From Ecytonucleospora hepatopenaei (taxonomy: Eukaryota > Microsporidia > Enterocytozoonidae), in assembly GCA_026692725.1 (NCBI GenBank), contig JAPMUG010000009.1, forward strand, positions 62,001-126,000: a stretch of 64,000 nucleotides of DNA. Reading direction: 5' to 3'. The stretch's first letter is position 1; every line of letters begins with the position of its first letter. The notes beneath the pieces are model-generated. The model made no database searches, was not told the DNA's origin, and was given only the letters and a program-made list of their open reading frames with translations. Shown here in pieces: positions 1 through 64,000 of this stretch. The translations under genes were made by a program, and so were the position numbers.

Positions 1-403
1 CCTCTTTTTTTCTTAGGTTCTTTCTCTACTTTATTTGAATCATTTTCTGTTTTATTTGTGGTTTTGCTGACTTTTTTAGTTTTCTTTTTGTCATCTTCTA
101 CTTTCTTAGTTTCTTCAAAAATATCCTCCCTGTCTATAACCATAAGATTATTTTGTAAAAAATTGTTTACTGTTTCATTTTCTTCTAATATTTCCTTTTT
201 TGTCTTTTTACTGCTTTTTGGTGTTTTCTTTGGCTTTTTACCAGACTGAAATGCGTCAGAATTTTCTGCTTTTTCCGCTCTTTTCGTTTTCTTGGTTTTG
301 ACTTTTTTGTTTCCTCTTTTGAATCCTTTTGTGGGTTATTGTTGCCCACGAAATTGTCCTTTTTTATCTTAGTGAAGTTAAACTCGCGTAATTCATTAGA
401 CAT
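1..403 (-). CDS. Lysine-rich protein, 3' end outside window, frame broken by a probable 1-base indel
   Basis: The reading frame starts at 403 (MSNELREFNF...) with a CCC trinucleotide five bases before the ATG, the usual start signal in this window. This frame closes at 185. A second frame, shifted by one base, is open from about 325 to the left edge and continues the same very Lys/Glu/Thr-rich composition. The frames join smoothly if one base is added to the A6 run (T6 on the plus strand, 303-308), so a homopolymer undercall is the simplest reading. The charge pattern suggests a nuclear, nucleolar or chromatin-associated protein, but no domain is recognisable. The gene runs off the window, so its C-terminus is unknown. 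Confidence 0.6.
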
Positions 404-408
404 TTTTA

Positions 409-411
409 GGG
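409..411 (-). promoter_or_regulatory. CCC start-proximal signal of the lysine-rich gene
   Basis: CCC lies five bases before the ATG at 403 on the minus strand. It supports that ATG as the real start despite the downstream frame break. Confidence 0.55.
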
Positions 412-534
412 CTGCAAAAACAAATGTTTTTGAATTTTGAAAATATTTGACACCCTATAATAATTTTGAATTATTTCTTATCTTTATAAAATATACTGTT
501 TGTATAAAATTTATTGTATACTTTATAAACATAA

Positions 535-720
535 ATGAAAAGTAAAAAAGAAATTAAGAAAGTATTTGATATCGATGAAGCAATTGAACAGATTATAAAG
601 CTACAAATGCTAAATAACACCTCTCACAAAGGCACTTTAACGTTAACAAAGTCTAGACCAAAAAGCATAAAATGTTTGGTTTCTTTTAAAGAAGATGAAA
701 AAAATGAATTTTTCTTATGA
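535..720 (+). CDS. Small hypothetical protein, 61 aa
   Basis: A short basic, soluble protein (MKSKKEIKKVF...) with mixed, protein-like composition and no low-complexity bias. It sits between two divergent genes. No membrane segment, signal peptide or known motif is visible. The nearest CCC is about 80 bases upstream, so the start is less well supported than those of its neighbours. It could be a real small microsporidian gene or a chance frame; I do not recognise a family. Confidence 0.4.
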   Translation: MKSKKEIKKVFDIDEAIEQIIKLQMLNNTSHKGTLTLTKSRPKSIKCLVSFKEDEKNEFFL

Positions 721-841
721 ATTTTTTAGGTTATTTATCAACATAAATCGTATTTTAACTGGTTAAAATAATTTGGTTTGTGAATTTTATTTTATAAATG
801 TTTTTTATATTTTTTTAAAATCTTTAAAACAAAACATTTAA

Positions 842-845
842 CCCC
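842..845 (+). promoter_or_regulatory. CCCC start-proximal signal of SSS1
   Basis: CCCC lies six bases before the ATG at 851 in otherwise AT-rich flanking DNA, matching the microsporidian CCC-type signal. Confidence 0.6.
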
Positions 846-850
846 TACAC

Positions 851-1135
851 ATGTCAGAAAATAACAAAGTAAATTCAAATGTTCATGAAAAGATGGAGGA
901 ACTCATGGCAAAGAAAAAACCTAAACAAAAGAAACAAAACAGTAAGGCCAGAGAATTAGGCACATTTTGGATTAAAAATTCTATAAAATTTATTAAGGAA
1001 CTTGAAAGCCCTTCTACTTTACAATACAAACAAATGTTGAGACTTTATGCAACAGGTGCATTATTTGTTGGTGTTTTTTGTTATGGAATAAAAGTCATAC
1101 ACATTCCAATTAACAATATGTTTGTAGGAAAATAA
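851..1135 (+). CDS. SSS1: Sec61 translocon gamma subunit (Sss1/SecE family)
   Basis: Small tail-anchored subunit of the ER protein-conducting channel. The C-terminal half carries the family signature: an amphipathic helix (FIKELESPS), a conserved tyrosine before a single membrane segment at about residues 66-88, and the ending IKVIHIPINN, close to the invariant IKLIHIPI of Sec61 gamma. At 94 residues it has a longer Lys-rich N-terminus than the 70-80 residues usual for the family. CCCC lies at 842-845, just before the ATG. It would dock with Sec61 alpha and beta at the ER membrane, serving export of the many secreted proteins in this window. Confidence 0.93.
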   Translation: MSENNKVNSNVHEKMEELMAKKKPKQKKQNSKARELGTFWIKNSIKFIKELESPSTLQYKQMLRLYATGALFVGVFCYGIKVIHIPINNMFVGK

Positions 1136-1183
1136 ATGGTAAACTACATTTTTATATTATTTTATAAATAAAATCATTTTAAA

Positions 1184-1876
1184 CTACCTTTTGTATTTTA
1201 AGTAGAAAATCATTAAAAATCCCACTGTTATCAAAGTTTTATATGTTATTTTGCTCACAAAACTATCAATTGCCCCTGCTATTAGCTCAATTATAATTTT
1301 TGTATAGTTCAGAGCAGAAAATCCATTTTTAAGAATATTTTCCCATTCTGCGCACTGTTTTTCCATTGCAGGCACACGGGTGGCAGGATCACACTTGTTT
1401 ATTGCGTACTTTGTCTTTGTGTTTGTAATTATTCCCTTCATAATTTCCCTTCTTTCGTTTATTTTGTACATTACATCGATTTTCAAAAAATAAATCATAA
1501 ATCCAAAAATATAAATAAAGCAACAGGTAACAAAAAGGTTAAGAATCACGTGTATGTAACCAATAAGCATGTTTGGTGATATTTTCATTCTTTTTATTTT
1601 TTCATAAGAATATTCACATGTGTATTTTATAGGTAAAAAAGTGTATTTTACAGGCAAAGAAGAATAGTGAGCAATTGCCCTTGTTGTTTTGCCAATTTTT
1701 GCAATTGCCGTTGTTTTTGGTTTTTCTTCTGGAACATCTGCGTCAATAATTTCATGAATTTCATTGTTTTCTTTTGGAGCTGTAAGACGCAATGGTTGCT
1801 GTTTATTAATCAAAAATTCACTAAAATCTTTTACTTTGGGTCTTCCCTTCCAGCTGAAAGATACTTTACTTGTCAT
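1184..1876 (-). CDS. Brr6/Brl1-type nuclear envelope protein
   Basis: Two membrane segments (about residues 104-131 and 212-226) flank a lumenal domain with the Brr6/Brl1 signature: N-x-C near residue 162, then RVPAMEKQC ending at Cys175, followed by AEWE and an amphipathic stretch leading to ITYKT. This matches the disulfide-bridge nucleocytoplasmic transport domain that defines the family. Brr6 and Brl1 act at the nuclear envelope in nuclear pore assembly and lipid homeostasis. The N-terminal 100 residues are soluble and basic with an acidic patch. At 230 residues it is slightly longer than yeast Brr6. Yeast has two paralogues; this single copy cannot be assigned to one. Confidence 0.88.
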   Translation of the reverse strand: MTSKVSFSWKGRPKVKDFSEFLINKQQPLRLTAPKENNEIHEIIDADVPEEKPKTTAIAKIGKTTRAIAHYSSLPVKYTFLPIKYTCEYSYEKIKRMKISPNMLIGYIHVILNLFVTCCFIYIFGFMIYFLKIDVMYKINERREIMKGIITNTKTKYAINKCDPATRVPAMEKQCAEWENILKNGFSALNYTKIIIELIAGAIDSFVSKITYKTLITVGFLMIFYLKYKR

Positions 1877-2141
1877 AATTTTTTATTTTTATATTTTATA
1901 TTTTTATATTTTTATATTTTTGTTATATTTTTATATTTCACTATATTTTTATATTTTTATATTTTTATCTTAATAGTTTTATATTTTTATCTTAATAGTT
2001 TTATATGGGTTATAAATATTTTATTTTATTAATAAAAATAATATCTTATTATCTTTAGATTAACAATAATTTTATAATTTTATTGTAATTTAAAATATAA
2101 AAATAAACATAAAAAAGTTTTTAAAATAATTTTATTTTTCC

Positions 2142-2624
2142 TTAATAAACCTCATAGTGTTTTTGCTCTGACACTACAATTGGACTGTTGTTTTTTAAAG
2201 AAACTGAACATGCTGCCCTTGGACCTTTTGGCTGTCTTTTTATTGGCTTGCATGTTTTTCCATTTGCTTTTGCCTCTTCACGTTGCTTTGCATATTCTGC
2301 GTATCTTTTCTTCATATCCTCATTGCATCTTGACAATGTTAAATGCTCTACCCTTGCGTTAATGTGCCTTTCAATGTATTTATGACCTACGCACCTGTAC
2401 AAAACAATTCCAACTGCTCTTCTGTTAACATTATATACCCTTCCTGTTTTACCATGGTAGTATTTATGGGGCATTCCTTTTACCACGCTTGGATCCACTT
2501 TTATGTCAACCAAGTCTCCTACTTTGAACTGCTGGAGAATCTTTGTTACTTTTGGTGCACCGTGCTCCTTTTGGCCCTTGCTAAATAACTTTCTTGTCCT
2601 TCTTCTATAACCATTGCTTCTCAT
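2142..2624 (-). CDS. RPL21: 60S ribosomal protein eL21
   Basis: Typical eL21 of 160 residues. The N-terminus (SNGYRRRTRKLF), the SH3-like core (FKVGDLVDIKVDPSVVKGMPHKYYHGKTGRV is present over about residues 33-64) and the family spacing of VGIVLYRCVGHKYIERHINARVEH all fit. It is a structural component of the large ribosomal subunit. The ATG is preceded by a CCC at 2630-2632. The C-terminal part, about residues 110-160, is more divergent but keeps the basic character. Confidence 0.96.
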   Translation of the reverse strand: MRSNGYRRRTRKLFSKGQKEHGAPKVTKILQQFKVGDLVDIKVDPSVVKGMPHKYYHGKTGRVYNVNRRAVGIVLYRCVGHKYIERHINARVEHLTLSRCNEDMKKRYAEYAKQREEAKANGKTCKPIKRQPKGPRAACSVSLKNNSPIVVSEQKHYEVY

Positions 2625-2965
2625 TCTGTGGGTTAAAATTTTGAAAAAATATTATGAGAAATTTTTAAGGATAATTGTGTTTTAAACATATATAATTTTT
2701 TGTTTTTTTTATTTATAATAAGTTTTTTAATTAACTTTGTGTGTTTTTGGTTATAATATTGTTGTTTTTAATATAAAAAGTATTATTTACTGGTAACAAT
2801 ATTATTTTTAATAAACAAAATATAATTTTGTTTGTATAAATAAGCATAAAAGTATAAAAATGCATAAAATAGCAATTTAAAATTTATAAGGTCAAGATAA
2901 ATACCAAGAAAACATAATTTTCAATAATTGATTTTGCTTTTGAAAATGCTATAAAATTATCCACA
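2625..2965. other. Intergenic spacer, 341 bp
   Basis: AT-rich spacer between RPL21 and a secreted-protein gene. Apart from the CCC start signal of RPL21 at its left edge I see no gene, structured RNA or repeat. Confidence 0.5.
2630..2632 (-). promoter_or_regulatory. CCC start-proximal signal of RPL21
   Basis: Read on the minus strand, AACCCACAG precedes the ATG at 2624 directly, giving CCC five bases upstream of the start. Confidence 0.6.
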
Positions 2966-3967
2966 CTATACGTTTCTTATTGATTCTAAAAACCATTCAC
3001 ATTCTTCTTTTTTTAAAATAGCATGATCTGCATTTATATTTTTAAACAACATTTCATTACAAAACAAGCACATTTTAAATAAAAACACATCATCTTTTTG
3101 GCTACACTCATAATTTATTCCTTTCTTAATTGTGCAATTGTGTATTATATGCATTTTAAGTATGCAATATAAATTCAAAAGTATTGCTTCAGATGAAAAA
3201 AAGCACTTTATGGCTGACTTTGATAACAATGCTTGGATATTTTCTTCAAATGGTTTTGATTTGTTATTTAATTTCATCGTAACATATCTTTTTTTATATA
3301 TTTTTTGAAGTGAATATTTGATATAATCTCTAGTTGATAAAAATAGGTCTGTATATGTTTTTCTACAATTTTCTACAAAGGGAAGATATGAATTATATCT
3401 TGCCAATAAATTGAGATTTTTTTGAACAAACTCTAATTTTTTACAAATATATTGAGGTAATTGTGTTGTGTTATTTATGTAGTTTTGCAACCATTCACCA
3501 ATTGTAAAAAAATGATTTCCATTAAATGAATATGCGTGAATAATTGCTTTTATGGTTCGATAAAAAGAATCTTTAGGTTCTGAATTTCTCCTCTCCAAAC
3601 CAAAAGATTGACGATAAAGACTTATATCAACATTAGTTGTATCAAAAGCCCGTATATAGTCAAAGTTATGTAAAAACTGTGCTATGTTTTTTTGAAAGTC
3701 ATTATATGCCTTTTGTACATAAAAATCAGCTGTATAATGAAAAGAAAGATCTAAAATTGTATTTTCTGGTGGTACAAAGCAATCTACAAATATTTTACCA
3801 TCTGTATTTTCATTTGATGTTAATTCATTGTTTGTATGTGGAAGATTATTTAAATTTATATTTGTACACGAACATAATGGAATAGATACGGTTGTGTCAT
3901 TATCCAATGCATGTGCTGTTAAAAATATTTTTAAGTATTTTAAAAAGTATAAAATATAAAAATGCAT
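2966..3967 (-). CDS. Secreted protein of unknown function, paralogue A
   Basis: The first ATG is at 3967 (the frame is open a little further upstream but without ATG). The N-terminus MHFYILYFLKYLKIF is a plausible signal peptide, cleaved near Ala-His-Ala. The mature part is about 310 residues, helical and Cys-containing. Its C-terminal region (AILLNLYCILK, then VFLFKMCLFCNEMLFKNIN) matches the neighbouring gene at 4132-5046 (MILLNLFCFFK, LFLIKMCICYNEMLFRNIN), so the two are tandem duplicates. Secretion and rapid divergence are typical of microsporidian lineage-specific families; no known domain is recognised. Confidence 0.75.
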   Translation of the reverse strand: MHFYILYFLKYLKIFLTAHALDNDTTVSIPLCSCTNINLNNLPHTNNELTSNENTDGKIFVDCFVPPENTILDLSFHYTADFYVQKAYNDFQKNIAQFLHNFDYIRAFDTTNVDISLYRQSFGLERRNSEPKDSFYRTIKAIIHAYSFNGNHFFTIGEWLQNYINNTTQLPQYICKKLEFVQKNLNLLARYNSYLPFVENCRKTYTDLFLSTRDYIKYSLQKIYKKRYVTMKLNNKSKPFEENIQALLSKSAIKCFFSSEAILLNLYCILKMHIIHNCTIKKGINYECSQKDDVFLFKMCLFCNEMLFKNINADHAILKKEECEWFLESIRNV

Positions 3968-4131
3968 AATAAAAATCAAAATAATTTTTTAAATTAACTT
4001 TATTTAAAATATAATATTTATAAAAATTATGTATTTGATAATTAAGTATATAAATATGCGTAAAATATAAAATATTTAGCTTACTTTTATTTACTGATTA
4101 AACAATAATTTACTATTTAAATAATTTTTTA

Positions 4132-5046
4132 CTAATTAAATAAATTCATCATAAACAAATTGTTGATTTGCTTGTTTATGATAACTGCACAGCTATTTAT
4201 ATTTCTAAATAACATCTCATTATAACAAATACACATTTTTATTAGAAATAAATCTTCATGTTGAATGTATTCTGCATATTTGGTATCATACGTATTTGAA
4301 TTACAATAGGATTGTAATTTAAAAAAACAAAAAAGATTTAATAGAATCATCTCATTTGTTACATATATGTTTTTTGATGATTTGGATAACACTATATTGA
4401 CATCTTCTTCTGGACCATTGCTAAAATACGTTTTTGAATAGGAATATCTTTGCTGGTAAATAATTTTTAAACATTTTTTAAGGTAGCACCTTGTTTCATA
4501 AAAATTACGAGAAAATTCATCTTGGCCGTTTTGTGTTTGATGAGATAATCCATAGAATTTGGATAGATTTAATAGTTTTTCATCAATATCTTTAAAAAAC
4601 ATTTTAAAATAACCAGCCATTCTTTTTTCTGTTTGTAAAAATATGTAAATTGAATTTTTAATGTTTAAAAAGTGATTCTCATCTGTTAAAAATGACATCA
4701 TTATACTTTTTATTACTCCATTAAATGGATCTGTGTCAAAAGAAAGTTCTCTTTGTTTTTTTAAAAATCTATGATAATTATTTAAAAAAACAGGAAGTGG
4801 AATGTATTTTAAATAGTCTTCAACATTTCTTAAATAACTTTTAGCCACTAATACAAAATTATTGTGTGCAATATGCAGAGTAGGGCTAATAGAATCACAA
4901 ATTGTATTATTTAACTCAAAATTGTTATTAACTAGCCATTTATCATTATATGATTCTTCTTCATGTTCAAATGGTTTTTTGGTTATTATAAAATTTCCAC
5001 TGTATTCACTTGCTACTAAAATTAAAGTTGCATAAAACAATAACAT
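4132..5046 (-). CDS. Secreted protein of unknown function, paralogue B
   Basis: Starts at the ATG at 5046 (MLLFYATLILVASEY), a hydrophobic signal peptide; the frame upstream lacks an ATG. It is 304 residues long and shares with the preceding gene the C-terminal pattern LLNLxCxxK...LFLIKMCxxxNEMLFxNIN and a central block of similar spacing. It lies head to head with the gene at 5168, so both must use a bidirectional promoter region of about 120 bases. The function is unknown; secretion to the spore wall, the parasite surface or the host is inferred only from the signal peptide. Confidence 0.75.
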   Translation of the reverse strand: MLLFYATLILVASEYSGNFIITKKPFEHEEESYNDKWLVNNNFELNNTICDSISPTLHIAHNNFVLVAKSYLRNVEDYLKYIPLPVFLNNYHRFLKKQRELSFDTDPFNGVIKSIMMSFLTDENHFLNIKNSIYIFLQTEKRMAGYFKMFFKDIDEKLLNLSKFYGLSHQTQNGQDEFSRNFYETRCYLKKCLKIIYQQRYSYSKTYFSNGPEEDVNIVLSKSSKNIYVTNEMILLNLFCFFKLQSYCNSNTYDTKYAEYIQHEDLFLIKMCICYNEMLFRNINSCAVIINKQINNLFMMNLFN

Positions 5047-5167
5047 TATTAAATATGAATATACAAACAAAATTTTATTTTATTTGTATTTTAAGCTTAA
5101 AATTAACATTTAAGCATAAAATGTCATGCCCATTATATATTTGATTTATATTAATACAAAATAATTA

Positions 5168-6163
5168 ATGGTTAATATTAATATTTTTGGAAAACTAGGT
5201 TTTTCAGTTGAAGAAAATAACGGTTTAAGAATTTATTGTAGTGATTCATCTTTTAATATTATTCCAGATTTTACTAGATTAAATAAGTCATATAAGTATA
5301 ACAATATTACAAAGAAAATAAAATATTCGCCTGGTTTTTTAGAATATACAAAAACTACTACAAATAACTTGAGACAAAATTACAAAATTAATCAAATATG
5401 TTACAGAAAACAATATAAAGGCATTTTAGACATAATTAACAAAAATATAAAAGAAGAAAATATTTCTGAAAATCCTAATGAAATTCCTTTATTAGTCTCT
5501 CCTGTTGATTTTGTTGCTAAATTTCCACTTAATTTATTTTCTGACCTAAAAATAGAAAACTCAGAAAATTGTGAACATAATCCTATTTGTGCTAACTATA
5601 CAAGAAACAAAGAAAAAACGGTAGGAAAAGCAATTTCTCTTTTATTTGAAAAATATAAAGATGAGAATGAGATTTCTTATTTTCTAAAAAACCAAGATGA
5701 TGAGTATTGTATTGATTTATTTTTGATAAATCAAGAAGAACTGCTTTCCATCAAATTTGTGTTTAAAATTGAACAGACCTTGAGCCAAAATGGATCAGCT
5801 TTTCTTATTGATGGAAGAGATTATAAAATAATTTGCAATAAAAAGAAAACATTTGAAAGTATAAGTGAAGTTTATTGTAAATGTTTGTTAAATTTGTGTA
5901 ATGGTATTTTAAATGAAGATCCTGCAAATTTTAATCTTTATGAAACAGGTGAAAATGATATAAAAGCAGTAGAGTGTAAAGAAAATATCATTGCAAATAT
6001 AAAAGGAGAATTTTTACATGAAAAAGATGGTTTGAATAATAAAAAATATGATGAGCACCAAATTATGGATGATGAAGATATTCTATCAGTAGGTTTTAGT
6101 CAGGCTATATATGCTATTGGAATAATCATGATTTTATTAGGAATTGTTATGATGTTTAGGTAA
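5168..6163 (+). CDS. Hypothetical tail-anchored membrane protein, 331 aa
   Basis: Soluble for about 305 residues, then a single C-terminal hydrophobic segment (IYAIGIIMILLGIVMMF) ending in Arg. This is the topology of a tail-anchored protein facing the cytosol. There is no N-terminal signal peptide. The body has ordinary composition with several Cys residues and no repeat. I recognise no family. Tail anchors in fungi belong to SNAREs and to ER or peroxisomal adaptors, but no SNARE heptad pattern is obvious. It is transcribed divergently from the secreted-protein gene at 5046. Confidence 0.7.
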   Translation: MVNINIFGKLGFSVEENNGLRIYCSDSSFNIIPDFTRLNKSYKYNNITKKIKYSPGFLEYTKTTTNNLRQNYKINQICYRKQYKGILDIINKNIKEENISENPNEIPLLVSPVDFVAKFPLNLFSDLKIENSENCEHNPICANYTRNKEKTVGKAISLLFEKYKDENEISYFLKNQDDEYCIDLFLINQEELLSIKFVFKIEQTLSQNGSAFLIDGRDYKIICNKKKTFESISEVYCKCLLNLCNGILNEDPANFNLYETGENDIKAVECKENIIANIKGEFLHEKDGLNNKKYDEHQIMDDEDILSVGFSQAIYAIGIIMILLGIVMMFR

Positions 6164-6204
6164 ATGTTTATAAATTAAAGAATATTTACATATAAATTTT
6201 ATTT

Positions 6205-6636
6205 TTATAAAAATTTTAGTAGTTCTGCTTTTTTATATTTTAAATCATTAACTCTATTTCTAAGAAGTGCTTCTCTGTCTGATATCTCTCTTTTTTCACT
6301 AAGCTTTTTAGTCACAATTTTATCATTTATAAATTTTGTTTTTGTATTGCACTGCTGTTCTGCAATAAATTCATTTTCAAGTTTTCTTTCTAGCTTTCTA
6401 ATTTCAAAATCTATCATTTCTATTTTGTCATTGGCTTTTTTATATAGTTCCATTTTTCTTCCGTTTTTATTTCTGTACATTTTAAACTCGAATACTTTTT
6501 TATCGATGGTTTTCTTGTTTTCTTTTATTTTCTTCTTGGTATCTTTTATTTTTGCAAATCTCTTAAGAGCATCTTTATTTGACTCTATTTTTCCCTTGTT
6601 CTTACGAAATGGTAGCTGTTTAAAATTCCCTCTCAT
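6205..6636 (-). CDS. Basic coiled-coil protein, possible Utp11 (SSU processome) homologue
   Basis: A 143-residue, strongly basic, mostly helical protein with a CCC (6645-6647) before the ATG. The layout (FRKNKGKIESNKD near the N-terminus, a Lys-rich stretch with EFKMYRNKNGRKM, then a helix KLERKLE, and an Arg-rich end) is reminiscent of Utp11, a component of the U3-containing small-subunit processome. The likeness rests on pattern and order rather than a decisive motif, and Utp11 is usually 220-250 residues. Another small nucleolar basic protein remains possible. Confidence 0.55.
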   Translation of the reverse strand: MRGNFKQLPFRKNKGKIESNKDALKRFAKIKDTKKKIKENKKTIDKKVFEFKMYRNKNGRKMELYKKANDKIEMIDFEIRKLERKLENEFIAEQQCNTKTKFINDKIVTKKLSEKREISDREALLRNRVNDLKYKKAELLKFL

Positions 6637-6644
6637 AAATTTAT

Positions 6645-6647
6645 GGG
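6645..6647 (-). promoter_or_regulatory. CCC start-proximal signal of the UTP11-like gene
   Basis: On the minus strand CCC lies eight bases before the ATG at 6636. The divergent gene at 6682 has its own CCC at 6665-6667 on the plus strand, so the 45-bp gap carries one signal for each direction. Confidence 0.55.
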
Positions 6648-6681
6648 TATAATTTTACATAAAACCCTTTGAAATTATTAA

Positions 6682-7038
6682 ATGACAGAAGACTCCATTC
6701 CATTTACATCTTCAGCATCGCAAAATTTAACAACGGATTACAGCCAAGAAGGTGATAAAAAGATAAGAAGTAAATATTTTTCTGTAAATAAGCAAAAAAC
6801 GGGATTTAATGAATGTGACGTGTTTTTGGATACGGACTTAACATGTTTGGTTGAGTTGGTTCGTTCTATTCTTAAAAAACGGAGGTATGTTTCAATATTT
6901 TTCTATAGCAAAAAGAGTATAAATCCGTATGACCTTGAAAATTTTAAAGAAAAAATTCTAGAAAATATTTTTTATTATAAAGAAAAGAAGGATAAGAAAG
7001 AAAACTGTTTATTTGAAATAATTAAAATAAAATTGTAA
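6682..7038 (+). CDS. Hypothetical protein, 118 aa
   Basis: A soluble 118-residue protein: a Ser/Thr-rich N-terminus, then a compact part (VELVRSILKKRRYVSIFFYS) and a Lys-rich helical end. A CCC lies at 6665-6667, 14 bases before the ATG. It is divergent from the UTP11-like gene with only 45 bases between the two start codons. No signal peptide or membrane segment is visible and no family is recognised. Confidence 0.6.
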   Translation: MTEDSIPFTSSASQNLTTDYSQEGDKKIRSKYFSVNKQKTGFNECDVFLDTDLTCLVELVRSILKKRRYVSIFFYSKKSINPYDLENFKEKILENIFYYKEKKDKKENCLFEIIKIKL

Positions 7039-7082
7039 ATTAATTTGTTTTTTGTCATATTACTTAATAATATTATGTTGTT

Positions 7083-7949
7083 TTAATTATTTATTGTTTT
7101 ATTCACAAGATTTAATAAGCGACTAAAACATTTTAATTCAAAAAAGGCATCATCAAATGGTATTTCACACCCTAATCCATGCATTAAAAATACAAGATCT
7201 TGATATTCCTCAGGACGTAATGCTGGTTTAGAAATGTATGTAAGAACTTTACCAGTATATGTAAAAGTATAATTGTGATTTGGAAAACAATTTAACGCAC
7301 GAAACAAAAAAAAATGTAGGTGAGCATAAATAAATTTTTCTTCTGAATTAGAAAAACAAACTTTTTCCACAAAACTATTTTTAGAAGAAGAATCTTCATT
7401 TTTGTAAGTTTCATTATATTTAGAATGCAGCAATTTCCTAAATTTGCATTCTAAAAGAATTAATAAAATTTCGTAGAATTTTACATTTGTTGATTGTGTT
7501 TTTATAATGGTCATAAAAATAGAAATTTCTTTTTCTGAAAAAGGTTTAAAAGGACAGCAATTGAGTTTTTCTAAAATATTTAAAAGTTGTGAACCTGGTA
7601 GTATGTATGTGGTTGAAAAAATAATGTTCATCAATTCTAAAAATGCTGGTGAATACATTTTGTATTCCTCATTAAATAAATCCCTTTTTTGAAACAATAG
7701 TGTGTATTTTTTTAAATTACACAAATAATTTAAATCTTGGCTTTTACGATAATCAACTATTTGTTTTTGTAAATTCAAGTGCTGTTGAAGGTTGTCTTTT
7801 AATTTTGTGTTTAAAATCTTGTGATGGTTTATCAAATTTGTTGATGTTATTGGTTGTGTTCTTTTAGGTTTAATTTTTCTGTAAGAAGTGTGTTTAGAAC
7901 AGTAACAATTTAAACTAAAAATAAACGTAAAAATAAAATTAAATATCAT
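7083..7949 (-). CDS. Secreted protein of unknown function, 288 aa
   Basis: Begins with a signal peptide (MIFNFIFTFIFSLNCYC) and has CCC immediately before the ATG (7950-7952). The mature protein is basic near the N-terminus, then helical with scattered Cys. It resembles the secreted pair at 2966-5046 in size, orientation and general pattern, but I cannot align it confidently, so it is a distant relative at most. It is the last intact gene before the transposon-rich gene desert. Confidence 0.7.
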   Translation of the reverse strand: MIFNFIFTFIFSLNCYCSKHTSYRKIKPKRTQPITSTNLINHHKILNTKLKDNLQQHLNLQKQIVDYRKSQDLNYLCNLKKYTLLFQKRDLFNEEYKMYSPAFLELMNIIFSTTYILPGSQLLNILEKLNCCPFKPFSEKEISIFMTIIKTQSTNVKFYEILLILLECKFRKLLHSKYNETYKNEDSSSKNSFVEKVCFSNSEEKFIYAHLHFFLFRALNCFPNHNYTFTYTGKVLTYISKPALRPEEYQDLVFLMHGLGCEIPFDDAFFELKCFSRLLNLVNKTINN

Positions 7950-8506
7950 GGGTATATTTAAAATATTGTTTTTCTAATATAAGTAAATTAGTGGTAAATT
8001 TATAAAAATATTGTTTTTTTTAAATTTATTTAAAAAGCAAAACTTAAACATTTAATTTTCTCAAAGTTGTTTTTCAAAATACGTATTGATTGATACAAAT
8101 AATTTTAGATAATTTTCAAATGATCTCTAAAAGATCGTTTATAGTTGAATAAAAAATCTAGGTTCTTCATTTTCTATTAATATCGCTATTTCTAGTGGCA
8201 TAATGAGATCAACTGCAAAATCTTGTCCTTTTAAGAGCACAAGTGCAAAATTTTCCCTTGTTAAAAGACAAGAACCAAATTTTTCCCTGGTGAAAATTTA
8301 ACACAAACAAGCACGTACAACATAAAATTGGACGGTTATATAGTAAAATTTTAATTAAAAAACTATTATATATATAAATTTATTTTTTAATGCCCCTTAT
8401 CTACCCTTCTAAAAGTCTTAATTAAACTTTTGGTCAACTATTGATTTTTTTGACCCCTTTATTTGTGTCAACAAAAAATTGGACAAAATTAAAATAAACT
8501 AATTTA
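7950..8506. other. Spacer before Tc1 remnant, with small repeat motif
   Basis: No gene is supported. The piece around 8239-8280 (core AAGTGCAAAATTTTCCC) recurs inside the mariner-like element near 16690 and 16930, suggesting debris of another small mobile sequence. The stretch 8400-8506 probably holds the 3' flank of the decayed Tc1 element. Confidence 0.45.
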
Positions 8507-9690
8507 ATGACGAGTATGTCCGCCTTTTGCGTCATAAACAGTTTTTATCCTTCTTTCCATGCTATCAACAAGTTTTTGACATGTTTCCATCGGTATTGAA
8601 TACTGTTGTATGACGAAATTGTCGAATCAAATTTATGAAACTTCTTATGTTTCATGTGATCTATAAATAAAAAAAGGAATAAATAAATTAATAAATTCTA
8701 AAACATTTAATGAAGTGAAACTTTCTTTAATAAACTACTTTAACAAGTACGATCACGTACCGTCGAAGCATGCCAAATACCTTTTTTCTGAACTTTTTCC
8801 CAAAGTTCGTCATCATTTTTCGCCCAAAAATCACCAATATTTCCCTTGACAATGGCCCACAAATGCTCATAGGGATTAAATCAGGTAATTGGAACGAGCA
8901 ATCAAGCGTTGGAACAAGCACTCGTTAAAGCAACCTTTAATTAAGGTGCTGGTGTGCTTGGGATCATTATCCTGCTGAAAAATCGGATCAATCATTCCCA
9001 ATTTATTGATAGATTCTTCCATGTTTTCCTTACGGATCTCAAGATATTGAAAACAATCCATTTTCCCATCGATTCGCACTTGTTTCCAACACCTGAGTAT
9101 GAGAAACATTCCCATAGCATAATCTTTCCTCCACCATGTTTGATGGTCCCTGTTAAATTCTCTTTCCCTATACCGTTCCCCTGCTTCCTTCTAACATAAC
9201 TGATTTTTGGACAATTTAAGCGTTCAAACGGGCTTTCATCGGACCACAGTACCTTTCTCCTGTGATCTTTTGGAATGTACATCCACTCCTTTGCCTTTTG
9301 AAAACGCTTTTTCATATTTTCAGGTCTTAAATAAAGCTTTCGGAGTGCAATGTACATTTTATATTCCATTTCACGTTAAATATTAATAACTGTGCCCCGT
9401 GAAATTGCCTTATTAAATTTTTTCTCCGCCATCATCGCTATCTGTTTATTATTAAAATTTTCTTTAGACTTCAATAGTCCTTCAATATAAGTTTTTTGGG
9501 TAGGTGGAACGGTTGATGTGTATAGCCAGTACCTTTTTTACATAAGGATAGCCTGTTTCTTTATATTTTTAAACTATATAACCAACAGTTGATTAGTTGA
9601 TTTTTAACTCATCCACAATTTTTGTATGCTCCATTTTTGCTCATGAATAGCAATAATTTTGCCTTTTGTAAAATATATATAGTGGGTGTT
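8507..9690 (-). pseudogene. Decayed Tc1-type transposase
   Basis: Pieces of a Tc1/mariner transposase can be read in several minus-strand frames. An N-terminal helix-turn-helix piece (VDELKINQSTVG, YKETG) lies near 9600. A catalytic-domain piece with VLWSDESPFE lies near 9230, then DNDPKHTS near 8970, and finally MERRIKTVYDAKGGHTRH followed by a stop at 8507. These are the expected Tc1 landmarks in the right order, including the first two Asp of the DDE triad. Several frame changes and stops make it inactive. The gene is further interrupted by a 172-bp MITE-like insert at 8604-8775. Confidence 0.85.
8599..8780 (-). mobile_element. MITE-like element copy A with target duplications
   Basis: A 172-bp segment (8604-8775) is closely similar to 19084-19234 in inverted orientation; both share TGGCATGC at one end and GTCATACAAC at the other. 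AATAC flanks it on both sides (8599-8603 and 8776-8780), the expected mark of a 5-bp target duplication. Copy A has about 20 extra bases inside. It lies within the Tc1 transposase between the helix KVQK and the conserved YSIPMETCQKLVDSM block. No coding capacity is seen, so it must have been moved by another element's transposase. Confidence 0.8.
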
Positions 9691-9944
9691 AAAAAAATTT
9701 GTCGTTTTTATTGTAATTGCTAGTTAATCATATTCGTTAAAATTTTTCCTAAGCAAGCAGCACGTGATATTATACGGTGCATAATATTTTTTTCTAAGTT
9801 TCATTGTTTAAATTTTTTGTTTTTTGTGCTTTTTTTACAAAAACAAATTGTTTTGATATCAATTTTTATTTACATATATATATATATACAAACTTGTTTT
9901 TTACTAAATTACTCACATAAAATTCTATAAAAAACATCATTCTA
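9691..9944. other. AT-rich spacer
   Basis: Runs from the decayed Tc1 end to the left inverted-repeat arm. It contains a short (TA)n run near 9875. No gene is seen. Confidence 0.4.
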
Positions 9945-10440
9945 GCTTTTGCAATAAACAAGCCCTTAGGATAAAAAAATCAAGAAAAAAACCTGTGGCT
10001 TTCATCCCGCCTTGGGATCACCATACACAAACTCACGCTATTCTATAAAATACAATAATGCCGAATTGCTTCGGTCAAAGGCTTTAATTTCAAGCCGTGT
10101 GTGAAGGGGTGTTTGATAAATAAGGTGTGTTTAAACAAACACCCTTTAAGTGTATCTGCTAAAGAGGTTTTTAGTAATATGCCTCACAAGTACCCCTTTG
10201 CCCCCCCCCCTCTCTGTAAAAAATTTACTCCATTGCAAAAATTAAATTTTTCAGCTAGCAGTAAATCGCCAGTAAACATTCAAAAATAAAAATCCTTTTG
10301 GACCTCTATCTTATTATCCTATAAATCTTCATAATTCACACTTAACACCATCTATTTCTTCCCTTTGTCTTATTCTTATGTTTGCAAGAGCTCATGAAAA
10401 TTTTTATTCTGGTGGGAGGGGGGGGGGGTCGTTTACTTGA
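9945..10440 (-). repeat. Repeat family R1, left arm of a 5.8-kb inverted pair
   Basis: 9945-10130 is the reverse complement, with modest divergence, of about 15530-15735. Shared landmarks include AAGCCCTTAGG, GGCTTTCATCCCG, CACCATACACAAACTCA, GCCGAATTGCTTCGG and GCCGTGTGTGAAGGGG. A second patch, 10375-10440, resembles the reverse complement of 15095-15135. Between them lie an unusual C10 run (10201-10210) and a G11 run near 10422. No protein is encoded. It is more GC-rich than its surroundings. Confidence 0.8.
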
Positions 10441-11796
10441 CTTAAAACCAAATTTATTGTATTTTTAGAATTATTAACTCATGTTTTAAAACCTTTTAAA
10501 TTCCTTGTTGTGACTATACGGTAAATGATTAAATGTATTATAAAAATTCAATAAAGATAAAAATTGTTTTGAATCCTTAACCATTTTGAGATAAGGGGAA
10601 TTTATTCAAATTTATATATTTAAAATAACCAATAAATTTGTCTCAAATCAAATGTCAATAACTATTGGATGTTATTTTATAAAAATTCCTTAATAATTTT
10701 TTAAAAAACTGTTTTTTTCGCTAAAAAACATTTTTAGAATATACTTAAAACAGATGTTTTTGTAACATTTTTTGTGTTAATGTCATTTTAATTATATTAA
10801 AAGATAAATGATTTTTAAATTATTTTAGATATTTTTTAAAAAATTAAAAAGAAAACTAAAAATAATGGTTTTATACAAAAAAATAATCCTAAAAGATATT
10901 TTAAAGCCCAGTTTGTTGTTTTATAAGGTGTAAATTTACATTATAAAACACTTTTTACGCCTTAAAAGGTATTTTAAAATTTTATTACAAAATTGTTGTA
11001 CTAAAAGTGAAGTATTTGTTGCCTGGTTTTTTTAAAAGGTGAATTTCTTGTGTTTTTGTATAACTAAACGATAAAAACAAACATATTTAAAAATAAAGAA
11101 AATATTTAATTTTTAAGAAACAAAAATATTTTTAAACTTTACATTTAACGTTGTGTACGACAAAATTTATATTACTTATCATGTGTTTTAATATCTCATA
11201 TTTTTCATAAATTTTGTCAATTAATAAGTCATAAATAAATCTATACAAATGACATTTTTTGACTCCCACTGTATAAACCAAGCAAAAAAGAAGAATAAAA
11301 AGTATAAAACTAAAAATATATTTTTATACTTTACAAAAAACTCTAAAGCTTTCATCTTGCCTTGGTATCATTAAAAAAACACACATTTCCAAAAAAAATT
11401 TATTAATTTTAATTTACTTAATTAAATGCTTTTTAAAAACCGTATGATATAACTTTAGAAAAATTTTGTATAAACTTTTTTTTTAAAAATGTTTTTTAAA
11501 TTATTTAAATAGGGAGGGGTTTTAACATGTTTACAAAAACTTTTTAGGTTTTAAATATATTAAGAAACTAAACATTAGGTTTTTACAAAAGTAAACCAGA
11601 TACTTAACTTATAACAAACATTTAATATGTAAAAAATAATCCGTGTTTATAAACAGAATTTAATATTTTAAATAATAAAAAACATAAAAAAATGTTTAAA
11701 CGAACTTGACTATAAAAAAATAGTGTAATATTGTAAAAAATTCTTTATCACTTAAACAAAAATGTTCATTGACAATAATATTTTTTAAAGAATTTA

Positions 11797-11935
11797 GTAT
11801 AAAGCTGGTTAGGTTTTGGTAAAATAGGTCAAAAACCCATATACAAACACGGCTGGTTTTAAGTAAAACAGTTGAGGAAAAGTGTCCATTGTGCGGTGAA
11901 ATATAAAAATTAGAAGTAGTAAAAAAATTTTTAGT
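11797..11935 (+). repeat. Repeat family R2, copy 1
   Basis: Contains AGCTGGTTAGGTTTTGG followed by a degenerate AATAGGTCAA and then a second block (GAGGAAAAGTGTCC, GGTGAAATATA) shared with the copies at 19.5 and 51.9 kb. It is noncoding. Confidence 0.7.
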
Positions 11936-14159
11936 TGTAAAAAAATTCATTATAAAAAACTTTAAATAATTTTTAAAAATTAAAAAAATATGCAAAAAAA
12001 CAAAAAAATACCAACGCATAAACATTAAAAAACTGTTTAATAAAAAATCTTTTAGTGTTCGGTAAAAAGCGTTTTAAAAACTTTAAAACTTTTAAATTTA
12101 AAATTGTTTTTAAAAAAAATGTAAATACAAAAAAGATACTTTATTATTTTTGCAAAAAAAATTTTTTACATTCATTTTTTTGAGTTTTAAAAATGTTTTT
12201 CAAGTATTAAAGAGCTTATTAAAAACTACAAAATGCTTAACTTTTTTATAAAACAAATTCAAAATTTGTGTCTTATAAAAAAAAAACAAATTTTTTAAAA
12301 TAGTTGTTTATGCCAGATTTTAAATTTTTTTAAAAATAATTACGCAAAACAACAAAATTTAAAATTGATGCAAATTTTTTTAAAATATAAAATTTACATT
12401 AAACAACAGTAATTATACTTTTTGTTTTTTATAAAAAATTGAAAGCTTGTATTTAAATATTTGTCTACTATTATGTTATATATAAAATTTTTAAAAAAAT
12501 TATAACTAAATTTTTTTTTAAAAAAATATCAATTTTTAAATAATCTCTTGATTTGTTTTATGCTCGTATAATTAGTAAGCTTTTTTAGTAAGTATAAAAA
12601 ATCTTTTTCATTTAATATGGTTTTTTATTTTTATTCTTGTGAAGATTTAATATTTTTCATATAATATAAAATTTACAAAGATTTATTGATCTTTTTTTGT
12701 AGACAGCATGCAGTAAAATATGTAATTATTAAAAGTAGTTAATAAATTTTTAGTTGAAAAAATTTTTAAAATTTTTTATATAAAACTTTTAAAAACGACT
12801 TATAAAATTATCTCAATTACTGTTTTTCCAAACAAAATTTTTTTGTTTTTTAAATAAATTCTGTATAAAAAAACTCCTAAAAAATACAAATAAATACTTG
12901 TTGTAAAATGTTTTAGTGAGAAGTTTTTAACATATTTTTTTAAAAAGTTTTTTACAAACAAACAATTTTTTTTCAAACTTTTTTTCTTTATAAATTTTTT
13001 AAAAAAAAAATTTTAAAAAATTTTTATATAACTTATGTAATAAACAAGTTTTTAAAATATAAATTTTTAAAAAACCTGCAACCTTCCTTTCATTTAAGAA
13101 TTACCATTTATAACCTTACATTTTTTTAATTTACTGCCATTTTAAAGTGCTCTGCCTAAATAAAAATTTTTAAGTTATGTGTGTTTTTTAAATATAAAGT
13201 TAAAAAGCAACTTTTTTATTGTACTTGTATAAGGGGTTTTTAGTACTTTATTGACAAACATTTTTACAAAAACACGGCTTTTTGTATATTTTTTAAAAAA
13301 ATATCTCATGTTGTAGCAATATAAAGTTTTAGAAAAATATTTTATTTAAAAAAATGTGTAGAAAAAATAGTAATTTAAATTTGAAAAAATAACTTGCGTA
13401 AAAACTTTTTTTTAAATTGAATTAAAAAAGAAACAAATTTTAAAAAAATTGTTTTTTATTTCAAAAAAGGTCAACTTTGTTTTTTGTTTATTTAAAAGTA
13501 TATGTTTATATTTACTTTTTAAATTATGTGGGTGTTTTTTGAAAGTTTTTTAAAAAATACGTATAGGATTCATTTTAAAAAAAATTAAAAAAACACTTTT
13601 TTATATGTACCAAGAGTAAAAGATATATGTAAAAACTTTATAAATATTTTTGATTAAAAAACACGTTATAATTTTTTTAAAAAAGGTTTAGCATTTTAAA
13701 TTTTTTAGTATTTTTTGTAAAAACATTTTTTATCAAAAATGTATTATATAATGTTAGAAAAAATGTTACTGAAAAACAATAAAAAATAGAAATTTGTGGT
13801 AATATGTATTTTGCTAAAAAAATATAAAGCTTAATAATTTATATAAAAAAATTTATAGTAAAGTGTATATATACATATAAACTGTATTTTTATTAAACAT
13901 GAAGTATAATTTTACAAAAATTTTCGACAGTTTTATTAAAATTTTTAACAAATTCATAAATATATTTTTAAAAAAATTTTAAACCAACATATTTTTAATC
14001 TATTTTACAAAAAATACGTTTTTTTAAAATTTAATTTTATATGGATAAAAGATTTAATTTTGTTTTGTATTATATTTTTACACCTAAAAGATATTTACTT
14101 TTTTAAAAAATTAAATATTTCATTGTACGCTGGATATTTTTTCCTCAATTGTTTGTTTT

Positions 14160-14265
14160 TAATTATGTATAATTGTCTATGGACCCTTGTCTTATCTTGC
14201 CACAACCTTCCAGTTTTGCTTCCCGTCTTCTTTGGACTCTTCTAGTGTTGTTGGTCTTTAAAAAT
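14160..14265 (-). repeat. Repeat family R2, copy 2 (inverted)
   Basis: On the minus strand it reads GACCAACAACAC at one end and GATAAGACAAGGGTCCAT at the other, almost identical at that end to the plus-strand copy near 14.93 kb. The two form an inverted pair about 0.65 kb apart. Confidence 0.7.
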
Positions 14266-14854
14266 ATTTTTATTAAAAAATGTTTAAAAGTTGACCACTA
14301 AAAATTTGTCATTGAAAATTACTATGGACTCAAATTTTAAATACATTTAAAAATTTGACTTTTAATTTTTTAAAAATAGGTTTTAGTATGAAATTTTTGT
14401 ACATTTTTAATACAAGATAAGTTTTTTTTTGTTCAAATTAATATTTAAGTATTTTTCAAAATGTTAACTTTTTACATAAAATTTTCAAATGTATTTTTAA
14501 AAATAAAAAAAATCATTTTAAAAATATAACAATTGTATTTTTTACTTTTTACAATGATTTAATTTTATTTTTTTGAGTTTATTAGAAATTTTACATTAGT
14601 TTGTTATTTTAAATACAGATATTTGATCAAGCCCAAATTTTTCTTTTAAAACTTCAAATGCTTATTTTTATTAAACAGACTGTAAAGACTTTGTTTTTCT
14701 TAAAAAATTTAAAATCAAACGTTTTTTACCATTTATTCTTTTATAAAGTAACTAAAATCTATACATTTTTATTTATAACTCAAGTTTAATTATAAAAATT
14801 TAATTTTAATATAACATTTTGTATTATAACATTAACGATAAAGTCTGAATAAAA

Positions 14855-14945
14855 TTCTAAAGACTAAAGCCAAGCTTCAACCGAAGAAAATGGGAGGCAA
14901 AGCTGGTTAGGTTTTGGCAGGATAAGACAAGGGTCCATATTAAAA
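14855..14945 (+). repeat. Repeat family R2, copy 3
   Basis: Reads GACTAAAGCCAAGC near its start, then AGCTGGTTAGGTTTTGG, then GATAAGACAAGGGTCCAT. It is the best preserved copy of the R2 core and pairs with the inverted copy at 14.2 kb. Confidence 0.75.
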
Positions 14946-15094
14946 GGCAAACATGAAAATAAACAAATCATATACATAGTTTTTAATCATTATTTTTAAA
15001 AAAATTTAATAAACTGTTTTAAAACTTTGTGTTTTAGAGTTATATGCAAATTTGTACAGATAACAGTTGTTCATCATTATTAAAATTTTTTTTA

Positions 15095-15810
15095 TTTGTT
15101 AAAAAACGCCCCCCGCATGAGTAAAAATTTTTAAGAGCTTGTGAGAACATTTGAATAATGTGTAGGAGGGCAAGAACCATATGGCCAAGCCAAAAATGGT
15201 AAAGACGGGATGGTAACACCCGCCAATAGATCTCTGGTAACAAGATTATGTTTGTAGCAGTAAGCTACATTTGTAAAACAGTGTATATTTTTATATACGT
15301 TTGTATGTGCCGCAGAACATACGACTGCTTCTACTATTAACACTTATTAACAATTTTTAAAAACTTTAAAAAATTTTTAATTTATATTTTAATAACATGT
15401 TTAACAAAAAGGAGAAAAATTTTAAAAATTAATACAAAAGATTAAAAAATTTTTAAAAAATGGTAAAAATGTTAAAAACTTTTAACCAAGGGGGTTGATT
15501 CTGTGGTTTGGATGGTTAAAAGCCCCATAAGCAACGCCCCCTTCACACACGGCTTAAAATTAAAGCCTTTGACCGAAGCACTTCGGCATTAGTGTATTTT
15601 GTATAGATTGATGTGAGTTTGTGTATGGTGATCACAAGACGGGATGAAAGCCGCAGGTTGTTTTTGTAATTTGTAAATAGAGTAGTCTTAGTCGCATAGT
15701 GCGTTTTTTTAATTTCCTAAGGGCTTGGTTTATTGCATTTAAAATATAAGGTTAAACATGTATTTATATGTCTTGTTATTTTATGAATAAATTTGTATAT
15801 ATATATTTTA
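15095..15810 (+). repeat. Repeat family R1, right arm of the inverted pair
   Basis: 15530-15735 mirrors the left arm at 9945-10130 (CTTCACACACGGCTT, TTTGACCGAAGCA, GTTTGTGTATGGTGATC, GGGATGAAAGCC, TAAGGGCTTGGTTTATTGCA). The part 15570-15810, including TAGTCTTAGTCGCAT and ATGTATTTATATGTCTTGTT, also matches the third copy at 41.48-41.80 kb in the same orientation. 15095-15350 is a relatively GC-rich unique stretch whose start resembles 10375-10440 inverted. No coding sequence is supported. Confidence 0.8.
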
Positions 15811-16085
15811 AAAAACGGTATTCAGATATTTATAAGTAAAATTATTTAAAAGCGTATAGTATATAAGATATTTAAAATAAAATTTTTAAACCTACATTAT
15901 CAAAGTATTGTAGTCGTCAAAATAAAAAATAAAATTTTCCGTAGGAAATTTTATTTTAGGAACAAAAATAACAAAAATTTTTACTTAAAATAAATTATCT
16001 ATGTTTTTTATCGTATTTATATCATATCCGTACTTTTTTACAATGCATTTTTAATTAAAAAATATTTCAAAATCAAATTTTATTA
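15811..16085. other. AT-rich spacer with small palindrome
   Basis: No gene. Around 15928-15957 a near-perfect palindrome (AAATAAAATTTTCC next to GGAAATTTTATTTT) could form a short hairpin. Confidence 0.45.
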
Positions 16086-16119
16086 TAGAATTTTCCGATC
16101 TAGTTCGTTTTTTTCCCTA

Positions 16120-17839
16120 TCAATTTCGTTTGAAAAAAAAAGAAAAAAAATTTCCCTGTCCAGACATCTTAAAATGCAACCTTTCATTTTTAAAAAATCC
16201 CTCGCACATCGAAGAATTAAGTTCTGAAAAAACCTCAGAAATTTTTGTTTCAAACTCAGGTTCATTCATAACGCAGACATCTAATACTTTCTGTTTTCAA
16301 ACTGAAAAAACATTTTCAATAGGGTTGAGGAAAGGAGAGTAGGGAGGTAAATACTTTATTGTAAGTCCCAATCTCTCAATGGTCTCAGCCAAACCTCTGT
16401 AATGATGAATCCTTGCATTATTCATAATGTAAAAAGGATCCACCATTCCATCACTCAAAAGCATTTCATAAGTAAACCCAAAGTTTCCTTAAATACTTCT
16501 CCATTAAATGATGCCTTTCGAATCTTATGATACAGAACTCGGTTTTTTGAAACAGCAGCCAGAACAGAAATGTTTCGACTTTTAATGGCAGGTTTTATCA
16601 AAACTGCCGGAGTGCCAATCAGTGAACGTGCACGTTTTACACGTGAAACAACCTGAAATCCAACTTCGTCCAAAAAAACAAAGTTGGATCAAGTGCAAAA
16701 TTTTCCCCCTTGAAAAAAAGAATAGCTAACTAATTTAATTAAAAATTTTAAATAAGTTAAATTATGCTCCAAATATTCCTTTATTTCTAAAGAACTCCAC
16801 GACAGAAATGTGTGAATCTGTAATTACCGGTTCTAAAATTTCATTATAATAAAAAAACATAAGGGTTAAAATTAAAATTTATTTATTAAGGTTATCTAGT
16901 GTAAAATTTTTCCCCTTCAATAACTCAAGTGCAAAATTTTCAGCAGGATAATCACACTCCAGTTGCATGAACATCTGAGCATATTCATAACGTAAATTAA
17001 TCGTACGCTCAGTGTTTCTTGCTTCTGGAACCAAGGTCGTTCTTTTGAGTGTATAGTGATAATCACGTAAGACGCGGTCAACGGATGTTTTCCCAACTGT
17101 CATAGAAAAAGTATTTGTGATTTTATTCACAAGATACCTTAACGACAGTTTAAGATCTTTATCAACCCATTGTCGGATCTGATTCTTTTGATTTTCATCA
17201 AAACGAGATCTGTGATCACCTCCTCTCAAAGAACGTTGGGTGTTTCTTGTCTCAGTATATTTTTTAAGTATACTTTTGACGGCACTTTGGGACAAGCCAT
17301 GGTTACAAGATATTTGTTTTACTGACATACCTTTGTCTGCATTACGACAAATTGATTCCCTAGTTGCATCGGGAATCTTCTTGTATCCTCCCCTTCCCTT
17401 GGTGTTCTTGGCTGCTGTTCAGCGACCATCTGAGAACCAGAGTTGGCGTCGATTTCAGTAGTCAAAATCGGTGATACTATGCCCAAATCCTGGGCTATAA
17501 CCATTTGCACGATATTTAAAAGAGGAATTTCATCGATCGCAACATCGGGAACATTATTTTTCTGGACAGGGAAATTTGAAGGAGGAATAAATAAAAAATT
17601 TTGAATATTATTAATACTACTATTCATAGTAGAAACATTACTATTATCTGTATTATTACTAGTATCGATATTATTACGGTTATTTATATTATTATTACTA
17701 GTATCAATATTATTACTGTTATTTATATTATTAGTATTATTTGTATCAATATTATTACTGTTATTTGTATTAGTATTATTATGTTTAAACCAATAATTAA
17801 ATTGTTTTTAATATTGTTTGAAACCTTCTCAAAAACCAT
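16120..17839 (-). pseudogene. Decayed mariner-like transposase with Asn-rich N-terminus
   Basis: A probable start at 17839 has CCC directly before the ATG. An Asn-rich segment (17640-17780) follows after a frame change. A helix-turn-helix domain reads SVKQISCNHGLSQSAV near 17310, then QIRQWVDKDLKLSLRYL. The DDE domain shows FLDEVGFQVV near 16665 and PPYSPFLNPIENVFSV followed by an in-frame TGA where Trp is expected (near 16300). Several frameshifts, this stop and a ~235-bp insert at about 16690-16925 make it inactive. The last pieces, NEPEFETKISEVF onward, are still readable. Confidence 0.85.
16689..16925. repeat. Insert inside the mariner-like transposase
   Basis: Transposase coding sequence stops after YPAENF (near 16935) and resumes at LFFLDEVGF (near 16680). 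The intervening DNA is bounded by near-identical copies of GAAAATTTTGCACTTGA, and a third degenerate copy lies just inside the upstream end. The same core occurs near 8239. It may be a small mobile insert with a long target duplication, or a local duplication. A short open stretch inside (VITDSHISVVEFF) has no recognisable relative. Confidence 0.5.
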
Positions 17840-17934
17840 GGGCTAAAATTTTTTTGACTATAAAAAACGAAATTGGTCGGGAAAAAGACGAACTAGATCG
17901 GAAAACTCTATATATTTTATAAAGAAAAACCTTT

Positions 17935-19350
17935 CAATATTTTCGACTTTAAATTTCTTTTGTTTTTAAGCATGTCTTTGAGCATGCTGAATGATCTTTT
18001 TACTCCTGAACCTGAACTAGGTAATAGAAAAATATTTTTTTGAAATTCAGTTACTTGTTTAATATCAAAAATAAAATTGTTTAAGAAATGTTTTCTTATC
18101 CGATGAAAATAATAATCTTTTAAACCAATTTTGTCATGATCAAACCTTATTTTTTAATCATTTCTATAATTTGTAAAATTGAAAAATTGTTTTTTCACTT
18201 AAAATTATTAAATGCCCCACCAAAAAACCATAATTTCTGACAATATACGCAATATCATCAAAAATGTATTTATTTTTAATTATTGTCATACAATTTATGT
18301 AGTTTTCAGAACAATCATTTTTAAATTCGTTTAAAAATTTTACTATTTGATCAATTTTTTTTAAATCAAAAAATCAATACTGGTACTCCACCTAGTTTCA
18401 CAAGGTTTTTTAAAAAGACCAAGATCTCTAAATAGACTATGAAGTCTTTTATTTTGCCCTAAAAGAGTATTGGTTTTTTATCAATAAATTTACATTATTG
18501 AATTTTTTCAAAATAAATGTCACACAATTATGCAATAGGTGACTAATGCATGTAAAATGCATTACATGACGATGTTGATTGCATAATTTTTTGTAAAAAG
18601 TAATATTATATTTTACTGCATCACTGATTATTAAAACCAGGTTTTCATATTTAAGCTTGTATTTAGCTAATAAATTATTTATTATATTACTTAAAAGTTC
18701 ACTGTTTGATATTTTATCAATATTAAAACATCCCAGTAAATATTCTTTACCTGGATTTTTCACTTTTTAACAAATTTATAAGAATTTTTTGTTCTTCTTT
18801 GTACAAAATTTTTATTTGTTTTCAAACGGTAGTCTCAGATACAGTTTTTCCAATAACTGACTAATCATTTCTTGAAAATTGATATTTTTTAATTTATGTA
18901 AAGGTATATCAGACCTTACCAAGCCTTTACATAAAATTTTTGCAAGTTGTTTTTATCAATTTTTTCATTAATTTCCGTTGAGGAATTTTCAGAATTACAT
19001 AATGCTAAAAACTTGTTTTTTTGATGATTTTTGCTCTTTACATGTTTTTTAATATTAAAATTTGATTTACACTTAAAAACACATGGCATGCGTCGACGGT
19101 ACGTGATCGTATTTGTTAAAGTAGTTTATCAAAGAAAGTTTCACTTCACTAATTTATTTATTCTTTTTCATTTATAGATCACATAAAACATAAGAAGTTT
19201 CATAAATTTGATTCGACAATTGTGTCATACAACTACACATTTACAATATTTACAAAAAACTTTAAAATTTTCTTCTATAAAAAAAGAGTCTTCGTGTTTA
19301 TCAATGATCTTTTTTAATTTTGTTTTAATACTTAATTTTCTACAACTCAT
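17935..19350 (-). pseudogene. Decayed hAT-type transposase with C2H2-like zinc finger
   Basis: The N-terminus starts at an ATG at 19350 (MSCRKLSIKTK) and leads to FCKYCKC. The zinc finger continues after an insertion as CVFKCKSNFNIKKHVKSKNH (near 19075-19020). The middle (18449-18763) has LIISDAVKYNITFYKKL and MHFTCISHLLHNC, matching the SDAAPY...HxTCxAHxLH block of DUF659/hAT transposases. The end (18030-17945) reads SSGSGVKRSFSMLKD, as in the hAT dimerisation region. Frame changes lie between these pieces. Upstream, the gene is split by a 150-bp MITE-like element. Confidence 0.82.
19079..19239 (+). mobile_element. MITE-like element copy B inside the hAT zinc finger
   Basis: About 150 bp, from TGGCATGC (19084) to CATACAACT (19234), similar to copy A at 8604-8775 reverse-complemented. 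ACACA flanks both sides (19079-19083 and 19235-19239). Taking out the insert and one flank joins the zinc-finger codons in frame (...CKC|VFKCK...), which proves that this segment entered an existing hAT gene. Confidence 0.85.
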
Positions 19351-19740
19351 GAAAAGGATCAAACAATTTTTTTAATAAAAAACCTTTAAAAAATAAGGAG
19401 AATTTAAAACATAAAAAAATCATTTTATTATAATGTTTTGGTATAACTTATAGTTTTATTTATTCTTTATTTGTATAAATAAATAACTTAATTTTTTGTT
19501 TGTTATGTTTGCCCTCTAGTCCATATACAATCATGCCTGGTTTAAAGAAAAACAATTGAGAAAAAGTGTCCAGTGTACGATAAAATATTAATTATTAGAA
19601 ATTTTTTATAAAATTTTTGTTTTAAAAAAACTTTCTTAAAATTTATGAAATGTAATGTTACACGATTCTATAAATTTTATAAAATTAAATAAATTATAAG
19701 CAAAATATTCAGTAAATAAAACGTACATTAATGAATTTGT
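19351..19740. other. Spacer with R2 fragment
   Basis: AT-rich spacer between the hAT remnant and the SNF2 helicase gene. It contains the second half of repeat R2 near 19505-19600; nothing else is recognised. Confidence 0.5.
19505..19600 (+). repeat. Repeat family R2, copy 4 (3' half)
   Basis: Reads AGTCCATATACAATCATG, CTGGTTTAAAGAAAAAC, TTGAGAAAAAGTGTCCAGTG and GATAAAATATTA, matching the downstream half of the copy at 11.83-11.93 kb. The upstream core is missing. Confidence 0.65.
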
Positions 19741-21711
19741 TTATTCCACATAATCTCGTAACGTTTTACCTGTATCGGTTCCCACGCCCACATTTTTTAA
19801 ATTATTCTCACCCACGCCCAATTTTTGCAAAACATTTAGCTTTTTAATCAAATAAGGCCATACCACCGAATCTATTGTTCCAGAACATACTATATAATGT
19901 GCTTCTACATCACTCTTTTGCCCAATTCTGTGTATTCTGTCCTCTGCTTGCATAAGTGTTCCTGGATTCCAATACAATTCAGCAAAAACGACCAAATTAG
20001 CAGCCGTAAGGGTCAATCCCGTGGATGCAGCAGTCAAACTCAAAATTCCAACCTTACAATATTCGTCCTCCTGAAACATTTCAACGTATTTGTGTCTTTT
20101 TTTCACAGTTGTTTTCCCATCAATTTTTATATAACGCACCCCCATGTTTTGTACACACTGTTCAATAGCATCCATCATTACCGAGTGGTGAGCAAAAACC
20201 AAAAATTTTCTGTCCATTTCCATTAGACCTTTTATGTATTTTGTAACAACATCTTTTTTTAAATGTGCAGCTGTCCTATATTGTTCCATTACATCATCAC
20301 TTACATTCTTTTCATTCTTATTGTATTTATTATATTTTTTAGCACCACCACTATTTTCCTTAGTATCTATAAAATAGTGTGAAGCAATTGTATTTACGGT
20401 CTTTTCGATTTTTGTTGCTTTACCTCCACTTTCATCTTCAACTTTCAGCTGAATTTGTTTTCGTGTTTTTTGTGGAAGTTCTTTAAGCACATCTTCTTTG
20501 GTCCTTCTTATCATAAATTTATTCTCCATAATATACGTCAATTCACATGTATTTGAATTTCCTTTATAATCATAAGAATTGTTATATCCTCTTTTACCAT
20601 CACAATATCTCATTCCATATTCATGCTGATTACGAAAAAGTCCTTTGCATAGGGCCTGAAAAATAGAAAACAACTCAATAGGTCTGCTTAACGCTGGTGT
20701 ACCTGAAACCATCACACACCTTTTTGCATCTTGAAGAAGAGGCAAAAGGGATTGCGTTCGTTTGGCATTTGCAGTTTTTATGTTATGACACTCATCACAT
20801 ATTATTACTTTATATCCTTGTGTCTCCAAGTCAACAATATGTTTAGAAACAAGATCATAGCTTATTATGCTTACTTCACCACCCAAATCCGCCTTTTCCC
20901 TAACTACCACCGCATAAACAAACAAAAAACTTTCAACCGCGTCTTTCCACGTGTGAAGAAGACTAGCAGGGGAAACTATCAGCAAAGGCCATTCCTTGCG
21001 ATAGTACCATGCTATAGCCAGAGCCTGTAATGTTTTTCCCAGTCCCATTTCATCTGCCAACAGAACTTTCCCTTCCTTTGAAAGTGCAAACTCAACGCCT
21101 CTTTTTTGGAATGGCATGAGTTTGTCAAAGATACCACCCTTTAACTCCGGAGATTCGTCCAAATCTTTACTTTTAATTTTTCTAGCATTTTCCATAACAA
21201 TACGCATTACGCCAGTAGGTGGGCGTGTAAAATTGCATTTATTTAGTCTCAGTATTTTTTCTACCTCTGCAAAATGTTCAGCACCAAAAACCCACTCCTT
21301 ATTCTTATGGAAATATTCGGCATTTGTTTTTGTGGAGAGGAAAGCAGCAACTTCACCATTTGACGGTTGCATTTTAACCTTACCATCAACACAAACGGAT
21401 ATTTTATAAACAATTTCACTTTTTACATCTTTATTGTTGTTTTTATTTTGTTGTGTGTTCTTAACATTTATATGATTATTTTGTTGAAAGTTCTTAGCAT
21501 ATAAATTATTGTTTGTTTTGTAATTTTTCTTGTCATGATGATTATTTGTAATTGACACAATTTTTTCAATTTTATTGTTTACTTCGCTATTCTGTACTTT
21601 TTTACTGCTTTCATTTTCACCACCTTCCTCTAAATTTTTCTTTTTAATTTTGTTAATTTGCATGCCGATCAACTTTTTATGTCCATTATTGTTAATTCTA
21701 TCATTATTCAT
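19741..21711 (-). CDS. SNF2-family annealing helicase, SMARCAL1/ZRANB3 type
   Basis: ATP-dependent DNA translocase of 656 residues. After an Asn/Lys-rich N-terminus of about 105 residues comes a HARP-like part (YFHKNKEWVFG, FTRPPTGV). The helicase core follows: motif I LLADEMGLGKT (about 220), motif Ia VSPASLLHTWKD, motif II DECH (about 310), motif III VSGTPALSRP, and motif VI EDRIHRIGQ (about 594). Dispersed HARP sequence before the ATPase and the lack of chromodomain or bromodomain point to SMARCAL1-type fork remodelling and strand annealing. All catalytic motifs look intact. SMARCAL1 proteins in animals are about 950 residues; this is the reduced core. A 200-kb-class remodeler such as Snf2 itself is excluded by length. 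Confidence 0.88.
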   Translation of the reverse strand: MNNDRINNNGHKKLIGMQINKIKKKNLEEGGENESSKKVQNSEVNNKIEKIVSITNNHHDKKNYKTNNNLYAKNFQQNNHINVKNTQQNKNNNKDVKSEIVYKISVCVDGKVKMQPSNGEVAAFLSTKTNAEYFHKNKEWVFGAEHFAEVEKILRLNKCNFTRPPTGVMRIVMENARKIKSKDLDESPELKGGIFDKLMPFQKRGVEFALSKEGKVLLADEMGLGKTLQALAIAWYYRKEWPLLIVSPASLLHTWKDAVESFLFVYAVVVREKADLGGEVSIISYDLVSKHIVDLETQGYKVIICDECHNIKTANAKRTQSLLPLLQDAKRCVMVSGTPALSRPIELFSIFQALCKGLFRNQHEYGMRYCDGKRGYNNSYDYKGNSNTCELTYIMENKFMIRRTKEDVLKELPQKTRKQIQLKVEDESGGKATKIEKTVNTIASHYFIDTKENSGGAKKYNKYNKNEKNVSDDVMEQYRTAAHLKKDVVTKYIKGLMEMDRKFLVFAHHSVMMDAIEQCVQNMGVRYIKIDGKTTVKKRHKYVEMFQEDEYCKVGILSLTAASTGLTLTAANLVVFAELYWNPGTLMQAEDRIHRIGQKSDVEAHYIVCSGTIDSVVWPYLIKKLNVLQKLGVGENNLKNVGVGTDTGKTLRDYVE

Positions 21712-22026
21712 ACTATATAATGTAAAATCAGTATAATACTATAATATTACTAAATTAAATACAATAGCAAACAATATAATAAATTTCTTTATAAAAATTC
21801 TAAGTAAAATTTAGGGTTATTTTCCTTAAAATAATTATTTTATTCTTTATATGGTGTTATAAATCTTATAAATGCATGTTATTTATATACAAAACTATTC
21901 TGAAACACAATTTAATATAGTTAAATAATTAATTATAATTAACTGCTATAAATTATAATTCAATATGATTTTGAATTAATTTTTCAGAAAACACAAATAT
22001 TTTCCCTAACAAAGGGGTATTTTGAA
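21712..22026. other. Divergent intergenic region
   Basis: 315 bp between the SNF2 gene and the first kinase gene, transcribed in opposite directions. Near the kinase start the sequence has TTTTCCC and AAAGGGG within 25-30 bases of the ATG; the SNF2 side has no close CCC (the nearest is about 100 bases away). No other feature is seen. Confidence 0.45.
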
Positions 22027-23208
22027 ATGGAAACATATGAAAAAAAGCAGGGGTACTGGGTTGATTTGAAACAGAGTTTCAGAAGATGCAAGCGTGGTTT
22101 TAGCATTGTTTTGTCGTTATTGGCTGTTTTTCTCATCACCGTACAAATTAGCAATTTTTTCAGAAAAACACCCACAAAATTTGATAGCAAAATGTTAGAC
22201 CAATGCATGGAATATATTAACAAGGAAATGGACAGAATATTATTATTAGAAACAAGAACAAAACAGAACAAGGAATTCAGGAATTTAAAGACTGACTTAC
22301 CGCTCAAACCAGTGCGTATGTCGCTCACCACTGCTGTATTTGTTTATACACACACTTCCACGCCTGTGGTTTTAAAGAGAATCATCTGGAACAAGAAGAA
22401 CGGATTGAACGAGGACGAGACGTGCACTATTTTCAAGGGGAAAAGCAAATATTTGGTAAATGCCCTAATGAGCACACGCACAACCAGACTTATAAATTCA
22501 CCAGAGGATTCCGATACAAAAGAAAAGCAAACACTGATTTGGATATTTTTTGAGTTTATGGACATTAAAATAAACGACGATCACGTAGGGGGAGATGAAA
22601 GGGTCATACGCAAAATCCTTCGTGACGCTCTTAAGGGACTCAAATACATGCACGATCACAATTACGCACATTTGGACATTAAAATTGCAAATATCATGGG
22701 ATCGACTAATTCAAAGGGTGAAATCATTTACAAATTAATAGACTTCGGGTATACACAACACTTTTCAGAAAAAATGGCAGTGATACCAAAAAAGAATTAT
22801 GGAACTTATCCTTTCAAAGCGCCTGAAGTAATCAAAAAGAGCATCCACGGAACAAAGTCAGACATATGGGCACTTGGTGCTACAGCATGGTATCTTTCCC
22901 TTAGCAACATATTGTTTTACGATGAAGACGGAAATAAGGACGATTCTGCATATGCCGAGTTTATAAATTATGGAAGAAAAAAGTATAAAGGAAATAACAA
23001 GCACAGGTTTACATTTAGAAAAGAAACTTCACCGGAGCTAAGACATTTCATAACAACAACAATGGATTTAGACTGGAAAGCAAGACCAACAGTGGACCAG
23101 TTGCTTAGACATCCGTTTATACAAGGCAAAAAATTAACAAACACCTTAACAGACAGTTACAGCGTGTATGAAAGCACAGACAGTGGATATTCGAGCGATA
23201 CTCAGTAA
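22027..23208 (+). CDS. Membrane-anchored protein kinase, tandem copy 1
   Basis: Single hydrophobic segment at about residues 25-42, then a linker and a kinase domain. Visible motifs are VLKR (candidate ATP-anchoring Lys), HLDIKIANI (catalytic loop with Asp and Asn), DFG (LIDFGYTQHF), APE (FKAPEV) and DIWALGATAWYL. The glycine-rich loop is hard to see. These features suggest an active Ser/Thr kinase attached to a membrane, with the kinase domain C-terminal to it. The basic N-terminal tail suggests cytosolic orientation of the N-terminus, which would place the kinase domain in the lumen or outside the cell; that is inference. It is adjacent to and clearly duplicated with the gene at 23786. Confidence 0.85.
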   Translation: METYEKKQGYWVDLKQSFRRCKRGFSIVLSLLAVFLITVQISNFFRKTPTKFDSKMLDQCMEYINKEMDRILLLETRTKQNKEFRNLKTDLPLKPVRMSLTTAVFVYTHTSTPVVLKRIIWNKKNGLNEDETCTIFKGKSKYLVNALMSTRTTRLINSPEDSDTKEKQTLIWIFFEFMDIKINDDHVGGDERVIRKILRDALKGLKYMHDHNYAHLDIKIANIMGSTNSKGEIIYKLIDFGYTQHFSEKMAVIPKKNYGTYPFKAPEVIKKSIHGTKSDIWALGATAWYLSLSNILFYDEDGNKDDSAYAEFINYGRKKYKGNNKHRFTFRKETSPELRHFITTTMDLDWKARPTVDQLLRHPFIQGKKLTNTLTDSYSVYESTDSGYSSDTQ

Positions 23209-23785
23209 ATTTTTGTAGTTTATTTTTATTTTTACTAAAAATATTTGGTTCAAGACTGAAAATTTTCCATACAAAAACAAGCTAACATTCTAAAAAAAGA
23301 TGAATAAACTATAAAAGCATACAAATTGTAATAAAAGCTGGTTTAAAATCAAATAAATACAAAAAAGTTTTACATTGTTAATAATTATCTTAAAAATTTT
23401 ACCTAAAAAACAAATGGTTAAGTCTGAAAAGTTCCATACTTGATCCAAATATTTTTATACTTTCTGTTGAAAGAGTTGAAACTTTATTAAGGTAAAATAT
23501 TAAAATACACAAAATTTTTATATTCACAAGGTTAATAATATTCGTAAGACAAAGTAGTACACATTAAATTTATTTTGTATAATAAGATAAAACAATATAA
23601 TTTTGTATAATAAGATAAAACAATATAAATTTGTAAAAAAATAAAAAAATCAAAGTCATTAAATTTTTATAAAAGTAATGCAAGTTTAATCATTCCAATA
23701 AAATTAATACCAATAATTATAAATGTAATCATTTTGAACTTTGATCATTTTTAGATCACAAAAAATTTTTTCTAAGGGGCCATCT
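23209..23785. other. Spacer between tandem kinases with short repeats
   Basis: 577 bp, AT-rich. Two adjacent copies of a ~28-bp unit (ATTTTGTATAATAAGATAAA type) lie at about 23572-23628. A patch at 23240-23280 is a degenerate inverted copy of 23425-23455 (ATTTGGTTCAAG versus CTTGATCCAAAT). No gene is seen. Confidence 0.5.
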
Positions 23786-25066
23786 ATGTCCAGCGAAAAT
23801 ATCATAAAGAATGAGGAACCAGTAAATACAAATAACAGATTTAAAAATCTAAAGCGTATTTTTATCATTTTAGTGTCTTTAATAGTAATTGGTGCAATAA
23901 TTTTTACTATTATATTTTTTGTTAGAAAAAATAAATCAAAAAAATCTGATAAAAATCCTTTTCAATTTAAAAAGAGAAGATTTGCTAACAGTACAGTAAA
24001 ATCATCTAAAAAGAGTATTTCAACCGATAAAACACCATTACATCAAGAAAGTACACCAAAATATTCTAATGACACATTTGAACAATGTCAGGAATACATA
24101 AATAAAGAAGTGGATAAAATTAAAAAAATTAATGACTTTTTTAAACAAAAACGAGCATTTTCTAATTTAAGACCAAAATTGCCATTGAAACCCCTGGCAA
24201 TTTCAAACTTATCTTCACTCTTTTTGTATACGCGTACATCCCCAGCACAAGTTCTTAAAAGAGCAATTTATGATGAAGTGATAGGAACGTATGAAGATGA
24301 CATTTGTAATTTTTTTAAGGGAAAAAGTGAACATATCATCAACATTTTAAAATCTTCACGTACAACGAGAATGGTGCCATCGCCCAATAATTTATTTAAA
24401 AAGGAAAAACAAACAATCATGTGGATGTTTTTTGATCTTTTGGACGTTGAAGTAGATTTTTTACACGTGGGTAAAAATGAAAAAATCATACGAAATATAA
24501 TGCATGACGCCCTTATGGGACTTAAATGCATGCACGATCATAATTACGCACACTTGGACATTAAAATGCAAAACATCATGGGATCAACCAAAAAAGGTAA
24601 AGTCACATACAAATTGATTGATCTTGGACTTTCACACTATTTTCCTAATAAATTTAAAAAAATGCCTGGTCTTGGCATGGGAACATTTCCATTTTTTGCA
24701 CCGGAAATATGTGCATCAAACATTCACGGAGTTAAAGCAGATATATGGTCTATTGGCGCTACTGCGTGGTATCTTTCCCTGCGTTCTATACCATTTGTTA
24801 CAAAGCAAGGTCATCCGGATTATCCAAAGTATGGTAAATTTATAAATCACGGTCTTACTTCTTTAGTTTTAAGGGATAACCATAGATTTGTGTTTAGAAG
24901 GGAAACATCACCAGAATTGAGAAATTTTGTTATGAAAAGCATGGATTTGGATTGGAACAAAAGGCCGTCAGCAGATAAATTACTTGAACATCCGTTTATA
25001 CAGAATAAAAAGTTAATAAATGCACCAGCGGATAGTTTTGATATTTATGACAGTTCATTTAGTTAA
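23786..25066 (+). CDS. Membrane-anchored protein kinase, tandem copy 2
   Basis: Starts at ATG 23786 (MSSENIIKNEE), nine bases or so after AAGGGGCC; the frame is open further upstream but lacks ATG. It has a strong membrane segment (about residues 24-46, IILVSLIVIGAIIF), a longer basic Ser/Lys linker than copy 1, and the same kinase landmarks: VLKR, HLDIKMQNI, FFAPEI, DIWSIGATAWYL. The DFG motif is DLG here (LIDLGLSHYF), a change tolerated in some active kinases. Identity with copy 1 is highest in the catalytic loop and C-lobe (YMHDHNYAHLDIK versus CMHDHNYAHLDIK), so the duplication is not very old. Confidence 0.85.
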   Translation: MSSENIIKNEEPVNTNNRFKNLKRIFIILVSLIVIGAIIFTIIFFVRKNKSKKSDKNPFQFKKRRFANSTVKSSKKSISTDKTPLHQESTPKYSNDTFEQCQEYINKEVDKIKKINDFFKQKRAFSNLRPKLPLKPLAISNLSSLFLYTRTSPAQVLKRAIYDEVIGTYEDDICNFFKGKSEHIINILKSSRTTRMVPSPNNLFKKEKQTIMWMFFDLLDVEVDFLHVGKNEKIIRNIMHDALMGLKCMHDHNYAHLDIKMQNIMGSTKKGKVTYKLIDLGLSHYFPNKFKKMPGLGMGTFPFFAPEICASNIHGVKADIWSIGATAWYLSLRSIPFVTKQGHPDYPKYGKFINHGLTSLVLRDNHRFVFRRETSPELRNFVMKSMDLDWNKRPSADKLLEHPFIQNKKLINAPADSFDIYDSSFS

Positions 25067-25088
25067 CATAATTAATAAATTAATTTGA

Positions 25089-25337
25089 TCAATTTGTTTT
25101 TAAATAATTATTGCTCCAATCCCTTCCTTTTGAGCTTTCGTGAATCTGATTTAAATAATGTCCTACTGTGAATAGCTCCATAGTGCTATAATTGGGCTCA
25201 CGTCGTTCAGGTTCCTTCTTTGGTTCCACAGTAGGCGGAAGTTCTTGAAGTGCTTTTTGCCGAACCGACTCTTTCTGTTCAAGTGAGTCTAAATAATCAG
25301 TATATACTTTTGGTAATGTATTAGTATAAAATGTCAT
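25089..25337 (-). CDS. Small hypothetical protein, 82 aa
   Basis: Soluble, charged protein with a Pro/Glu-rich middle (PPTVEPKKEPERREP) and a mixed C-terminus (MELFTVGHYLNQIHES). AACCC occurs about 35 bases before the ATG, so the start is only moderately supported. It is convergent with the second kinase gene. No family is recognised. The composition is protein-like and unlike the random AT-rich frames nearby. Confidence 0.55.
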   Translation of the reverse strand: MTFYTNTLPKVYTDYLDSLEQKESVRQKALQELPPTVEPKKEPERREPNYSTMELFTVGHYLNQIHESSKGRDWSNNYLKTN

Positions 25338-25563
25338 ATTGTAATAAAGTTTAATAAAATAAAAGATAAGGGTTAAAACATTTCAAATTTTTAAATATCT
25401 AGTATACTGTCCCGATGGCATAAGCCCGCTTATGACAATTATATATTTTAAATCAAAACAAACAATATATTATGTTTTATATCAAAATAAATAGTATATT
25501 GCGTTTTTATCAAAATAGATAATTAACACATAATGTAAATTCTATTTTTTACAAAAATTTTAT

Positions 25564-25566
25564 CCC
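25564..25566 (+). promoter_or_regulatory. CCC start-proximal signal of RPS14
   Basis: TTTATCCCTAATTTTTATC precedes the ATG at 25578, with CCC eleven bases upstream. Confidence 0.6.
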
Positions 25567-25577
25567 TAATTTTTATC

Positions 25578-26066
25578 ATGGCTGAACCATTTGTTGCTAC
25601 TAAAGAAACTAAATTACCTACAAATGAAGAAGAAACACCACAAATCACAGAACATACTGAACAATCAAGAAATACACAGGGAGGAAGAACAGGAATATGC
25701 CATATTCTGAGCACTAAAAATGCAACTTTTATTCACGTAACAGATCTAACAGGAAGAATTACGTATGCAAAGTTTACAGGAGGTATGAAGGTAAAGTCCA
25801 AGAAGGACGAAGGGTCCCCATACGCAGCAATCCAAGCAGCCCAGGATGCAGCAAACAAGGCACTATCATGCGGAATTACAACTTGTCACATAAAGCTGAG
25901 AGGACGCGGAGGCCTGAAAAGAAGACACCCAGGAGCAGGAGCACAGTCAGCAATAAGGACGTTTGTGGCGACAGAAGGGATGAAGATAGGAAGGATAATG
26001 TTTGCAACGCCAATTCCCCATGACACGTGCCGTAGAAAAGGAGGAAACAGAGGAAGAAGGTGTTAA
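25578..26066 (+). CDS. RPS14: 40S ribosomal protein uS11 (S14)
   Basis: The core from about residue 38 to the end is a clear uS11: [60 protein letters not shown] and a C-terminal [13 protein letters not shown]. It binds 18S rRNA in the platform of the small subunit. At 162 residues it carries about 15 extra acidic residues at the N-terminus compared with the usual 150. CCC lies at 25564-25566, upstream of the ATG. The GC content of the 3' half is visibly higher than that of neighbours, as expected for a highly expressed conserved gene. Confidence 0.97.
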
Positions 26067-26176
26067 TTTTATTATAATAAATTATACTTTATATTATATG
26101 GTTATATGTTATTTATTTTATTTAGTATTATATATATTTATATATTTATACTTTATACTTTATATGTTATTTTGTA

Positions 26177-28207
26177 TTATGTATTACGTTTATAACATAA
26201 TATATATGATTGTTCTTTATCACCTTTTAATATTTTCCTTACTATTTCATCATTTATTATATATTCGTGTATAGCATCATAAAATACATAATGACCAGTA
26301 TCAAGTGAAATACCTTTATGTATAATTGTACCAATTAAAGTATATTTAATAAGATTGTTTATATTATTATCATTATTTATATTATTCGTATTCTCTATAT
26401 ATATTTCCTGTCTTATCATAATATCCTCTAATATTTTTATTGGCATACCATTTGATATTTTACATCTTACCACCGATACTATCAATACATCTGGCAGTGT
26501 TATTTTATTATCAAGTAAATTTAATGGTATATTACATTTATTACATAACATATTTAATATATTTACATCATATATTAAATTATAATCAGTATTGTTTAAT
26601 ATATTATTAGTATTGCCATTATTTAATATATTATTAGTATTAGTATCAGTAGTATTCTTTTCATATATATTCACATGCAATCCTTTCCCTACTATCCTGC
26701 CTATATCCTTATCAAACACCCCCAATAGCATATTACCACCATCTTTACTTTCTGTTATTTCATCGCATTCTGTACAATACATGGTAGAATGGGTGGAATA
26801 CTCTAAGCTACTGCTTATGTTGGGGATAAGACCACACCCTTCATACATTTTTATTTTTTCTAAAATGCACTGTAGAAATTCACCAGAATCTGCCTGTTTT
26901 TCTTTTTGAAACAAATGAGAGAATTCTTCATAGAAAAGAGAGAGAAAAGTATTGATACATATATTATTATTACTGTTTATATTACTGTTATATAAATTAT
27001 TACTGTTACTGTTTATATTACTGTTATATAAATTCTTCCTTATGTAATTTACTATCCTTATAATCTGACACATTATACACTTTTCTGGTATTATACTTTC
27101 ACATATTTCATAATGCATGGACATATCTGTATGTATGCACCTACTTAACATTTGAAATGCAGTTGATACATAGCATGTGTTTATTAGGTTAGATATACCA
27201 GTAGCATTTGTATCTTTAATAATATCAGACTCGTTAATTTTTTCAGAATATTTATTAAGGTTATTTTCTATAAAATTATTAAGTATATTATTATTACATA
27301 ATGTATTATTATTAGTATTGTTTATATTATTAGTATTATTTATATTATCATTTTCTTCTTTAGTTAATTTTAATAAATTCATAAATGGCTTTTCCTTATC
27401 CATAACCTTAATTCTTACCATATTGTTAATAAATGAATCACATAAATAACAATAAATTTTACATTTAGAAATATTTAAGGTTAAATTATGATTTACATTA
27501 CTGTTACTTATATTATTACTTATATTTTTTTCAATATTACTGTTACTTATATTATTACTTATATTTTTTTCAATATTACTGTTATTTATATTATTACTTA
27601 TATTTTTTTCAATATTACTGTTATTTTCTATATGTTCCCTCATATGCCCATTACCCTTTGACCCATACTGTTTACGTCCACACCCTACAAAACCACACCC
27701 CATACACCTGTACAGATGCTCATCACACTCACACCTCTCACACTTCTTAGCCGTATAACATTTATATTCTGATACTTTAATATGTGGACAATATACAGAA
27801 TCATTAGATGCATTTTCTTTAGCATTTAAAAAATCACAAATTAAATTTATAATTTCACTATTATCAGTGGTATTGTTTATATTATTATTACATATATTTA
27901 TATCAGTATTTATATTATTATTATCTTCATATACCATTATCTTTTTAAAATATTCTTTAATTATATTTATATCCATTATATCAATATCATAACATATCTT
28001 ATCAGCACCATAACATATTGCATCATTTACTGATTTTCTTTTTACTGACATCACCACCTTACAATTACATTTATTTGTATGTAATGGTATATGATCATTA
28101 CATAATGCATATCCACAACTACATGCATATATTATACAATTATCATAGCTATCAAAACAATATAAGCAGTATTTATTGAAATGTTCAAAATTAAAATTAT
28201 TATCCAT
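26177..28207 (-). CDS. Ubiquitin-specific protease with zinc-finger UBP domain and Asn-rich inserts
   Basis: The first ATG in frame is at 28207 (MDNNFNFEHF). A Cys/His-rich region near residues 150-185 (CERCECDEHLYRCMGC, then GCGRKQYGSKGNGHMREH) fits a ZnF-UBP domain that binds the free C-terminus of ubiquitin. The catalytic Cys box is near residue 340 (GISNLINTCYV) and the His box near 635 (TGHYVFYD). Cys-pair motifs (MYCTECD, CNKC) lie between. The family pattern resembles Ubp8/Ubp14/USP5-type deubiquitinases. Asn/Ile/Ser repeats (NNISNSNIEKN, three times) and other Asn runs separate the conserved parts. Catalytic residues appear intact. Confidence 0.85.
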   Translation of the reverse strand: MDNNFNFEHFNKYCLYCFDSYDNCIIYACSCGYALCNDHIPLHTNKCNCKVVMSVKRKSVNDAICYGADKICYDIDIMDINIIKEYFKKIMVYEDNNNINTDINICNNNINNTTDNSEIINLICDFLNAKENASNDSVYCPHIKVSEYKCYTAKKCERCECDEHLYRCMGCGFVGCGRKQYGSKGNGHMREHIENNSNIEKNISNNINNSNIEKNISNNISNSNIEKNISNNISNSNVNHNLTLNISKCKIYCYLCDSFINNMVRIKVMDKEKPFMNLLKLTKEENDNINNTNNINNTNNNTLCNNNILNNFIENNLNKYSEKINESDIIKDTNATGISNLINTCYVSTAFQMLSRCIHTDMSMHYEICESIIPEKCIMCQIIRIVNYIRKNLYNSNINSNSNNLYNSNINSNNNICINTFLSLFYEEFSHLFQKEKQADSGEFLQCILEKIKMYEGCGLIPNISSSLEYSTHSTMYCTECDEITESKDGGNMLLGVFDKDIGRIVGKGLHVNIYEKNTTDTNTNNILNNGNTNNILNNTDYNLIYDVNILNMLCNKCNIPLNLLDNKITLPDVLIVSVVRCKISNGMPIKILEDIMIRQEIYIENTNNINNDNNINNLIKYTLIGTIIHKGISLDTGHYVFYDAIHEYIINDEIVRKILKGDKEQSYILCYKRNT

Positions 28208-28237
28208 TATATTAAATAATAGTAAATACTGAAACAA

Positions 28238-28504
28238 TATATATTAAATATTATTATATTATTATTTAAATATAGATATATTATATAATTATTTAAATAT
28301 AGATATTATTATATTATTATTTAAATATAAATTTATATTATATAATTATTTAAATATAAAAAAATAATAAAGGTAAGGGTAATAAATAAACAATATTTTT
28401 ATTTAATGTATAACAATAAAATACTATTCATATTATATTTCTGATTAGAATAAAAAGTATATAATATGTATATAATAATATGTATAACAGTATATAAAAT
28501 ATTA
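28238..28504. repeat. AT repeat spacer
   Basis: A ~40-bp unit (ATTATTTAAATATAGATAT type) recurs about three times at 28250-28360. It lies between the Dis3 gene's 3' end and the ubiquitin protease's start. Confidence 0.5.
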
Positions 28505-31500
28505 TTATATAATTCTAAACTTAAACTTCCTATAAATACAAAAATATTTAAAATCACAGTCAAATTTAACCTTAACTATTTTATGGTTACCACTGTTAGT
28601 TAGTTTCCTGTTAGTTAGTTTACTATTATCTGAGTAGTTAGTTATTTCCCCTTCAATATCTAAATTAGCAATATAAGCATAAGGTATATTATGAATAAAA
28701 AATATATAAGCATCAAATACATTATCATTAGATAAGTTACTATTGGTTAAATTGTTATTACATATATTGCTGTTATTACATATATTACTGTTATCACCAC
28801 TTAAATATTCATGTGCTATCTTTAATTTATTAGCACATGTTGATGCATATTTAGCATTTCTATGCCTATAATTTATTTTATCAACTGTTTGTTGATTTAT
28901 AAATTCTTTAAACATTTCCATTTTTACATCAAATGCTTTATAATCATCAAATGTTGGTTTATTACATTTATTCACAGTATTATATAAATTATTATTATCA
29001 GTATCATGTTTATTTTTATATAAATTATTATTATTATCAGTATTATGTTTATTTTTATATAAATTAATATCATATTTATTATCAAATTCTATTATTTCCT
29101 TTAATATCATATGCACTAATATATCTGCAAATCTCCTTATTGGTGATGTAAAATGTGTGTAAATGTCTGCTGCTATACCAAAATGCTCATATTCTGCTTC
29201 TTTACCACTAACAAAATAATAAGCCTGTTGTAGATTTCTAACAATAGCATTTCTAAGCCATTTTTTAATTATATCATCAGTATTTGATTTATTATCAGTA
29301 TTATTTAAATTATTATCAATATTTGATTTATTATCTGTATTATTTAATTTATTATTAGTATTATTTAAATTATCAGTATTATTTGATTTATTAAAATTAG
29401 TGATCAAATTACCGTCTAATTTATATTTTTTACCATCATAATCTTTATCACTATTTAAATCACCTATTATCATATCCCTGTATATTCTGTTTATATCCTT
29501 ACCACTCTCTAATTTTATAGCATTTCCCTCCACTAATATTTCACCAGTCTTTGGGTGTTTACGCAATAAAGAGTGTGATGGATTATACTGGTGTATTTTA
29601 TTAGCAACTGATATGTTGGTCAGCAACATCAGTTCTTCAATAAGACTGTGGGTAAAACAGTCATCACTTGCATTTATTTCCAAAGCACCATTTTGTATTC
29701 TTTTGTTTTTTAAGGTTAAAGTAAAAGATTTAGCAATATTAAGCATATTTAAAATATCATTATATAAATTACTATTATATAAATTATTATTATATAAATT
29801 ATTGTTATTTAAATTACTATTATATAAATTACTATTATTATATAAATTATTATAATATAAATTATTTTTATTATAATCTAATAATGTTTGTGCCTCTTCA
29901 TAACTCATTGCTTTCTTATTCTCTATAATTGTATTCATATATTTTATGTCTATTACCTCAAATTCTTTATTAACCTTAAAAATGACAGAAACAGCCATGC
30001 TCTTTTTACCCTCTCTTAAACTGCAAATTTGAGTGCTTAAAGCCTCAGGCAGCATGTCAATCCTAAAGTCAGGGAAATACACACTGGTGGATCTATGAGC
30101 AGCTTGTTTAAAAATAACATTGTTACTAAATAAATTATTGCTGTTTAAAATATTACTGTTTAAATTATTACTGTTATTTATATTACTGTTTAAAATATTG
30201 CTGTTTAAATTGTTACTGTTACCATATATTTCTATAAAATGTGTTACATCTGCTATATGTATACCTATCTCATAATATCCATCATATTCCTCTATATGCA
30301 TTGCATCATCTATATCTACACACCCTTCTGGATCTATACTAATAACTAATTTATCACTGATATCAATACGATTGTCATAAATATTATGATTATCATTATC
30401 ATTATATATTGTATTAAAAATACTATTATTCTTTTTAATATAAATAGTATTATAAGTATTATCACTATTTAATATATTATTAGTATTATTTGTATTATCA
30501 CTATTTAATATATTGTTTGTATTATCATAATAATCTATATTAAAATGTAACAATATGCTTTTTACTTCATCCTCATACTTTCCTGTCTCTCCTATTATCT
30601 TTAATATTTCTATTTTATCATTGCTTTTTATTATAAAATTTACTTTTTTATTTTTATAATAATTTACATTTTTATCAGTGGGAGGGATATTAAGAGAAAA
30701 TGGAGGGAATCTTTCATCTAATGAAATTATATGTAACATATTACTGTTTATATTATTATCATATAAATTATTAGTATTAGTATTATTAGTATTATCATAT
30801 AAATTAGTATTAGTATTATTATCATATAAATTAATGTTATTAGTATTATTAGTATGATTATATATTATACTCCCTATATGTATTCTTACCTTATATGAAC
30901 ATAATCCTATTAAATCACTTTCATCAAGTATTGTTGCATTTTCCTTTTCTACTGAAATATATAACTTATCACCATGTTGGTATTTGGTGATATTTGTGAC
31001 AGGTATTTTTCTGTTACCAAATACAAAGAATCCACTTTTTACTGTTTTATTAAAATTATTTAATATATCATTATTATCATTATTATCATTATTATCATTA
31101 TTATCATTATTATCATTATTATCATTATTATTAGTATTATTAGTATTATTTAATATATTAGTATTATTAGTATTATCTTTTATATGATAATTAATATTTT
31201 CTATTATTAACATTCCTTTTATCTTTTCATTTACATTATCAGTTATATTACCATTATCAGTAACATTACCATTATCAGTTATATTTTCATAATATTCTTC
31301 ATTTACTGTATAATTATATTTTATATTGTCTGTTATAATCTTATCATCCACTAATAATAAATATTCTTTATTTATATGTATGCTATTCTCATAATACTCT
31401 ATTATTCTATCATATTTATTATCTACTGTCATGTCTAATATAAATATATCAGGTATAATTGTATAATATTCTTTATGTGAATTATAAAAAGATAATGCAT

Positions 31501-31927
31501 TATCATTTAAATTATTAAAATCACTTTGAAGTATGAATATTATTACATTATTATTTATTTTTTTATCATTATATAAATTAGTATTATATAAATCAGTATT
31601 ATCATTATATAAATTAGTATTATATAAATCAGTATTATTATTTATTTTTTTATCATTATATAATTTATCATTATATAAATTAGTATTATTATTATATAGA
31701 TTAGTATTTTTATCATTTAAATAAAATAGTACTGAATAACATCCTGCTAATATTTCAAAATTTATAAGAAATATTTGTGTATTCTTTTCTACTGGATAAT
31801 GACATAATACTTCATCTATGCTTCTTTGATATATTTCTTCTTGGTTGCAGGTTATTTCTCCTTGATTATTTATGTATACATTGTCCACTATTTTATTAGG
31901 TTTATTAATTATTTTTATATTATGCAT
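28505..31927 (-). CDS. DIS3: Dis3/Rrp44-type exoribonuclease (RNase II family) with Asn-rich inserts
   Basis: The RNB catalytic domain is plain: SIDPEGCVDIDDAMH near residue 530 holds the metal-binding Asp cluster, followed by EIGIHIADVTHFI, SVYFPDFRIDMLPE, QICSLREGKKSMAVS, SLLRKHPKTGE and THFTSPIRRFADILVH. This is the 3'-5' exonuclease subunit of the exosome in eukaryotes. The N-terminal 150 residues may be a remnant of the PIN region, and the last 80 residues resemble an S1 domain. At 1140 residues it is longer than yeast Dis3 because of many runs of Asn/Thr/Leu/Tyr, e.g. a stretch of NDN repeats near residue 265-290. All key RNB motifs survive between the inserts. Confidence 0.9.
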   Translation of the reverse strand: MHNIKIINKPNKIVDNVYINNQGEITCNQEEIYQRSIDEVLCHYPVEKNTQIFLINFEILAGCYSVLFYLNDKNTNLYNNNTNLYNDKLYNDKKINNNTDLYNTNLYNDNTDLYNTNLYNDKKINNNVIIFILQSDFNNLNDNALSFYNSHKEYYTIIPDIFILDMTVDNKYDRIIEYYENSIHINKEYLLLVDDKIITDNIKYNYTVNEEYYENITDNGNVTDNGNITDNVNEKIKGMLIIENINYHIKDNTNNTNILNNTNNTNNNDNNDNNDNNDNNDNNDNNDILNNFNKTVKSGFFVFGNRKIPVTNITKYQHGDKLYISVEKENATILDESDLIGLCSYKVRIHIGSIIYNHTNNTNNINLYDNNTNTNLYDNTNNTNTNNLYDNNINSNMLHIISLDERFPPFSLNIPPTDKNVNYYKNKKVNFIIKSNDKIEILKIIGETGKYEDEVKSILLHFNIDYYDNTNNILNSDNTNNTNNILNSDNTYNTIYIKKNNSIFNTIYNDNDNHNIYDNRIDISDKLVISIDPEGCVDIDDAMHIEEYDGYYEIGIHIADVTHFIEIYGNSNNLNSNILNSNINNSNNLNSNILNSNNLFSNNVIFKQAAHRSTSVYFPDFRIDMLPEALSTQICSLREGKKSMAVSVIFKVNKEFEVIDIKYMNTIIENKKAMSYEEAQTLLDYNKNNLYYNNLYNNSNLYNSNLNNNNLYNNNLYNSNLYNDILNMLNIAKSFTLTLKNKRIQNGALEINASDDCFTHSLIEELMLLTNISVANKIHQYNPSHSLLRKHPKTGEILVEGNAIKLESGKDINRIYRDMIIGDLNSDKDYDGKKYKLDGNLITNFNKSNNTDNLNNTNNKLNNTDNKSNIDNNLNNTDNKSNTDDIIKKWLRNAIVRNLQQAYYFVSGKEAEYEHFGIAADIYTHFTSPIRRFADILVHMILKEIIEFDNKYDINLYKNKHNTDNNNNLYKNKHDTDNNNLYNTVNKCNKPTFDDYKAFDVKMEMFKEFINQQTVDKINYRHRNAKYASTCANKLKIAHEYLSGDNSNICNNSNICNNNLTNSNLSNDNVFDAYIFFIHNIPYAYIANLDIEGEITNYSDNSKLTNRKLTNSGNHKIVKVKFDCDFKYFCIYRKFKFRII

Positions 31928-32326
31928 ATTATTAAATTATATTTTATTATATTTTATTATATTGAAAATATGTGATTATATTTTATATATTGTATATTTA
32001 TTATAAAATTATTTTAAACTATTATAAATTATTCTAAATATTATATATTATTCTAAATATTATAAAATTATTCTTTAAAATAAGGGTTGTAAAAGAAATG
32101 TATAATATTGTAAAAAATATTTTGTTTTATAATATATTTGAATGATTGGGTTATTATTTAAAATAATTATAATTAAAAATAATTACTACTTACAAATCAA
32201 TATTATACATTAAGTATTGTATAATATTATACATTAAGTGTGATACAATATTATACATTAAGTAACTCTTTGTATATTAATTTAGCTTACAAATAAAGTA
32301 TAAAATTTACTTTAAATCAATTTTGT
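31928..32326. other. Spacer before tRNA with short tandem repeat
   Basis: AT-rich. Three copies of TATTATACATTAAGT occur at about 32203-32267. A TTTAAATCAA stretch precedes the tRNA. No gene is seen. Confidence 0.45.
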
Positions 32327-32398
32327 AACATGGTGGCGCAGCGGTAGCGCGCTCGGCTCATAACCCAGAGGTCCTTGGTTCGAATCCAAGCTATGTTA
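32327..32398 (+). tRNA. tRNA-Met (CAT), initiator-like
   Basis: Cloverleaf readable by eye: acceptor AACATGG pairs with CTATGTT; D-arm GCGC...GCGC; anticodon CAT at 32359-32361 in loop CTCATAA; T-arm CTTGG/CCAAG with loop TTCGAAT. An A1:U72 pair, D-arm GTGGCGCAGCGGTAGCG and the AACCCAGAGGTC stretch after the anticodon are hallmarks of eukaryotic initiator tRNA-Met. The anticodon stem has one C-C mismatch and the T-loop starts TTC, unlike the usual initiator A54, so the initiator assignment is likely but not certain. Confidence 0.85.
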
Positions 32399-32404
32399 TT
32401 TTTT

Positions 32405-32625
32405 ATGCCCTAATATTACTTTAAAATTATATATTTTAAGTATATTATTATATATCTTAAATATATTATTATATATCTTAAGTATAACATTAAATATATG
32501 AATAAGTTTAACATTAAATATATAAATAAGTATAACATTAAATATATAAATAAGTATAACATTAAATATATAAATAAGTATAACATTAAATAAGTTTAAC
32601 ATTATATAGATTAATTTCATTCTTA
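32405..32625. repeat. Minisatellite downstream of initiator-type tRNA
   Basis: About five copies of a 24-26-bp unit (ATAAGTATAACATTAAATAT type) followed by degenerate ends. An apparent 74-codon frame across it is only the repeat translated. Confidence 0.7.
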
Positions 32626-32657
32626 TTTATTAAGCATATTATTTAAAATATTTATTT

Positions 32658-33308
32658 TTAATTACCTACTTTTGATTTGTTATTAACTAAATTTATTATT
32701 TTTGTATTTGATTTTTGCTTAAATATCCCTATATCTACAACACCTACTATCTTTTTTACTTCTTCTATTTTGTGTTTTACATATTGCACATTTAGAATGT
32801 AATTTTTATTTTCTGTTATGTATGGATGTGATTCCTGCATCTTTAAAAATATTTTTAAATTTAATTCATTTTTTATTTTGCTTTTTATGTAAAAATAAGC
32901 TTCTTTTACTATTTCCACAGGTACATAAATTTCATTTCTGTTAATATTATTCTCCTTTTCAACTACTAAATCAACCAGAAACAACATTCTTGAACTAGCC
33001 ATTTCATAAAAAACCTTTGAAGCTAAAAAAGAACCATTTTTTATAAAAAAACATTCTTCCCTTGTTTTAACCATGGTAACTTCTTCAATAAAAACATCAA
33101 CTTTTTTTAAACACTCTTTTAATTCATTATCAAGTTGTTTTATTTCATTGCTAAAGCCTAGAGTTAGCAATGTTTTATTTGGCAATGGTTTAATTGCACC
33201 CATTAACCTTCTAATTGTACTTCCTGTTCCAAATGCTATAGTTTCATATTGCCTTTGATTTATAAGTTGTTCTATTGTATTTTCTTCACATAAATTTGAT
33301 GTATCCAT
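32658..33308 (-). CDS. Divergent ribose-5-phosphate isomerase A homologue
   Basis: RpiA fold signatures are present in order: IAFGTGSTIRRLM (about 24-36), FIKNGSFLASKVFYEMA, a VDLV...YVPVEIV block, LKIFLKMQESHPYITENKNYIL, and VGVVDIGIF. RpiA interconverts ribose-5-P and ribulose-5-P in the pentose phosphate pathway. The loop that normally reads DGADEVD with two catalytic Asp appears here as IEEVTMVK, and the Glu of LREK is replaced (LASK); the Lys of IKGG is kept. At 216 residues the length is normal. The assignment to the family is good, but catalysis is uncertain. Confidence 0.8.
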   Translation of the reverse strand: MDTSNLCEENTIEQLINQRQYETIAFGTGSTIRRLMGAIKPLPNKTLLTLGFSNEIKQLDNELKECLKKVDVFIEEVTMVKTREECFFIKNGSFLASKVFYEMASSRMLFLVDLVVEKENNINRNEIYVPVEIVKEAYFYIKSKIKNELNLKIFLKMQESHPYITENKNYILNVQYVKHKIEEVKKIVGVVDIGIFKQKSNTKIINLVNNKSKVGN

Positions 33309-33525
33309 AGAGTTAAAAATAAAAATCCTTTATCATAAAAAATAAAAAAATAAAGTAACCAATAAATAATAAAATTTATTTATATTTCATTATCTTTATG
33401 TATTTAAATTTATTTATATTTCATTATCTTTATGTATTTAAATTTATTTATATTTCATTATTTATATATACTTAAATATTTACTAAAAAGTATAAAACAA
33501 AAACCTAAAGTTCAAATTATAAAAT
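33309..33525. repeat. Minisatellite spacer
   Basis: Two and a half copies of a ~41-bp unit (AAATTTATTTATATTTCATT, then ATCTTTATGTATTT) at about 33368-33475, between the RPI homologue and CBP20. No gene is seen. Confidence 0.65.
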
Positions 33526-33954
33526 TTAGTACCTGCCTGGTCTTTTCTTAACATAATCAAATTTTAATTGATTACCTCCTCTTCCTCTTCCAAACCTTCT
33601 TTTCTCACTAAATCCAATATCTTTGTCTAATTTTATAAATTTATCATCTATTTTTATATTTAAATATCTTACTGCATTATCTGCTCCTTCTCTATCCTTA
33701 AAAATTATAAATGCAAATCCTACAAATTCAAACTGGTTGTTAACACCCATTACAACATTTTCTATCTTACCACACACACTAAAAATATTCCACAGTCTTT
33801 CTTCTTTTGTTCGTAATGGTATATTTGATACATAAATAGTTCGGCTATTCTTTAAACTCTCAATGTATTCTTCACGCGAACCTTTGAATTCTCTATCAAT
33901 ATAAATTTCCTTTCCTTCTTGCATCCATTTATCTAATGGGAAAACATCTGTCAT
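33526..33954 (-). CDS. CBC2: Nuclear cap-binding complex subunit CBP20
   Basis: 142 residues with one RRM (about 37-112): RNP2 TIYVSNIP, RNP1 GFAFIIF, and the CBP20-specific tail DKDIGFSEKRRFGRGRGGNQ that wraps the m7G cap. The N-terminal segment with YIDREFKG and REEYIESL matches the part of CBP20 that folds over the cap. It binds the 5' cap of nuclear RNAs with CBP80. The length is typical. The start is preceded by AACC and ACC rather than CCC. Confidence 0.94.
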   Translation of the reverse strand: MTDVFPLDKWMQEGKEIYIDREFKGSREEYIESLKNSRTIYVSNIPLRTKEERLWNIFSVCGKIENVVMGVNNQFEFVGFAFIIFKDREGADNAVRYLNIKIDDKFIKLDKDIGFSEKRRFGRGRGGNQLKFDYVKKRPGRY

Positions 33955-34262
33955 TTTAATCTGGTAATGGTTAAAATAAATTACTATTATTTGAATAGAT
34001 TAAATCAAAATAAATAAGTATTTATAAATAATAAAATAATTTTATAGTTAAAATACAATTTAAAAAATATTAGGGCATAATTTTTTATAAAGTTATAAAA
34101 GTCACTTATTAAGTAATCAATATTAAAAAATATAAATTAAAAGTTTTTATAGGGAATTAACTATTTATAAATAGTTAAAAAAAAGTTTGAATGTTAATGA
34201 TTTGAATGATTATTTTAAAAAAGACAATAAATTAATTATAAACTATTGTTTATAAAATATTA
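33955..34262. other. Spacer between CBP20 and tRNA
   Basis: 308 bp of AT-rich DNA. Nothing is recognised beyond possible upstream tRNA elements. Confidence 0.4.
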
Positions 34263-34334
34263 GTCCTCCTCGTATAATGGTTAGTACAGTAGTCTCATAA
34301 TCTACAGATTCGGGTTCAATTCCCGAGGAAGACA
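34263..34334 (+). tRNA. tRNA-Met (CAT), elongator-like
   Basis: Acceptor GTCCTCC pairs with GGAAGAC with one C-A mismatch; D-arm GTA/TAC around GGTTAG; anticodon arm GTAGT-CTCATAA-TCTAC with CAT at 34296-34298; T-arm TCGGG/CCCGA with loop TTCAATT. The anticodon loop and stem (AGTCTCATAATCT) match eukaryotic elongator tRNA-Met. The discriminator is A at 34334. Confidence 0.85.
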
Positions 34335-34463
34335 TTTTTTTAAATTTTTAAATCTTCAGTTTAAAATAAAACCATTAAATGAAAATTATTTGTATATTAA
34401 ATAAATAATCTAAATTATCATCAAATATATAAAAATAACAGTAAAATAAAAAATAAATTTATT

Positions 34464-34775
34464 TTATTTCTGTCCAGTAATTGCTAGTGTTTCTTCATTC
34501 AAAAATGTAGAAATTATTTTCTTTTCCACACATTTACCACAGTGTGTGCTTCCTAACACTCTACTAACTCTTCTGTCCTTAACCTTCTGTCTTCTAAACT
34601 TAGCTGGTCTCATTTGCGCAATTGATGGCATTTTTTTATTGCACTCGTGGCATCTGTGAACTTTTGCTTTCTTTCCTACTTTTTTCATCAAAATACCTCT
34701 GGTGGTCTTTACAGCCTCCCTCCTGTTGGAAGCAGTCTTATATGTATTTCCTCTCTGTATAATTACTGGTCTCAT
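34464..34775 (-). CDS. RPL34: 60S ribosomal protein eL34
   Basis: 103 residues with the eL34 pattern: [18 protein letters not shown], a zinc-binding [16 protein letters not shown], and [13 protein letters not shown] near the C-terminus. The four Cys of the zinc site are visible (HRCHEC and HCGKC). It is a structural protein of the large subunit. A CCC lies at 34782-34784, seven bases before the ATG. Confidence 0.95.
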
Positions 34776-34781
34776 TTGGTA

Positions 34782-34784
34782 GGG
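34782..34784 (-). promoter_or_regulatory. CCC start-proximal signal of RPL34
   Basis: On the minus strand TTTTTACCCTACCAA precedes the ATG at 34775. Confidence 0.6.
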
Positions 34785-34966
34785 TAAAAATTTATAAAAA
34801 ATATTTCTTTTCTTTTATTTTATGTTCTTTTGTTTTAAAAACAATTACTTCTTTCAATTAAATCTGATTTTTTACACGCCATTAAACAATTAGCTTTTAA
34901 TAAAAACAAAAATATTAATTTACATAGCATAATAAATTTTCTCACAAATTTTTCAATAAATTTAAT

Positions 34967-34969
34967 CCC
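34967..34969 (+). promoter_or_regulatory. CCC start-proximal signal of the nucleolin-like gene
   Basis: TTTAATCCCATATTTAGTA directly precedes the ATG at 34980. Confidence 0.55.
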
Positions 34970-34979
34970 ATATTTAGTA

Positions 34980-36578
34980 ATGGTAAAAAGAAAAGCAGCA
35001 CCAAAAACTAAAACAGCAAAAGCTACAAAAGAAGATAACTCAGAAAATATAATCAAAGAAGACATTACAAATAAAACAGAAAGCAATACAGTTAAAGAAA
35101 ATAAAGCAGAAAGCGATACAGTCAAAGAAAATAAAACAGAAAATAATACAAATAAAATTGATATTGATTCATATACAAGTTCAATAGATGAAGAATTATT
35201 AAGAAAAATTGAAGAAGAAAAAAATACTAAGAAAACTAAATCCAACAAATCAAATATCTCTAACAAAAGTGTTAAAGAAAATAAAACAGATAAAAAGAAT
35301 AAAAATAAAAACACTAAGAATGTTAATGATAATAAACTTAATAAAGATAAAAACACCAATAAAAATACTAAAGCAGAAAATACTAATGTAAATTCTTATG
35401 ATTCAAATGATAGCAATGAATCATCAGAAGCAAGTTTAAACATAACAGAGGAACAATTAAAAAAAGCACAGGAAGAATTGGAAAAATTAGAAAGTAAAGA
35501 ATTAGAGAGTAAAGAATTAGAAAGTAAAGAATTAGAAAGTAAAGAATTAGAAAGTAAAGAATTAGAGAGTGATTTTATTAGTGAAGAAGAAAATAAAAAT
35601 AAAAATAAAAGTAAAAAAGTAGAAAATATTGAAGTAAAAGAAAAAACTAAAAAAGATAAGAAGAAAAAGAACAAAATTGATTTCAATAATAATTCTATTA
35701 ATAATGATAGTGACAGTTATATAGCTGATAATGATAATTTAGAAAAAAATGAAGATGATTCTCTTGATAGAACTTTATTTATTAAAGGACTTAATTACGA
35801 TTTAAGAGAAAATGACTTAAGAACTTTTTTTGGAAAGGTTGGTCCTATTTCTCGTCTTGAAATGCCTATGAAACATGATGGCACTCGTAACAATGGATAT
35901 TGTTTTGTGCAGTACAAGGAAAAGAAGGATACTGCACTCTGTCTTAAGCTTAACCAGACAGAATTTAAAGGGAGGGAAATTTCAGTTGCAAAAGCAACAA
36001 GCACTAAAAATAGCATGGGAACAGTCTACACAGTATTTATTAAGAATTTGTCATTTAATGTGACCAAGGAAGAAATAGAAAAAGAGTTTAGTAAATATGG
36101 TAGAATAGCAAACATTTCAGTGCCACAGGATCCAAATAGCAGCAAGGATCATCCACGCAACAAAGGATTTGCATTTGTAGAATACAAAGAGGAGTCATCA
36201 GCATTTAAAGCAATAAAAGCAAGCGTATACATAAATAAAAGGAAGTGTTTTATATCAATGGGAGACAAAAATGAGCCAAGAAAAAAAGAGCAGGAAATAA
36301 AAAGAAATAAAGTTAATCATAATAAAGATAACAATAGTAAATTTAATAAAGATAACACTAAAGATAACAATAGTAAATTTAATAAAGATAACACTAAAGA
36401 TAACAATAAAAGTAAAGATAGCAGATATAAGAAAGAATACAAACATAATGAAAATAAAAATAAAAGAAATTTAAATAAAGAGCACAATCTAAGCAAGAAA
36501 ATAAAGTTTACAGAGGAAAAAGAAAATAAAGTTACAAAAGGTAACAAAATAGTATTTAAGGATTCAGAAGAGGAGTAA
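34980..36578 (+). CDS. NSR1: Nucleolin/Nsr1-like protein with two RRMs
   Basis: 532 residues. The N-terminal 255 are Lys/Glu/Asn/Thr-rich with six tandem copies of a five-residue unit (ESKEL) near 180-205. Two RRMs follow: the first has RTLFIKGLNY and NGYCFVQY (about 262-340), the second YTVFIKNLSF and KGFAFVEY (about 350-425). The C-terminal 110 residues are basic with two copies of KDNNSKFNKDNT. This acidic/basic-tail plus tandem RRM layout fits nucleolin/Nsr1 proteins that act in pre-rRNA processing in the nucleolus. Nsr1 normally ends with an RGG tail, which is absent here. CCC at 34967-34969 precedes the ATG. Confidence 0.82.
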   Translation: MVKRKAAPKTKTAKATKEDNSENIIKEDITNKTESNTVKENKAESDTVKENKTENNTNKIDIDSYTSSIDEELLRKIEEEKNTKKTKSNKSNISNKSVKENKTDKKNKNKNTKNVNDNKLNKDKNTNKNTKAENTNVNSYDSNDSNESSEASLNITEEQLKKAQEELEKLESKELESKELESKELESKELESKELESDFISEEENKNKNKSKKVENIEVKEKTKKDKKKKNKIDFNNNSINNDSDSYIADNDNLEKNEDDSLDRTLFIKGLNYDLRENDLRTFFGKVGPISRLEMPMKHDGTRNNGYCFVQYKEKKDTALCLKLNQTEFKGREISVAKATSTKNSMGTVYTVFIKNLSFNVTKEEIEKEFSKYGRIANISVPQDPNSSKDHPRNKGFAFVEYKEESSAFKAIKASVYINKRKCFISMGDKNEPRKKEQEIKRNKVNHNKDNNSKFNKDNTKDNNSKFNKDNTKDNNKSKDSRYKKEYKHNENKNKRNLNKEHNLSKKIKFTEEKENKVTKGNKIVFKDSEEE

Positions 36579-36658
36579 ATTAATAACAATAAAATATTAA
36601 ATTAACAACAATAATAAATTATTAAATTAAATTATTATCTATATAAAATGTATTTTAT

Positions 36659-37498
36659 TTATTTCATTAATTTCCTATGTTCTAATAAAAATAATGAACT
36701 AACTAACAATATAACAATCTTACTAATATGCAATATAAGCTTAATAAAATTATAATATGCTTTATAAAATATATTACCATTACTCTCTAATAGCTTACTA
36801 TCACTATTCAATATACTATTATATAATATATTATCATTATTATTTACAATTCTATTTATTACTGAAATAACCTTAATAAAACATACAAACATAAACATCT
36901 TCCTATTTACTTTATACAAAAATAGCATTAGTAACATAAAATTAACAATAACATTAGTAACATAAGTATTCTTTACATACATAATATATGATAATAGAAT
37001 ACCAAATATATCACTAACATTATCATATATGCTATTATATACATTACTAATATGTTTTTTAAACAAATAGTGGTTATTAAGTATTTTATGAAAAATATTA
37101 GATTTTTTAGATCTTTCCTTAATTATATATTTAATATTATTTTTAATAAGAATATTATCACATAAAGTATTATCATTATCACATAAAGTATTATCATTAT
37201 CACATAAAGTATTATCATTATCATATAAACTACTATTAGATGTATTATTATCATATAAACTATTAGCACTATAATATATTTCTAATGTCATTTCTTTTTT
37301 ACCCAAACTACTTATCTTTATTTCTTCATTTGTTAATGCCATACCATCATATATTAAAATATACAAATCATTCTTATTTACTATTTCTTCACTAACTAAC
37401 TTATCCTTAATAAATTTAAGCTTATCATGTTCATCACATAATATAGTAATTCTTTTATTAGAATTAAAAATATTAACAACAAAATTATTATTTACCAT
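36659..37498 (-). CDS. Ubiquitin-like domain membrane protein
   Basis: The first 80 residues resemble a ubiquitin fold: VVNIFNSNKRITIL, a middle helix FIKDKLVSEE, LYILIYDGMALTNEEIKISSLG (like the LIFAGKxLxDxxxLSDY strand-loop) and MTLEIYY. A low-complexity stretch with repeats of NDNTLC follows, then two or three membrane segments (VNFMLLMLFLYKV, FMFVCFIKVISVI, ISKIVILLVSSLFLL). Ubl plus membrane segments is the layout of HERP/Usa1 and Dsc-type ERAD adaptors, so a role in ER quality control is a reasonable guess. No close CCC is seen at the start. Confidence 0.6.
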   Translation of the reverse strand: MVNNNFVVNIFNSNKRITILCDEHDKLKFIKDKLVSEEIVNKNDLYILIYDGMALTNEEIKISSLGKKEMTLEIYYSANSLYDNNTSNSSLYDNDNTLCDNDNTLCDNDNTLCDNILIKNNIKYIIKERSKKSNIFHKILNNHYLFKKHISNVYNSIYDNVSDIFGILLSYIMYVKNTYVTNVIVNFMLLMLFLYKVNRKMFMFVCFIKVISVINRIVNNNDNILYNSILNSDSKLLESNGNIFYKAYYNFIKLILHISKIVILLVSSLFLLEHRKLMK

Positions 37499-37767
37499 TT
37501 AGAATATAATATAATCTATAACTGAAATATAAAATATAATCTATAGCTGAAGTATAATATAATATAATCTATAACTGAAATAAAATATAATCTATAACTG
37601 AAATAAATCTATAAAAGTATAAAATAGGGGTAAAAAAACAATTGAAATAAAAAAACAATCAATAAGAATTTACTACCTATAATATATTACATTTATATTA
37701 TATAGTATACCTTATAATATTACATTTACTTTTTATATTTTATATTTTATATAATATAGTAATATAA
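37499..37767. repeat. Short tandem repeat spacer
   Basis: Several copies of a ~24-bp unit (TATAATCTATAACTGAAATA) at 37505-37610. A CCCC (minus strand) sits near 37630, perhaps an upstream signal for the gene at 37498, but 130 bases away. No gene is seen. Confidence 0.5.
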
Positions 37768-39402
37768 CTAAACTATTTGTAATATTTCTAATATCTTTCT
37801 AATCTTCTTTATCTTCCATACTTTTATTATCTTATTGTATTTCCTATGTATTGCATCTATATTCCCATCAATAAATTCTCTATATTTACGTATGTCTATA
37901 TAGTTGCTATTCAATCCATTGCAGCATAAAATATAAATAAGCTTAATAAAAGAAGCATCACTCAAGTAGTCAACATGTAGATGGCTGATAACATAATTAG
38001 TGAAACATAAACTATATTTATTATGATATACTTTATTAGTAGTATTACATAATATATTAAAATATTTATCAATAATAGAACTATTACTAATATATATTAT
38101 ATTATCAGTATTATTATCAGTATTATTATCAGTATTATTATCAGTTATATCAGTATTATTATCAGTATTATGTATATTATGTATTATATAATTATGTTTA
38201 TCATATTTATACATAAATGTAATAATAGTATTAAATATATTACTATCATATATATCACTAATATTATTATGTATTTCAACAATAACATCATTACATAATC
38301 CAATAATATCATATACATTATATAATACATAATCAATAGGATTGGTGATAGAGCATAATTTAATATCATTATATAAATTATTAGATATATTATTACATAT
38401 ATTATTAGTATTATCATTACATATATTGTTAGATATATAATTATTATTAGTATTATCATTAATATTATTAGTATTAGTAGTAGTATTATATCTTATAATA
38501 TTATGTAATATCTTTATTATCTTTATATTTATATTATCTATTTTATATCTATTATAAAATATATTATATAATGTATTATATGTATTATATACATTACTAT
38601 TATATAATATATTAGTGTTATTTATATCATATAATATAATATCTAATAATATATTTATTATATTATCATTATACTTACATAATATATTAATATTATCATA
38701 TATAATACATAATATATCATTATATAAATTATTACGTATATTACATATATTAGTATTATTACATATATTATGTATATTCTTATATATACTTAATAATATA
38801 ATATATAATAATATATTACTGTTATTATCATTATGTATTATATTACTGTTAGTATTATTTAATTTATTATCTATTATTCTATTTAATATATTATATATCT
38901 CTTTATCATATTCTACTCTCTCTATTATACCCTTTACTATATATTCTATATTTTCATAATATATTGTATGTATCACATTACTAACTAACACGGTTATATC
39001 TGATACATATTTAGACATAATTATTAATATATCAGTATTATGAGTGATATTGAATATATTAAATAATTTATGACCAATATCATTATAATCATATTTAATA
39101 TTATATGTATTATATGTATTATATGTATTATATGTATTATATGTATTATGTTTAGTATTATATTTAATATTATTTGTATCATATTTAATATATTCTATTG
39201 TATTTATTATAAAATATTCCATTTCTTTATATTTCTTTAACATATGTGACTGATCATAAAAATCATTAAATATTATTATATACTGATCATATGATATATT
39301 ACTTATTATGTCTTTATATTTATATTTATTAGTATTATTAAATGTAATATTAAATGTAATATTATATAAATTAATATATAAAGATGATTTAATATTATGC
39401 AT
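37768..39402 (-). CDS. Asn/Ile/Tyr-rich hypothetical protein, 544 aa
   Basis: A 544-codon open frame in DNA where stop codons should be very common, so it is certainly coding. The conserved-looking parts are helical with Leu/Ile-rich segments (TDILIIMSKYVSDITVLVS, SDASFIKLIYILCCNGLN), reminiscent of alpha-helical repeat proteins, but Asn/Thr/Tyr inserts (e.g. five NTY repeats near residue 90) hide any family pattern. The basic C-terminus (KIIKVWKIKKIRKILE) is distinctive. No signal peptide is convincing. The function is unknown. Confidence 0.7.
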   Translation of the reverse strand: MHNIKSSLYINLYNITFNITFNNTNKYKYKDIISNISYDQYIIIFNDFYDQSHMLKKYKEMEYFIINTIEYIKYDTNNIKYNTKHNTYNTYNTYNTYNTYNIKYDYNDIGHKLFNIFNITHNTDILIIMSKYVSDITVLVSNVIHTIYYENIEYIVKGIIERVEYDKEIYNILNRIIDNKLNNTNSNIIHNDNNSNILLYIILLSIYKNIHNICNNTNICNIRNNLYNDILCIIYDNINILCKYNDNIINILLDIILYDINNTNILYNSNVYNTYNTLYNIFYNRYKIDNINIKIIKILHNIIRYNTTTNTNNINDNTNNNYISNNICNDNTNNICNNISNNLYNDIKLCSITNPIDYVLYNVYDIIGLCNDVIVEIHNNISDIYDSNIFNTIITFMYKYDKHNYIIHNIHNTDNNTDITDNNTDNNTDNNTDNIIYISNSSIIDKYFNILCNTTNKVYHNKYSLCFTNYVISHLHVDYLSDASFIKLIYILCCNGLNSNYIDIRKYREFIDGNIDAIHRKYNKIIKVWKIKKIRKILEILQIV

Positions 39403-39707
39403 ATTATAATATATTATACTATTGTATTATATAATTATATTTTATTATATGTTATAGTTTATTATAAATTATATTATATTATATTATTGTATTATATTAT
39501 TATATTATATAATTATATTATATTATATTTTATTATTGTATTATATAATTATATTTTATTATAAATTATTTTTTATGGGTAATATTTTACTAATAAATAT
39601 TTTACTAATAAATATTTTTATAATATTACTAATTTATATTTTTATAATATTACTAATAAATATTTTACTAATATATATTTTTATAATATAACATAATATA
39701 TAATATT
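39403..39707. other. AT-only spacer
   Basis: 305 bp almost purely A and T with short repeats (TTTACTAATAAATATT type). One GGG occurs at about 39574. No gene is seen. Confidence 0.45.
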
Positions 39708-40844
39708 TTATGGTAATTCTTTTATAGTTTCTTCTATTTTTTTATATCTTGTTTTTATATGATCATATAAAAATATCAATTCTTTTATATTTCTTTCCTG
39801 TTCTATATTCTTAGGATATACCAGTAATACACTTTCTAATATAAAACATAATAGCATTATTTCTTTATTACCATTACAACTGTCACAACTACTATTATTG
39901 TTAGTATTAGTATTAGTATTAGTATTACTAGTAGTATTAGTATTATTACAATATAATATTCTTTTTATAAATATATCATATTTATTTTTACACTTACCTA
40001 TTTTATTCTTTACTATATTTATAAATATATTAGTATATAACTTATGTATTATATAATCATATGCTATACTATCATTATGTATTATATCCATATATTTAGT
40101 ATATAACTTATTTAATTGTTTATTATTTAAATCAATTTCTTCTAGTGTTTTAATAACATAATATAAAGTATTTTTAAGCTTAATAGTAGTATCATTGGTA
40201 TATTTTATTTTTTTACTTATAATATGATATATTTTACATAAATGAACATATGTAACAACACTATTCTTAGTATTAGTATTAGTATTGTTATTTAATATAT
40301 TATTAGTATTGTTATTATTTAATATATTATTATATGTATTAGTCTTTTTACAATTATTACATACAATAATATTATCAGTATCACTAACATTAGTAGTATC
40401 AGTAATATCAGTATTATCAGTATTATTGTAATATATTTCATTTATTTCTTTTATACACTTCTTAGGTAATCTTCTACTTTTTATTATTGCATATATTAAT
40501 TCATTTAATTGTTTTTTATTATTTGTCATATGTCTTAAACTGTTTTTTATATTTTTGCTATATTTATTAATCATTCCTTTATAAAATGCATCACATATAT
40601 CAAATAGATTACCAGTTAAATCAATAATACAATTGGTATTCTTAGTAAAATTAGTTATTACGAATACTGGATCTATATTTCTAGTTTTTATTAATTGATT
40701 TATTGTATAATGTAATGTATTATAGCTTGTACTATATAGATCAATATCAGTAATATATAAATTATGTATAATTGATGGAGAATATAAATAATCAGATATA
40801 TTACTATAAGTATATAATAAATTAAAAAAGTAAATTAATAACAT
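39708..40844 (-). CDS. Asn/Thr-rich hypothetical protein, possibly secreted, 378 aa
   Basis: Begins with a short hydrophobic stretch (MLLIYFFNLLYTYS) that could be a signal peptide. Ordinary segments (KNSLRHMTNNKKQLNELIYAI; ESVLLVYPKNIEQERNIKELI) are interrupted by NT-rich runs. Two Cys-pair motifs (CNNCKK near 160 and CDSCNG near 315) may form a metal site or disulfides. The long open frame in AT-only DNA shows it is a gene. No family is recognised. Confidence 0.65.
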   Translation of the reverse strand: MLLIYFFNLLYTYSNISDYLYSPSIIHNLYITDIDLYSTSYNTLHYTINQLIKTRNIDPVFVITNFTKNTNCIIDLTGNLFDICDAFYKGMINKYSKNIKNSLRHMTNNKKQLNELIYAIIKSRRLPKKCIKEINEIYYNNTDNTDITDTTNVSDTDNIIVCNNCKKTNTYNNILNNNNTNNILNNNTNTNTKNSVVTYVHLCKIYHIISKKIKYTNDTTIKLKNTLYYVIKTLEEIDLNNKQLNKLYTKYMDIIHNDSIAYDYIIHKLYTNIFINIVKNKIGKCKNKYDIFIKRILYCNNTNTTSNTNTNTNTNNNSSCDSCNGNKEIMLLCFILESVLLVYPKNIEQERNIKELIFLYDHIKTRYKKIEETIKELP

Positions 40845-41299
40845 AATATAAATATAATAAATTATAATATTAAATATGATATAAAATATAATAATTATTG
40901 ATATGGATTAAAAAAATATTAAATATCAATTTTATATCATATCAATAATAATATAAAAATGATATTATATTTATAATAAATTGATTTTTTAATTACTTTA
41001 TTTATTTTGAAATAATTATTTATATATTAAATATGATATCAATATTAAATATCACTATTTATTGATAATATATTAAATTTTATTAATCAAATCAATTTAT
41101 GATTTATTATATAATTACATAATATACTTATTATAAAATATTATATTTATTATAATTATTATATTTATTATAATTATTATACAATAATATAATAGGTAAT
41201 CATATCTTTGATAATAAGATTATATATATATAATAGTAGCATACATTAGCAAACAGTGTATATTTTATATAAATGTATTTGCTAAATTTTAACTATAAA

Positions 41300-41406
41300 A
41301 TTCAATAACAGTCTAATATTTTAATAATAGTCTAATATTTTAATAATAGTCTAATATTTTAATAACAGTCTAATATTTTAATAACATTCTAATATTTTAA
41401 TAACAT
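41300..41406. repeat. Tandem repeat, ~19-bp unit
   Basis: Five to six copies of a unit close to AACAGTCTAATATTTTAAT, with A/C variation in the third position. It lies just upstream of the R1 copy. Confidence 0.75.
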
Positions 41407-41479
41407 GTATAATAAAAAAGAAGAAAAGACTTAAAAAGTGACATAAAAAATAGAATATTTTTTAAAAGTACTGAAAATT

Positions 41480-41800
41480 CTAAGCCTTTGACAGAAACAT
41501 TTTGGCATTAGAGTATTCTATATAATTAAAGTATTCTATATAATTAGAGTATTTTATATTATTTGAGTATTTTATATAATTAGTGTATTTTATATAAAAT
41601 AATGTGAATTTGTGTATGGTTATTCCAAGACTGGATGAAAGTCACAGATTGTTTTTGTAATTTGTAGATAGAGTATTCTTAGTCGTATATGATGTTTTTA
41701 ATTTTCTAATTAATTGGTCTAACCATTTAAAATAAAAGGTTAATTATGTATTTATATATTCTTGTTATTTTATTAATAATTTTGTAAATATATTATATAA
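41480..41800 (+). repeat. Repeat family R1, copy 3
   Basis: Same order of landmarks as 15570-15810: AAGCCTTTGACAGAAACATT, TTTGGCATTAGAGTATT, GAATTTGTGTATGGTTAT, GGATGAAAGTCACAG, TTGTAATTTGTAGATAGAGTA, TCTTAGTCGTAT, AAAAGGTTAATTATG. In the middle, a ~20-bp unit (TATTTTATATAATTAGAGTA type) has expanded four to five times. It stands alone, without an inverted partner nearby. Confidence 0.8.
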
Positions 41801-42244
41801 ATATATTATATAATAATTATATTATTACTATTTTATATAAATACATTATATAATAACTATACTATATAATAATTATATTATTATCAATTTTTTATGATTT
41901 ATGTCAAATATATATATCAATCATATATAAATGATATGATTTTATTTACCTGATATAATTATAAAAAATGAAATATATTTAAATATAATAATAAAAAATA
42001 TATTTAAATAAAATAATAAAACATATTATATCAAAATATATCAATATTTAATATCAATTTAGACATTATATCAAAAATAAATTAAAACATATCCATATAA
42101 ATTATATTTTATTAATAGTATAAATAGTTATATAAATTATATTTAATATAATATAATATTTATTTATTTATATAATATATAATACAATATAATATAATAT
42201 ATATTTATTTATTAATATAATATATAATTATAATATAATATAAT

Positions 42245-43021
42245 ATGATAAAATATAATAATTCTACTAATAAATCTAATATACAATCATATAATAGTGA
42301 TATTACTAATAAATGTAAGTATAGTAAGATAGCAATATTTGGACTACCAGCAAGTGGTAAAGGAACATTAGCAGAGAAGATAGCAAAGCAATTTAATTTA
42401 AAACATATATCATCAGGAGATATATTAAGGAGGGAATTTAAGGAGAATAAAATAAACAATAATAACAGTAATACTACTAATAAAATAAACATTACTAACA
42501 GTAATACTAATAATAACAGTAATACTACTAATGATCAAGAATCATCTATTAATAAAGGTGGATTTGCTACTGATGAATATATTATCAACCTATTATCTAA
42601 TTATGTACCAGATGATAATTACATATTAGATGGATTCCCACGTACCATAGCACAGATAGATGTGTTTGACATAGATATGGGAATACTAATAGATGTGAGT
42701 GAGGAAGTGGCATTAAAGAGAATGGAGATAAGGAGGAATACTAATATAAGTGATAATACTAATATAAGTAGTAATACTAATAATAGTGTATGTAACAATA
42801 CTAATATAAGTAACAATATATGTAATATAAGTAATAATACTAATATCAGTAATATTCGTAATGATGATAATTATGATACTTTTATTAATAGATTACATAT
42901 GTATAAACATAATACACAACCAGTAGTAGATGAATTAAATAGTAGAAATAAGTTAATAATAGTAGATGGTAATAAGAATAAAGAAGAAGTATTAGAAAAG
43001 GTATTAAATTATATAATGTGA
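42245..43021 (+). CDS. Adenylate kinase with Asn-rich inserts
   Basis: P-loop GLPASGKGT (about residues 33-41), SSGDILRRE (AMP-binding), YILDGFPRT, a LVDVSEEVALKRM-like strand, and FINRLHMYKHNTQPVV. Adenylate kinase converts ATP and AMP to two ADP. Two Asn/Ser/Thr-rich inserts fall at the NMP-binding domain (residues about 70-100) and exactly where the LID domain should be (about 165-210); the LID keeps only the flanking Arg (EIRRN) and a RNDD start of the closing arm. So this is a short-LID kinase with a poly-Asn loop. All core catalytic motifs remain. Confidence 0.9.
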   Translation: MIKYNNSTNKSNIQSYNSDITNKCKYSKIAIFGLPASGKGTLAEKIAKQFNLKHISSGDILRREFKENKINNNNSNTTNKINITNSNTNNNSNTTNDQESSINKGGFATDEYIINLLSNYVPDDNYILDGFPRTIAQIDVFDIDMGILIDVSEEVALKRMEIRRNTNISDNTNISSNTNNSVCNNTNISNNICNISNNTNISNIRNDDNYDTFINRLHMYKHNTQPVVDELNSRNKLIIVDGNKNKEEVLEKVLNYIM

Positions 43022-43194
43022 TAAATATATTAGTATTATATCATATAATAATATATTAAACTATATAATAAAAAATTATCAGTAATAAATAAAATAATAA
43101 AAAATTATCAGTAATAAATATATTAGTATCATATATTATAATAATAAATATATTAGTATTATATAATTATAATATAATAATAAATATATTAGTA

Positions 43195-46029
43195 TCATAT
43201 ATATTTATATATCTTATTATGTATTATTATATTATCTACCTTACCATTTAATATTATCATATTATTCTTCCTATATATTATACCATTCTTATGTTTATAT
43301 TTTAACATTTTAGTTAATGGTAATATAAATAATTGATATTTACTATTTGTGTTATTGTTACTGTTACTGTTATATGTATTATATGTATTACTGTTATATA
43401 ATGTATTACTGTTATTGTTATATATATTACTTTTATATATATTACTGTTATATTCTTTATATATTTTATTAGTACTTTCATAATATATTAATTCAGTATA
43501 ACTTAATATACTATTAGTATATATTTTAATATATTTAACAGTAATATTAGTATTATTCAATTTATTATGTGTATTAGTTTTATATAATATATTATCAGTA
43601 TTATTCAATTTATTATGTGTATTATATAATATATTATATTTTATATTATTTATTATTATACTATTATGCTTATATCTTATATTTAATATATTATCATATG
43701 TATTATATATGTTACTAATAGTAGTAGTATGTAATATATCATTACTGGTATAATATATATCAACATGTATATCACTAATATTGATAGAGTCATATAGTAG
43801 TAATGTAAATGATTTAGTATTAGACATATCAATATGGATATAACCATTAACAATATTATACATATTATCATATAATGTATTATTTATATTATTATATAAT
43901 GTATTATTTATATTATTATATAATCTATTATTTATATTATTATATAATGTATTAGTATCATATAATTTATTATCATATAATCTATTATTAGTATTATGTA
44001 TATAATATATACTTTCTATTATAAATATATTATTATATAATATACTATCTTTATCATTATATTTATCATTATATGTATTATGTATATATTCTATAAATAT
44101 ATTATTATACTTATATAATACTATATTAATGTTATTTATATTATTAAGTAATATATAACAATCAAATATAGTATCAGTAGTATCATTAGTATATGCTATA
44201 TTAGTATTATTTATTATATGTTTATACTTTTTACTTAATAATATATTTATATCAGTATTATATATTATATTAGTATTATATGTTTTAGTCAGTATATAAT
44301 ATAATATATCAATATTAGTAATATATTTATATATGATATTATACAAATATAATAATATATTAGTATTACATATATTATTAGTATTATTAGTATTACATAT
44401 ATTATTAGTATTACATATATTATGTATTTTATCTATTATATAATTATAATTATGATTATGATTATATTTATAATTATGATTATGATTATAAATATATTTT
44501 ATATATTTACTATTTAATAATGATATAAATATATTATCATCTAGTAAATTAATATATTTTATATTTATAATAATACATTCTATTATATTGATATTAAATA
44601 TATTAGTGTTATATGTATTATTTAATATATTAGTATTATATGTATTATTTAATATATTAGTGTTATATGTATTATTTATTGTTTTATATAATAATATATA
44701 TAATATATTACATTTAGTATATCTAATAAAATCATATAATATATTAGTATATATATTAGTATATATATTAGTATTATAATATAATATCTTATTAAATATA
44801 TTATATAATATATCAGTATTATTTATATTATATAATATATCTATATTACTATTTCTGTTACTGTTATATATATCACATATTATATTCAATACTCTCTTAT
44901 ATGTTATTATATCTATATACTTCATTATATACTCTATTCTTATACTTAATAAATATAGTGATTTACTATTAGTTAGTAATACTAATAATAATTCAATATT
45001 ATCAATATATTTAATAATATTTATAAATATATATTTAGTATCATATATAAATATATACTGATTATATGTATTAGTGTTATATGTATTAGTGTTATTTATA
45101 TTATCATATGTATTAGTGTTATTATATGTATTAGTGTTATTATATGTATTATTATATATTATATTATTATTACTGTTATTATATGTATTACTGTTATTTA
45201 TACATTTAGACCAATTAGTTAATATATTTATAATTATTGGATTATAATAATTGATATTTAATATATTACTATCAGTATTATATATATTAGTATTATTAGT
45301 ATCAGTATTATTTATATTACTGTTATATGTATTACTGTTATTTATATTACTATTTATATTATTATTTATATTACTGCTATATGTATTATATATCTCTTTT
45401 ATACTTTTATTACTCATAAAATATATATCTATTAATGCATATATATCATATGAATATATTGTATTTATATTATTATATTTATTTTGTATATTATGTAATT
45501 TACTATTATATATTATTATATTATATGTTATATATGATAATATATTTATATATGATATATTAGTAACATCTATATATGACATACATATATTATATATGTT
45601 ATCATTAGTAGTATTATCTATTATGTTATTATCAGTATCATATAATATAGTATTATCAGTATCATTAGTATTTAATATATTCATCCTTATATATATCTCT
45701 AATATCTTTATACTCTCTTTTATGCTTATATTACTTATGCTTATTTTATTTATTCCCTTTATATACTTTGTTATGTCACTAATGCTATATTTGTTACATT
45801 TATATATGTTAGATAGTGTATTATATAAATCAATGGTCATATCTACTAATATATTATCATAGTTATAAATATAATCAATATCATTAGTTAAGGTTAAATT
45901 ATATAGAATATTATATTCATTACATATATTAGTAACATTATCATTATATAATATATTATCATTATATATATTATTTATATTATCATTACATATATTAGTA
46001 ATATTATTAGTATTATCTTTTATATCCAT
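43195..46029 (-). CDS. Giant Asn/Tyr/Ile-rich hypothetical protein, 944 aa
   Basis: A 944-codon frame in DNA that is about 85-90 percent A/T by eye; its openness proves it is coding. Asn, Ile, Tyr and Thr make up most residues, often in repeats such as NNTYNTNIL (three times near 450) and NRLYNNINN (four times near 735). Blocks with better complexity (ITKYIKGINKISISNISIKESIKILEIYI near 90; SYTELIYYESTNK and QLFILPLTKMLKYKHKNG at the end) suggest an ordinary alpha-helical protein swollen by inserts. No domain, signal peptide or membrane segment is recognised. Confidence 0.65.
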   Translation of the reverse strand: MDIKDNTNNITNICNDNINNIYNDNILYNDNVTNICNEYNILYNLTLTNDIDYIYNYDNILVDMTIDLYNTLSNIYKCNKYSISDITKYIKGINKISISNISIKESIKILEIYIRMNILNTNDTDNTILYDTDNNIIDNTTNDNIYNICMSYIDVTNISYINILSYITYNIIIYNSKLHNIQNKYNNINTIYSYDIYALIDIYFMSNKSIKEIYNTYSSNINNNINSNINNSNTYNSNINNTDTNNTNIYNTDSNILNINYYNPIIINILTNWSKCINNSNTYNNSNNNIIYNNTYNNTNTYNNTNTYDNINNTNTYNTNTYNQYIFIYDTKYIFINIIKYIDNIELLLVLLTNSKSLYLLSIRIEYIMKYIDIITYKRVLNIICDIYNSNRNSNIDILYNINNTDILYNIFNKILYYNTNIYTNIYTNILYDFIRYTKCNILYILLYKTINNTYNTNILNNTYNTNILNNTYNTNIFNINIIECIIINIKYINLLDDNIFISLLNSKYIKYIYNHNHNYKYNHNHNYNYIIDKIHNICNTNNICNTNNTNNICNTNILLYLYNIIYKYITNIDILYYILTKTYNTNIIYNTDINILLSKKYKHIINNTNIAYTNDTTDTIFDCYILLNNINNINIVLYKYNNIFIEYIHNTYNDKYNDKDSILYNNIFIIESIYYIHNTNNRLYDNKLYDTNTLYNNINNRLYNNINNTLYNNINNTLYDNMYNIVNGYIHIDMSNTKSFTLLLYDSINISDIHVDIYYTSNDILHTTTISNIYNTYDNILNIRYKHNSIIINNIKYNILYNTHNKLNNTDNILYKTNTHNKLNNTNITVKYIKIYTNSILSYTELIYYESTNKIYKEYNSNIYKSNIYNNNSNTLYNSNTYNTYNSNSNNNTNSKYQLFILPLTKMLKYKHKNGIIYRKNNMIILNGKVDNIIIHNKIYKYI

Positions 46030-46282
46030 TTAAGTATATAATATAAATATATTAGTATAACTATAACTATAAACTATAAACTATAAACTATAAACTATAA
46101 AATAATATAAAGTATAAACTATAATCTATAATCTATAAACTATAATCTATATATAATATAATATAAAATATAAACTATAAACTTATAATCTATATATAAT
46201 ATAAATATGTTTATATTGTTTTTATTTATTGTTTTATATTATTATGTTTTAAATATATTTTATTTATATTATATTATATAAT
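46030..46282. repeat. Short tandem repeats between divergent genes
   Basis: Runs of a 7-bp unit (ATAAACT) at about 46070-46100 and related longer units to 46200. This is the only promoter space for the genes on either side. Confidence 0.55.
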
Positions 46283-46984
46283 ATGTTTATATATAATAGT
46301 ATTATACTATATACTAATATATTTATATTATGTTATGATTATATATTTATATCCACTAATAAACATACTGATAATAGATATTTAGCATATAATAATGGTA
46401 ATTTATATTTAGGACATATACCAGTTATAATTAAAATATATAGTAGTAATACATATAATACATATAATACTGATAGTAATACATATAATACTGATAGTAA
46501 TACATATAATACTGATAGTAATACATATAATAGATATAATACTGACAAATATATTGGTATTAAATATAATAATATAATTAAATATATAACAATAGAAAAT
46601 AATAAATATAATAATAAACATAATAGTAATAAATATAATACCAATAAACATAATAATAGTAATAAATATAATAATAGAATCATTGTTAGTGATAATAATA
46701 AATCACTATTTACCATACAATTATATCATTTTAATCATTCAAATAGTAAATATAATACATATATATTAAAATATAATGATAAGTGTATAATGAAAGACAT
46801 GAAGATAGGTGATTGTAAATTGATAAAAGATATATTTATATTTAGAATAGAGAGATATAGAAGACATAATAAAATAAAAAGAAGTAAAAATAGAATAACA
46901 CATAATAGTAATATAAACAGTGATATAAACAGTAATATAAACAGTAGTAATACTAATACTAATAACATTGTTAGTGATTATTAA
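46283..46984 (+). CDS. RBL-like secreted protein, Asn/Tyr-expanded (RBL1)
   Basis: Starts with a hydrophobic segment (MFIYNSIILYTNIFILCYDYIF), a likely signal peptide. The first conserved part (RYLAYNNGNLYLG) and the second (YILKYNDKCIMKDMKIGDCKL) match the two beta-trefoil pieces seen in the neighbouring RBL genes (Cys...Gly-Asp-Cys). A low-complexity insert with repeats of TYNTDSN (four times) separates them. The C-terminus is basic and Asn-rich. The domain assignment is by likeness to the other members and is weaker than for those at 52-62 kb. It is the only member on the plus strand. Confidence 0.6.
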   Translation: MFIYNSIILYTNIFILCYDYIFISTNKHTDNRYLAYNNGNLYLGHIPVIIKIYSSNTYNTYNTDSNTYNTDSNTYNTDSNTYNRYNTDKYIGIKYNNIIKYITIENNKYNNKHNSNKYNTNKHNNSNKYNNRIIVSDNNKSLFTIQLYHFNHSNSKYNTYILKYNDKCIMKDMKIGDCKLIKDIFIFRIERYRRHNKIKRSKNRITHNSNINSDINSNINSSNTNTNNIVSDY

Positions 46985-47139
46985 ATAAATTATATTAATA
47001 TTTTATTATTATATTATAATATTATAGTTTTATATGTTATTATGTTATAGTTTATTTATAGTTTTATATTTTATTATGTTATAGTTTATTTATAATATTT
47101 TATTATAGTTTATATTTATATTATAGTTTATTTATTTTT

Positions 47140-48117
47140 TTAACATAAATTTATAAAACTATTACCACACATTTGATTAGGATTCCAATAATTACTATTA
47201 GTATTATAACAATTACTATTAGTATTATAACAATTACTATTACCATTATAACAATTATTATAATTATAATTATTATCACAATTATCACTATCATCTAAAT
47301 TATTATAATTATTATAATTATTATAATTATTATGATTATAATTATTACATTTACCTCTACATAATGCCTTTAAATACTTTTCTATCCTACTCATCTTTCT
47401 ACCTATATTACCACCACTGTGTGATATATCACTACTGCTACTACTGTCAAACATCCTTTTAAACTTACCATACTTTCTACTTGCATACCTTTTGGTCCTA
47501 TTGATTCCTCTGCCTAGTGATCTGCCTATTTTCCTTCCTTTATGTCTCATGTACTTTCTTATTCCAAATATACCACTGCTGCTTGAACTGCTTGAGCTGC
47601 ATGAATCACTGCTGCTTGAATTGCTGCTTGATTCACTGCTGCTTGAATGGTTATAGTGGCTATTATAGAAATTATTTATATACTTATCATACTTGCTTTT
47701 GTTTATTACGTCTATACACGATGGTCTTTTGCACATGCGGAACTCCAGGGCTTGGTTTCTTTTGCACAGCTTAAATGTCAAAAAGTTCTTTTTGTCCTTT
47801 TCCAGGCAGTAGTCTCCTTTCCTTATGGCTATGTGGTTGTCGCTGACGTAGAGCAGCTTCATGTTTTGGTTCCACTTGAACACCTTCTTTTTGTTTTGCA
47901 TCTTTGCATTTCTTCTTATTTTTATTGTTCTAGTCAGATACTTATTCTTTGATACTATGTTCTTTACCATTTTATTACGAGTGTTTTTTATAGAAAATTG
48001 CTGTGGTTCACGAGATAAAAATACTTTACTACCTGATGTTCTTATAAACTTATTAGAAACTACTTCTTGGAAATAAACAGAGTAGATCACTATAAAATAG
48101 AGTTTAAGCAATATCAT
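47140..48117 (-). CDS. RBL-like secreted protein with Ser-rich and Asn/Tyr-rich tail (RBL2)
   Basis: Signal peptide MILLKLYFIVIYSVYF followed by KFIRTSG, like the first strand of the RBL family. A trefoil-like segment (HIAIRKGDYCLEKDKK, FKLCKRNQALEFRMCK) has the Cys-spaced pattern of the family. The C-terminal half is unusual: a basic region (RRNAKMQNKK) and a Ser-rich stretch (SSSESSSNSSSSD) near residue 165-185, then Arg/Lys-rich segments (RSLGRGINRTKRYASRK) and an Asn/Tyr/Cys repeat tail (NSNCYNTNSN). It could be a surface or spore-wall protein; inferred. Confidence 0.6.
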   Translation of the reverse strand: MILLKLYFIVIYSVYFQEVVSNKFIRTSGSKVFLSREPQQFSIKNTRNKMVKNIVSKNKYLTRTIKIRRNAKMQNKKKVFKWNQNMKLLYVSDNHIAIRKGDYCLEKDKKNFLTFKLCKRNQALEFRMCKRPSCIDVINKSKYDKYINNFYNSHYNHSSSSESSSNSSSSDSCSSSSSSSSGIFGIRKYMRHKGRKIGRSLGRGINRTKRYASRKYGKFKRMFDSSSSSDISHSGGNIGRKMSRIEKYLKALCRGKCNNYNHNNYNNYNNYNNLDDSDNCDNNYNYNNCYNGNSNCYNTNSNCYNTNSNYWNPNQMCGNSFINLC

Positions 48118-48407
48118 TTATAAAATATTATATTTATATATTTATATATTATTAATAATATTTAATATATGTTTAAGTTATATATAAATATATTTTAATC
48201 TGTAATAAATTATGTTAAAACATTATAAACAGAAATGAAACAAAATCATAAGAATGTTTTAAATATAATATTAAATCTATTTAATATATCAGATAATTTA
48301 ATATATAAATTGTTTTTTTATTTTAATTAATTTTAAATTATTTAATTATAAATTATTTATTTTATATTTTTTAATTTTATTTATATATTAATGTATTTTA
48401 TATTTTA
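48118..48407. other. Spacer
   Basis: 290 bp, AT-rich, with TTTAATATA repeats. No gene. Confidence 0.4.
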
Positions 48408-49235
48408 TCATATTATTGATACCAAATATTCCTGTACTTTTTCTTTTTTAACACTATCTATTTTTCTATTTCTGGTACTATATGGCATAAACATCTTTGG
48501 TGTTCTTTTATATGTTCCATCTATAAATATTTTGGTAAATAAATTGTCTTTATGTGCTATTTTATACCTTGTTTGTTTTGATTTGAAAATATCAAGAACA
48601 TTTTGATTAGTTGAAATATTTACATCCTCAAACACACAACTATCACTTCTATCACTCTTATGGCTATTATTGTTACTCTCATTATTCTCATTTTTACTCT
48701 CTAATATTACTTCCATGGCTGATCCACAATCTCCAAATGTTAAATTTCTATTTAAGCATATATCTTTAGTATTATGCATAATTATAAAATATCCTTTTGA
48801 ATTTATACTAATTCTAAAAGCATCTTCCTTTTTAGTAAGCTTAAAACTGGAAATTTCAAGCTTAGGTTTTTTATGTGATTTGCCACTTGAAATAGAAAGT
48901 ATTTTTATTTCACTGCGATCTGTTTTATCAGGTTCAACTATTCTTTTTTTATGATAATTGTTAGAAGTATGCCTATCCATATAATATTTAGAATTAGAAT
49001 TATTTGAATTAGAATTATCTGAATAAGAACTAAAATAATTGTTTGAATTTGTTCTAAACTTTATTATGGTAGAAAACGCATTTTCCTTACCTGCAAGTGT
49101 CCTAATAAAATCTACTCTATATCTGCTCTTACCTACAATAAGTCTATCATTTTTTATACCTAAATATTTCCTTCTACGTGAAGAAGAAACCACTCTAAAA
49201 TATTCACAGAGAATTTCAGCAAAAAAGAAAAACAT
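48408..49235 (-). CDS. RBL-like secreted protein (RBL3)
   Basis: N-terminal hydrophobic stretch MFFFFAEILCEYFRVV, then RRRKYLGIKNDRLIVG as first trefoil strand. A Ser/Asn-rich linker (NSNNSNSKY) and a second conserved part YFIIMHNTKDICLNRNLTFGDCG (Cys, Gly-Asp-Cys) follow. The C-terminus is basic (RNRKIDSVKKEKVQE). The start is preceded by a TTGTTTCACA element adjacent to the ATG, related to the TTGAAACA element of the other family members. The ligand is unknown; ricin-type trefoils commonly bind galactose-like sugars. Confidence 0.65.
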   Translation of the reverse strand: MFFFFAEILCEYFRVVSSSRRRKYLGIKNDRLIVGKSRYRVDFIRTLAGKENAFSTIIKFRTNSNNYFSSYSDNSNSNNSNSKYYMDRHTSNNYHKKRIVEPDKTDRSEIKILSISSGKSHKKPKLEISSFKLTKKEDAFRISINSKGYFIIMHNTKDICLNRNLTFGDCGSAMEVILESKNENNESNNNSHKSDRSDSCVFEDVNISTNQNVLDIFKSKQTRYKIAHKDNLFTKIFIDGTYKRTPKMFMPYSTRNRKIDSVKKEKVQEYLVSII

Positions 49236-49994
49236 TGTGAAACAATCTTAATGATTTTAATATGAAACTAAAAAGGATGAAACCAATAAAAATAATAACA
49301 ATTAAATTGTTAAACATTGATTATCATGTAAAATTTAACACATATTTTTTTACTATACAAATAAAAAAACAAAATAAAATATAAAAAAACAAAATAAAAT
49401 ATAAATTAACAAAATAAAATACAAATTAATCTAACTATAAAAATAAAATATAATGAAATATAATGTGTTAAAGATATTTGATATGCCCTGGTTAATTTCT
49501 ATTTATTATTTTTCAGGTTCTATGGAAATATACTAATATTTGACATGTATTTATAAATATTTACTTATAACCAATAGGATGGGTTAAACTGTTTAAAACG
49601 TTTGTATAATTTTTATTTTAACCTTATTTAAAAAACAAAGAGTAAGTTTAAATATTATCAATTATGCTGTGCATGACATATTTTAAAAGGGATAATTTTC
49701 TAAATAAAATTTTAAATAATAAAAATTTTTTAACTAATAAAAAAATAAAATAAAAAAAATAAAATAATAATATTTTTTGTATTCTTTTACTTAACTTATT
49801 ACCAATTCTTTTATAGAATTGATATCTTTTAATAACTTTAGCCATTATAATCTAATAACTTTAGCCATTATAATAATGTGACATGTTAACGATGTAACAT
49901 GAACACTTCCTAATAATTTGTGCTATAATTTTATAAAAATTAAGCATCTTTCAAATATTGTAACTTTGTGTTAATTTAATTGATATGGTACTTA
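49236..49994. other. Long spacer with dubious small frame
   Basis: 759 bp. A 22-bp sequence (ATAATCTAATAACTTTAGCC) is repeated in tandem near 49840-49880. Repeats ACAAAATAAAATATAA occur near 49370-49430. A 65-codon minus-strand frame at 49648-49845 with a hydrophobic middle is listed among rejected items. Confidence 0.45.
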
Positions 49995-51086
49995 TCAAAT
50001 ATACTTTACTTTTATGATTTTACTGATCATCTTCTTCTTCTTCTTCATGTAAAAGACTCTCTGTAGCTCTCTCAATTGCCCCGACAAAGTCAAAAAATGG
50101 TTTTTTTCCAATTGAGTTTTAATAGGTGCTAAATCAGTTACATCAAAGTGTTTTGGTTTAGATGAAGTTCCTGTAATTTTAAGCAAATCTGCAGATAATG
50201 TGATAATCTTTTCCTTTTCAAGCTCTACTTCTTTTAAAACAGCGCCAAATTGTTCTTTTACACAATTTAACTGTTTATTTAATTTTAAACACATGGTTGC
50301 TTGAGCAACAGCTTGCAGATTATCATCAACTGACATTTGTAGCTTACCTTTAAGATTCTGTGTAGCAGTTGAAGATTTAACATCAGCTTTAGCCACTCCT
50401 GAAGATTGTAAGAGCTGTTTATTCAATGTGTTCAAAACTGATGATGCTCCTTTGTTATTTTTCGCAGTTGCATATTTAGACAATACAGCTAAATAACTCT
50501 CTAACAGATCCTCAACTGTGGCTTTTAAATTATCAAGTACAGCTAATACTTGTTCTACATTTGTATTTACTTCTGTACATAAACCATAATTTTTAAGCAT
50601 TTGTTCTTTTGTTCTTTCAATGTTACCATTTGTAGTATGTATCAAACCTCTACAATAGTTAAAAAGCTGTTCTGTATTAAAAGAAGGCTTTTCTTCATCG
50701 ACCAAATCTTTTAATGGTTTAAATAATTTTGGCGTAAAACATTTTAGCATACACTTTCCCACTCCAAAACTCATGCTTTTCAGTTGTTCTAATTTTTCTT
50801 CTGGTGTCAATTCTGGTTCTGGTTCTGGTTCTTCATCATCTTCAAATTGTGATTCTATGTTTAAACCTTCCAACATAGCTTTTTTGCTTGCACCAGCTTC
50901 ATCATCATCACTATCAAATCTCTTTCTTTTCTTTGATGCTTTTGTTTCTTCTTCTTTTGGTTCTTCTTCGTTTTCAGATTCAAACCAATCGGCTGGAATC
51001 ATTGTTAAATTTGGATGTTCTTCTTCTCCAGAACACTTAATATTATTCAATGAAAGAAATACTGATAGAACGGTATCAAGTATCAT
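49995..51086 (-). CDS. Secreted acidic helical protein, probable frameshift near its C-terminus
   Basis: Signal peptide MILDTVLSVFLSLNNIKCSG, CCC right before the ATG (51089-51091). The mature protein starts acidic with a nuclear-signal-like SKKRKRFDSDDD and a run of PEPEPE, followed by about 230 helical residues with Lys, Gln, Thr, Ser and Cys. The frame as read ends in a basic tail (KKKKMISKIIK). If the A7 run (T7 at 50101-50107) is one base short, the frame instead continues PFFDFVGAIERATESLL and an acidic end, closing at 50020; that end matches the rest better. Secreted helical Cys-containing proteins of this size in microsporidia include spore-wall and polar-tube proteins, but no specific match is claimed. 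Confidence 0.7.
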   Translation of the reverse strand: MILDTVLSVFLSLNNIKCSGEEEHPNLTMIPADWFESENEEEPKEEETKASKKRKRFDSDDDEAGASKKAMLEGLNIESQFEDDEEPEPEPELTPEEKLEQLKSMSFGVGKCMLKCFTPKLFKPLKDLVDEEKPSFNTEQLFNYCRGLIHTTNGNIERTKEQMLKNYGLCTEVNTNVEQVLAVLDNLKATVEDLLESYLAVLSKYATAKNNKGASSVLNTLNKQLLQSSGVAKADVKSSTATQNLKGKLQMSVDDNLQAVAQATMCLKLNKQLNCVKEQFGAVLKEVELEKEKIITLSADLLKITGTSSKPKHFDVTDLAPIKTQLEKNHFLTLSGQLRELQRVFYMKKKKKMISKIIKVKYI

Positions 51087-51088
51087 AT

Positions 51089-51091
51089 GGG
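51089..51091 (-). promoter_or_regulatory. CCC start-proximal signal of the acidic secreted protein
   Basis: On the minus strand CTAACCCAT precedes the ATG at 51086, with CCC two bases away. Confidence 0.55.
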
Positions 51092-51764
51092 TTAGAAAGC
51101 GTTTTAATTTAAATACCTATATTTTAATATATTTTTAATTTAATAAAAATTAAAAAGAGCTAAAAAAGTGTGTTTAATTGATGTTTAAGTTAGTTTTTAA
51201 CAATAATTTTGTTTTTGGTTACATACTTTTTTAATTTGTGGGAAATTAAAAAAATATTTTTAATAAATTCCTAAACTGTGTTATTTTTTTGGTGAAAATA
51301 TAATATTCGAGCAGATTGTTATTAAAAGTTAAATGTTTCAAGTTTAAAAAACCTTTATCTCATTTTTTTTTCTAAAAATCTATTTATTTTAATACAAATA
51401 AAGAAATATACAAAATCATATTTTTTTATTATGAAATTTTATTTATTTCTAAATAAATATATTTAAATATAATATTTACATGCAATAATATATTTAAATA
51501 CAATATTTACATACAATAATATATATAAATACAATAATATATTTTAATAAATCATAAGGAGTTAAGTTTTTTAAAACACTTTTTAAACAACTAATAAATT
51601 TTAATTTTGAACAATAGTTTATAAACAACAATTAAAAATTTAAAAATAATAGTTAATAGCTAATAACTAATAGCTAAAAAATTATAAATGATAGTTAATA
51701 ACTAATAGTTAATAGTTAATAAAGATTAATTTTTTTGTTTTTAAATGTTAAACCCAGTGGATAT

Positions 51765-51955
51765 CTTTAAGAAAACTTGAGTAATAAACAAATCCTAAAT
51801 GGAATTTCATTGACCAAAACCAAGGTCATTAGAAAAGTCCGAATGAAATGAAGACAAACTGGTCAGGTTTTGATAGAATAGGGCCAGGAACCTTTTACAA
51901 ATAGTTAGTTTTTTAGAATAAAAGTTTCCCGTGAGAGGTGAAATATTTAATTAAA
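51765..51955 (+). repeat. Repeat family R2, copy 5 (longest)
   Basis: Contains GACCAAAACCAAGGTCATT, AACTGGTCAGGTTTTGATAG, ATAGGGCCAGGAACC and then AAAGTTTCCCGTGAGAGGTG, so it spans both the core seen at 14.2 and 14.9 kb and the downstream half seen at 11.8 and 19.5 kb. It lies far from the transposon desert, showing that the family is dispersed. Confidence 0.7.
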
Positions 51956-52107
51956 AAATAATAAATTCAATTGTAAAAACTATATTTCTTGTTAAAAAAT
52001 AATTTAAATTATAGTAAAATACAATAAATTTAAATCAATGGTTTTTAATTTCTTTATAAATAAAAAATACAATTATTTATTAACTATTTATTTACTAATT
52101 ATATTAT

Positions 52108-52692
52108 TTACTGGTAGCTATAGCTTTTTCCTGTTGTATATCCTGTTCCACTAGATGAATAAGATCCTGAATGACCGCTTGAACTGCTTGATTTACTTGA
52201 TGATGACGATGAGTATGTTTTTGTTGTTCTTGTCACAGACCCACCTGATACATAAGAAGGTGACGAAAGATTTGTGCTTGCCTGATTTGTTCTTAAAAAC
52301 TCTACTACTTTATCACCTTGGCAATCTCCTAATGTTAATGACTTATTGTCATCATTTTTTATTACGCACTGATCACTATGTTTTAACACAAATGTTCCCT
52401 TATTCGTCAAAACAAATGAGAATACCTGTTTTGCACTTGTTGTATCCTCTTTTGCTGCCTTAAGTGAATTTCCTTCGGCTGTTACTGACATTGTTCCCAA
52501 TGAAATCATCACAAACAGGGAAGACTTACCAGATGGCTGAATTAATTTTACGTCTGAAGCCTGTGCCATGCTATCTGTTATTGATGCACCTGATTCATCA
52601 ATGGTAAAATAATTCCTAGAAGAATACTCCTGTAAATAGAATGCATATGCATTGTTTACGTGTAAAATCAATGAAAGTATCTGTTGAAACAT
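52108..52692 (-). CDS. RBL-like secreted protein with Ser-rich tail (RBL4)
   Basis: Signal peptide MFQQILSLILHVNNAYAF; then YLQEYSSRNYFTIDESG; a trefoil-like region with FVLKHSDQCVIKNDD and LTLGDCQGDKVVEFL, containing the Cys and Gly-Asp-Cys-type elements. From about residue 145 on, the protein is a Ser/Gly/Thr/Tyr tail (SSSSSSKSSSSSGHSGS). It probably binds carbohydrate through one trefoil while the Ser tail may be O-glycosylated; inferred. TTGAAACA-type elements occur at the start and 40 bases upstream. Confidence 0.75.
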   Translation of the reverse strand: MFQQILSLILHVNNAYAFYLQEYSSRNYFTIDESGASITDSMAQASDVKLIQPSGKSSLFVMISLGTMSVTAEGNSLKAAKEDTTSAKQVFSFVLTNKGTFVLKHSDQCVIKNDDNKSLTLGDCQGDKVVEFLRTNQASTNLSSPSYVSGGSVTRTTKTYSSSSSSKSSSSSGHSGSYSSSGTGYTTGKSYSYQ

Positions 52693-52906
52693 GAAACATA
52701 ATATATTTTACATTTTAACTTAAACTTGAAACATTTTCATGGAAATGATTGGTAAAAACAATTTAAAGTTTTAATAAATTATATATTATTTTGTTATTTA
52801 ATATAAATTTTTATAATAATTTATAAGTTTTAAATATTTTAAATAAAGTTACCTGATAATATTATTAAATTATATATCTATTTAAAAACATTTTTGAAAA
52901 AAAATT

Positions 52907-54406
52907 TTAAAACCTGTTACTTTTATTTGCTTCTGTTGACTCATTGATTTTTTTATCTTCAAATCTTTTCAGTATAAGTTCTCTAAAAGTTTTATTATCA
53001 AATGAAGAAATAATTTTATAAATTTCCTCTTCTAGTGCTTTTAAAGTGGGATATGCTGTTTTCCTAAACTGTTCCTCTTTAAACAAAATCAATGAACTTC
53101 CTTTCAATCTTTTTGGGTCAGATGCATTTTTTTCGAATGCAATCATCGCATTTAAAAGATTTTTACGTTTTACAAAAAGCTCTTTAAGAACATTTGTCTG
53201 TGTTTGTAACTTTTCTAAAGAAGCTTTTTGTTTTTCTAAAAAAATAATATTTTTTGCTTCATCCATTTCTTTAATATCTTCATGCTCATTTTTTATTGAT
53301 TTTATTTCACAAGAAATTATTGAAGAAGAATCTCCTATTACGTTGATTGCATCATTTTTATTAGATTCACATGGTTTTGTAGAAATTTCATAGAAATCAT
53401 TTAAGAAAGTAAATTCTTCAATCTTTAAAGTATCATCTAAAAGATCAATTTCCTGTAATTTTTTATATACTGAATTTTTTAATAAAATAATTTCTTCTGT
53501 ATATTTTACATACATTTTATTGTATTTTTCTTTGCATATTTTTTCAATTCTTACAAACGTTTTTTTGATCTCTATAAGAATTCTGTTGCTATATTTACCT
53601 TCTTTATTATTTAAAATGTGTTCTTCTTCATCCGTAAATACATTATTAAGATCAAAAAGTTTTTTATAATTAAAAACTTGTAGCTTAATTAGTTCAAATT
53701 CCTTTTTATTTATATTAATTTTATTTATTTGGGAATTATTCATTCTTTCTAAATCATAAATTTTCTCGCTAAAATTAAAATCTATTTTTTCTTCTAATAC
53801 TTTTGCTGCATCTTCTATTTTTGTATAAAAGAATGTTCTCAAACATTCTTGTTCATTTAATTTTTCCCTTAAAAAATTAAGTTCTTTCTGTATTTCTACA
53901 TTTTTATCATATAAATTTTTAGTTAACATTTCTTCGTTTTCTTTATATTTTACATCATTTAAATATAATTTTAAGCTGTTAATTTCTTTTGTTACCCTTT
54001 CGTTGTTTTCCTCGATTTCTAATTTTATGCTCTCGTATTTTTCTTTTTGTAAGCATAAAAATTCATGCATTTTTTTGATGTTAGAAAAGTCAGAAAAACT
54101 TTTATTTTCATATTCTGTTCCGTAAATTTCTTTATAAATAATTTTTAAACTATTTAGCACATTCTCATTTTTTTCTTCATATTTTTTTCTATAGAAACAA
54201 ATAACATTCCTATACATTTCTAAAAATTCTTTTGTCTTCGAATAAAAATCATCAAGAAGCACATGGTCAATTTCGATAATTTCTTTTTGTAAATTATCGA
54301 ATAGATTTAAAACATTACTTAACAAAGTTGTTTTTTGCTCCGTCAAATTATTTTCATTTTCCTTTTCATTTATGTTTATATTTTCATCTGTATTTGTTTG
54401 AGTCAT
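52907..54406 (-). CDS. ASE1: MAP65/PRC1/Ase1 antiparallel microtubule cross-linker
   Basis: 499 residues, mostly coiled coil. The diagnostic microtubule-binding block lies near residues 420-450: IAFEKNASDPKRLKG, then LFKEEQFRKTAYPTLKALE, matching the FExxAxDPxRL...LLxEExxRK of MAP65/Ase1/PRC1. The N-terminal part has the dimerising rod; the region before the block holds an acidic linker. These proteins bundle antiparallel microtubules in the spindle midzone. Yeast Ase1 is 885 residues, so this is a short form that lacks the long C-terminal tail. It lies between RBL genes but belongs to the housekeeping set. Confidence 0.86.
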   Translation of the reverse strand: MTQTNTDENININEKENENNLTEQKTTLLSNVLNLFDNLQKEIIEIDHVLLDDFYSKTKEFLEMYRNVICFYRKKYEEKNENVLNSLKIIYKEIYGTEYENKSFSDFSNIKKMHEFLCLQKEKYESIKLEIEENNERVTKEINSLKLYLNDVKYKENEEMLTKNLYDKNVEIQKELNFLREKLNEQECLRTFFYTKIEDAAKVLEEKIDFNFSEKIYDLERMNNSQINKININKKEFELIKLQVFNYKKLFDLNNVFTDEEEHILNNKEGKYSNRILIEIKKTFVRIEKICKEKYNKMYVKYTEEIILLKNSVYKKLQEIDLLDDTLKIEEFTFLNDFYEISTKPCESNKNDAINVIGDSSSIISCEIKSIKNEHEDIKEMDEAKNIIFLEKQKASLEKLQTQTNVLKELFVKRKNLLNAMIAFEKNASDPKRLKGSSLILFKEEQFRKTAYPTLKALEEEIYKIISSFDNKTFRELILKRFEDKKINESTEANKSNRF

Positions 54407-54500
54407 TCTTAATTAATGCAGTACTTTTTTGTTTACAAAATAAGCTTAAAGAAAAATATAAATTTTAAAGGATTAAAAAGTTTATTTAAAAACTGTCAAC

Positions 54501-56195
54501 TTATCTCTTAAATAAATTATATACCTCATCAAGACTTGTTATACACTCGTAGTCAGAACTTTGTAAAATACCCTTTAACCTGTTAAATTCACCTATATTT
54601 TCTATTAGCATGTCTTTACAAACATAAAGCTTATCTTCTAACTGAATATAAGTGTGTTCATTAAAAATACCAACAAATGTTGCATTTTCCAAAGAAATTA
54701 ACTTTCCATTATTAAAATTTTTATTTTCTTTTGTGTGTAATACAATTTCTATCATGTCATTTTTGGCATTTAACTGCGTGTTTGGTTTTATTTCGTCATG
54801 ATTAGTCAGTTTAGGTGTTATAATCAAAGAATTGTTTATATCTTCCTTTTTTAATTTAATACTGTTTGTCTCATTTTCTTTAACATTTTTTGTAATTTTA
54901 TTATCATTATCACTGTTTACATCAATTTCATTTGTTATTGGTGTGTTAAAATTTATCAAATCATTCAAATAGTTTTCTTCAGCATCCAAATTTTCTTTGT
55001 TATTTGATAAGATTTTATCACGTCTTTTTGAATAAAAATTCAATGGCTGTGACGTAAAAGTTTCATATATCTTTGTGCTGACTTTATGTGTATTTTCTGG
55101 TTTTACTTCCTTTTTTGATGAACTGATTGAAGTACAATGTGATTTATTTTCATCTAAAACATAACAAAATTCTTTTAAAATTTCTGCATAAATTTCATTT
55201 TTATTTTCAATTTCTATTGCGTGTTTTCCTGGATGGATGTTAATATCTGCAGTAACATTGTTTAAAAATATTAAAACACACATATTGAAATCCGTGTATA
55301 TTTTAGATTGTCTAAAAATTTCTTTTTTAATCATAGGTTCTTGAACAAACCTACTGTTTACAAAAATACTAAAAATATTTTTAGAAGCATTTCCTATGTA
55401 AATAGAAAAGGAAACACCTTTTTTGATAATTTTTGAAATGGTAAATATATTAGTAAGACCAAATGTTTTTTTGATTAGATCGGTTTTTGACATTTCTTCT
55501 TCGTTTTTTGCACACTCTCCGTATATATTATGAGAAATATCAACTTTTCCAAAATTATAAATTTTATACATGTCAACAATATGTTTTATTTTTAAAATTT
55601 CTTTATTTCTGATTAATCCATTGCTAAAGAATTCATTTCTTCTTAAAATATTCTTTTCAAAAATATTGCTTATTTCAATTATTGTATTGTATTTTTGTAA
55701 ATCAACAAAAAAACTATTATCTATGCATTTTTCAGTTTTAACAACTTCTTTCAGTACAGAGTCAACATATTTTGCAACAAAAAAATGTTTTGAATTTTCC
55801 TTTTCTTTTGTATACACCTTAATATCTGATGTTAGTCCTATAGAATGGAGTGCTTCTCCTCTATAACCATATAAATCAATTAAATTTGTATATTCATGAC
55901 TCTTTTGAGAAACATTTTTTAAACTTTCGAAAATTTTATTGTTTATTTTACTTGTGTAATGTGCAGTACAAATAAAAGGTAAATTTTCTTCAGATATTCC
56001 TGTTCCATTATCTTTAACTAAAATAAAAGTGCCTTTTTCAACACTTTCGCAAATTTCCACCTTAATTTTAGTTGCCTGTGCGTCCAATGCATTTTCAATA
56101 ATTTCTTTAACAATAGTTTGTATATTAGTAGCTACTTCACCTGCACTTATATTCTTTATTGTATTTTCTGAAAGTTTAATGATTTTTCTCTGCAT
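54501..56195 (-). CDS. MutL homologue (MLH1-type) with shortened C-terminus
   Basis: GHKL ATPase motifs: VKEIIENALDA (about 29-39; catalytic Glu31, metal Asn35), DNGTGI (about 61-66), YTSKI, and GYRGEAL (about 109-115). A transducer domain follows (NSRFVQEP, DINIHPGKHAIE). After an Asn-rich linker the end has NATFVGIFNEHTYIQLEDKLYVC, the FVG...ALxQxxTKLYL strand of the MLH1 C-terminal domain. At 564 residues it stops shortly after that strand, so most of the dimerisation domain and the FERC-type end of MLH1 are missing. No DQHAxxE endonuclease motif is seen. MLH1 is preferred over PMS1. Confidence 0.85.
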   Translation of the reverse strand: MQRKIIKLSENTIKNISAGEVATNIQTIVKEIIENALDAQATKIKVEICESVEKGTFILVKDNGTGISEENLPFICTAHYTSKINNKIFESLKNVSQKSHEYTNLIDLYGYRGEALHSIGLTSDIKVYTKEKENSKHFFVAKYVDSVLKEVVKTEKCIDNSFFVDLQKYNTIIEISNIFEKNILRRNEFFSNGLIRNKEILKIKHIVDMYKIYNFGKVDISHNIYGECAKNEEEMSKTDLIKKTFGLTNIFTISKIIKKGVSFSIYIGNASKNIFSIFVNSRFVQEPMIKKEIFRQSKIYTDFNMCVLIFLNNVTADINIHPGKHAIEIENKNEIYAEILKEFCYVLDENKSHCTSISSSKKEVKPENTHKVSTKIYETFTSQPLNFYSKRRDKILSNNKENLDAEENYLNDLINFNTPITNEIDVNSDNDNKITKNVKENETNSIKLKKEDINNSLIITPKLTNHDEIKPNTQLNAKNDMIEIVLHTKENKNFNNGKLISLENATFVGIFNEHTYIQLEDKLYVCKDMLIENIGEFNRLKGILQSSDYECITSLDEVYNLFKR

Positions 56196-56314
56196 TTTTA
56201 GTTTTATGTAAAAATTTAAGGGAGCATACTACCAAAAACACGTGAATGTATTGAAAGAATTCCTTAATTTTGTTAAAAATCAATATAATATGAAAATTAT
56301 TAGAAAGTATTTAA

Positions 56315-57142
56315 TTATTTCCCTGTGATTTTATCTAAAAGTTCTTCTTCTTTTTGTTTTTCATTAAAAAATTCATCTTTATCCCGTTTTTCATTTTCTT
56401 CTTGTTTTCTTATCATTTCTTCTTCAATGATTTTACGATTATTTTCATATCTTTCATATTCTTTGTCAGATAAGCTTATTTTTTCTTCTTTTTTATCAGG
56501 AACATCTTGTAGCTTGGAAGACGTGTCATCTGTAATAAATTCTGAATCCGTATTGTCTAAGTAAATATAATTATTCTTGCTTGTCTTATGTTCATCATTT
56601 TCTGTTTCTAAAATTGGTTTTAAATCTTTTTTAGAATCAACTGCTGCATTTTCAGGCGTATCAACCAAGAGAAACTTCTGTGCATCAATCCCTTTGCATT
56701 TTTCAAAAATTACCTGACCTCCTTCTTCTGTCCAACACAAATTAGAATTTATCAAAACTATATTTTTGTATTTATCATCCTCTATATTTTTTATTACAAG
56801 TATCTCATCTCTATTTAAATCATATTTATAACTAACTTCAGATCTTTCATACAGTGATATTCTTTTAGGTGGATTAACATTATAATTTTTTCTGCTTAAT
56901 TCAGAAATTAGAAGATCATTTACTTTTACTTCGCGAGATTCAACATGTACTATAAACATGTCATTTGTGCCATATAAATTTTTATGAGTTATCGGATTGT
57001 TTTCTGACAGCCTATACTCAGATCCATCTTCATATTTTGGAACTAAAAAGTTTCCCTTGGTTTTTAAAGAGTTTACAAAAGCAGAAGAAAATGTTTGAAT
57101 CTTTACTGATCTTAAGAAATTAAAATAAAAACTAAAAAGCAT
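56315..57142 (-). CDS. RBL-like secreted protein with acidic coiled tail (RBL5)
   Basis: Signal peptide MLFSFYFNFLRSV, then KIQTFSSAFVNSLKTKGNFL, the first trefoil strand shared by the array. A larger than usual middle includes KYDLNRDEILVIKN and a second half with NLCWTEEGGQVIFEKCKGIDAQKFL (Cys-Trp instead of Cys-Phe, then Lys-Cys). The C-terminal 100 residues are Glu/Lys/Asp-rich and likely coiled (EEMIRKQEENEKRDKDE). TTTGAAACTTTAA precedes the ATG directly. Confidence 0.75.
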   Translation of the reverse strand: MLFSFYFNFLRSVKIQTFSSAFVNSLKTKGNFLVPKYEDGSEYRLSENNPITHKNLYGTNDMFIVHVESREVKVNDLLISELSRKNYNVNPPKRISLYERSEVSYKYDLNRDEILVIKNIEDDKYKNIVLINSNLCWTEEGGQVIFEKCKGIDAQKFLLVDTPENAAVDSKKDLKPILETENDEHKTSKNNYIYLDNTDSEFITDDTSSKLQDVPDKKEEKISLSDKEYERYENNRKIIEEEMIRKQEENEKRDKDEFFNEKQKEEELLDKITGK

Positions 57143-57281
57143 TTAAAGTTTCAAAGATGATGATCTAAAAAAACAAAATAATTTATGAAACTTGTTTTAC
57201 TTTTTAATAATTTTAATAAACATAATTAATTATAACATGTTTTAAATTAATTTTATTTAATTTTTAATCTTATTTTAAAAT

Positions 57282-58022
57282 TTACTGATGCATTCTTGTT
57301 ATCTTTTGAATTTGTTCTGTATTTGGATTTTGCGTTTTGAATGCTTCTATTTTTTTGTTTTCAGGTAAATGCACCCCTGCTTTTATAATTTGCTGAAGAG
57401 ATGTCCCAAATTTTTCTTTAACTAACTTTTCTAAATATTCATAAATTTCTTTCATATTTGGTGTTTTTAAATCTTCCAATTTTTTAGTTTTTTTATTTTT
57501 ACTGTCTTTCATTTGTTTTTGTAGTTCCTCTTTTTCTTTTGTGCAATTATTTAAATTTTCTCTGGTTAAATTGTCTTCTTTTTCGTGTTTTTCTTTAATT
57601 AACATTTCCTTTGCTGTTGTATCTTCTGTTACTTCTGTAAATACTTGCTCTTTTTTATTTAAACAGTCTTCAAGCACCAACGTGCCGTTTAAAGCTGCCA
57701 TGCACATTTTTTTACTTCCTCCAAAATACGTGTATTTCATACGTTTTGATCCATCCATTATTTCTTCTTTTTTAAATCTTTGATTTGTTCCCCCGTGTTC
57801 AGTATATTCAATAATTTTATTTTTACTTCTTACTACATCAAAAACTTTTTTGTTTGCATTATTTACTATTAAAAAATAATCACTGATTTTTTTGAACGTA
57901 AAATCTGTTGATTTTGCAAAATCACTACTAAAAGTTGCTTTATCCCCAGTAATTGATAAATAACTACCATCAAATGATTGTATCTTTACACTTAAAATAT
58001 TTTTCAAAAAGTAAAAAAACAT
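57282..58022 (-). CDS. RBL-like secreted protein (RBL6)
   Basis: The frame is open back to an ATG at 58079, but the second ATG at 58022 gives the standard family N-terminus (MFFYFLKNILSVKIQSFDGSYL), and a TTGAAACATTTTTA element lies right before it, so 58022 is preferred. The trefoil has RSKNKIIEYTEHGGTNQRF and MKYTYFGGSKKMCMAALNGTLVLEDC. A Lys/Glu helical tail follows, including EDLKTPNMKEIYEYLEKLV. About 246 residues. The same TTGAAACA sequence also overlaps codons 2-7 of the longer frame. Confidence 0.75.
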   Translation of the reverse strand: MFFYFLKNILSVKIQSFDGSYLSITGDKATFSSDFAKSTDFTFKKISDYFLIVNNANKKVFDVVRSKNKIIEYTEHGGTNQRFKKEEIMDGSKRMKYTYFGGSKKMCMAALNGTLVLEDCLNKKEQVFTEVTEDTTAKEMLIKEKHEKEDNLTRENLNNCTKEKEELQKQMKDSKNKKTKKLEDLKTPNMKEIYEYLEKLVKEKFGTSLQQIIKAGVHLPENKKIEAFKTQNPNTEQIQKITRMHQ

Positions 58023-58207
58023 TAAAAATGTTTCAAAATAAATTAAAAAACTATTGTTACAAAAATGTTTCAAAAACATTGCTTTTGTATATTTAAAAGC
58101 TTTTTAATGTAAAAACTGAAATTTAAAGCTTTTGTAATTAAAAAAATATTTAAAATTTTAATTAGATAGATAAGTTACATGAATTTATTGTTTAAAATTA
58201 CAAAAAT

Positions 58208-58834
58208 TTAATTTAAATAGCCAAAAGGGTTTCTACAATCATAATATTTACGTGATTTTCCTTGTGATGTTCTTCCTCCTATGTTTTCTATTTCTTCTTG
58301 ATGATTTTTAGATTTTTCTGCCATTTCTTTTTCCATCATTTTTCTAAATTCCTCTTCTCTTTTTAAAAACTCTTCTTCCCTCTTTTTTAAATCATCCTCT
58401 TTGTTTTTTAATTCTTCTTCCTTTGCATTAATTTCGCTTTGTTTTTTCGAAAATTCTTTTTCTTTTTCTTCTGCTGCTATTTTTTCTAGGCGACTTTTTT
58501 CTGCATCTTCTTTTTCTTTGCTCAAAGTAGGATCTTCAAGAACTTCCTTAAACCATTGAGAAGTGGAATCACTGCACATATCTACGAAAATATCACCAGA
58601 TCTTTCATTCAGACAGCGCATTCCTTGCCCACTTTTGTATCTGATTATTATATAACCTGGGGTCGACGCAGGTTCCTTAATATATTTTTGTGCCCCTCCT
58701 CCTGTGTAATTGGACTCAAGTAAGGTTGTTCCCCACTTATACTCCATAACTGAATTAGGTGTTTCAGTATAAAAGAAGAATGCATTTCCTGTTGGTTTAA
58801 GCGTAAATTCTGTACCTTCTGAATATTTATGCAT
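58208..58834 (-). CDS. RBL-like protein, signal-peptide start codon missing (RBL7)
   Basis: The first ATG in frame (58834) lies inside the trefoil domain. The same frame stays open 32 codons upstream to a stop at 58931-58933 and encodes the usual family start (CFFNLIYSVKIQTYSGKYVKL), but without any ATG. The rest is a normal member: GTTLLESNYTGGGAQKYIKE, RCLNERSGDIFVDMCSD, and a Glu/Lys coil (REEEFLKREEEFRK) ending NPFGYLN. Either a non-AUG start, an indel in the T7 run near 58915, or a decayed start. It is closest to the gene at 60626-61768. Confidence 0.65.
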   Translation of the reverse strand: MHKYSEGTEFTLKPTGNAFFFYTETPNSVMEYKWGTTLLESNYTGGGAQKYIKEPASTPGYIIIRYKSGQGMRCLNERSGDIFVDMCSDSTSQWFKEVLEDPTLSKEKEDAEKSRLEKIAAEEKEKEFSKKQSEINAKEEELKNKEDDLKKREEEFLKREEEFRKMMEKEMAEKSKNHQEEIENIGGRTSQGKSRKYYDCRNPFGYLN

Positions 58835-59065
58835 AAGAGTGTTGCTTCCTGCATGTAACTTTACATACTTGCCAGAATATGTTTGTATTTTAACTGAATA
58901 AATTAAATTAAAAAAACAAGATAGCCTAGATTAAAAAAATAAATAAATTTTTTAAATTTATTATTTAAAACATTGTTTGATAAATTATTTGGTATTTTTT
59001 AATAAATGATTTTAAAAATATATGATTTCAATCAATAACCTGTTAAAAAGAATTTTGATTAAATT

Positions 59066-59692
59066 TTAATTATCAATGAATTTTGGATTTTTATATGATT
59101 TATATTTAAAACAATTTGAATTATCATTTTCATTACAGCCTGAATGTTCAATGTTTTGGTGATGTTCTTCTTCTTGTTTTAACACATTTTCTTTTTTAAT
59201 AAGTTTATTGTCTTTAAACTTTTGGAGCTCTTCTTCTCTTCTTATCAGTTCCTCTTCTTTTATCTGCAACGGAGTAAGAATTTTTATTTTTCTATCATCA
59301 GGATTTTCATAAATTTTCTTAAATAACTGTTCTGTATTTCCACTACATGTTTTTAAGAGAGAAACATGCATATTTTCAACAGTAAAACATCTTTTCTCTT
59401 TTTCAGTTTTAAAAATAATACTGATAAAATTTTCTTTTATGTCATTTTTTATGGTAAATCTTTGGTTTATTCCATCATGGTAAGGTTTTTCAAGTATAAG
59501 AAAGTTAGAATTTTCTAATGCATGATCTTTATTAGTTTTAATGTTAACATGCCCACCTTTGTCTTCTAATTCAAAATTTGTGCCCTCTAACCATCCACTA
59601 ACTGTAATAATACCAGTTTTAGTGGTTTTTAAAAAATCTCCGTTTTGTGTTTGCAGTTTAAACGAATTTATAAAATTAAAAAACCAAAACAT
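59066..59692 (-). CDS. RBL-like secreted protein (RBL8)
   Basis: Signal peptide MFWFFNFINSF, then KLQTQNGDFLKTTKTG. The trefoil has NSNFLILEKPYHDGINQRF and RCFTVENMHVSLLKTCSG, with the conserved Cys-Phe-Thr and Cys near the end. The tail holds REEELQKFKDNKL, nearly the same as in the neighbours at 59781 and 60626, and ends with KSYKNPKFIDN. Mean size 208 residues. It is one of three adjacent members sharing tail sequence, hence recent tandem duplicates. Confidence 0.75.
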   Translation of the reverse strand: MFWFFNFINSFKLQTQNGDFLKTTKTGIITVSGWLEGTNFELEDKGGHVNIKTNKDHALENSNFLILEKPYHDGINQRFTIKNDIKENFISIIFKTEKEKRCFTVENMHVSLLKTCSGNTEQLFKKIYENPDDRKIKILTPLQIKEEELIRREEELQKFKDNKLIKKENVLKQEEEHHQNIEHSGCNENDNSNCFKYKSYKNPKFIDN

Positions 59693-59780
59693 GAAAAATG
59701 TTTTAAAAATTAATTTATATTTTTTGTATCAAAATGTATCATAAAATTAATTTATCAATAATAAAGTTAAATTAAAAATA

Positions 59781-60455
59781 TCATTCATTTACAATGCCAA
59801 AAGGATTTTTATACTGTTTATAATATCCAGGCTGGGTTTTATCACATTCTTTACACCCATAACAATCACACCAATTGTTTTTAGAGTGTATTTTTATGTC
59901 TTCATCCAAACGGTGTTCTTTTTTAGCCAATTCTTCATCTTTGAATCTTTGAAGTTCTTCTTCCCTTCTAATTAATTCTTCTTCTCTTATTTTAAGATCA
60001 TCTTCTGCTTTCTCTGGAGCTGTTTCTTTAGGTTCTTCCTTTTTAAGTGCTGGGTCTTCAAATGCTTTTCTAATTTTTTGCGTAGATCCACCATTACATG
60101 ATCTAAGAACAATTTTGCCGCCTTCTGAAGTAAAACACTTTTTACTGCCATCCCCCTTATAAATAATGTTAATAAAATCTTTGTCACCCGTTTCTTCAAT
60201 AGCAAATTGCTGGTTGTATTTTTTGTGCATTCCAGATTCATATATGTTTATTGTGTATGGAATATCCAGTGTCTTCCCATTTTTTGTAGTTATAAGTAAA
60301 AAACTTCCTTCGTCTTGTATGCCATAATCAGAACCCTCAGAATATTTTTTTGTTAAATTAGTTCCAACATCTTTATTGTTAGTGGTTACAAAAAACTGAT
60401 TGTCATAAGTTTGTAGCTTAAAACATGTAGCTAAACTTAAAAGATGCAATATCAT
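59781..60455 (-). CDS. RBL-like secreted protein (RBL9)
   Basis: Signal peptide MILHLLSLATCF, then KLQTYDNQFFVTTNNK. Trefoil part: IYESGMHKKYNQQFAIEE and KCFTSEGGKIVLRSCNGGSTQK. The tail has REEELIRREEELQRFKD, then a Cys-rich patch (WCDCYGCKEC) and YKQYKNPFGIVNE, similar in its last residues to the end of RBL7 (NPFGYLN). The Cys patch may bind metal or form disulfides. A TTGAAACAATGTTTTA element lies about 35 bases upstream of the ATG. Confidence 0.75.
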   Translation of the reverse strand: MILHLLSLATCFKLQTYDNQFFVTTNNKDVGTNLTKKYSEGSDYGIQDEGSFLLITTKNGKTLDIPYTINIYESGMHKKYNQQFAIEETGDKDFINIIYKGDGSKKCFTSEGGKIVLRSCNGGSTQKIRKAFEDPALKKEEPKETAPEKAEDDLKIREEELIRREEELQRFKDEELAKKEHRLDEDIKIHSKNNWCDCYGCKECDKTQPGYYKQYKNPFGIVNE

Positions 60456-60625
60456 AATATTTCATCTACGTCTTTTTTGCATGAAATCTAAAACATTGTT
60501 TCAAAAATATTATGTAATATAAAATATAAGACACTATAACAATTACAATTATAAATAATTTACAATTTATTATCAATTTAATAATTAATAATTAAATAAA
60601 TTTAATTTTATATTTAAAATCATTA

Positions 60626-61768
60626 TTAATGTGCAACTTCCTGTATTTTTTTAGTGTCTGGGTTAAATAATCTGCCTCTAGTTTTTTGTGAAGGATTTTC
60701 ATTGTTGTAATCATTCAGTTCATTATTATTTGGTCCAGAATTGTTTTTATTGTGATTATTATCACCATTACCACCTAATTTATTATTAGAATTGTTGTTA
60801 CCATTACCACCTACTTTATTTTTAGAATTGTTACCACCGTAATTAACAGGACCATTAACCTTAACATCACCATCATCAAATACTGGATCTTTTAAACCTG
60901 TGTCAATAATTTTGCCATAATCATCAGTGTTATTACCACCATTATAACCTGAATTTCCATTTCCATCTTCATTTTGATTAGAATTAGTATTTGGATTTGC
61001 TGTGTCTGGTCTGTTTTTATCGAAATTTACACCGTTACTTTTATCACGCACATTTCTTATTGAATTCTCGTCCATGGCTCTGTCCTGTTGTGCTTTTAAA
61101 CATTCCATTTCTTTGATTCTTTTTTTGTTGTCACATTCTGCCTTTTTCTTTTCAAACTCATCTTTTCTCACCTCAAACTTTCTTTCTCTTTCTTCATAAT
61201 CTTTTTTTGCCTGCGCACGTGCTTCTTCTTCTCTTTTTGCAAGATCTTCCTCTCTCTTTTTTAGATCTTCTTCTGCTTTCTTCTTTTCTGCTTCTGCTTC
61301 TTTTTGCTTACGCTCTTCTTCTTCTTTCTTTTTTTGAGCTTCTTCTGCTTCTTTCTTTGCTGCAATTGCCGGGTCTTCGCTTACCTCTCTGAACATTTGA
61401 TTTTCAGCTGATGAACAAGATTGCAATACAACATCACTGTCTCGTGCTGTAAAACACCTTTTACTGCTTCCGCTTCCATATGTTAGTTTTATAAAACCAG
61501 GATCACTTGCAGTTTCTGTATTAAATCTTTGGTTTCCACCTCCATGTTCATTGTATTCTATCAGAGTAGTTCCCCATGCAAAATCAATTACCTTGCTACC
61601 ATTACCCGTTTTTATAATTTTGTAGTTACTTACATTTTTAAAGGTAAAATCTGTTCCATCTTTAAATTCTTTTTGCAATACATTACTCCCACTATACATT
61701 TTCATGTATTTTCCAGAGTGAGATTGTATTCTAACTGCGTTAATCAGACTTATCAAATAATAAATCAT
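60626..61768 (-). CDS. RBL-like secreted protein with long coiled coil and Asn/Gly tail (RBL10)
   Basis: The start is taken at 61768 (MIYYLISLINAV), which matches the short signal peptides of the family; an ATG at 61798 gives ten extra residues, and a TTGAAACATGTTTTAA element lies just upstream of that one. The trefoil has RIQSHSGKYMKMYSGSN, GTTLIEYNEHGGGNQRF and RCFTARDSDVVLQSCSS. A 110-residue coiled coil (KKAEEDLKKREEDLAKREE) follows, then an Asn/Gly-rich segment with repeats of GGNGNNNSNNK. The longest RBL protein here, at 380 residues. The coil and tail could give rod-like multimers; inferred. Confidence 0.78.
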   Translation of the reverse strand: MIYYLISLINAVRIQSHSGKYMKMYSGSNVLQKEFKDGTDFTFKNVSNYKIIKTGNGSKVIDFAWGTTLIEYNEHGGGNQRFNTETASDPGFIKLTYGSGSSKRCFTARDSDVVLQSCSSAENQMFREVSEDPAIAAKKEAEEAQKKKEEEERKQKEAEAEKKKAEEDLKKREEDLAKREEEARAQAKKDYEERERKFEVRKDEFEKKKAECDNKKRIKEMECLKAQQDRAMDENSIRNVRDKSNGVNFDKNRPDTANPNTNSNQNEDGNGNSGYNGGNNTDDYGKIIDTGLKDPVFDDGDVKVNGPVNYGGNNSKNKVGGNGNNNSNNKLGGNGDNNHNKNNSGPNNNELNDYNNENPSQKTRGRLFNPDTKKIQEVAH

Positions 61769-61956
61769 GTGTCTTTTACTGTGACAGAATATAAACATGA
61801 TATTTAAAACATGTTTCAAAACATATTTTTAGTAATATGAAGATCGTAGGGGATAATGAAAATTAAAGTTATAAAAGATTCTAAATTAAAATATTTTAAT
61901 TAATAAAAATAATTAATTTTAAATCAATAATAAAACAATGAATTTTAATTAATAAT

Positions 61957-62793
61957 TTAACATCTTTTTCTATGACAATTACAACTATTCATACTTGAAC
62001 AATTACATGAATTTTGATTGCAACTATTATATCCATTTGTATTACACGTTGCTTGTTGGCTTCTTAACAAATCCAAATAACAACTGGTAGCAAGCATTTG
62101 ATCAATAGAATAGTCATTATAGCTCATACATGGAGAAGGCCTTGTTGGAAAACATGAAGATGATGTTAAACAACTCATTTTGCTTATTTTACCAGTTGTT
62201 TCTAATAAGTTGCTTTTATTTTTTCCTAAAAACATTTTTTTACCAAACAAATTGATTTTGCTAAAAACATTTCCTACTAAACTCGAACCTTTGGTTATTT
62301 CAAGTAAATTTGATTTTTCGCTTGTTGTGTTTTTATTCAGTGGCTTGTCACTAGAATTATTTTCAAATGAAAAAAACTGTGAGTCAAGTTTTTTGCATTG
62401 TTTCAATTTTATAATATTTCCTTCCGCTGTATAACAAAAATTGCCGTATTTCATAACTGCAACAATTTGGATAAAATTAGGCTCTACTTCTTTAATTTGC
62501 ACTTTATCAAACAAGCTTTCCTGTAATCTTTTTGTTTTTTCATCCACTGGTAGTTTTGTGAGATCATCATGTCCTTCTAGAACCATAATGTCTTGATTTC
62601 CATATAATTTCATATTGCCAAACCCTATTGTATAAAAGTTTTCTTTACTTGCTGAATCTTTGTATGGATTTAATGTTAAATTAATTGCTGTTTTTGGGCT
62701 ACCCATAAAAATTCCGTTTCCATCGCTATGAGACAGAAATGAACCATTAAAACTTTTTAAATAATGCCCATATATTCCTTTTATAAAAAACAT
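61957..62793 (-). CDS. RBL-like secreted protein with Cys-rich tail (RBL11)
   Basis: Short N-terminal hydrophobic region MFFIKGIYGHYLKSFNGSFL merges into the first trefoil strand. NFCYTAEGNIIKLKQCKKL is the second Cys-containing strand. Two similar segments with FLGKNKSNLLETT and EKSNLLEITKG form an internal repeat. The C-terminus is rich in Cys, Asn and Ser (NSCNCSSMNSCNCHRKRC), suggesting disulfide cross-linking. A TTGAAACAATATTTTA element lies about 40 bases before the ATG. It lacks the Glu/Lys coil of its neighbours. Confidence 0.7.
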   Translation of the reverse strand: MFFIKGIYGHYLKSFNGSFLSHSDGNGIFMGSPKTAINLTLNPYKDSASKENFYTIGFGNMKLYGNQDIMVLEGHDDLTKLPVDEKTKRLQESLFDKVQIKEVEPNFIQIVAVMKYGNFCYTAEGNIIKLKQCKKLDSQFFSFENNSSDKPLNKNTTSEKSNLLEITKGSSLVGNVFSKINLFGKKMFLGKNKSNLLETTGKISKMSCLTSSSCFPTRPSPCMSYNDYSIDQMLATSCYLDLLRSQQATCNTNGYNSCNQNSCNCSSMNSCNCHRKRC

Positions 62794-62931
62794 GATATTA
62801 TAAATTTATAAAAAATAAAATATTGTTTCAATACTGTTTTGATTTAAAACATTAAATAACCAATAATTTTGTGTTTTAATGATATAAAAACAAATAAATA
62901 CATTTATATTAAAAAAAGATTTGGAATTTTT

Positions 62932-63339
62932 TTAATTATCAAATAAGCTATCGCGTTCGTTTTCATTTTTTAACTTTTCAAGTTTTTCGCTTTTAATTTT
63001 TATTTTGTTTTTAATTTTTTCTGTTTTTTCTTTTAAACCATCCAAGTTTCTTACAGCTGCCATAATATCCTCTTTGATCCAAATAATTTCATTATCATAA
63101 TGTTCTTTTAATTTTTCATTTTCATTTTTTTCTTTTATAATTTCTATGTTTAATTTTTCAAGGTCTTCTAGTCTATTTAAATGTAACTTTTTTTCATTTT
63201 CTGTTTTTTTAAGGTTCATTTTGTGTGTTAATGTTTCTTCTAATAATTTTTTGTGTTTAATTTTTAATTTTTCTTCTTCTTCTTTAAACATAGTAAACAA
63301 TTCTTGTAATTCTTTTAAAGAAAGTTTATTTTCAAACAT
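62932..63339 (-). CDS. Coiled-coil protein, 135 aa
   Basis: Entirely heptad-type Leu/Ile/Glu/Lys sequence (KLSLKELQELFTMFKEEEEK; LEDLEKLNIEIIKEKN), with no signal peptide and no globular domain. It resembles short spindle, kinetochore or tethering coiled coils, but I cannot name a family. It lies in the same orientation as the RBL array and the MADF gene. Confidence 0.6.
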   Translation of the reverse strand: MFENKLSLKELQELFTMFKEEEEKLKIKHKKLLEETLTHKMNLKKTENEKKLHLNRLEDLEKLNIEIIKEKNENEKLKEHYDNEIIWIKEDIMAAVRNLDGLKEKTEKIKNKIKIKSEKLEKLKNENERDSLFDN

Positions 63340-63542
63340 TGTTAATCAAATTTACAAATGTTTTTGTTTAATTTTTTAAAATCCAATTAAAAGTTTTGAT
63401 GTTTTTTGTATTTATTTACAATTTATTTGATATACTCTTATACTTTTTTCTAATTGTGATTATACGTATTCTTTATTCTTTTAAAATTAAAGGGGCTCTG
63501 CTATATTAAAATGTAAATAAAAACATTTTTTATATTAACTTT

Positions 63543-63959
63543 TTATAATTTTTTAATCAATCTTAATATTTGCAATTTTATTCCTTCTAATTCATCTAAA
63601 ACATCATTTAATTTAGCATTTGTTTTATTTTTGGATGTTGTTTTCTGTTTGGTTATGTCTGAAATGTGTCTTTCTAATGGAAGTGTTTCTTCAAATATTT
63701 TGAACCATTTCCACTTTAAGTGCTTGTTCTTGTGTTTATATTTCTGATATGAGTTGTTATTTTTCTCTCTAACCAACTTTCTAAATTTGTATAAATATGA
63801 CCTGTAAATATTCATGCAATGTTTTGTCTTTTCATGAGAAAAATTTAATTTGTTTCCAATTTCCCTCCAAATTGCTGCTGTTTTTACCGTGTTTGATTTT
63901 ACTTCGTCATATTTTGCCATTAGCTCTGGTGAATGCAATGCCTTTATGATTTCATACAT
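63543..63959 (-). CDS. MADF-domain DNA-binding protein
   Basis: The first 75 residues fit a MADF (Myb/SANT-like) domain: IIKALHSPELMAKYDEVKSN, then IWREIGNKLNFSHEKTKHCMNIYRSYLYKFRKLVRE, with the conserved aromatic and Leu spacing (AAIWREIG is like the family's AWxxIA). A basic linker (KYKHKNKHLKWKWFK) and a C-terminal helix follow; no BESS motif is seen. MADF proteins are DNA-binding factors, widespread in animals and also present in some microsporidia. CCC at 63973-63975 precedes the ATG. Confidence 0.72.
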   Translation of the reverse strand: MYEIIKALHSPELMAKYDEVKSNTVKTAAIWREIGNKLNFSHEKTKHCMNIYRSYLYKFRKLVREKNNNSYQKYKHKNKHLKWKWFKIFEETLPLERHISDITKQKTTSKNKTNAKLNDVLDELEGIKLQILRLIKKL

Positions 63960-63972
63960 TTCCAGTTCAAAA

Positions 63973-63975
63973 GGG
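63973..63975 (-). promoter_or_regulatory. CCC start-proximal signal of the MADF gene
   Basis: On the minus strand TATAACCCTTTTGAACTGGAA precedes the ATG at 63959, with CCC 13 bases away. Confidence 0.5.
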
Positions 63976-64000
63976 TTATATACAAAATTGTTGTCTTCAA

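Follow-up and report, generated by a model that had tools for sequence, protein, structure and literature searches.

The window analysed here, 64,000 nucleotides of contig JAPMUG010000009.1 of Ecytonucleospora hepatopenaei (positions 62,001 to 126,000; reading of the contig began with the window), contains between positions 46283 and 62793 the eleven open frames that the original prediction had placed there (Table 1). The run is interrupted by unrelated genes, and it extends past the limits of the window. Genes are denoted by their first position; the core comprises 57282, 58208, 59066, 59781 and 60626.

Table 1. Genes and features of the locus, in window positions
Position	Strand	Length (aa)	Features
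46283..46984	+	233	Outlier 1; hydrophobic start, Asn/Tyr repeats, third-lobe-type Cys motif
47140..48117	-	325	Outlier 2; possible trefoil at residues 13-132, followed by a Ser-rich, basic, Asn/Tyr/Cys-rich tail
48408..49235	-	275	Outlier 3; third-lobe-type Cys motif, insert rich in Ser/Asn
49995..51086	-	363	Non-member with hydrophobic start; negative control
52108..52692	-	194	Outlier 4; possible trefoil and Ser-rich tail
52907..54406	-	499	Non-member; no Pfam match, no hydrophobic start
54501..56195	-		Non-member; mismatch-repair protein, MutL-type
56315..57142	-	275	Trefoil-family gene; pI 5.0, Glu most frequent residue
57282..58079	-	265	Core trefoil gene; pI 9.2, Lys most frequent residue; lobe 2 FDV...HGGTNQRF
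58208..58930	-		Core trefoil gene; frame open 5' of the trefoil without in-frame ATG
59066..59692	-	208	Core trefoil gene; Glu/Lys coil tail, end YKNPKFIDN
59781..60455	-	224	Core trefoil gene; Glu/Lys coil, Cys cluster, end YKNPFGIVNE
60626..61798	-	390	Core trefoil gene; pI 7.57, 44.1 kDa; Glu/Lys coil, Asn/Gly tail
61370..61738	-	123	Predicted β-trefoil domain within 60626-61798; model m0583c79c48b0
61957..62793	-	278	Divergent trefoil-family gene; kinship mainly via third lobe; Cys-rich tail

The genes of the array are divergent, with pairwise identities of 23-43% among the five core genes. The expected similarity of all eleven N-terminal domains was borne out for seven genes, namely the core, 56315 and, more weakly, 61957, which were joined by profile comparison. 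Gene 56315 gave an hhalign E value of 6e-7 and 25.2 bits, higher than all 3,885 decoys, and 61957 gave 4e-4 across 39 columns and 11.6 bits, exceeded by one of the 3,885 decoys. The remaining four (46283, 47140, 48408 and 52108) stayed at control level, with E values of 0.16-0.3 versus 0.18 for the unrelated 49995. Genome searches with single proteins (56315, C5, C7 and the 712-aa proteins) returned only the queries themselves, and genome-wide numbers must therefore be read as minimum values; 52108 retrieved itself and one weak match (E 0.08), a gene that by eye resembles ribosomal protein S4. Protein-database searches, one of which scored just the 7,992 entries with the greatest word overlap, listed only proteins marked as belonging to the window itself and one 85%-identical relative of 52108 (P0005, source label merc), and a sequence search of the PDB gave nothing significant (best E 0.019).

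The proposed check with ricin and β-trefoil profiles left every one of the eleven genes below the Pfam cut-offs, the best scores being 16.3 bits against a cut-off of 29 for Ricin_B_lectin (PF00652) and 17.6 against 25.6 for RicinB_lectin_2 (PF14200); a whole-genome scan likewise found no ricin-B match above cut-off, and none at all for RicinB_lectin_2. Here, the ricin-B-lectin (RBL) family is defined by structure, as in PMC10759460, and the Pfam cut-off is not taken as the definition. The core domain of 60626 yielded a high-confidence model with a single β-trefoil, and a structure search, the matches of which include the trefoils of FGF and fascin, agrees. The confident model and this search support a predicted trefoil head in the core; the lectin-like head envisaged for all eleven genes extends by relatedness to seven, and in four it is unproven.

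The motifs originally described turned out to be narrower than the array. The N-terminal strand (K/R)(I/L)Q(T/S)xxGxY is exact in only three of the eleven genes, with six fitting the relaxed form [KR][IL]Q[TS]x(3,4)[YF], and the RCFT strand occurs, as (R/K)CFT, in just three. A looser paired-cysteine pattern, C-[hydrophobic]-x(n)-[LIVF]-x-x-C, in which the two cysteines flank 9-14 residues, is present in all eleven, having been broadened post hoc until every member fitted. It also occurs in 11 of the 66 remaining ORFs that are 150 aa or longer (four of these 11 being RBL candidates), is not found among the supported trefoil genes L015:3070, L015:4044 and L016:5854 outside the window, and was reproduced, per 2,000 shuffles, 11 times for 46283, 257 for 47140, 37 for 48408 and 13 for 52108. 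As a sign of kinship, this shared pattern is weak evidence. Within the five core genes, QxW/QxF was not seen in lobe 1, NQxF is found in lobe 2 of four, and the lobe 3 Gln in all five; residues resembling a sugar site are retained in lobe 2 of most core members.

In a Kyte-Doolittle scan most of the starts were hydrophobic, in line with the secretion proposed originally, but those of 61957 and 59066 were the weakest, and a published table lists OQS54094 (see below) without a signal peptide (PMC8874471). The first ATG of 58208, at 58834, lies inside lobe 1, for which an alternative start, a sequence error and a decayed start are candidate explanations. The idea of one module recombined with many tails found no support in the core: in trees that took in five trefoils and four tails, the 59066/59781 pair was recovered by the trefoils (bootstrap 100) and also by the tails (98), and tail shuffling was rejected there. 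The Asn/Tyr repeats of 46283 track base composition: GC content and Asn+Tyr content correlate at r = -0.79 in 22 non-member genes, and a reading of the repeats as a functional tail was rejected on this ground.

The four left-hand genes might constitute a set of their own. A true trefoil family (56315-62793) would then stand apart from unrelated low-complexity secreted proteins to the left of MutL, whose likeness to it would stem from chance and an AT-rich composition. Indeed, 46283, 47140 and 48408 have no profile link, the score of 52108 was equalled or beaten by 17 of the 3,885 decoys, AlphaFold2 gave no usable fold for 47140 (pLDDT 35), and the Cys motif turns up in the other ORFs and in shuffles of the four as well. 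We nevertheless consider two unrelated sets rather unlikely: the motif, albeit a post hoc pattern, occurs in all four genes, the strand pattern was seen by eye in three repeats, and 52108 weakly matches a trefoil family (Pfam CDtoxinA, E 0.007, under cut-off). The view that all eleven are proven trefoils was rejected on the control-level hhalign scores, the decoys and the failed model of 47140.

The candidate link between the array and the spore is 60626, which equals OQS54094, a high-abundance spore-surface protein of E. hepatopenaei, in length, pI, mass and heparin-motif count. The 60626 product thus appears to be among the abundant spore-surface proteins, identified by properties rather than by sequence. 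OQS54094 was published as uncharacterised, with the homologue EiSWP2, and neither a trefoil nor a lectin is noted for it, the words ricin and lectin being absent from the available text (PMC8874471), whereas 60626 is read here as a trefoil. Of the suggested host- or spore-facing role, the spore-facing part is supported for this one member by the property match. Since one member is apparently abundant on the spore surface, the row can be regarded as a candidate set of spore adhesins.

Taken together, these data make it probable that the array consists of tandemly duplicated, lineage-specific, secreted single-β-trefoil RBL-like proteins of Enterocytozoon (Ecytonucleospora) hepatopenaei. Beyond the kinship of seven genes, the predicted core fold and the surface presence of one member by property match, we infer glycan binding, host adhesion, timing and a role of the tails. 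Each protein would enter the secretory pathway while spores form, its coil, Ser-rich or Cys-rich tail would serve to pack the protein into the wall of the spore or the polar tube, and the exposed trefoil would bind glycans, whether those on the surface of host cells or those carried by the wall and tube glycoproteins of the parasite itself.

Alternatively, trefoil and coil could pack and cross-link inside the spore wall or polar tube as structural proteins, with no host binding. The coil and Cys-containing tails, the match of one member to the surface proteome, the FGF and fascin trefoils among the structural matches, and RBLs reported as PTP3 partners in V. necatrix (PMC10759460) are consistent with such a role, but it is made somewhat doubtful by the sugar-site-like residues kept in lobe 2 and by reports that RBL-type proteins of other species attach to host cells or assist entry into them (PMC10759460). 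It is still less likely that the proteins are effectors secreted into the host cell after germination, as are RBLs of S. lophii or NbRBL28 of N. bombycis: one member apparently occurs in the extract taken from the surface of purified spores, and the ricin-B-like lectin of A. locustae was found in spore homogenate, not in host cytoplasm (PMC3976299), even though RBLs 1766 and 691 of S. lophii appear in germination medium (PMC3749934), NbRBL28 in the host nucleus (PMC9224602), and several array members are basic (46283, 47140, 48408 and 57282, pI 9.2-9.9).

If the array is indeed such a family of secreted RBL-like proteins, it provides a fold and a gene family for a protein that is abundant on the spore surface, and hitherto unexplained, in a shrimp parasite that causes economic damage, along with a small set of candidates for attachment proteins or detection antigens. 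The question whether PTP4 loss in Enterocytozoonida is real or divergent homologues went undetected likewise becomes testable: an orthology survey reports PTP4-type adhesins as lost in all 9 Enterocytozoonida species (PMC13174016). In E. cuniculi, PTP4 is Glu-rich, PTP5 is Lys-rich, and the genes are clustered (PMC10229552). Here, 56315 (Glu 12.4%, pI 5.0) adjoins 57282 (Lys 15.8%, pI 9.2), a composition that fits a PTP4/PTP5 pair, yet Glu/Lys richness recurs in other core members; 56315 as a PTP4-like and 57282 as a PTP5-like candidate are speculative assignments. It is possible, though we think it unlikely, that no such loss occurred, the array being the diversified form, 56315/57282 a derived PTP4/PTP5 pair, and OQS54094 (60626) an abundant spore-surface glycan binder; one locus would then carry much of the parasite's host-attachment repertoire.

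Among known systems, the RBL family of Nosema bombycis comprises 52 genes (30 with a recognised domain) in four subfamilies, including tandem groups of 19, 6, 5 and 4 genes; the encoded proteins diverge from one another, have masses of 20-35 kDa and are for the most part secreted (PMC9224602). Divergence and tandem grouping are shared with the array, as is secretion if the hydrophobic starts are signal peptides; the size of the array, once deemed notable, is surpassed by the group of 19. The replacement of a reduced QxW by QxF may have a counterpart in the five core genes. However, N. bombycis belongs to Nosematida and the array to Enterocytozoonida, one N. bombycis RBL was shown in the host nucleus, and the array has Glu/Lys coils and an Asn/Gly tail. 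The S. lophii/cuniculi/N. ceranae system resembles the array of putatively secreted proteins in its secreted products and clusters formed by tandem duplication, but S. lophii has two clusters of two genes, with the proteins in germination medium (PMC3749934). Finally, the Nosematida clades of PTP4, PTP5, PTP6 and RBL1-9, described as polar tube or spore wall proteins with a trefoil domain and often clustered genes (PMC10759460), can be set beside the array by description, the trefoil domain (predicted in the array) and the gene clustering being common to both.

The genome analysed (3.09 Mb, 13 contigs, the window being C13:62001-126000) carries the markers of Ecytonucleospora hepatopenaei. All four SWP primers match at the EhSWP1 locus; the published SWP-1F primer has a single site with zero mismatch, and its reversed control has none. 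The first amplicon is 514 bp, as published, the nested one 147 bp versus the published 148, and the frame at this locus has the length, pI and mass of EhSWP1. PGK is absent from the genome, all 14 prokaryotic control genomes being positive; after Wiredu Boakye in 2017, this absence is reportedly to be expected of Enterocytozoonidae. The best matches of eL21 among solved ribosomal proteins are 6zu5 and 7qep, which we take to be microsporidian ribosome structures.

The original prediction placed an array of eleven ricin-B-lectin-like (RBL) genes at 46283-62793. All eleven, named here by their window start coordinates, are present there as open frames, on the minus strand in ten cases and on the plus strand in 46283 alone; the run is not unbroken, however, as three genes of another kind are interspersed. 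One of these, at 49995-51086, encodes a protein with a hydrophobic start, the best Pfam match of which is Elf4 (E 4.5e-5), no Pfam family passing the cut-off. In 58208, no in-frame ATG precedes the beta-trefoil, although the open frame begins upstream of it.

Five genes, 57282, 58208, 59066, 59781 and 60626 (the core), share 23-43% pairwise identity over ~120 residues, and genome searches with two of them as queries matched array genes only. Profile scores were compared with those of 3,885 decoys, namely, shuffled or reversed versions of 185 frames. Against the core profile, 56315 reaches 25.2 bits, above all decoys (hhalign E 6e-7), and 61957 reaches 11.6 bits, with one decoy of the 3,885 scoring higher (hhalign E 4e-4). 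The hhalign E-values of the four outliers are 0.3 (52108), 0.16 (47140), 0.21 (48408) and 0.3 (46283), and the value for 49995, an unrelated gene used as control, is 0.18. When the profile is widened to ten sequences, 52108 takes rank 13 among the 185 frames, 17 of 3,885 decoys scoring as high, and 47140, 48408 and 46283 are not recovered among these frames. The motif C-[hydrophobic]-x(n)-[LIVF]-x-x-C, with a spacing of 9-14 residues between the cysteines that was chosen after viewing the members, occurs in 11/11 array genes; it is also found in 11 of 66 other ORFs with a length of 150 aa or more, four of these 11 being RBL candidates, and is missing from three trefoil genes that have support but lie beyond the window (L015:3070, L015:4044, L016:5854).

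It had been proposed that one module was recombined with many tails. In the core, such shuffling is not borne out: the tails are mutually related, with Glu/Lys coils in four genes and a common end of the N-P-x-x-x-x-N type in three of these four, and the pair 59066/59781 appears both in the tree of five trefoils (bootstrap 100) and in that of four tails (98), so that whole-gene duplication fits. Among 22 non-member genes of the window, Asn+Tyr content is correlated with GC content (r = -0.79), and the repeats of 46283 are therefore a feature of its AT-rich neighbourhood. The GC content of 38001-46000 is 12-16% in 2-kb windows, and the genes there, including adenylate kinase at 42245-43021, are all Asn/Tyr-rich (24-37% in four non-members).

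Genes interspersed in the array, and trefoil candidates in genome stretches outside the window (L015, L016) or on contigs C5 and C7
Feature	Location	Observation
Non-member gene	49995-51086	between array genes; not of trefoil kind
Non-member gene	52907-54406	between array genes; not of trefoil kind
MutL-type gene, non-member	54501-56195	between array genes
252-aa and 296-aa genes	L015, next 10 kb past the window	mutual match of their trefoil stretches, E 3.4e-9
712-aa protein	L015:5157-7295 = C13:130657-132795	weak Ricin_B_lectin match, E 5e-4
146-aa candidate	L015	by eye
C5 gene	C5	Ricin_B_lectin E 3.9e-6, 28.2 of 29 bits
C7 gene	C7	Ricin_B_lectin E 0.0045
Convergent trefoil-like pair	L016:4204-6465 = C7:251203-253464	528-aa protein and 203-aa RBL

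Genome-wide, twelve genes have profile, pairwise or Pfam support of unequal strength (seven in the array, three in L015, one each on C5 and C7); 52108 has weak support. Against a seven-member profile, the 296-aa gene scores 16.5 bits and the C7 gene 13.8 bits, both above all decoys. The 712-aa protein scores 13.6 bits with the core profile, slightly over the best decoy, and 7.8 bits with the seven-member profile, several decoys being higher; it has two third-lobe-type Cys motifs and possibly comprises several trefoils within one chain. Six additional candidates rest on a motif or on inspection by eye: 46283, 47140 and 48408 in the array, and a single one in each of L015, L016 and the further stretch L017. 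The C5 and C7 genes each have one adjoining candidate by eye. In the 528-aa protein, a Ser-rich insert and a Cys-rich end are seen by eye. No more candidates are evident in the remaining 29 kb up to the right end of C13. These counts are lower bounds, since several single-protein searches recovered only the query itself and C13 was read from the window rightwards. About 2.3 kb past the last trefoil candidate, to the right of the array, there is an Argonaute gene (L020:75-1340, C13:135075-136340; Piwi E 4e-72, ArgoMid 1e-6).

Elsewhere in the window, two tandem protein-kinase-like genes (22027-25066) have a hydrophobic stretch near the N-terminus; their N-lobe looks missing or highly divergent, because the Pfam match begins no earlier than position 67-70 of the 263 in the profile. 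Frames 8992-9375 and 16879-17418, which match the HTH domains of the Tc3 and Sleeping Beauty transposases weakly and below the cut-off, are possibly Tc1/mariner remnants.

A link to the spore surface comes from 60626 (60626-61798). Among the 15 abundant spore-surface proteins tabulated for E. hepatopenaei, OQS54094 is listed with 390 aa, pI 7.57, 44.1 kDa and one heparin motif (PMC8874471), and 60626 agrees with this row in all four. Although 12 frames of the window and other stretches share their length with some row of that table, mass and pI also agree only for 60626 and EhSWP1; of 77 ORFs with 150 aa or more, two have a pI within 0.05 of 7.57. Under the strict definition, the positive control EhSWP1 contains a single heparin motif, in agreement with its row in the table; when the definition is relaxed, the count becomes two in 60626 and four in EhSWP1, for which another paper gives three (PMC5848443). 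We count six N-glycosylation sequons in 60626 versus five predicted sites in the OQS54094 row. The published table gives no signal peptide for OQS54094 (PMC8874471); one may be masked by an ATG that lies ahead of the hydrophobic stretch.

The best-supported reading is that the array proteins are spore-wall or polar-tube proteins that bind glycans via the trefoil. The trefoil would face outward and bind glycans, with the tails acting as anchors in the spore wall or polar tube. The lobe-2 signature is partly retained in the core (NQxF in 4/5, Asp in 3/5); that the proteins bind sugars or the host, and what the tails do, we infer.

Such an array in E. hepatopenaei did not appear in the titles and abstract openings searched, and OQS54094 occurs in a single paper of the literature covered, subscription journals being mostly beyond this scope. 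A 2013 study described RBL clusters that arose by tandem duplication (PMC3749934), and in 2022 a family of 52 genes, including tandem groups of up to 19, was reported from N. bombycis (PMC9224602). In 2024, PTP4-6 were assigned to the RBL family in a paper that has E. hepatopenaei in the reference list only (PMC10759460). According to a 2026 survey, PTP4 was lost in all nine Enterocytozoonida covered (PMC13174016); the array described here, without settling the matter, calls this reported loss into question.
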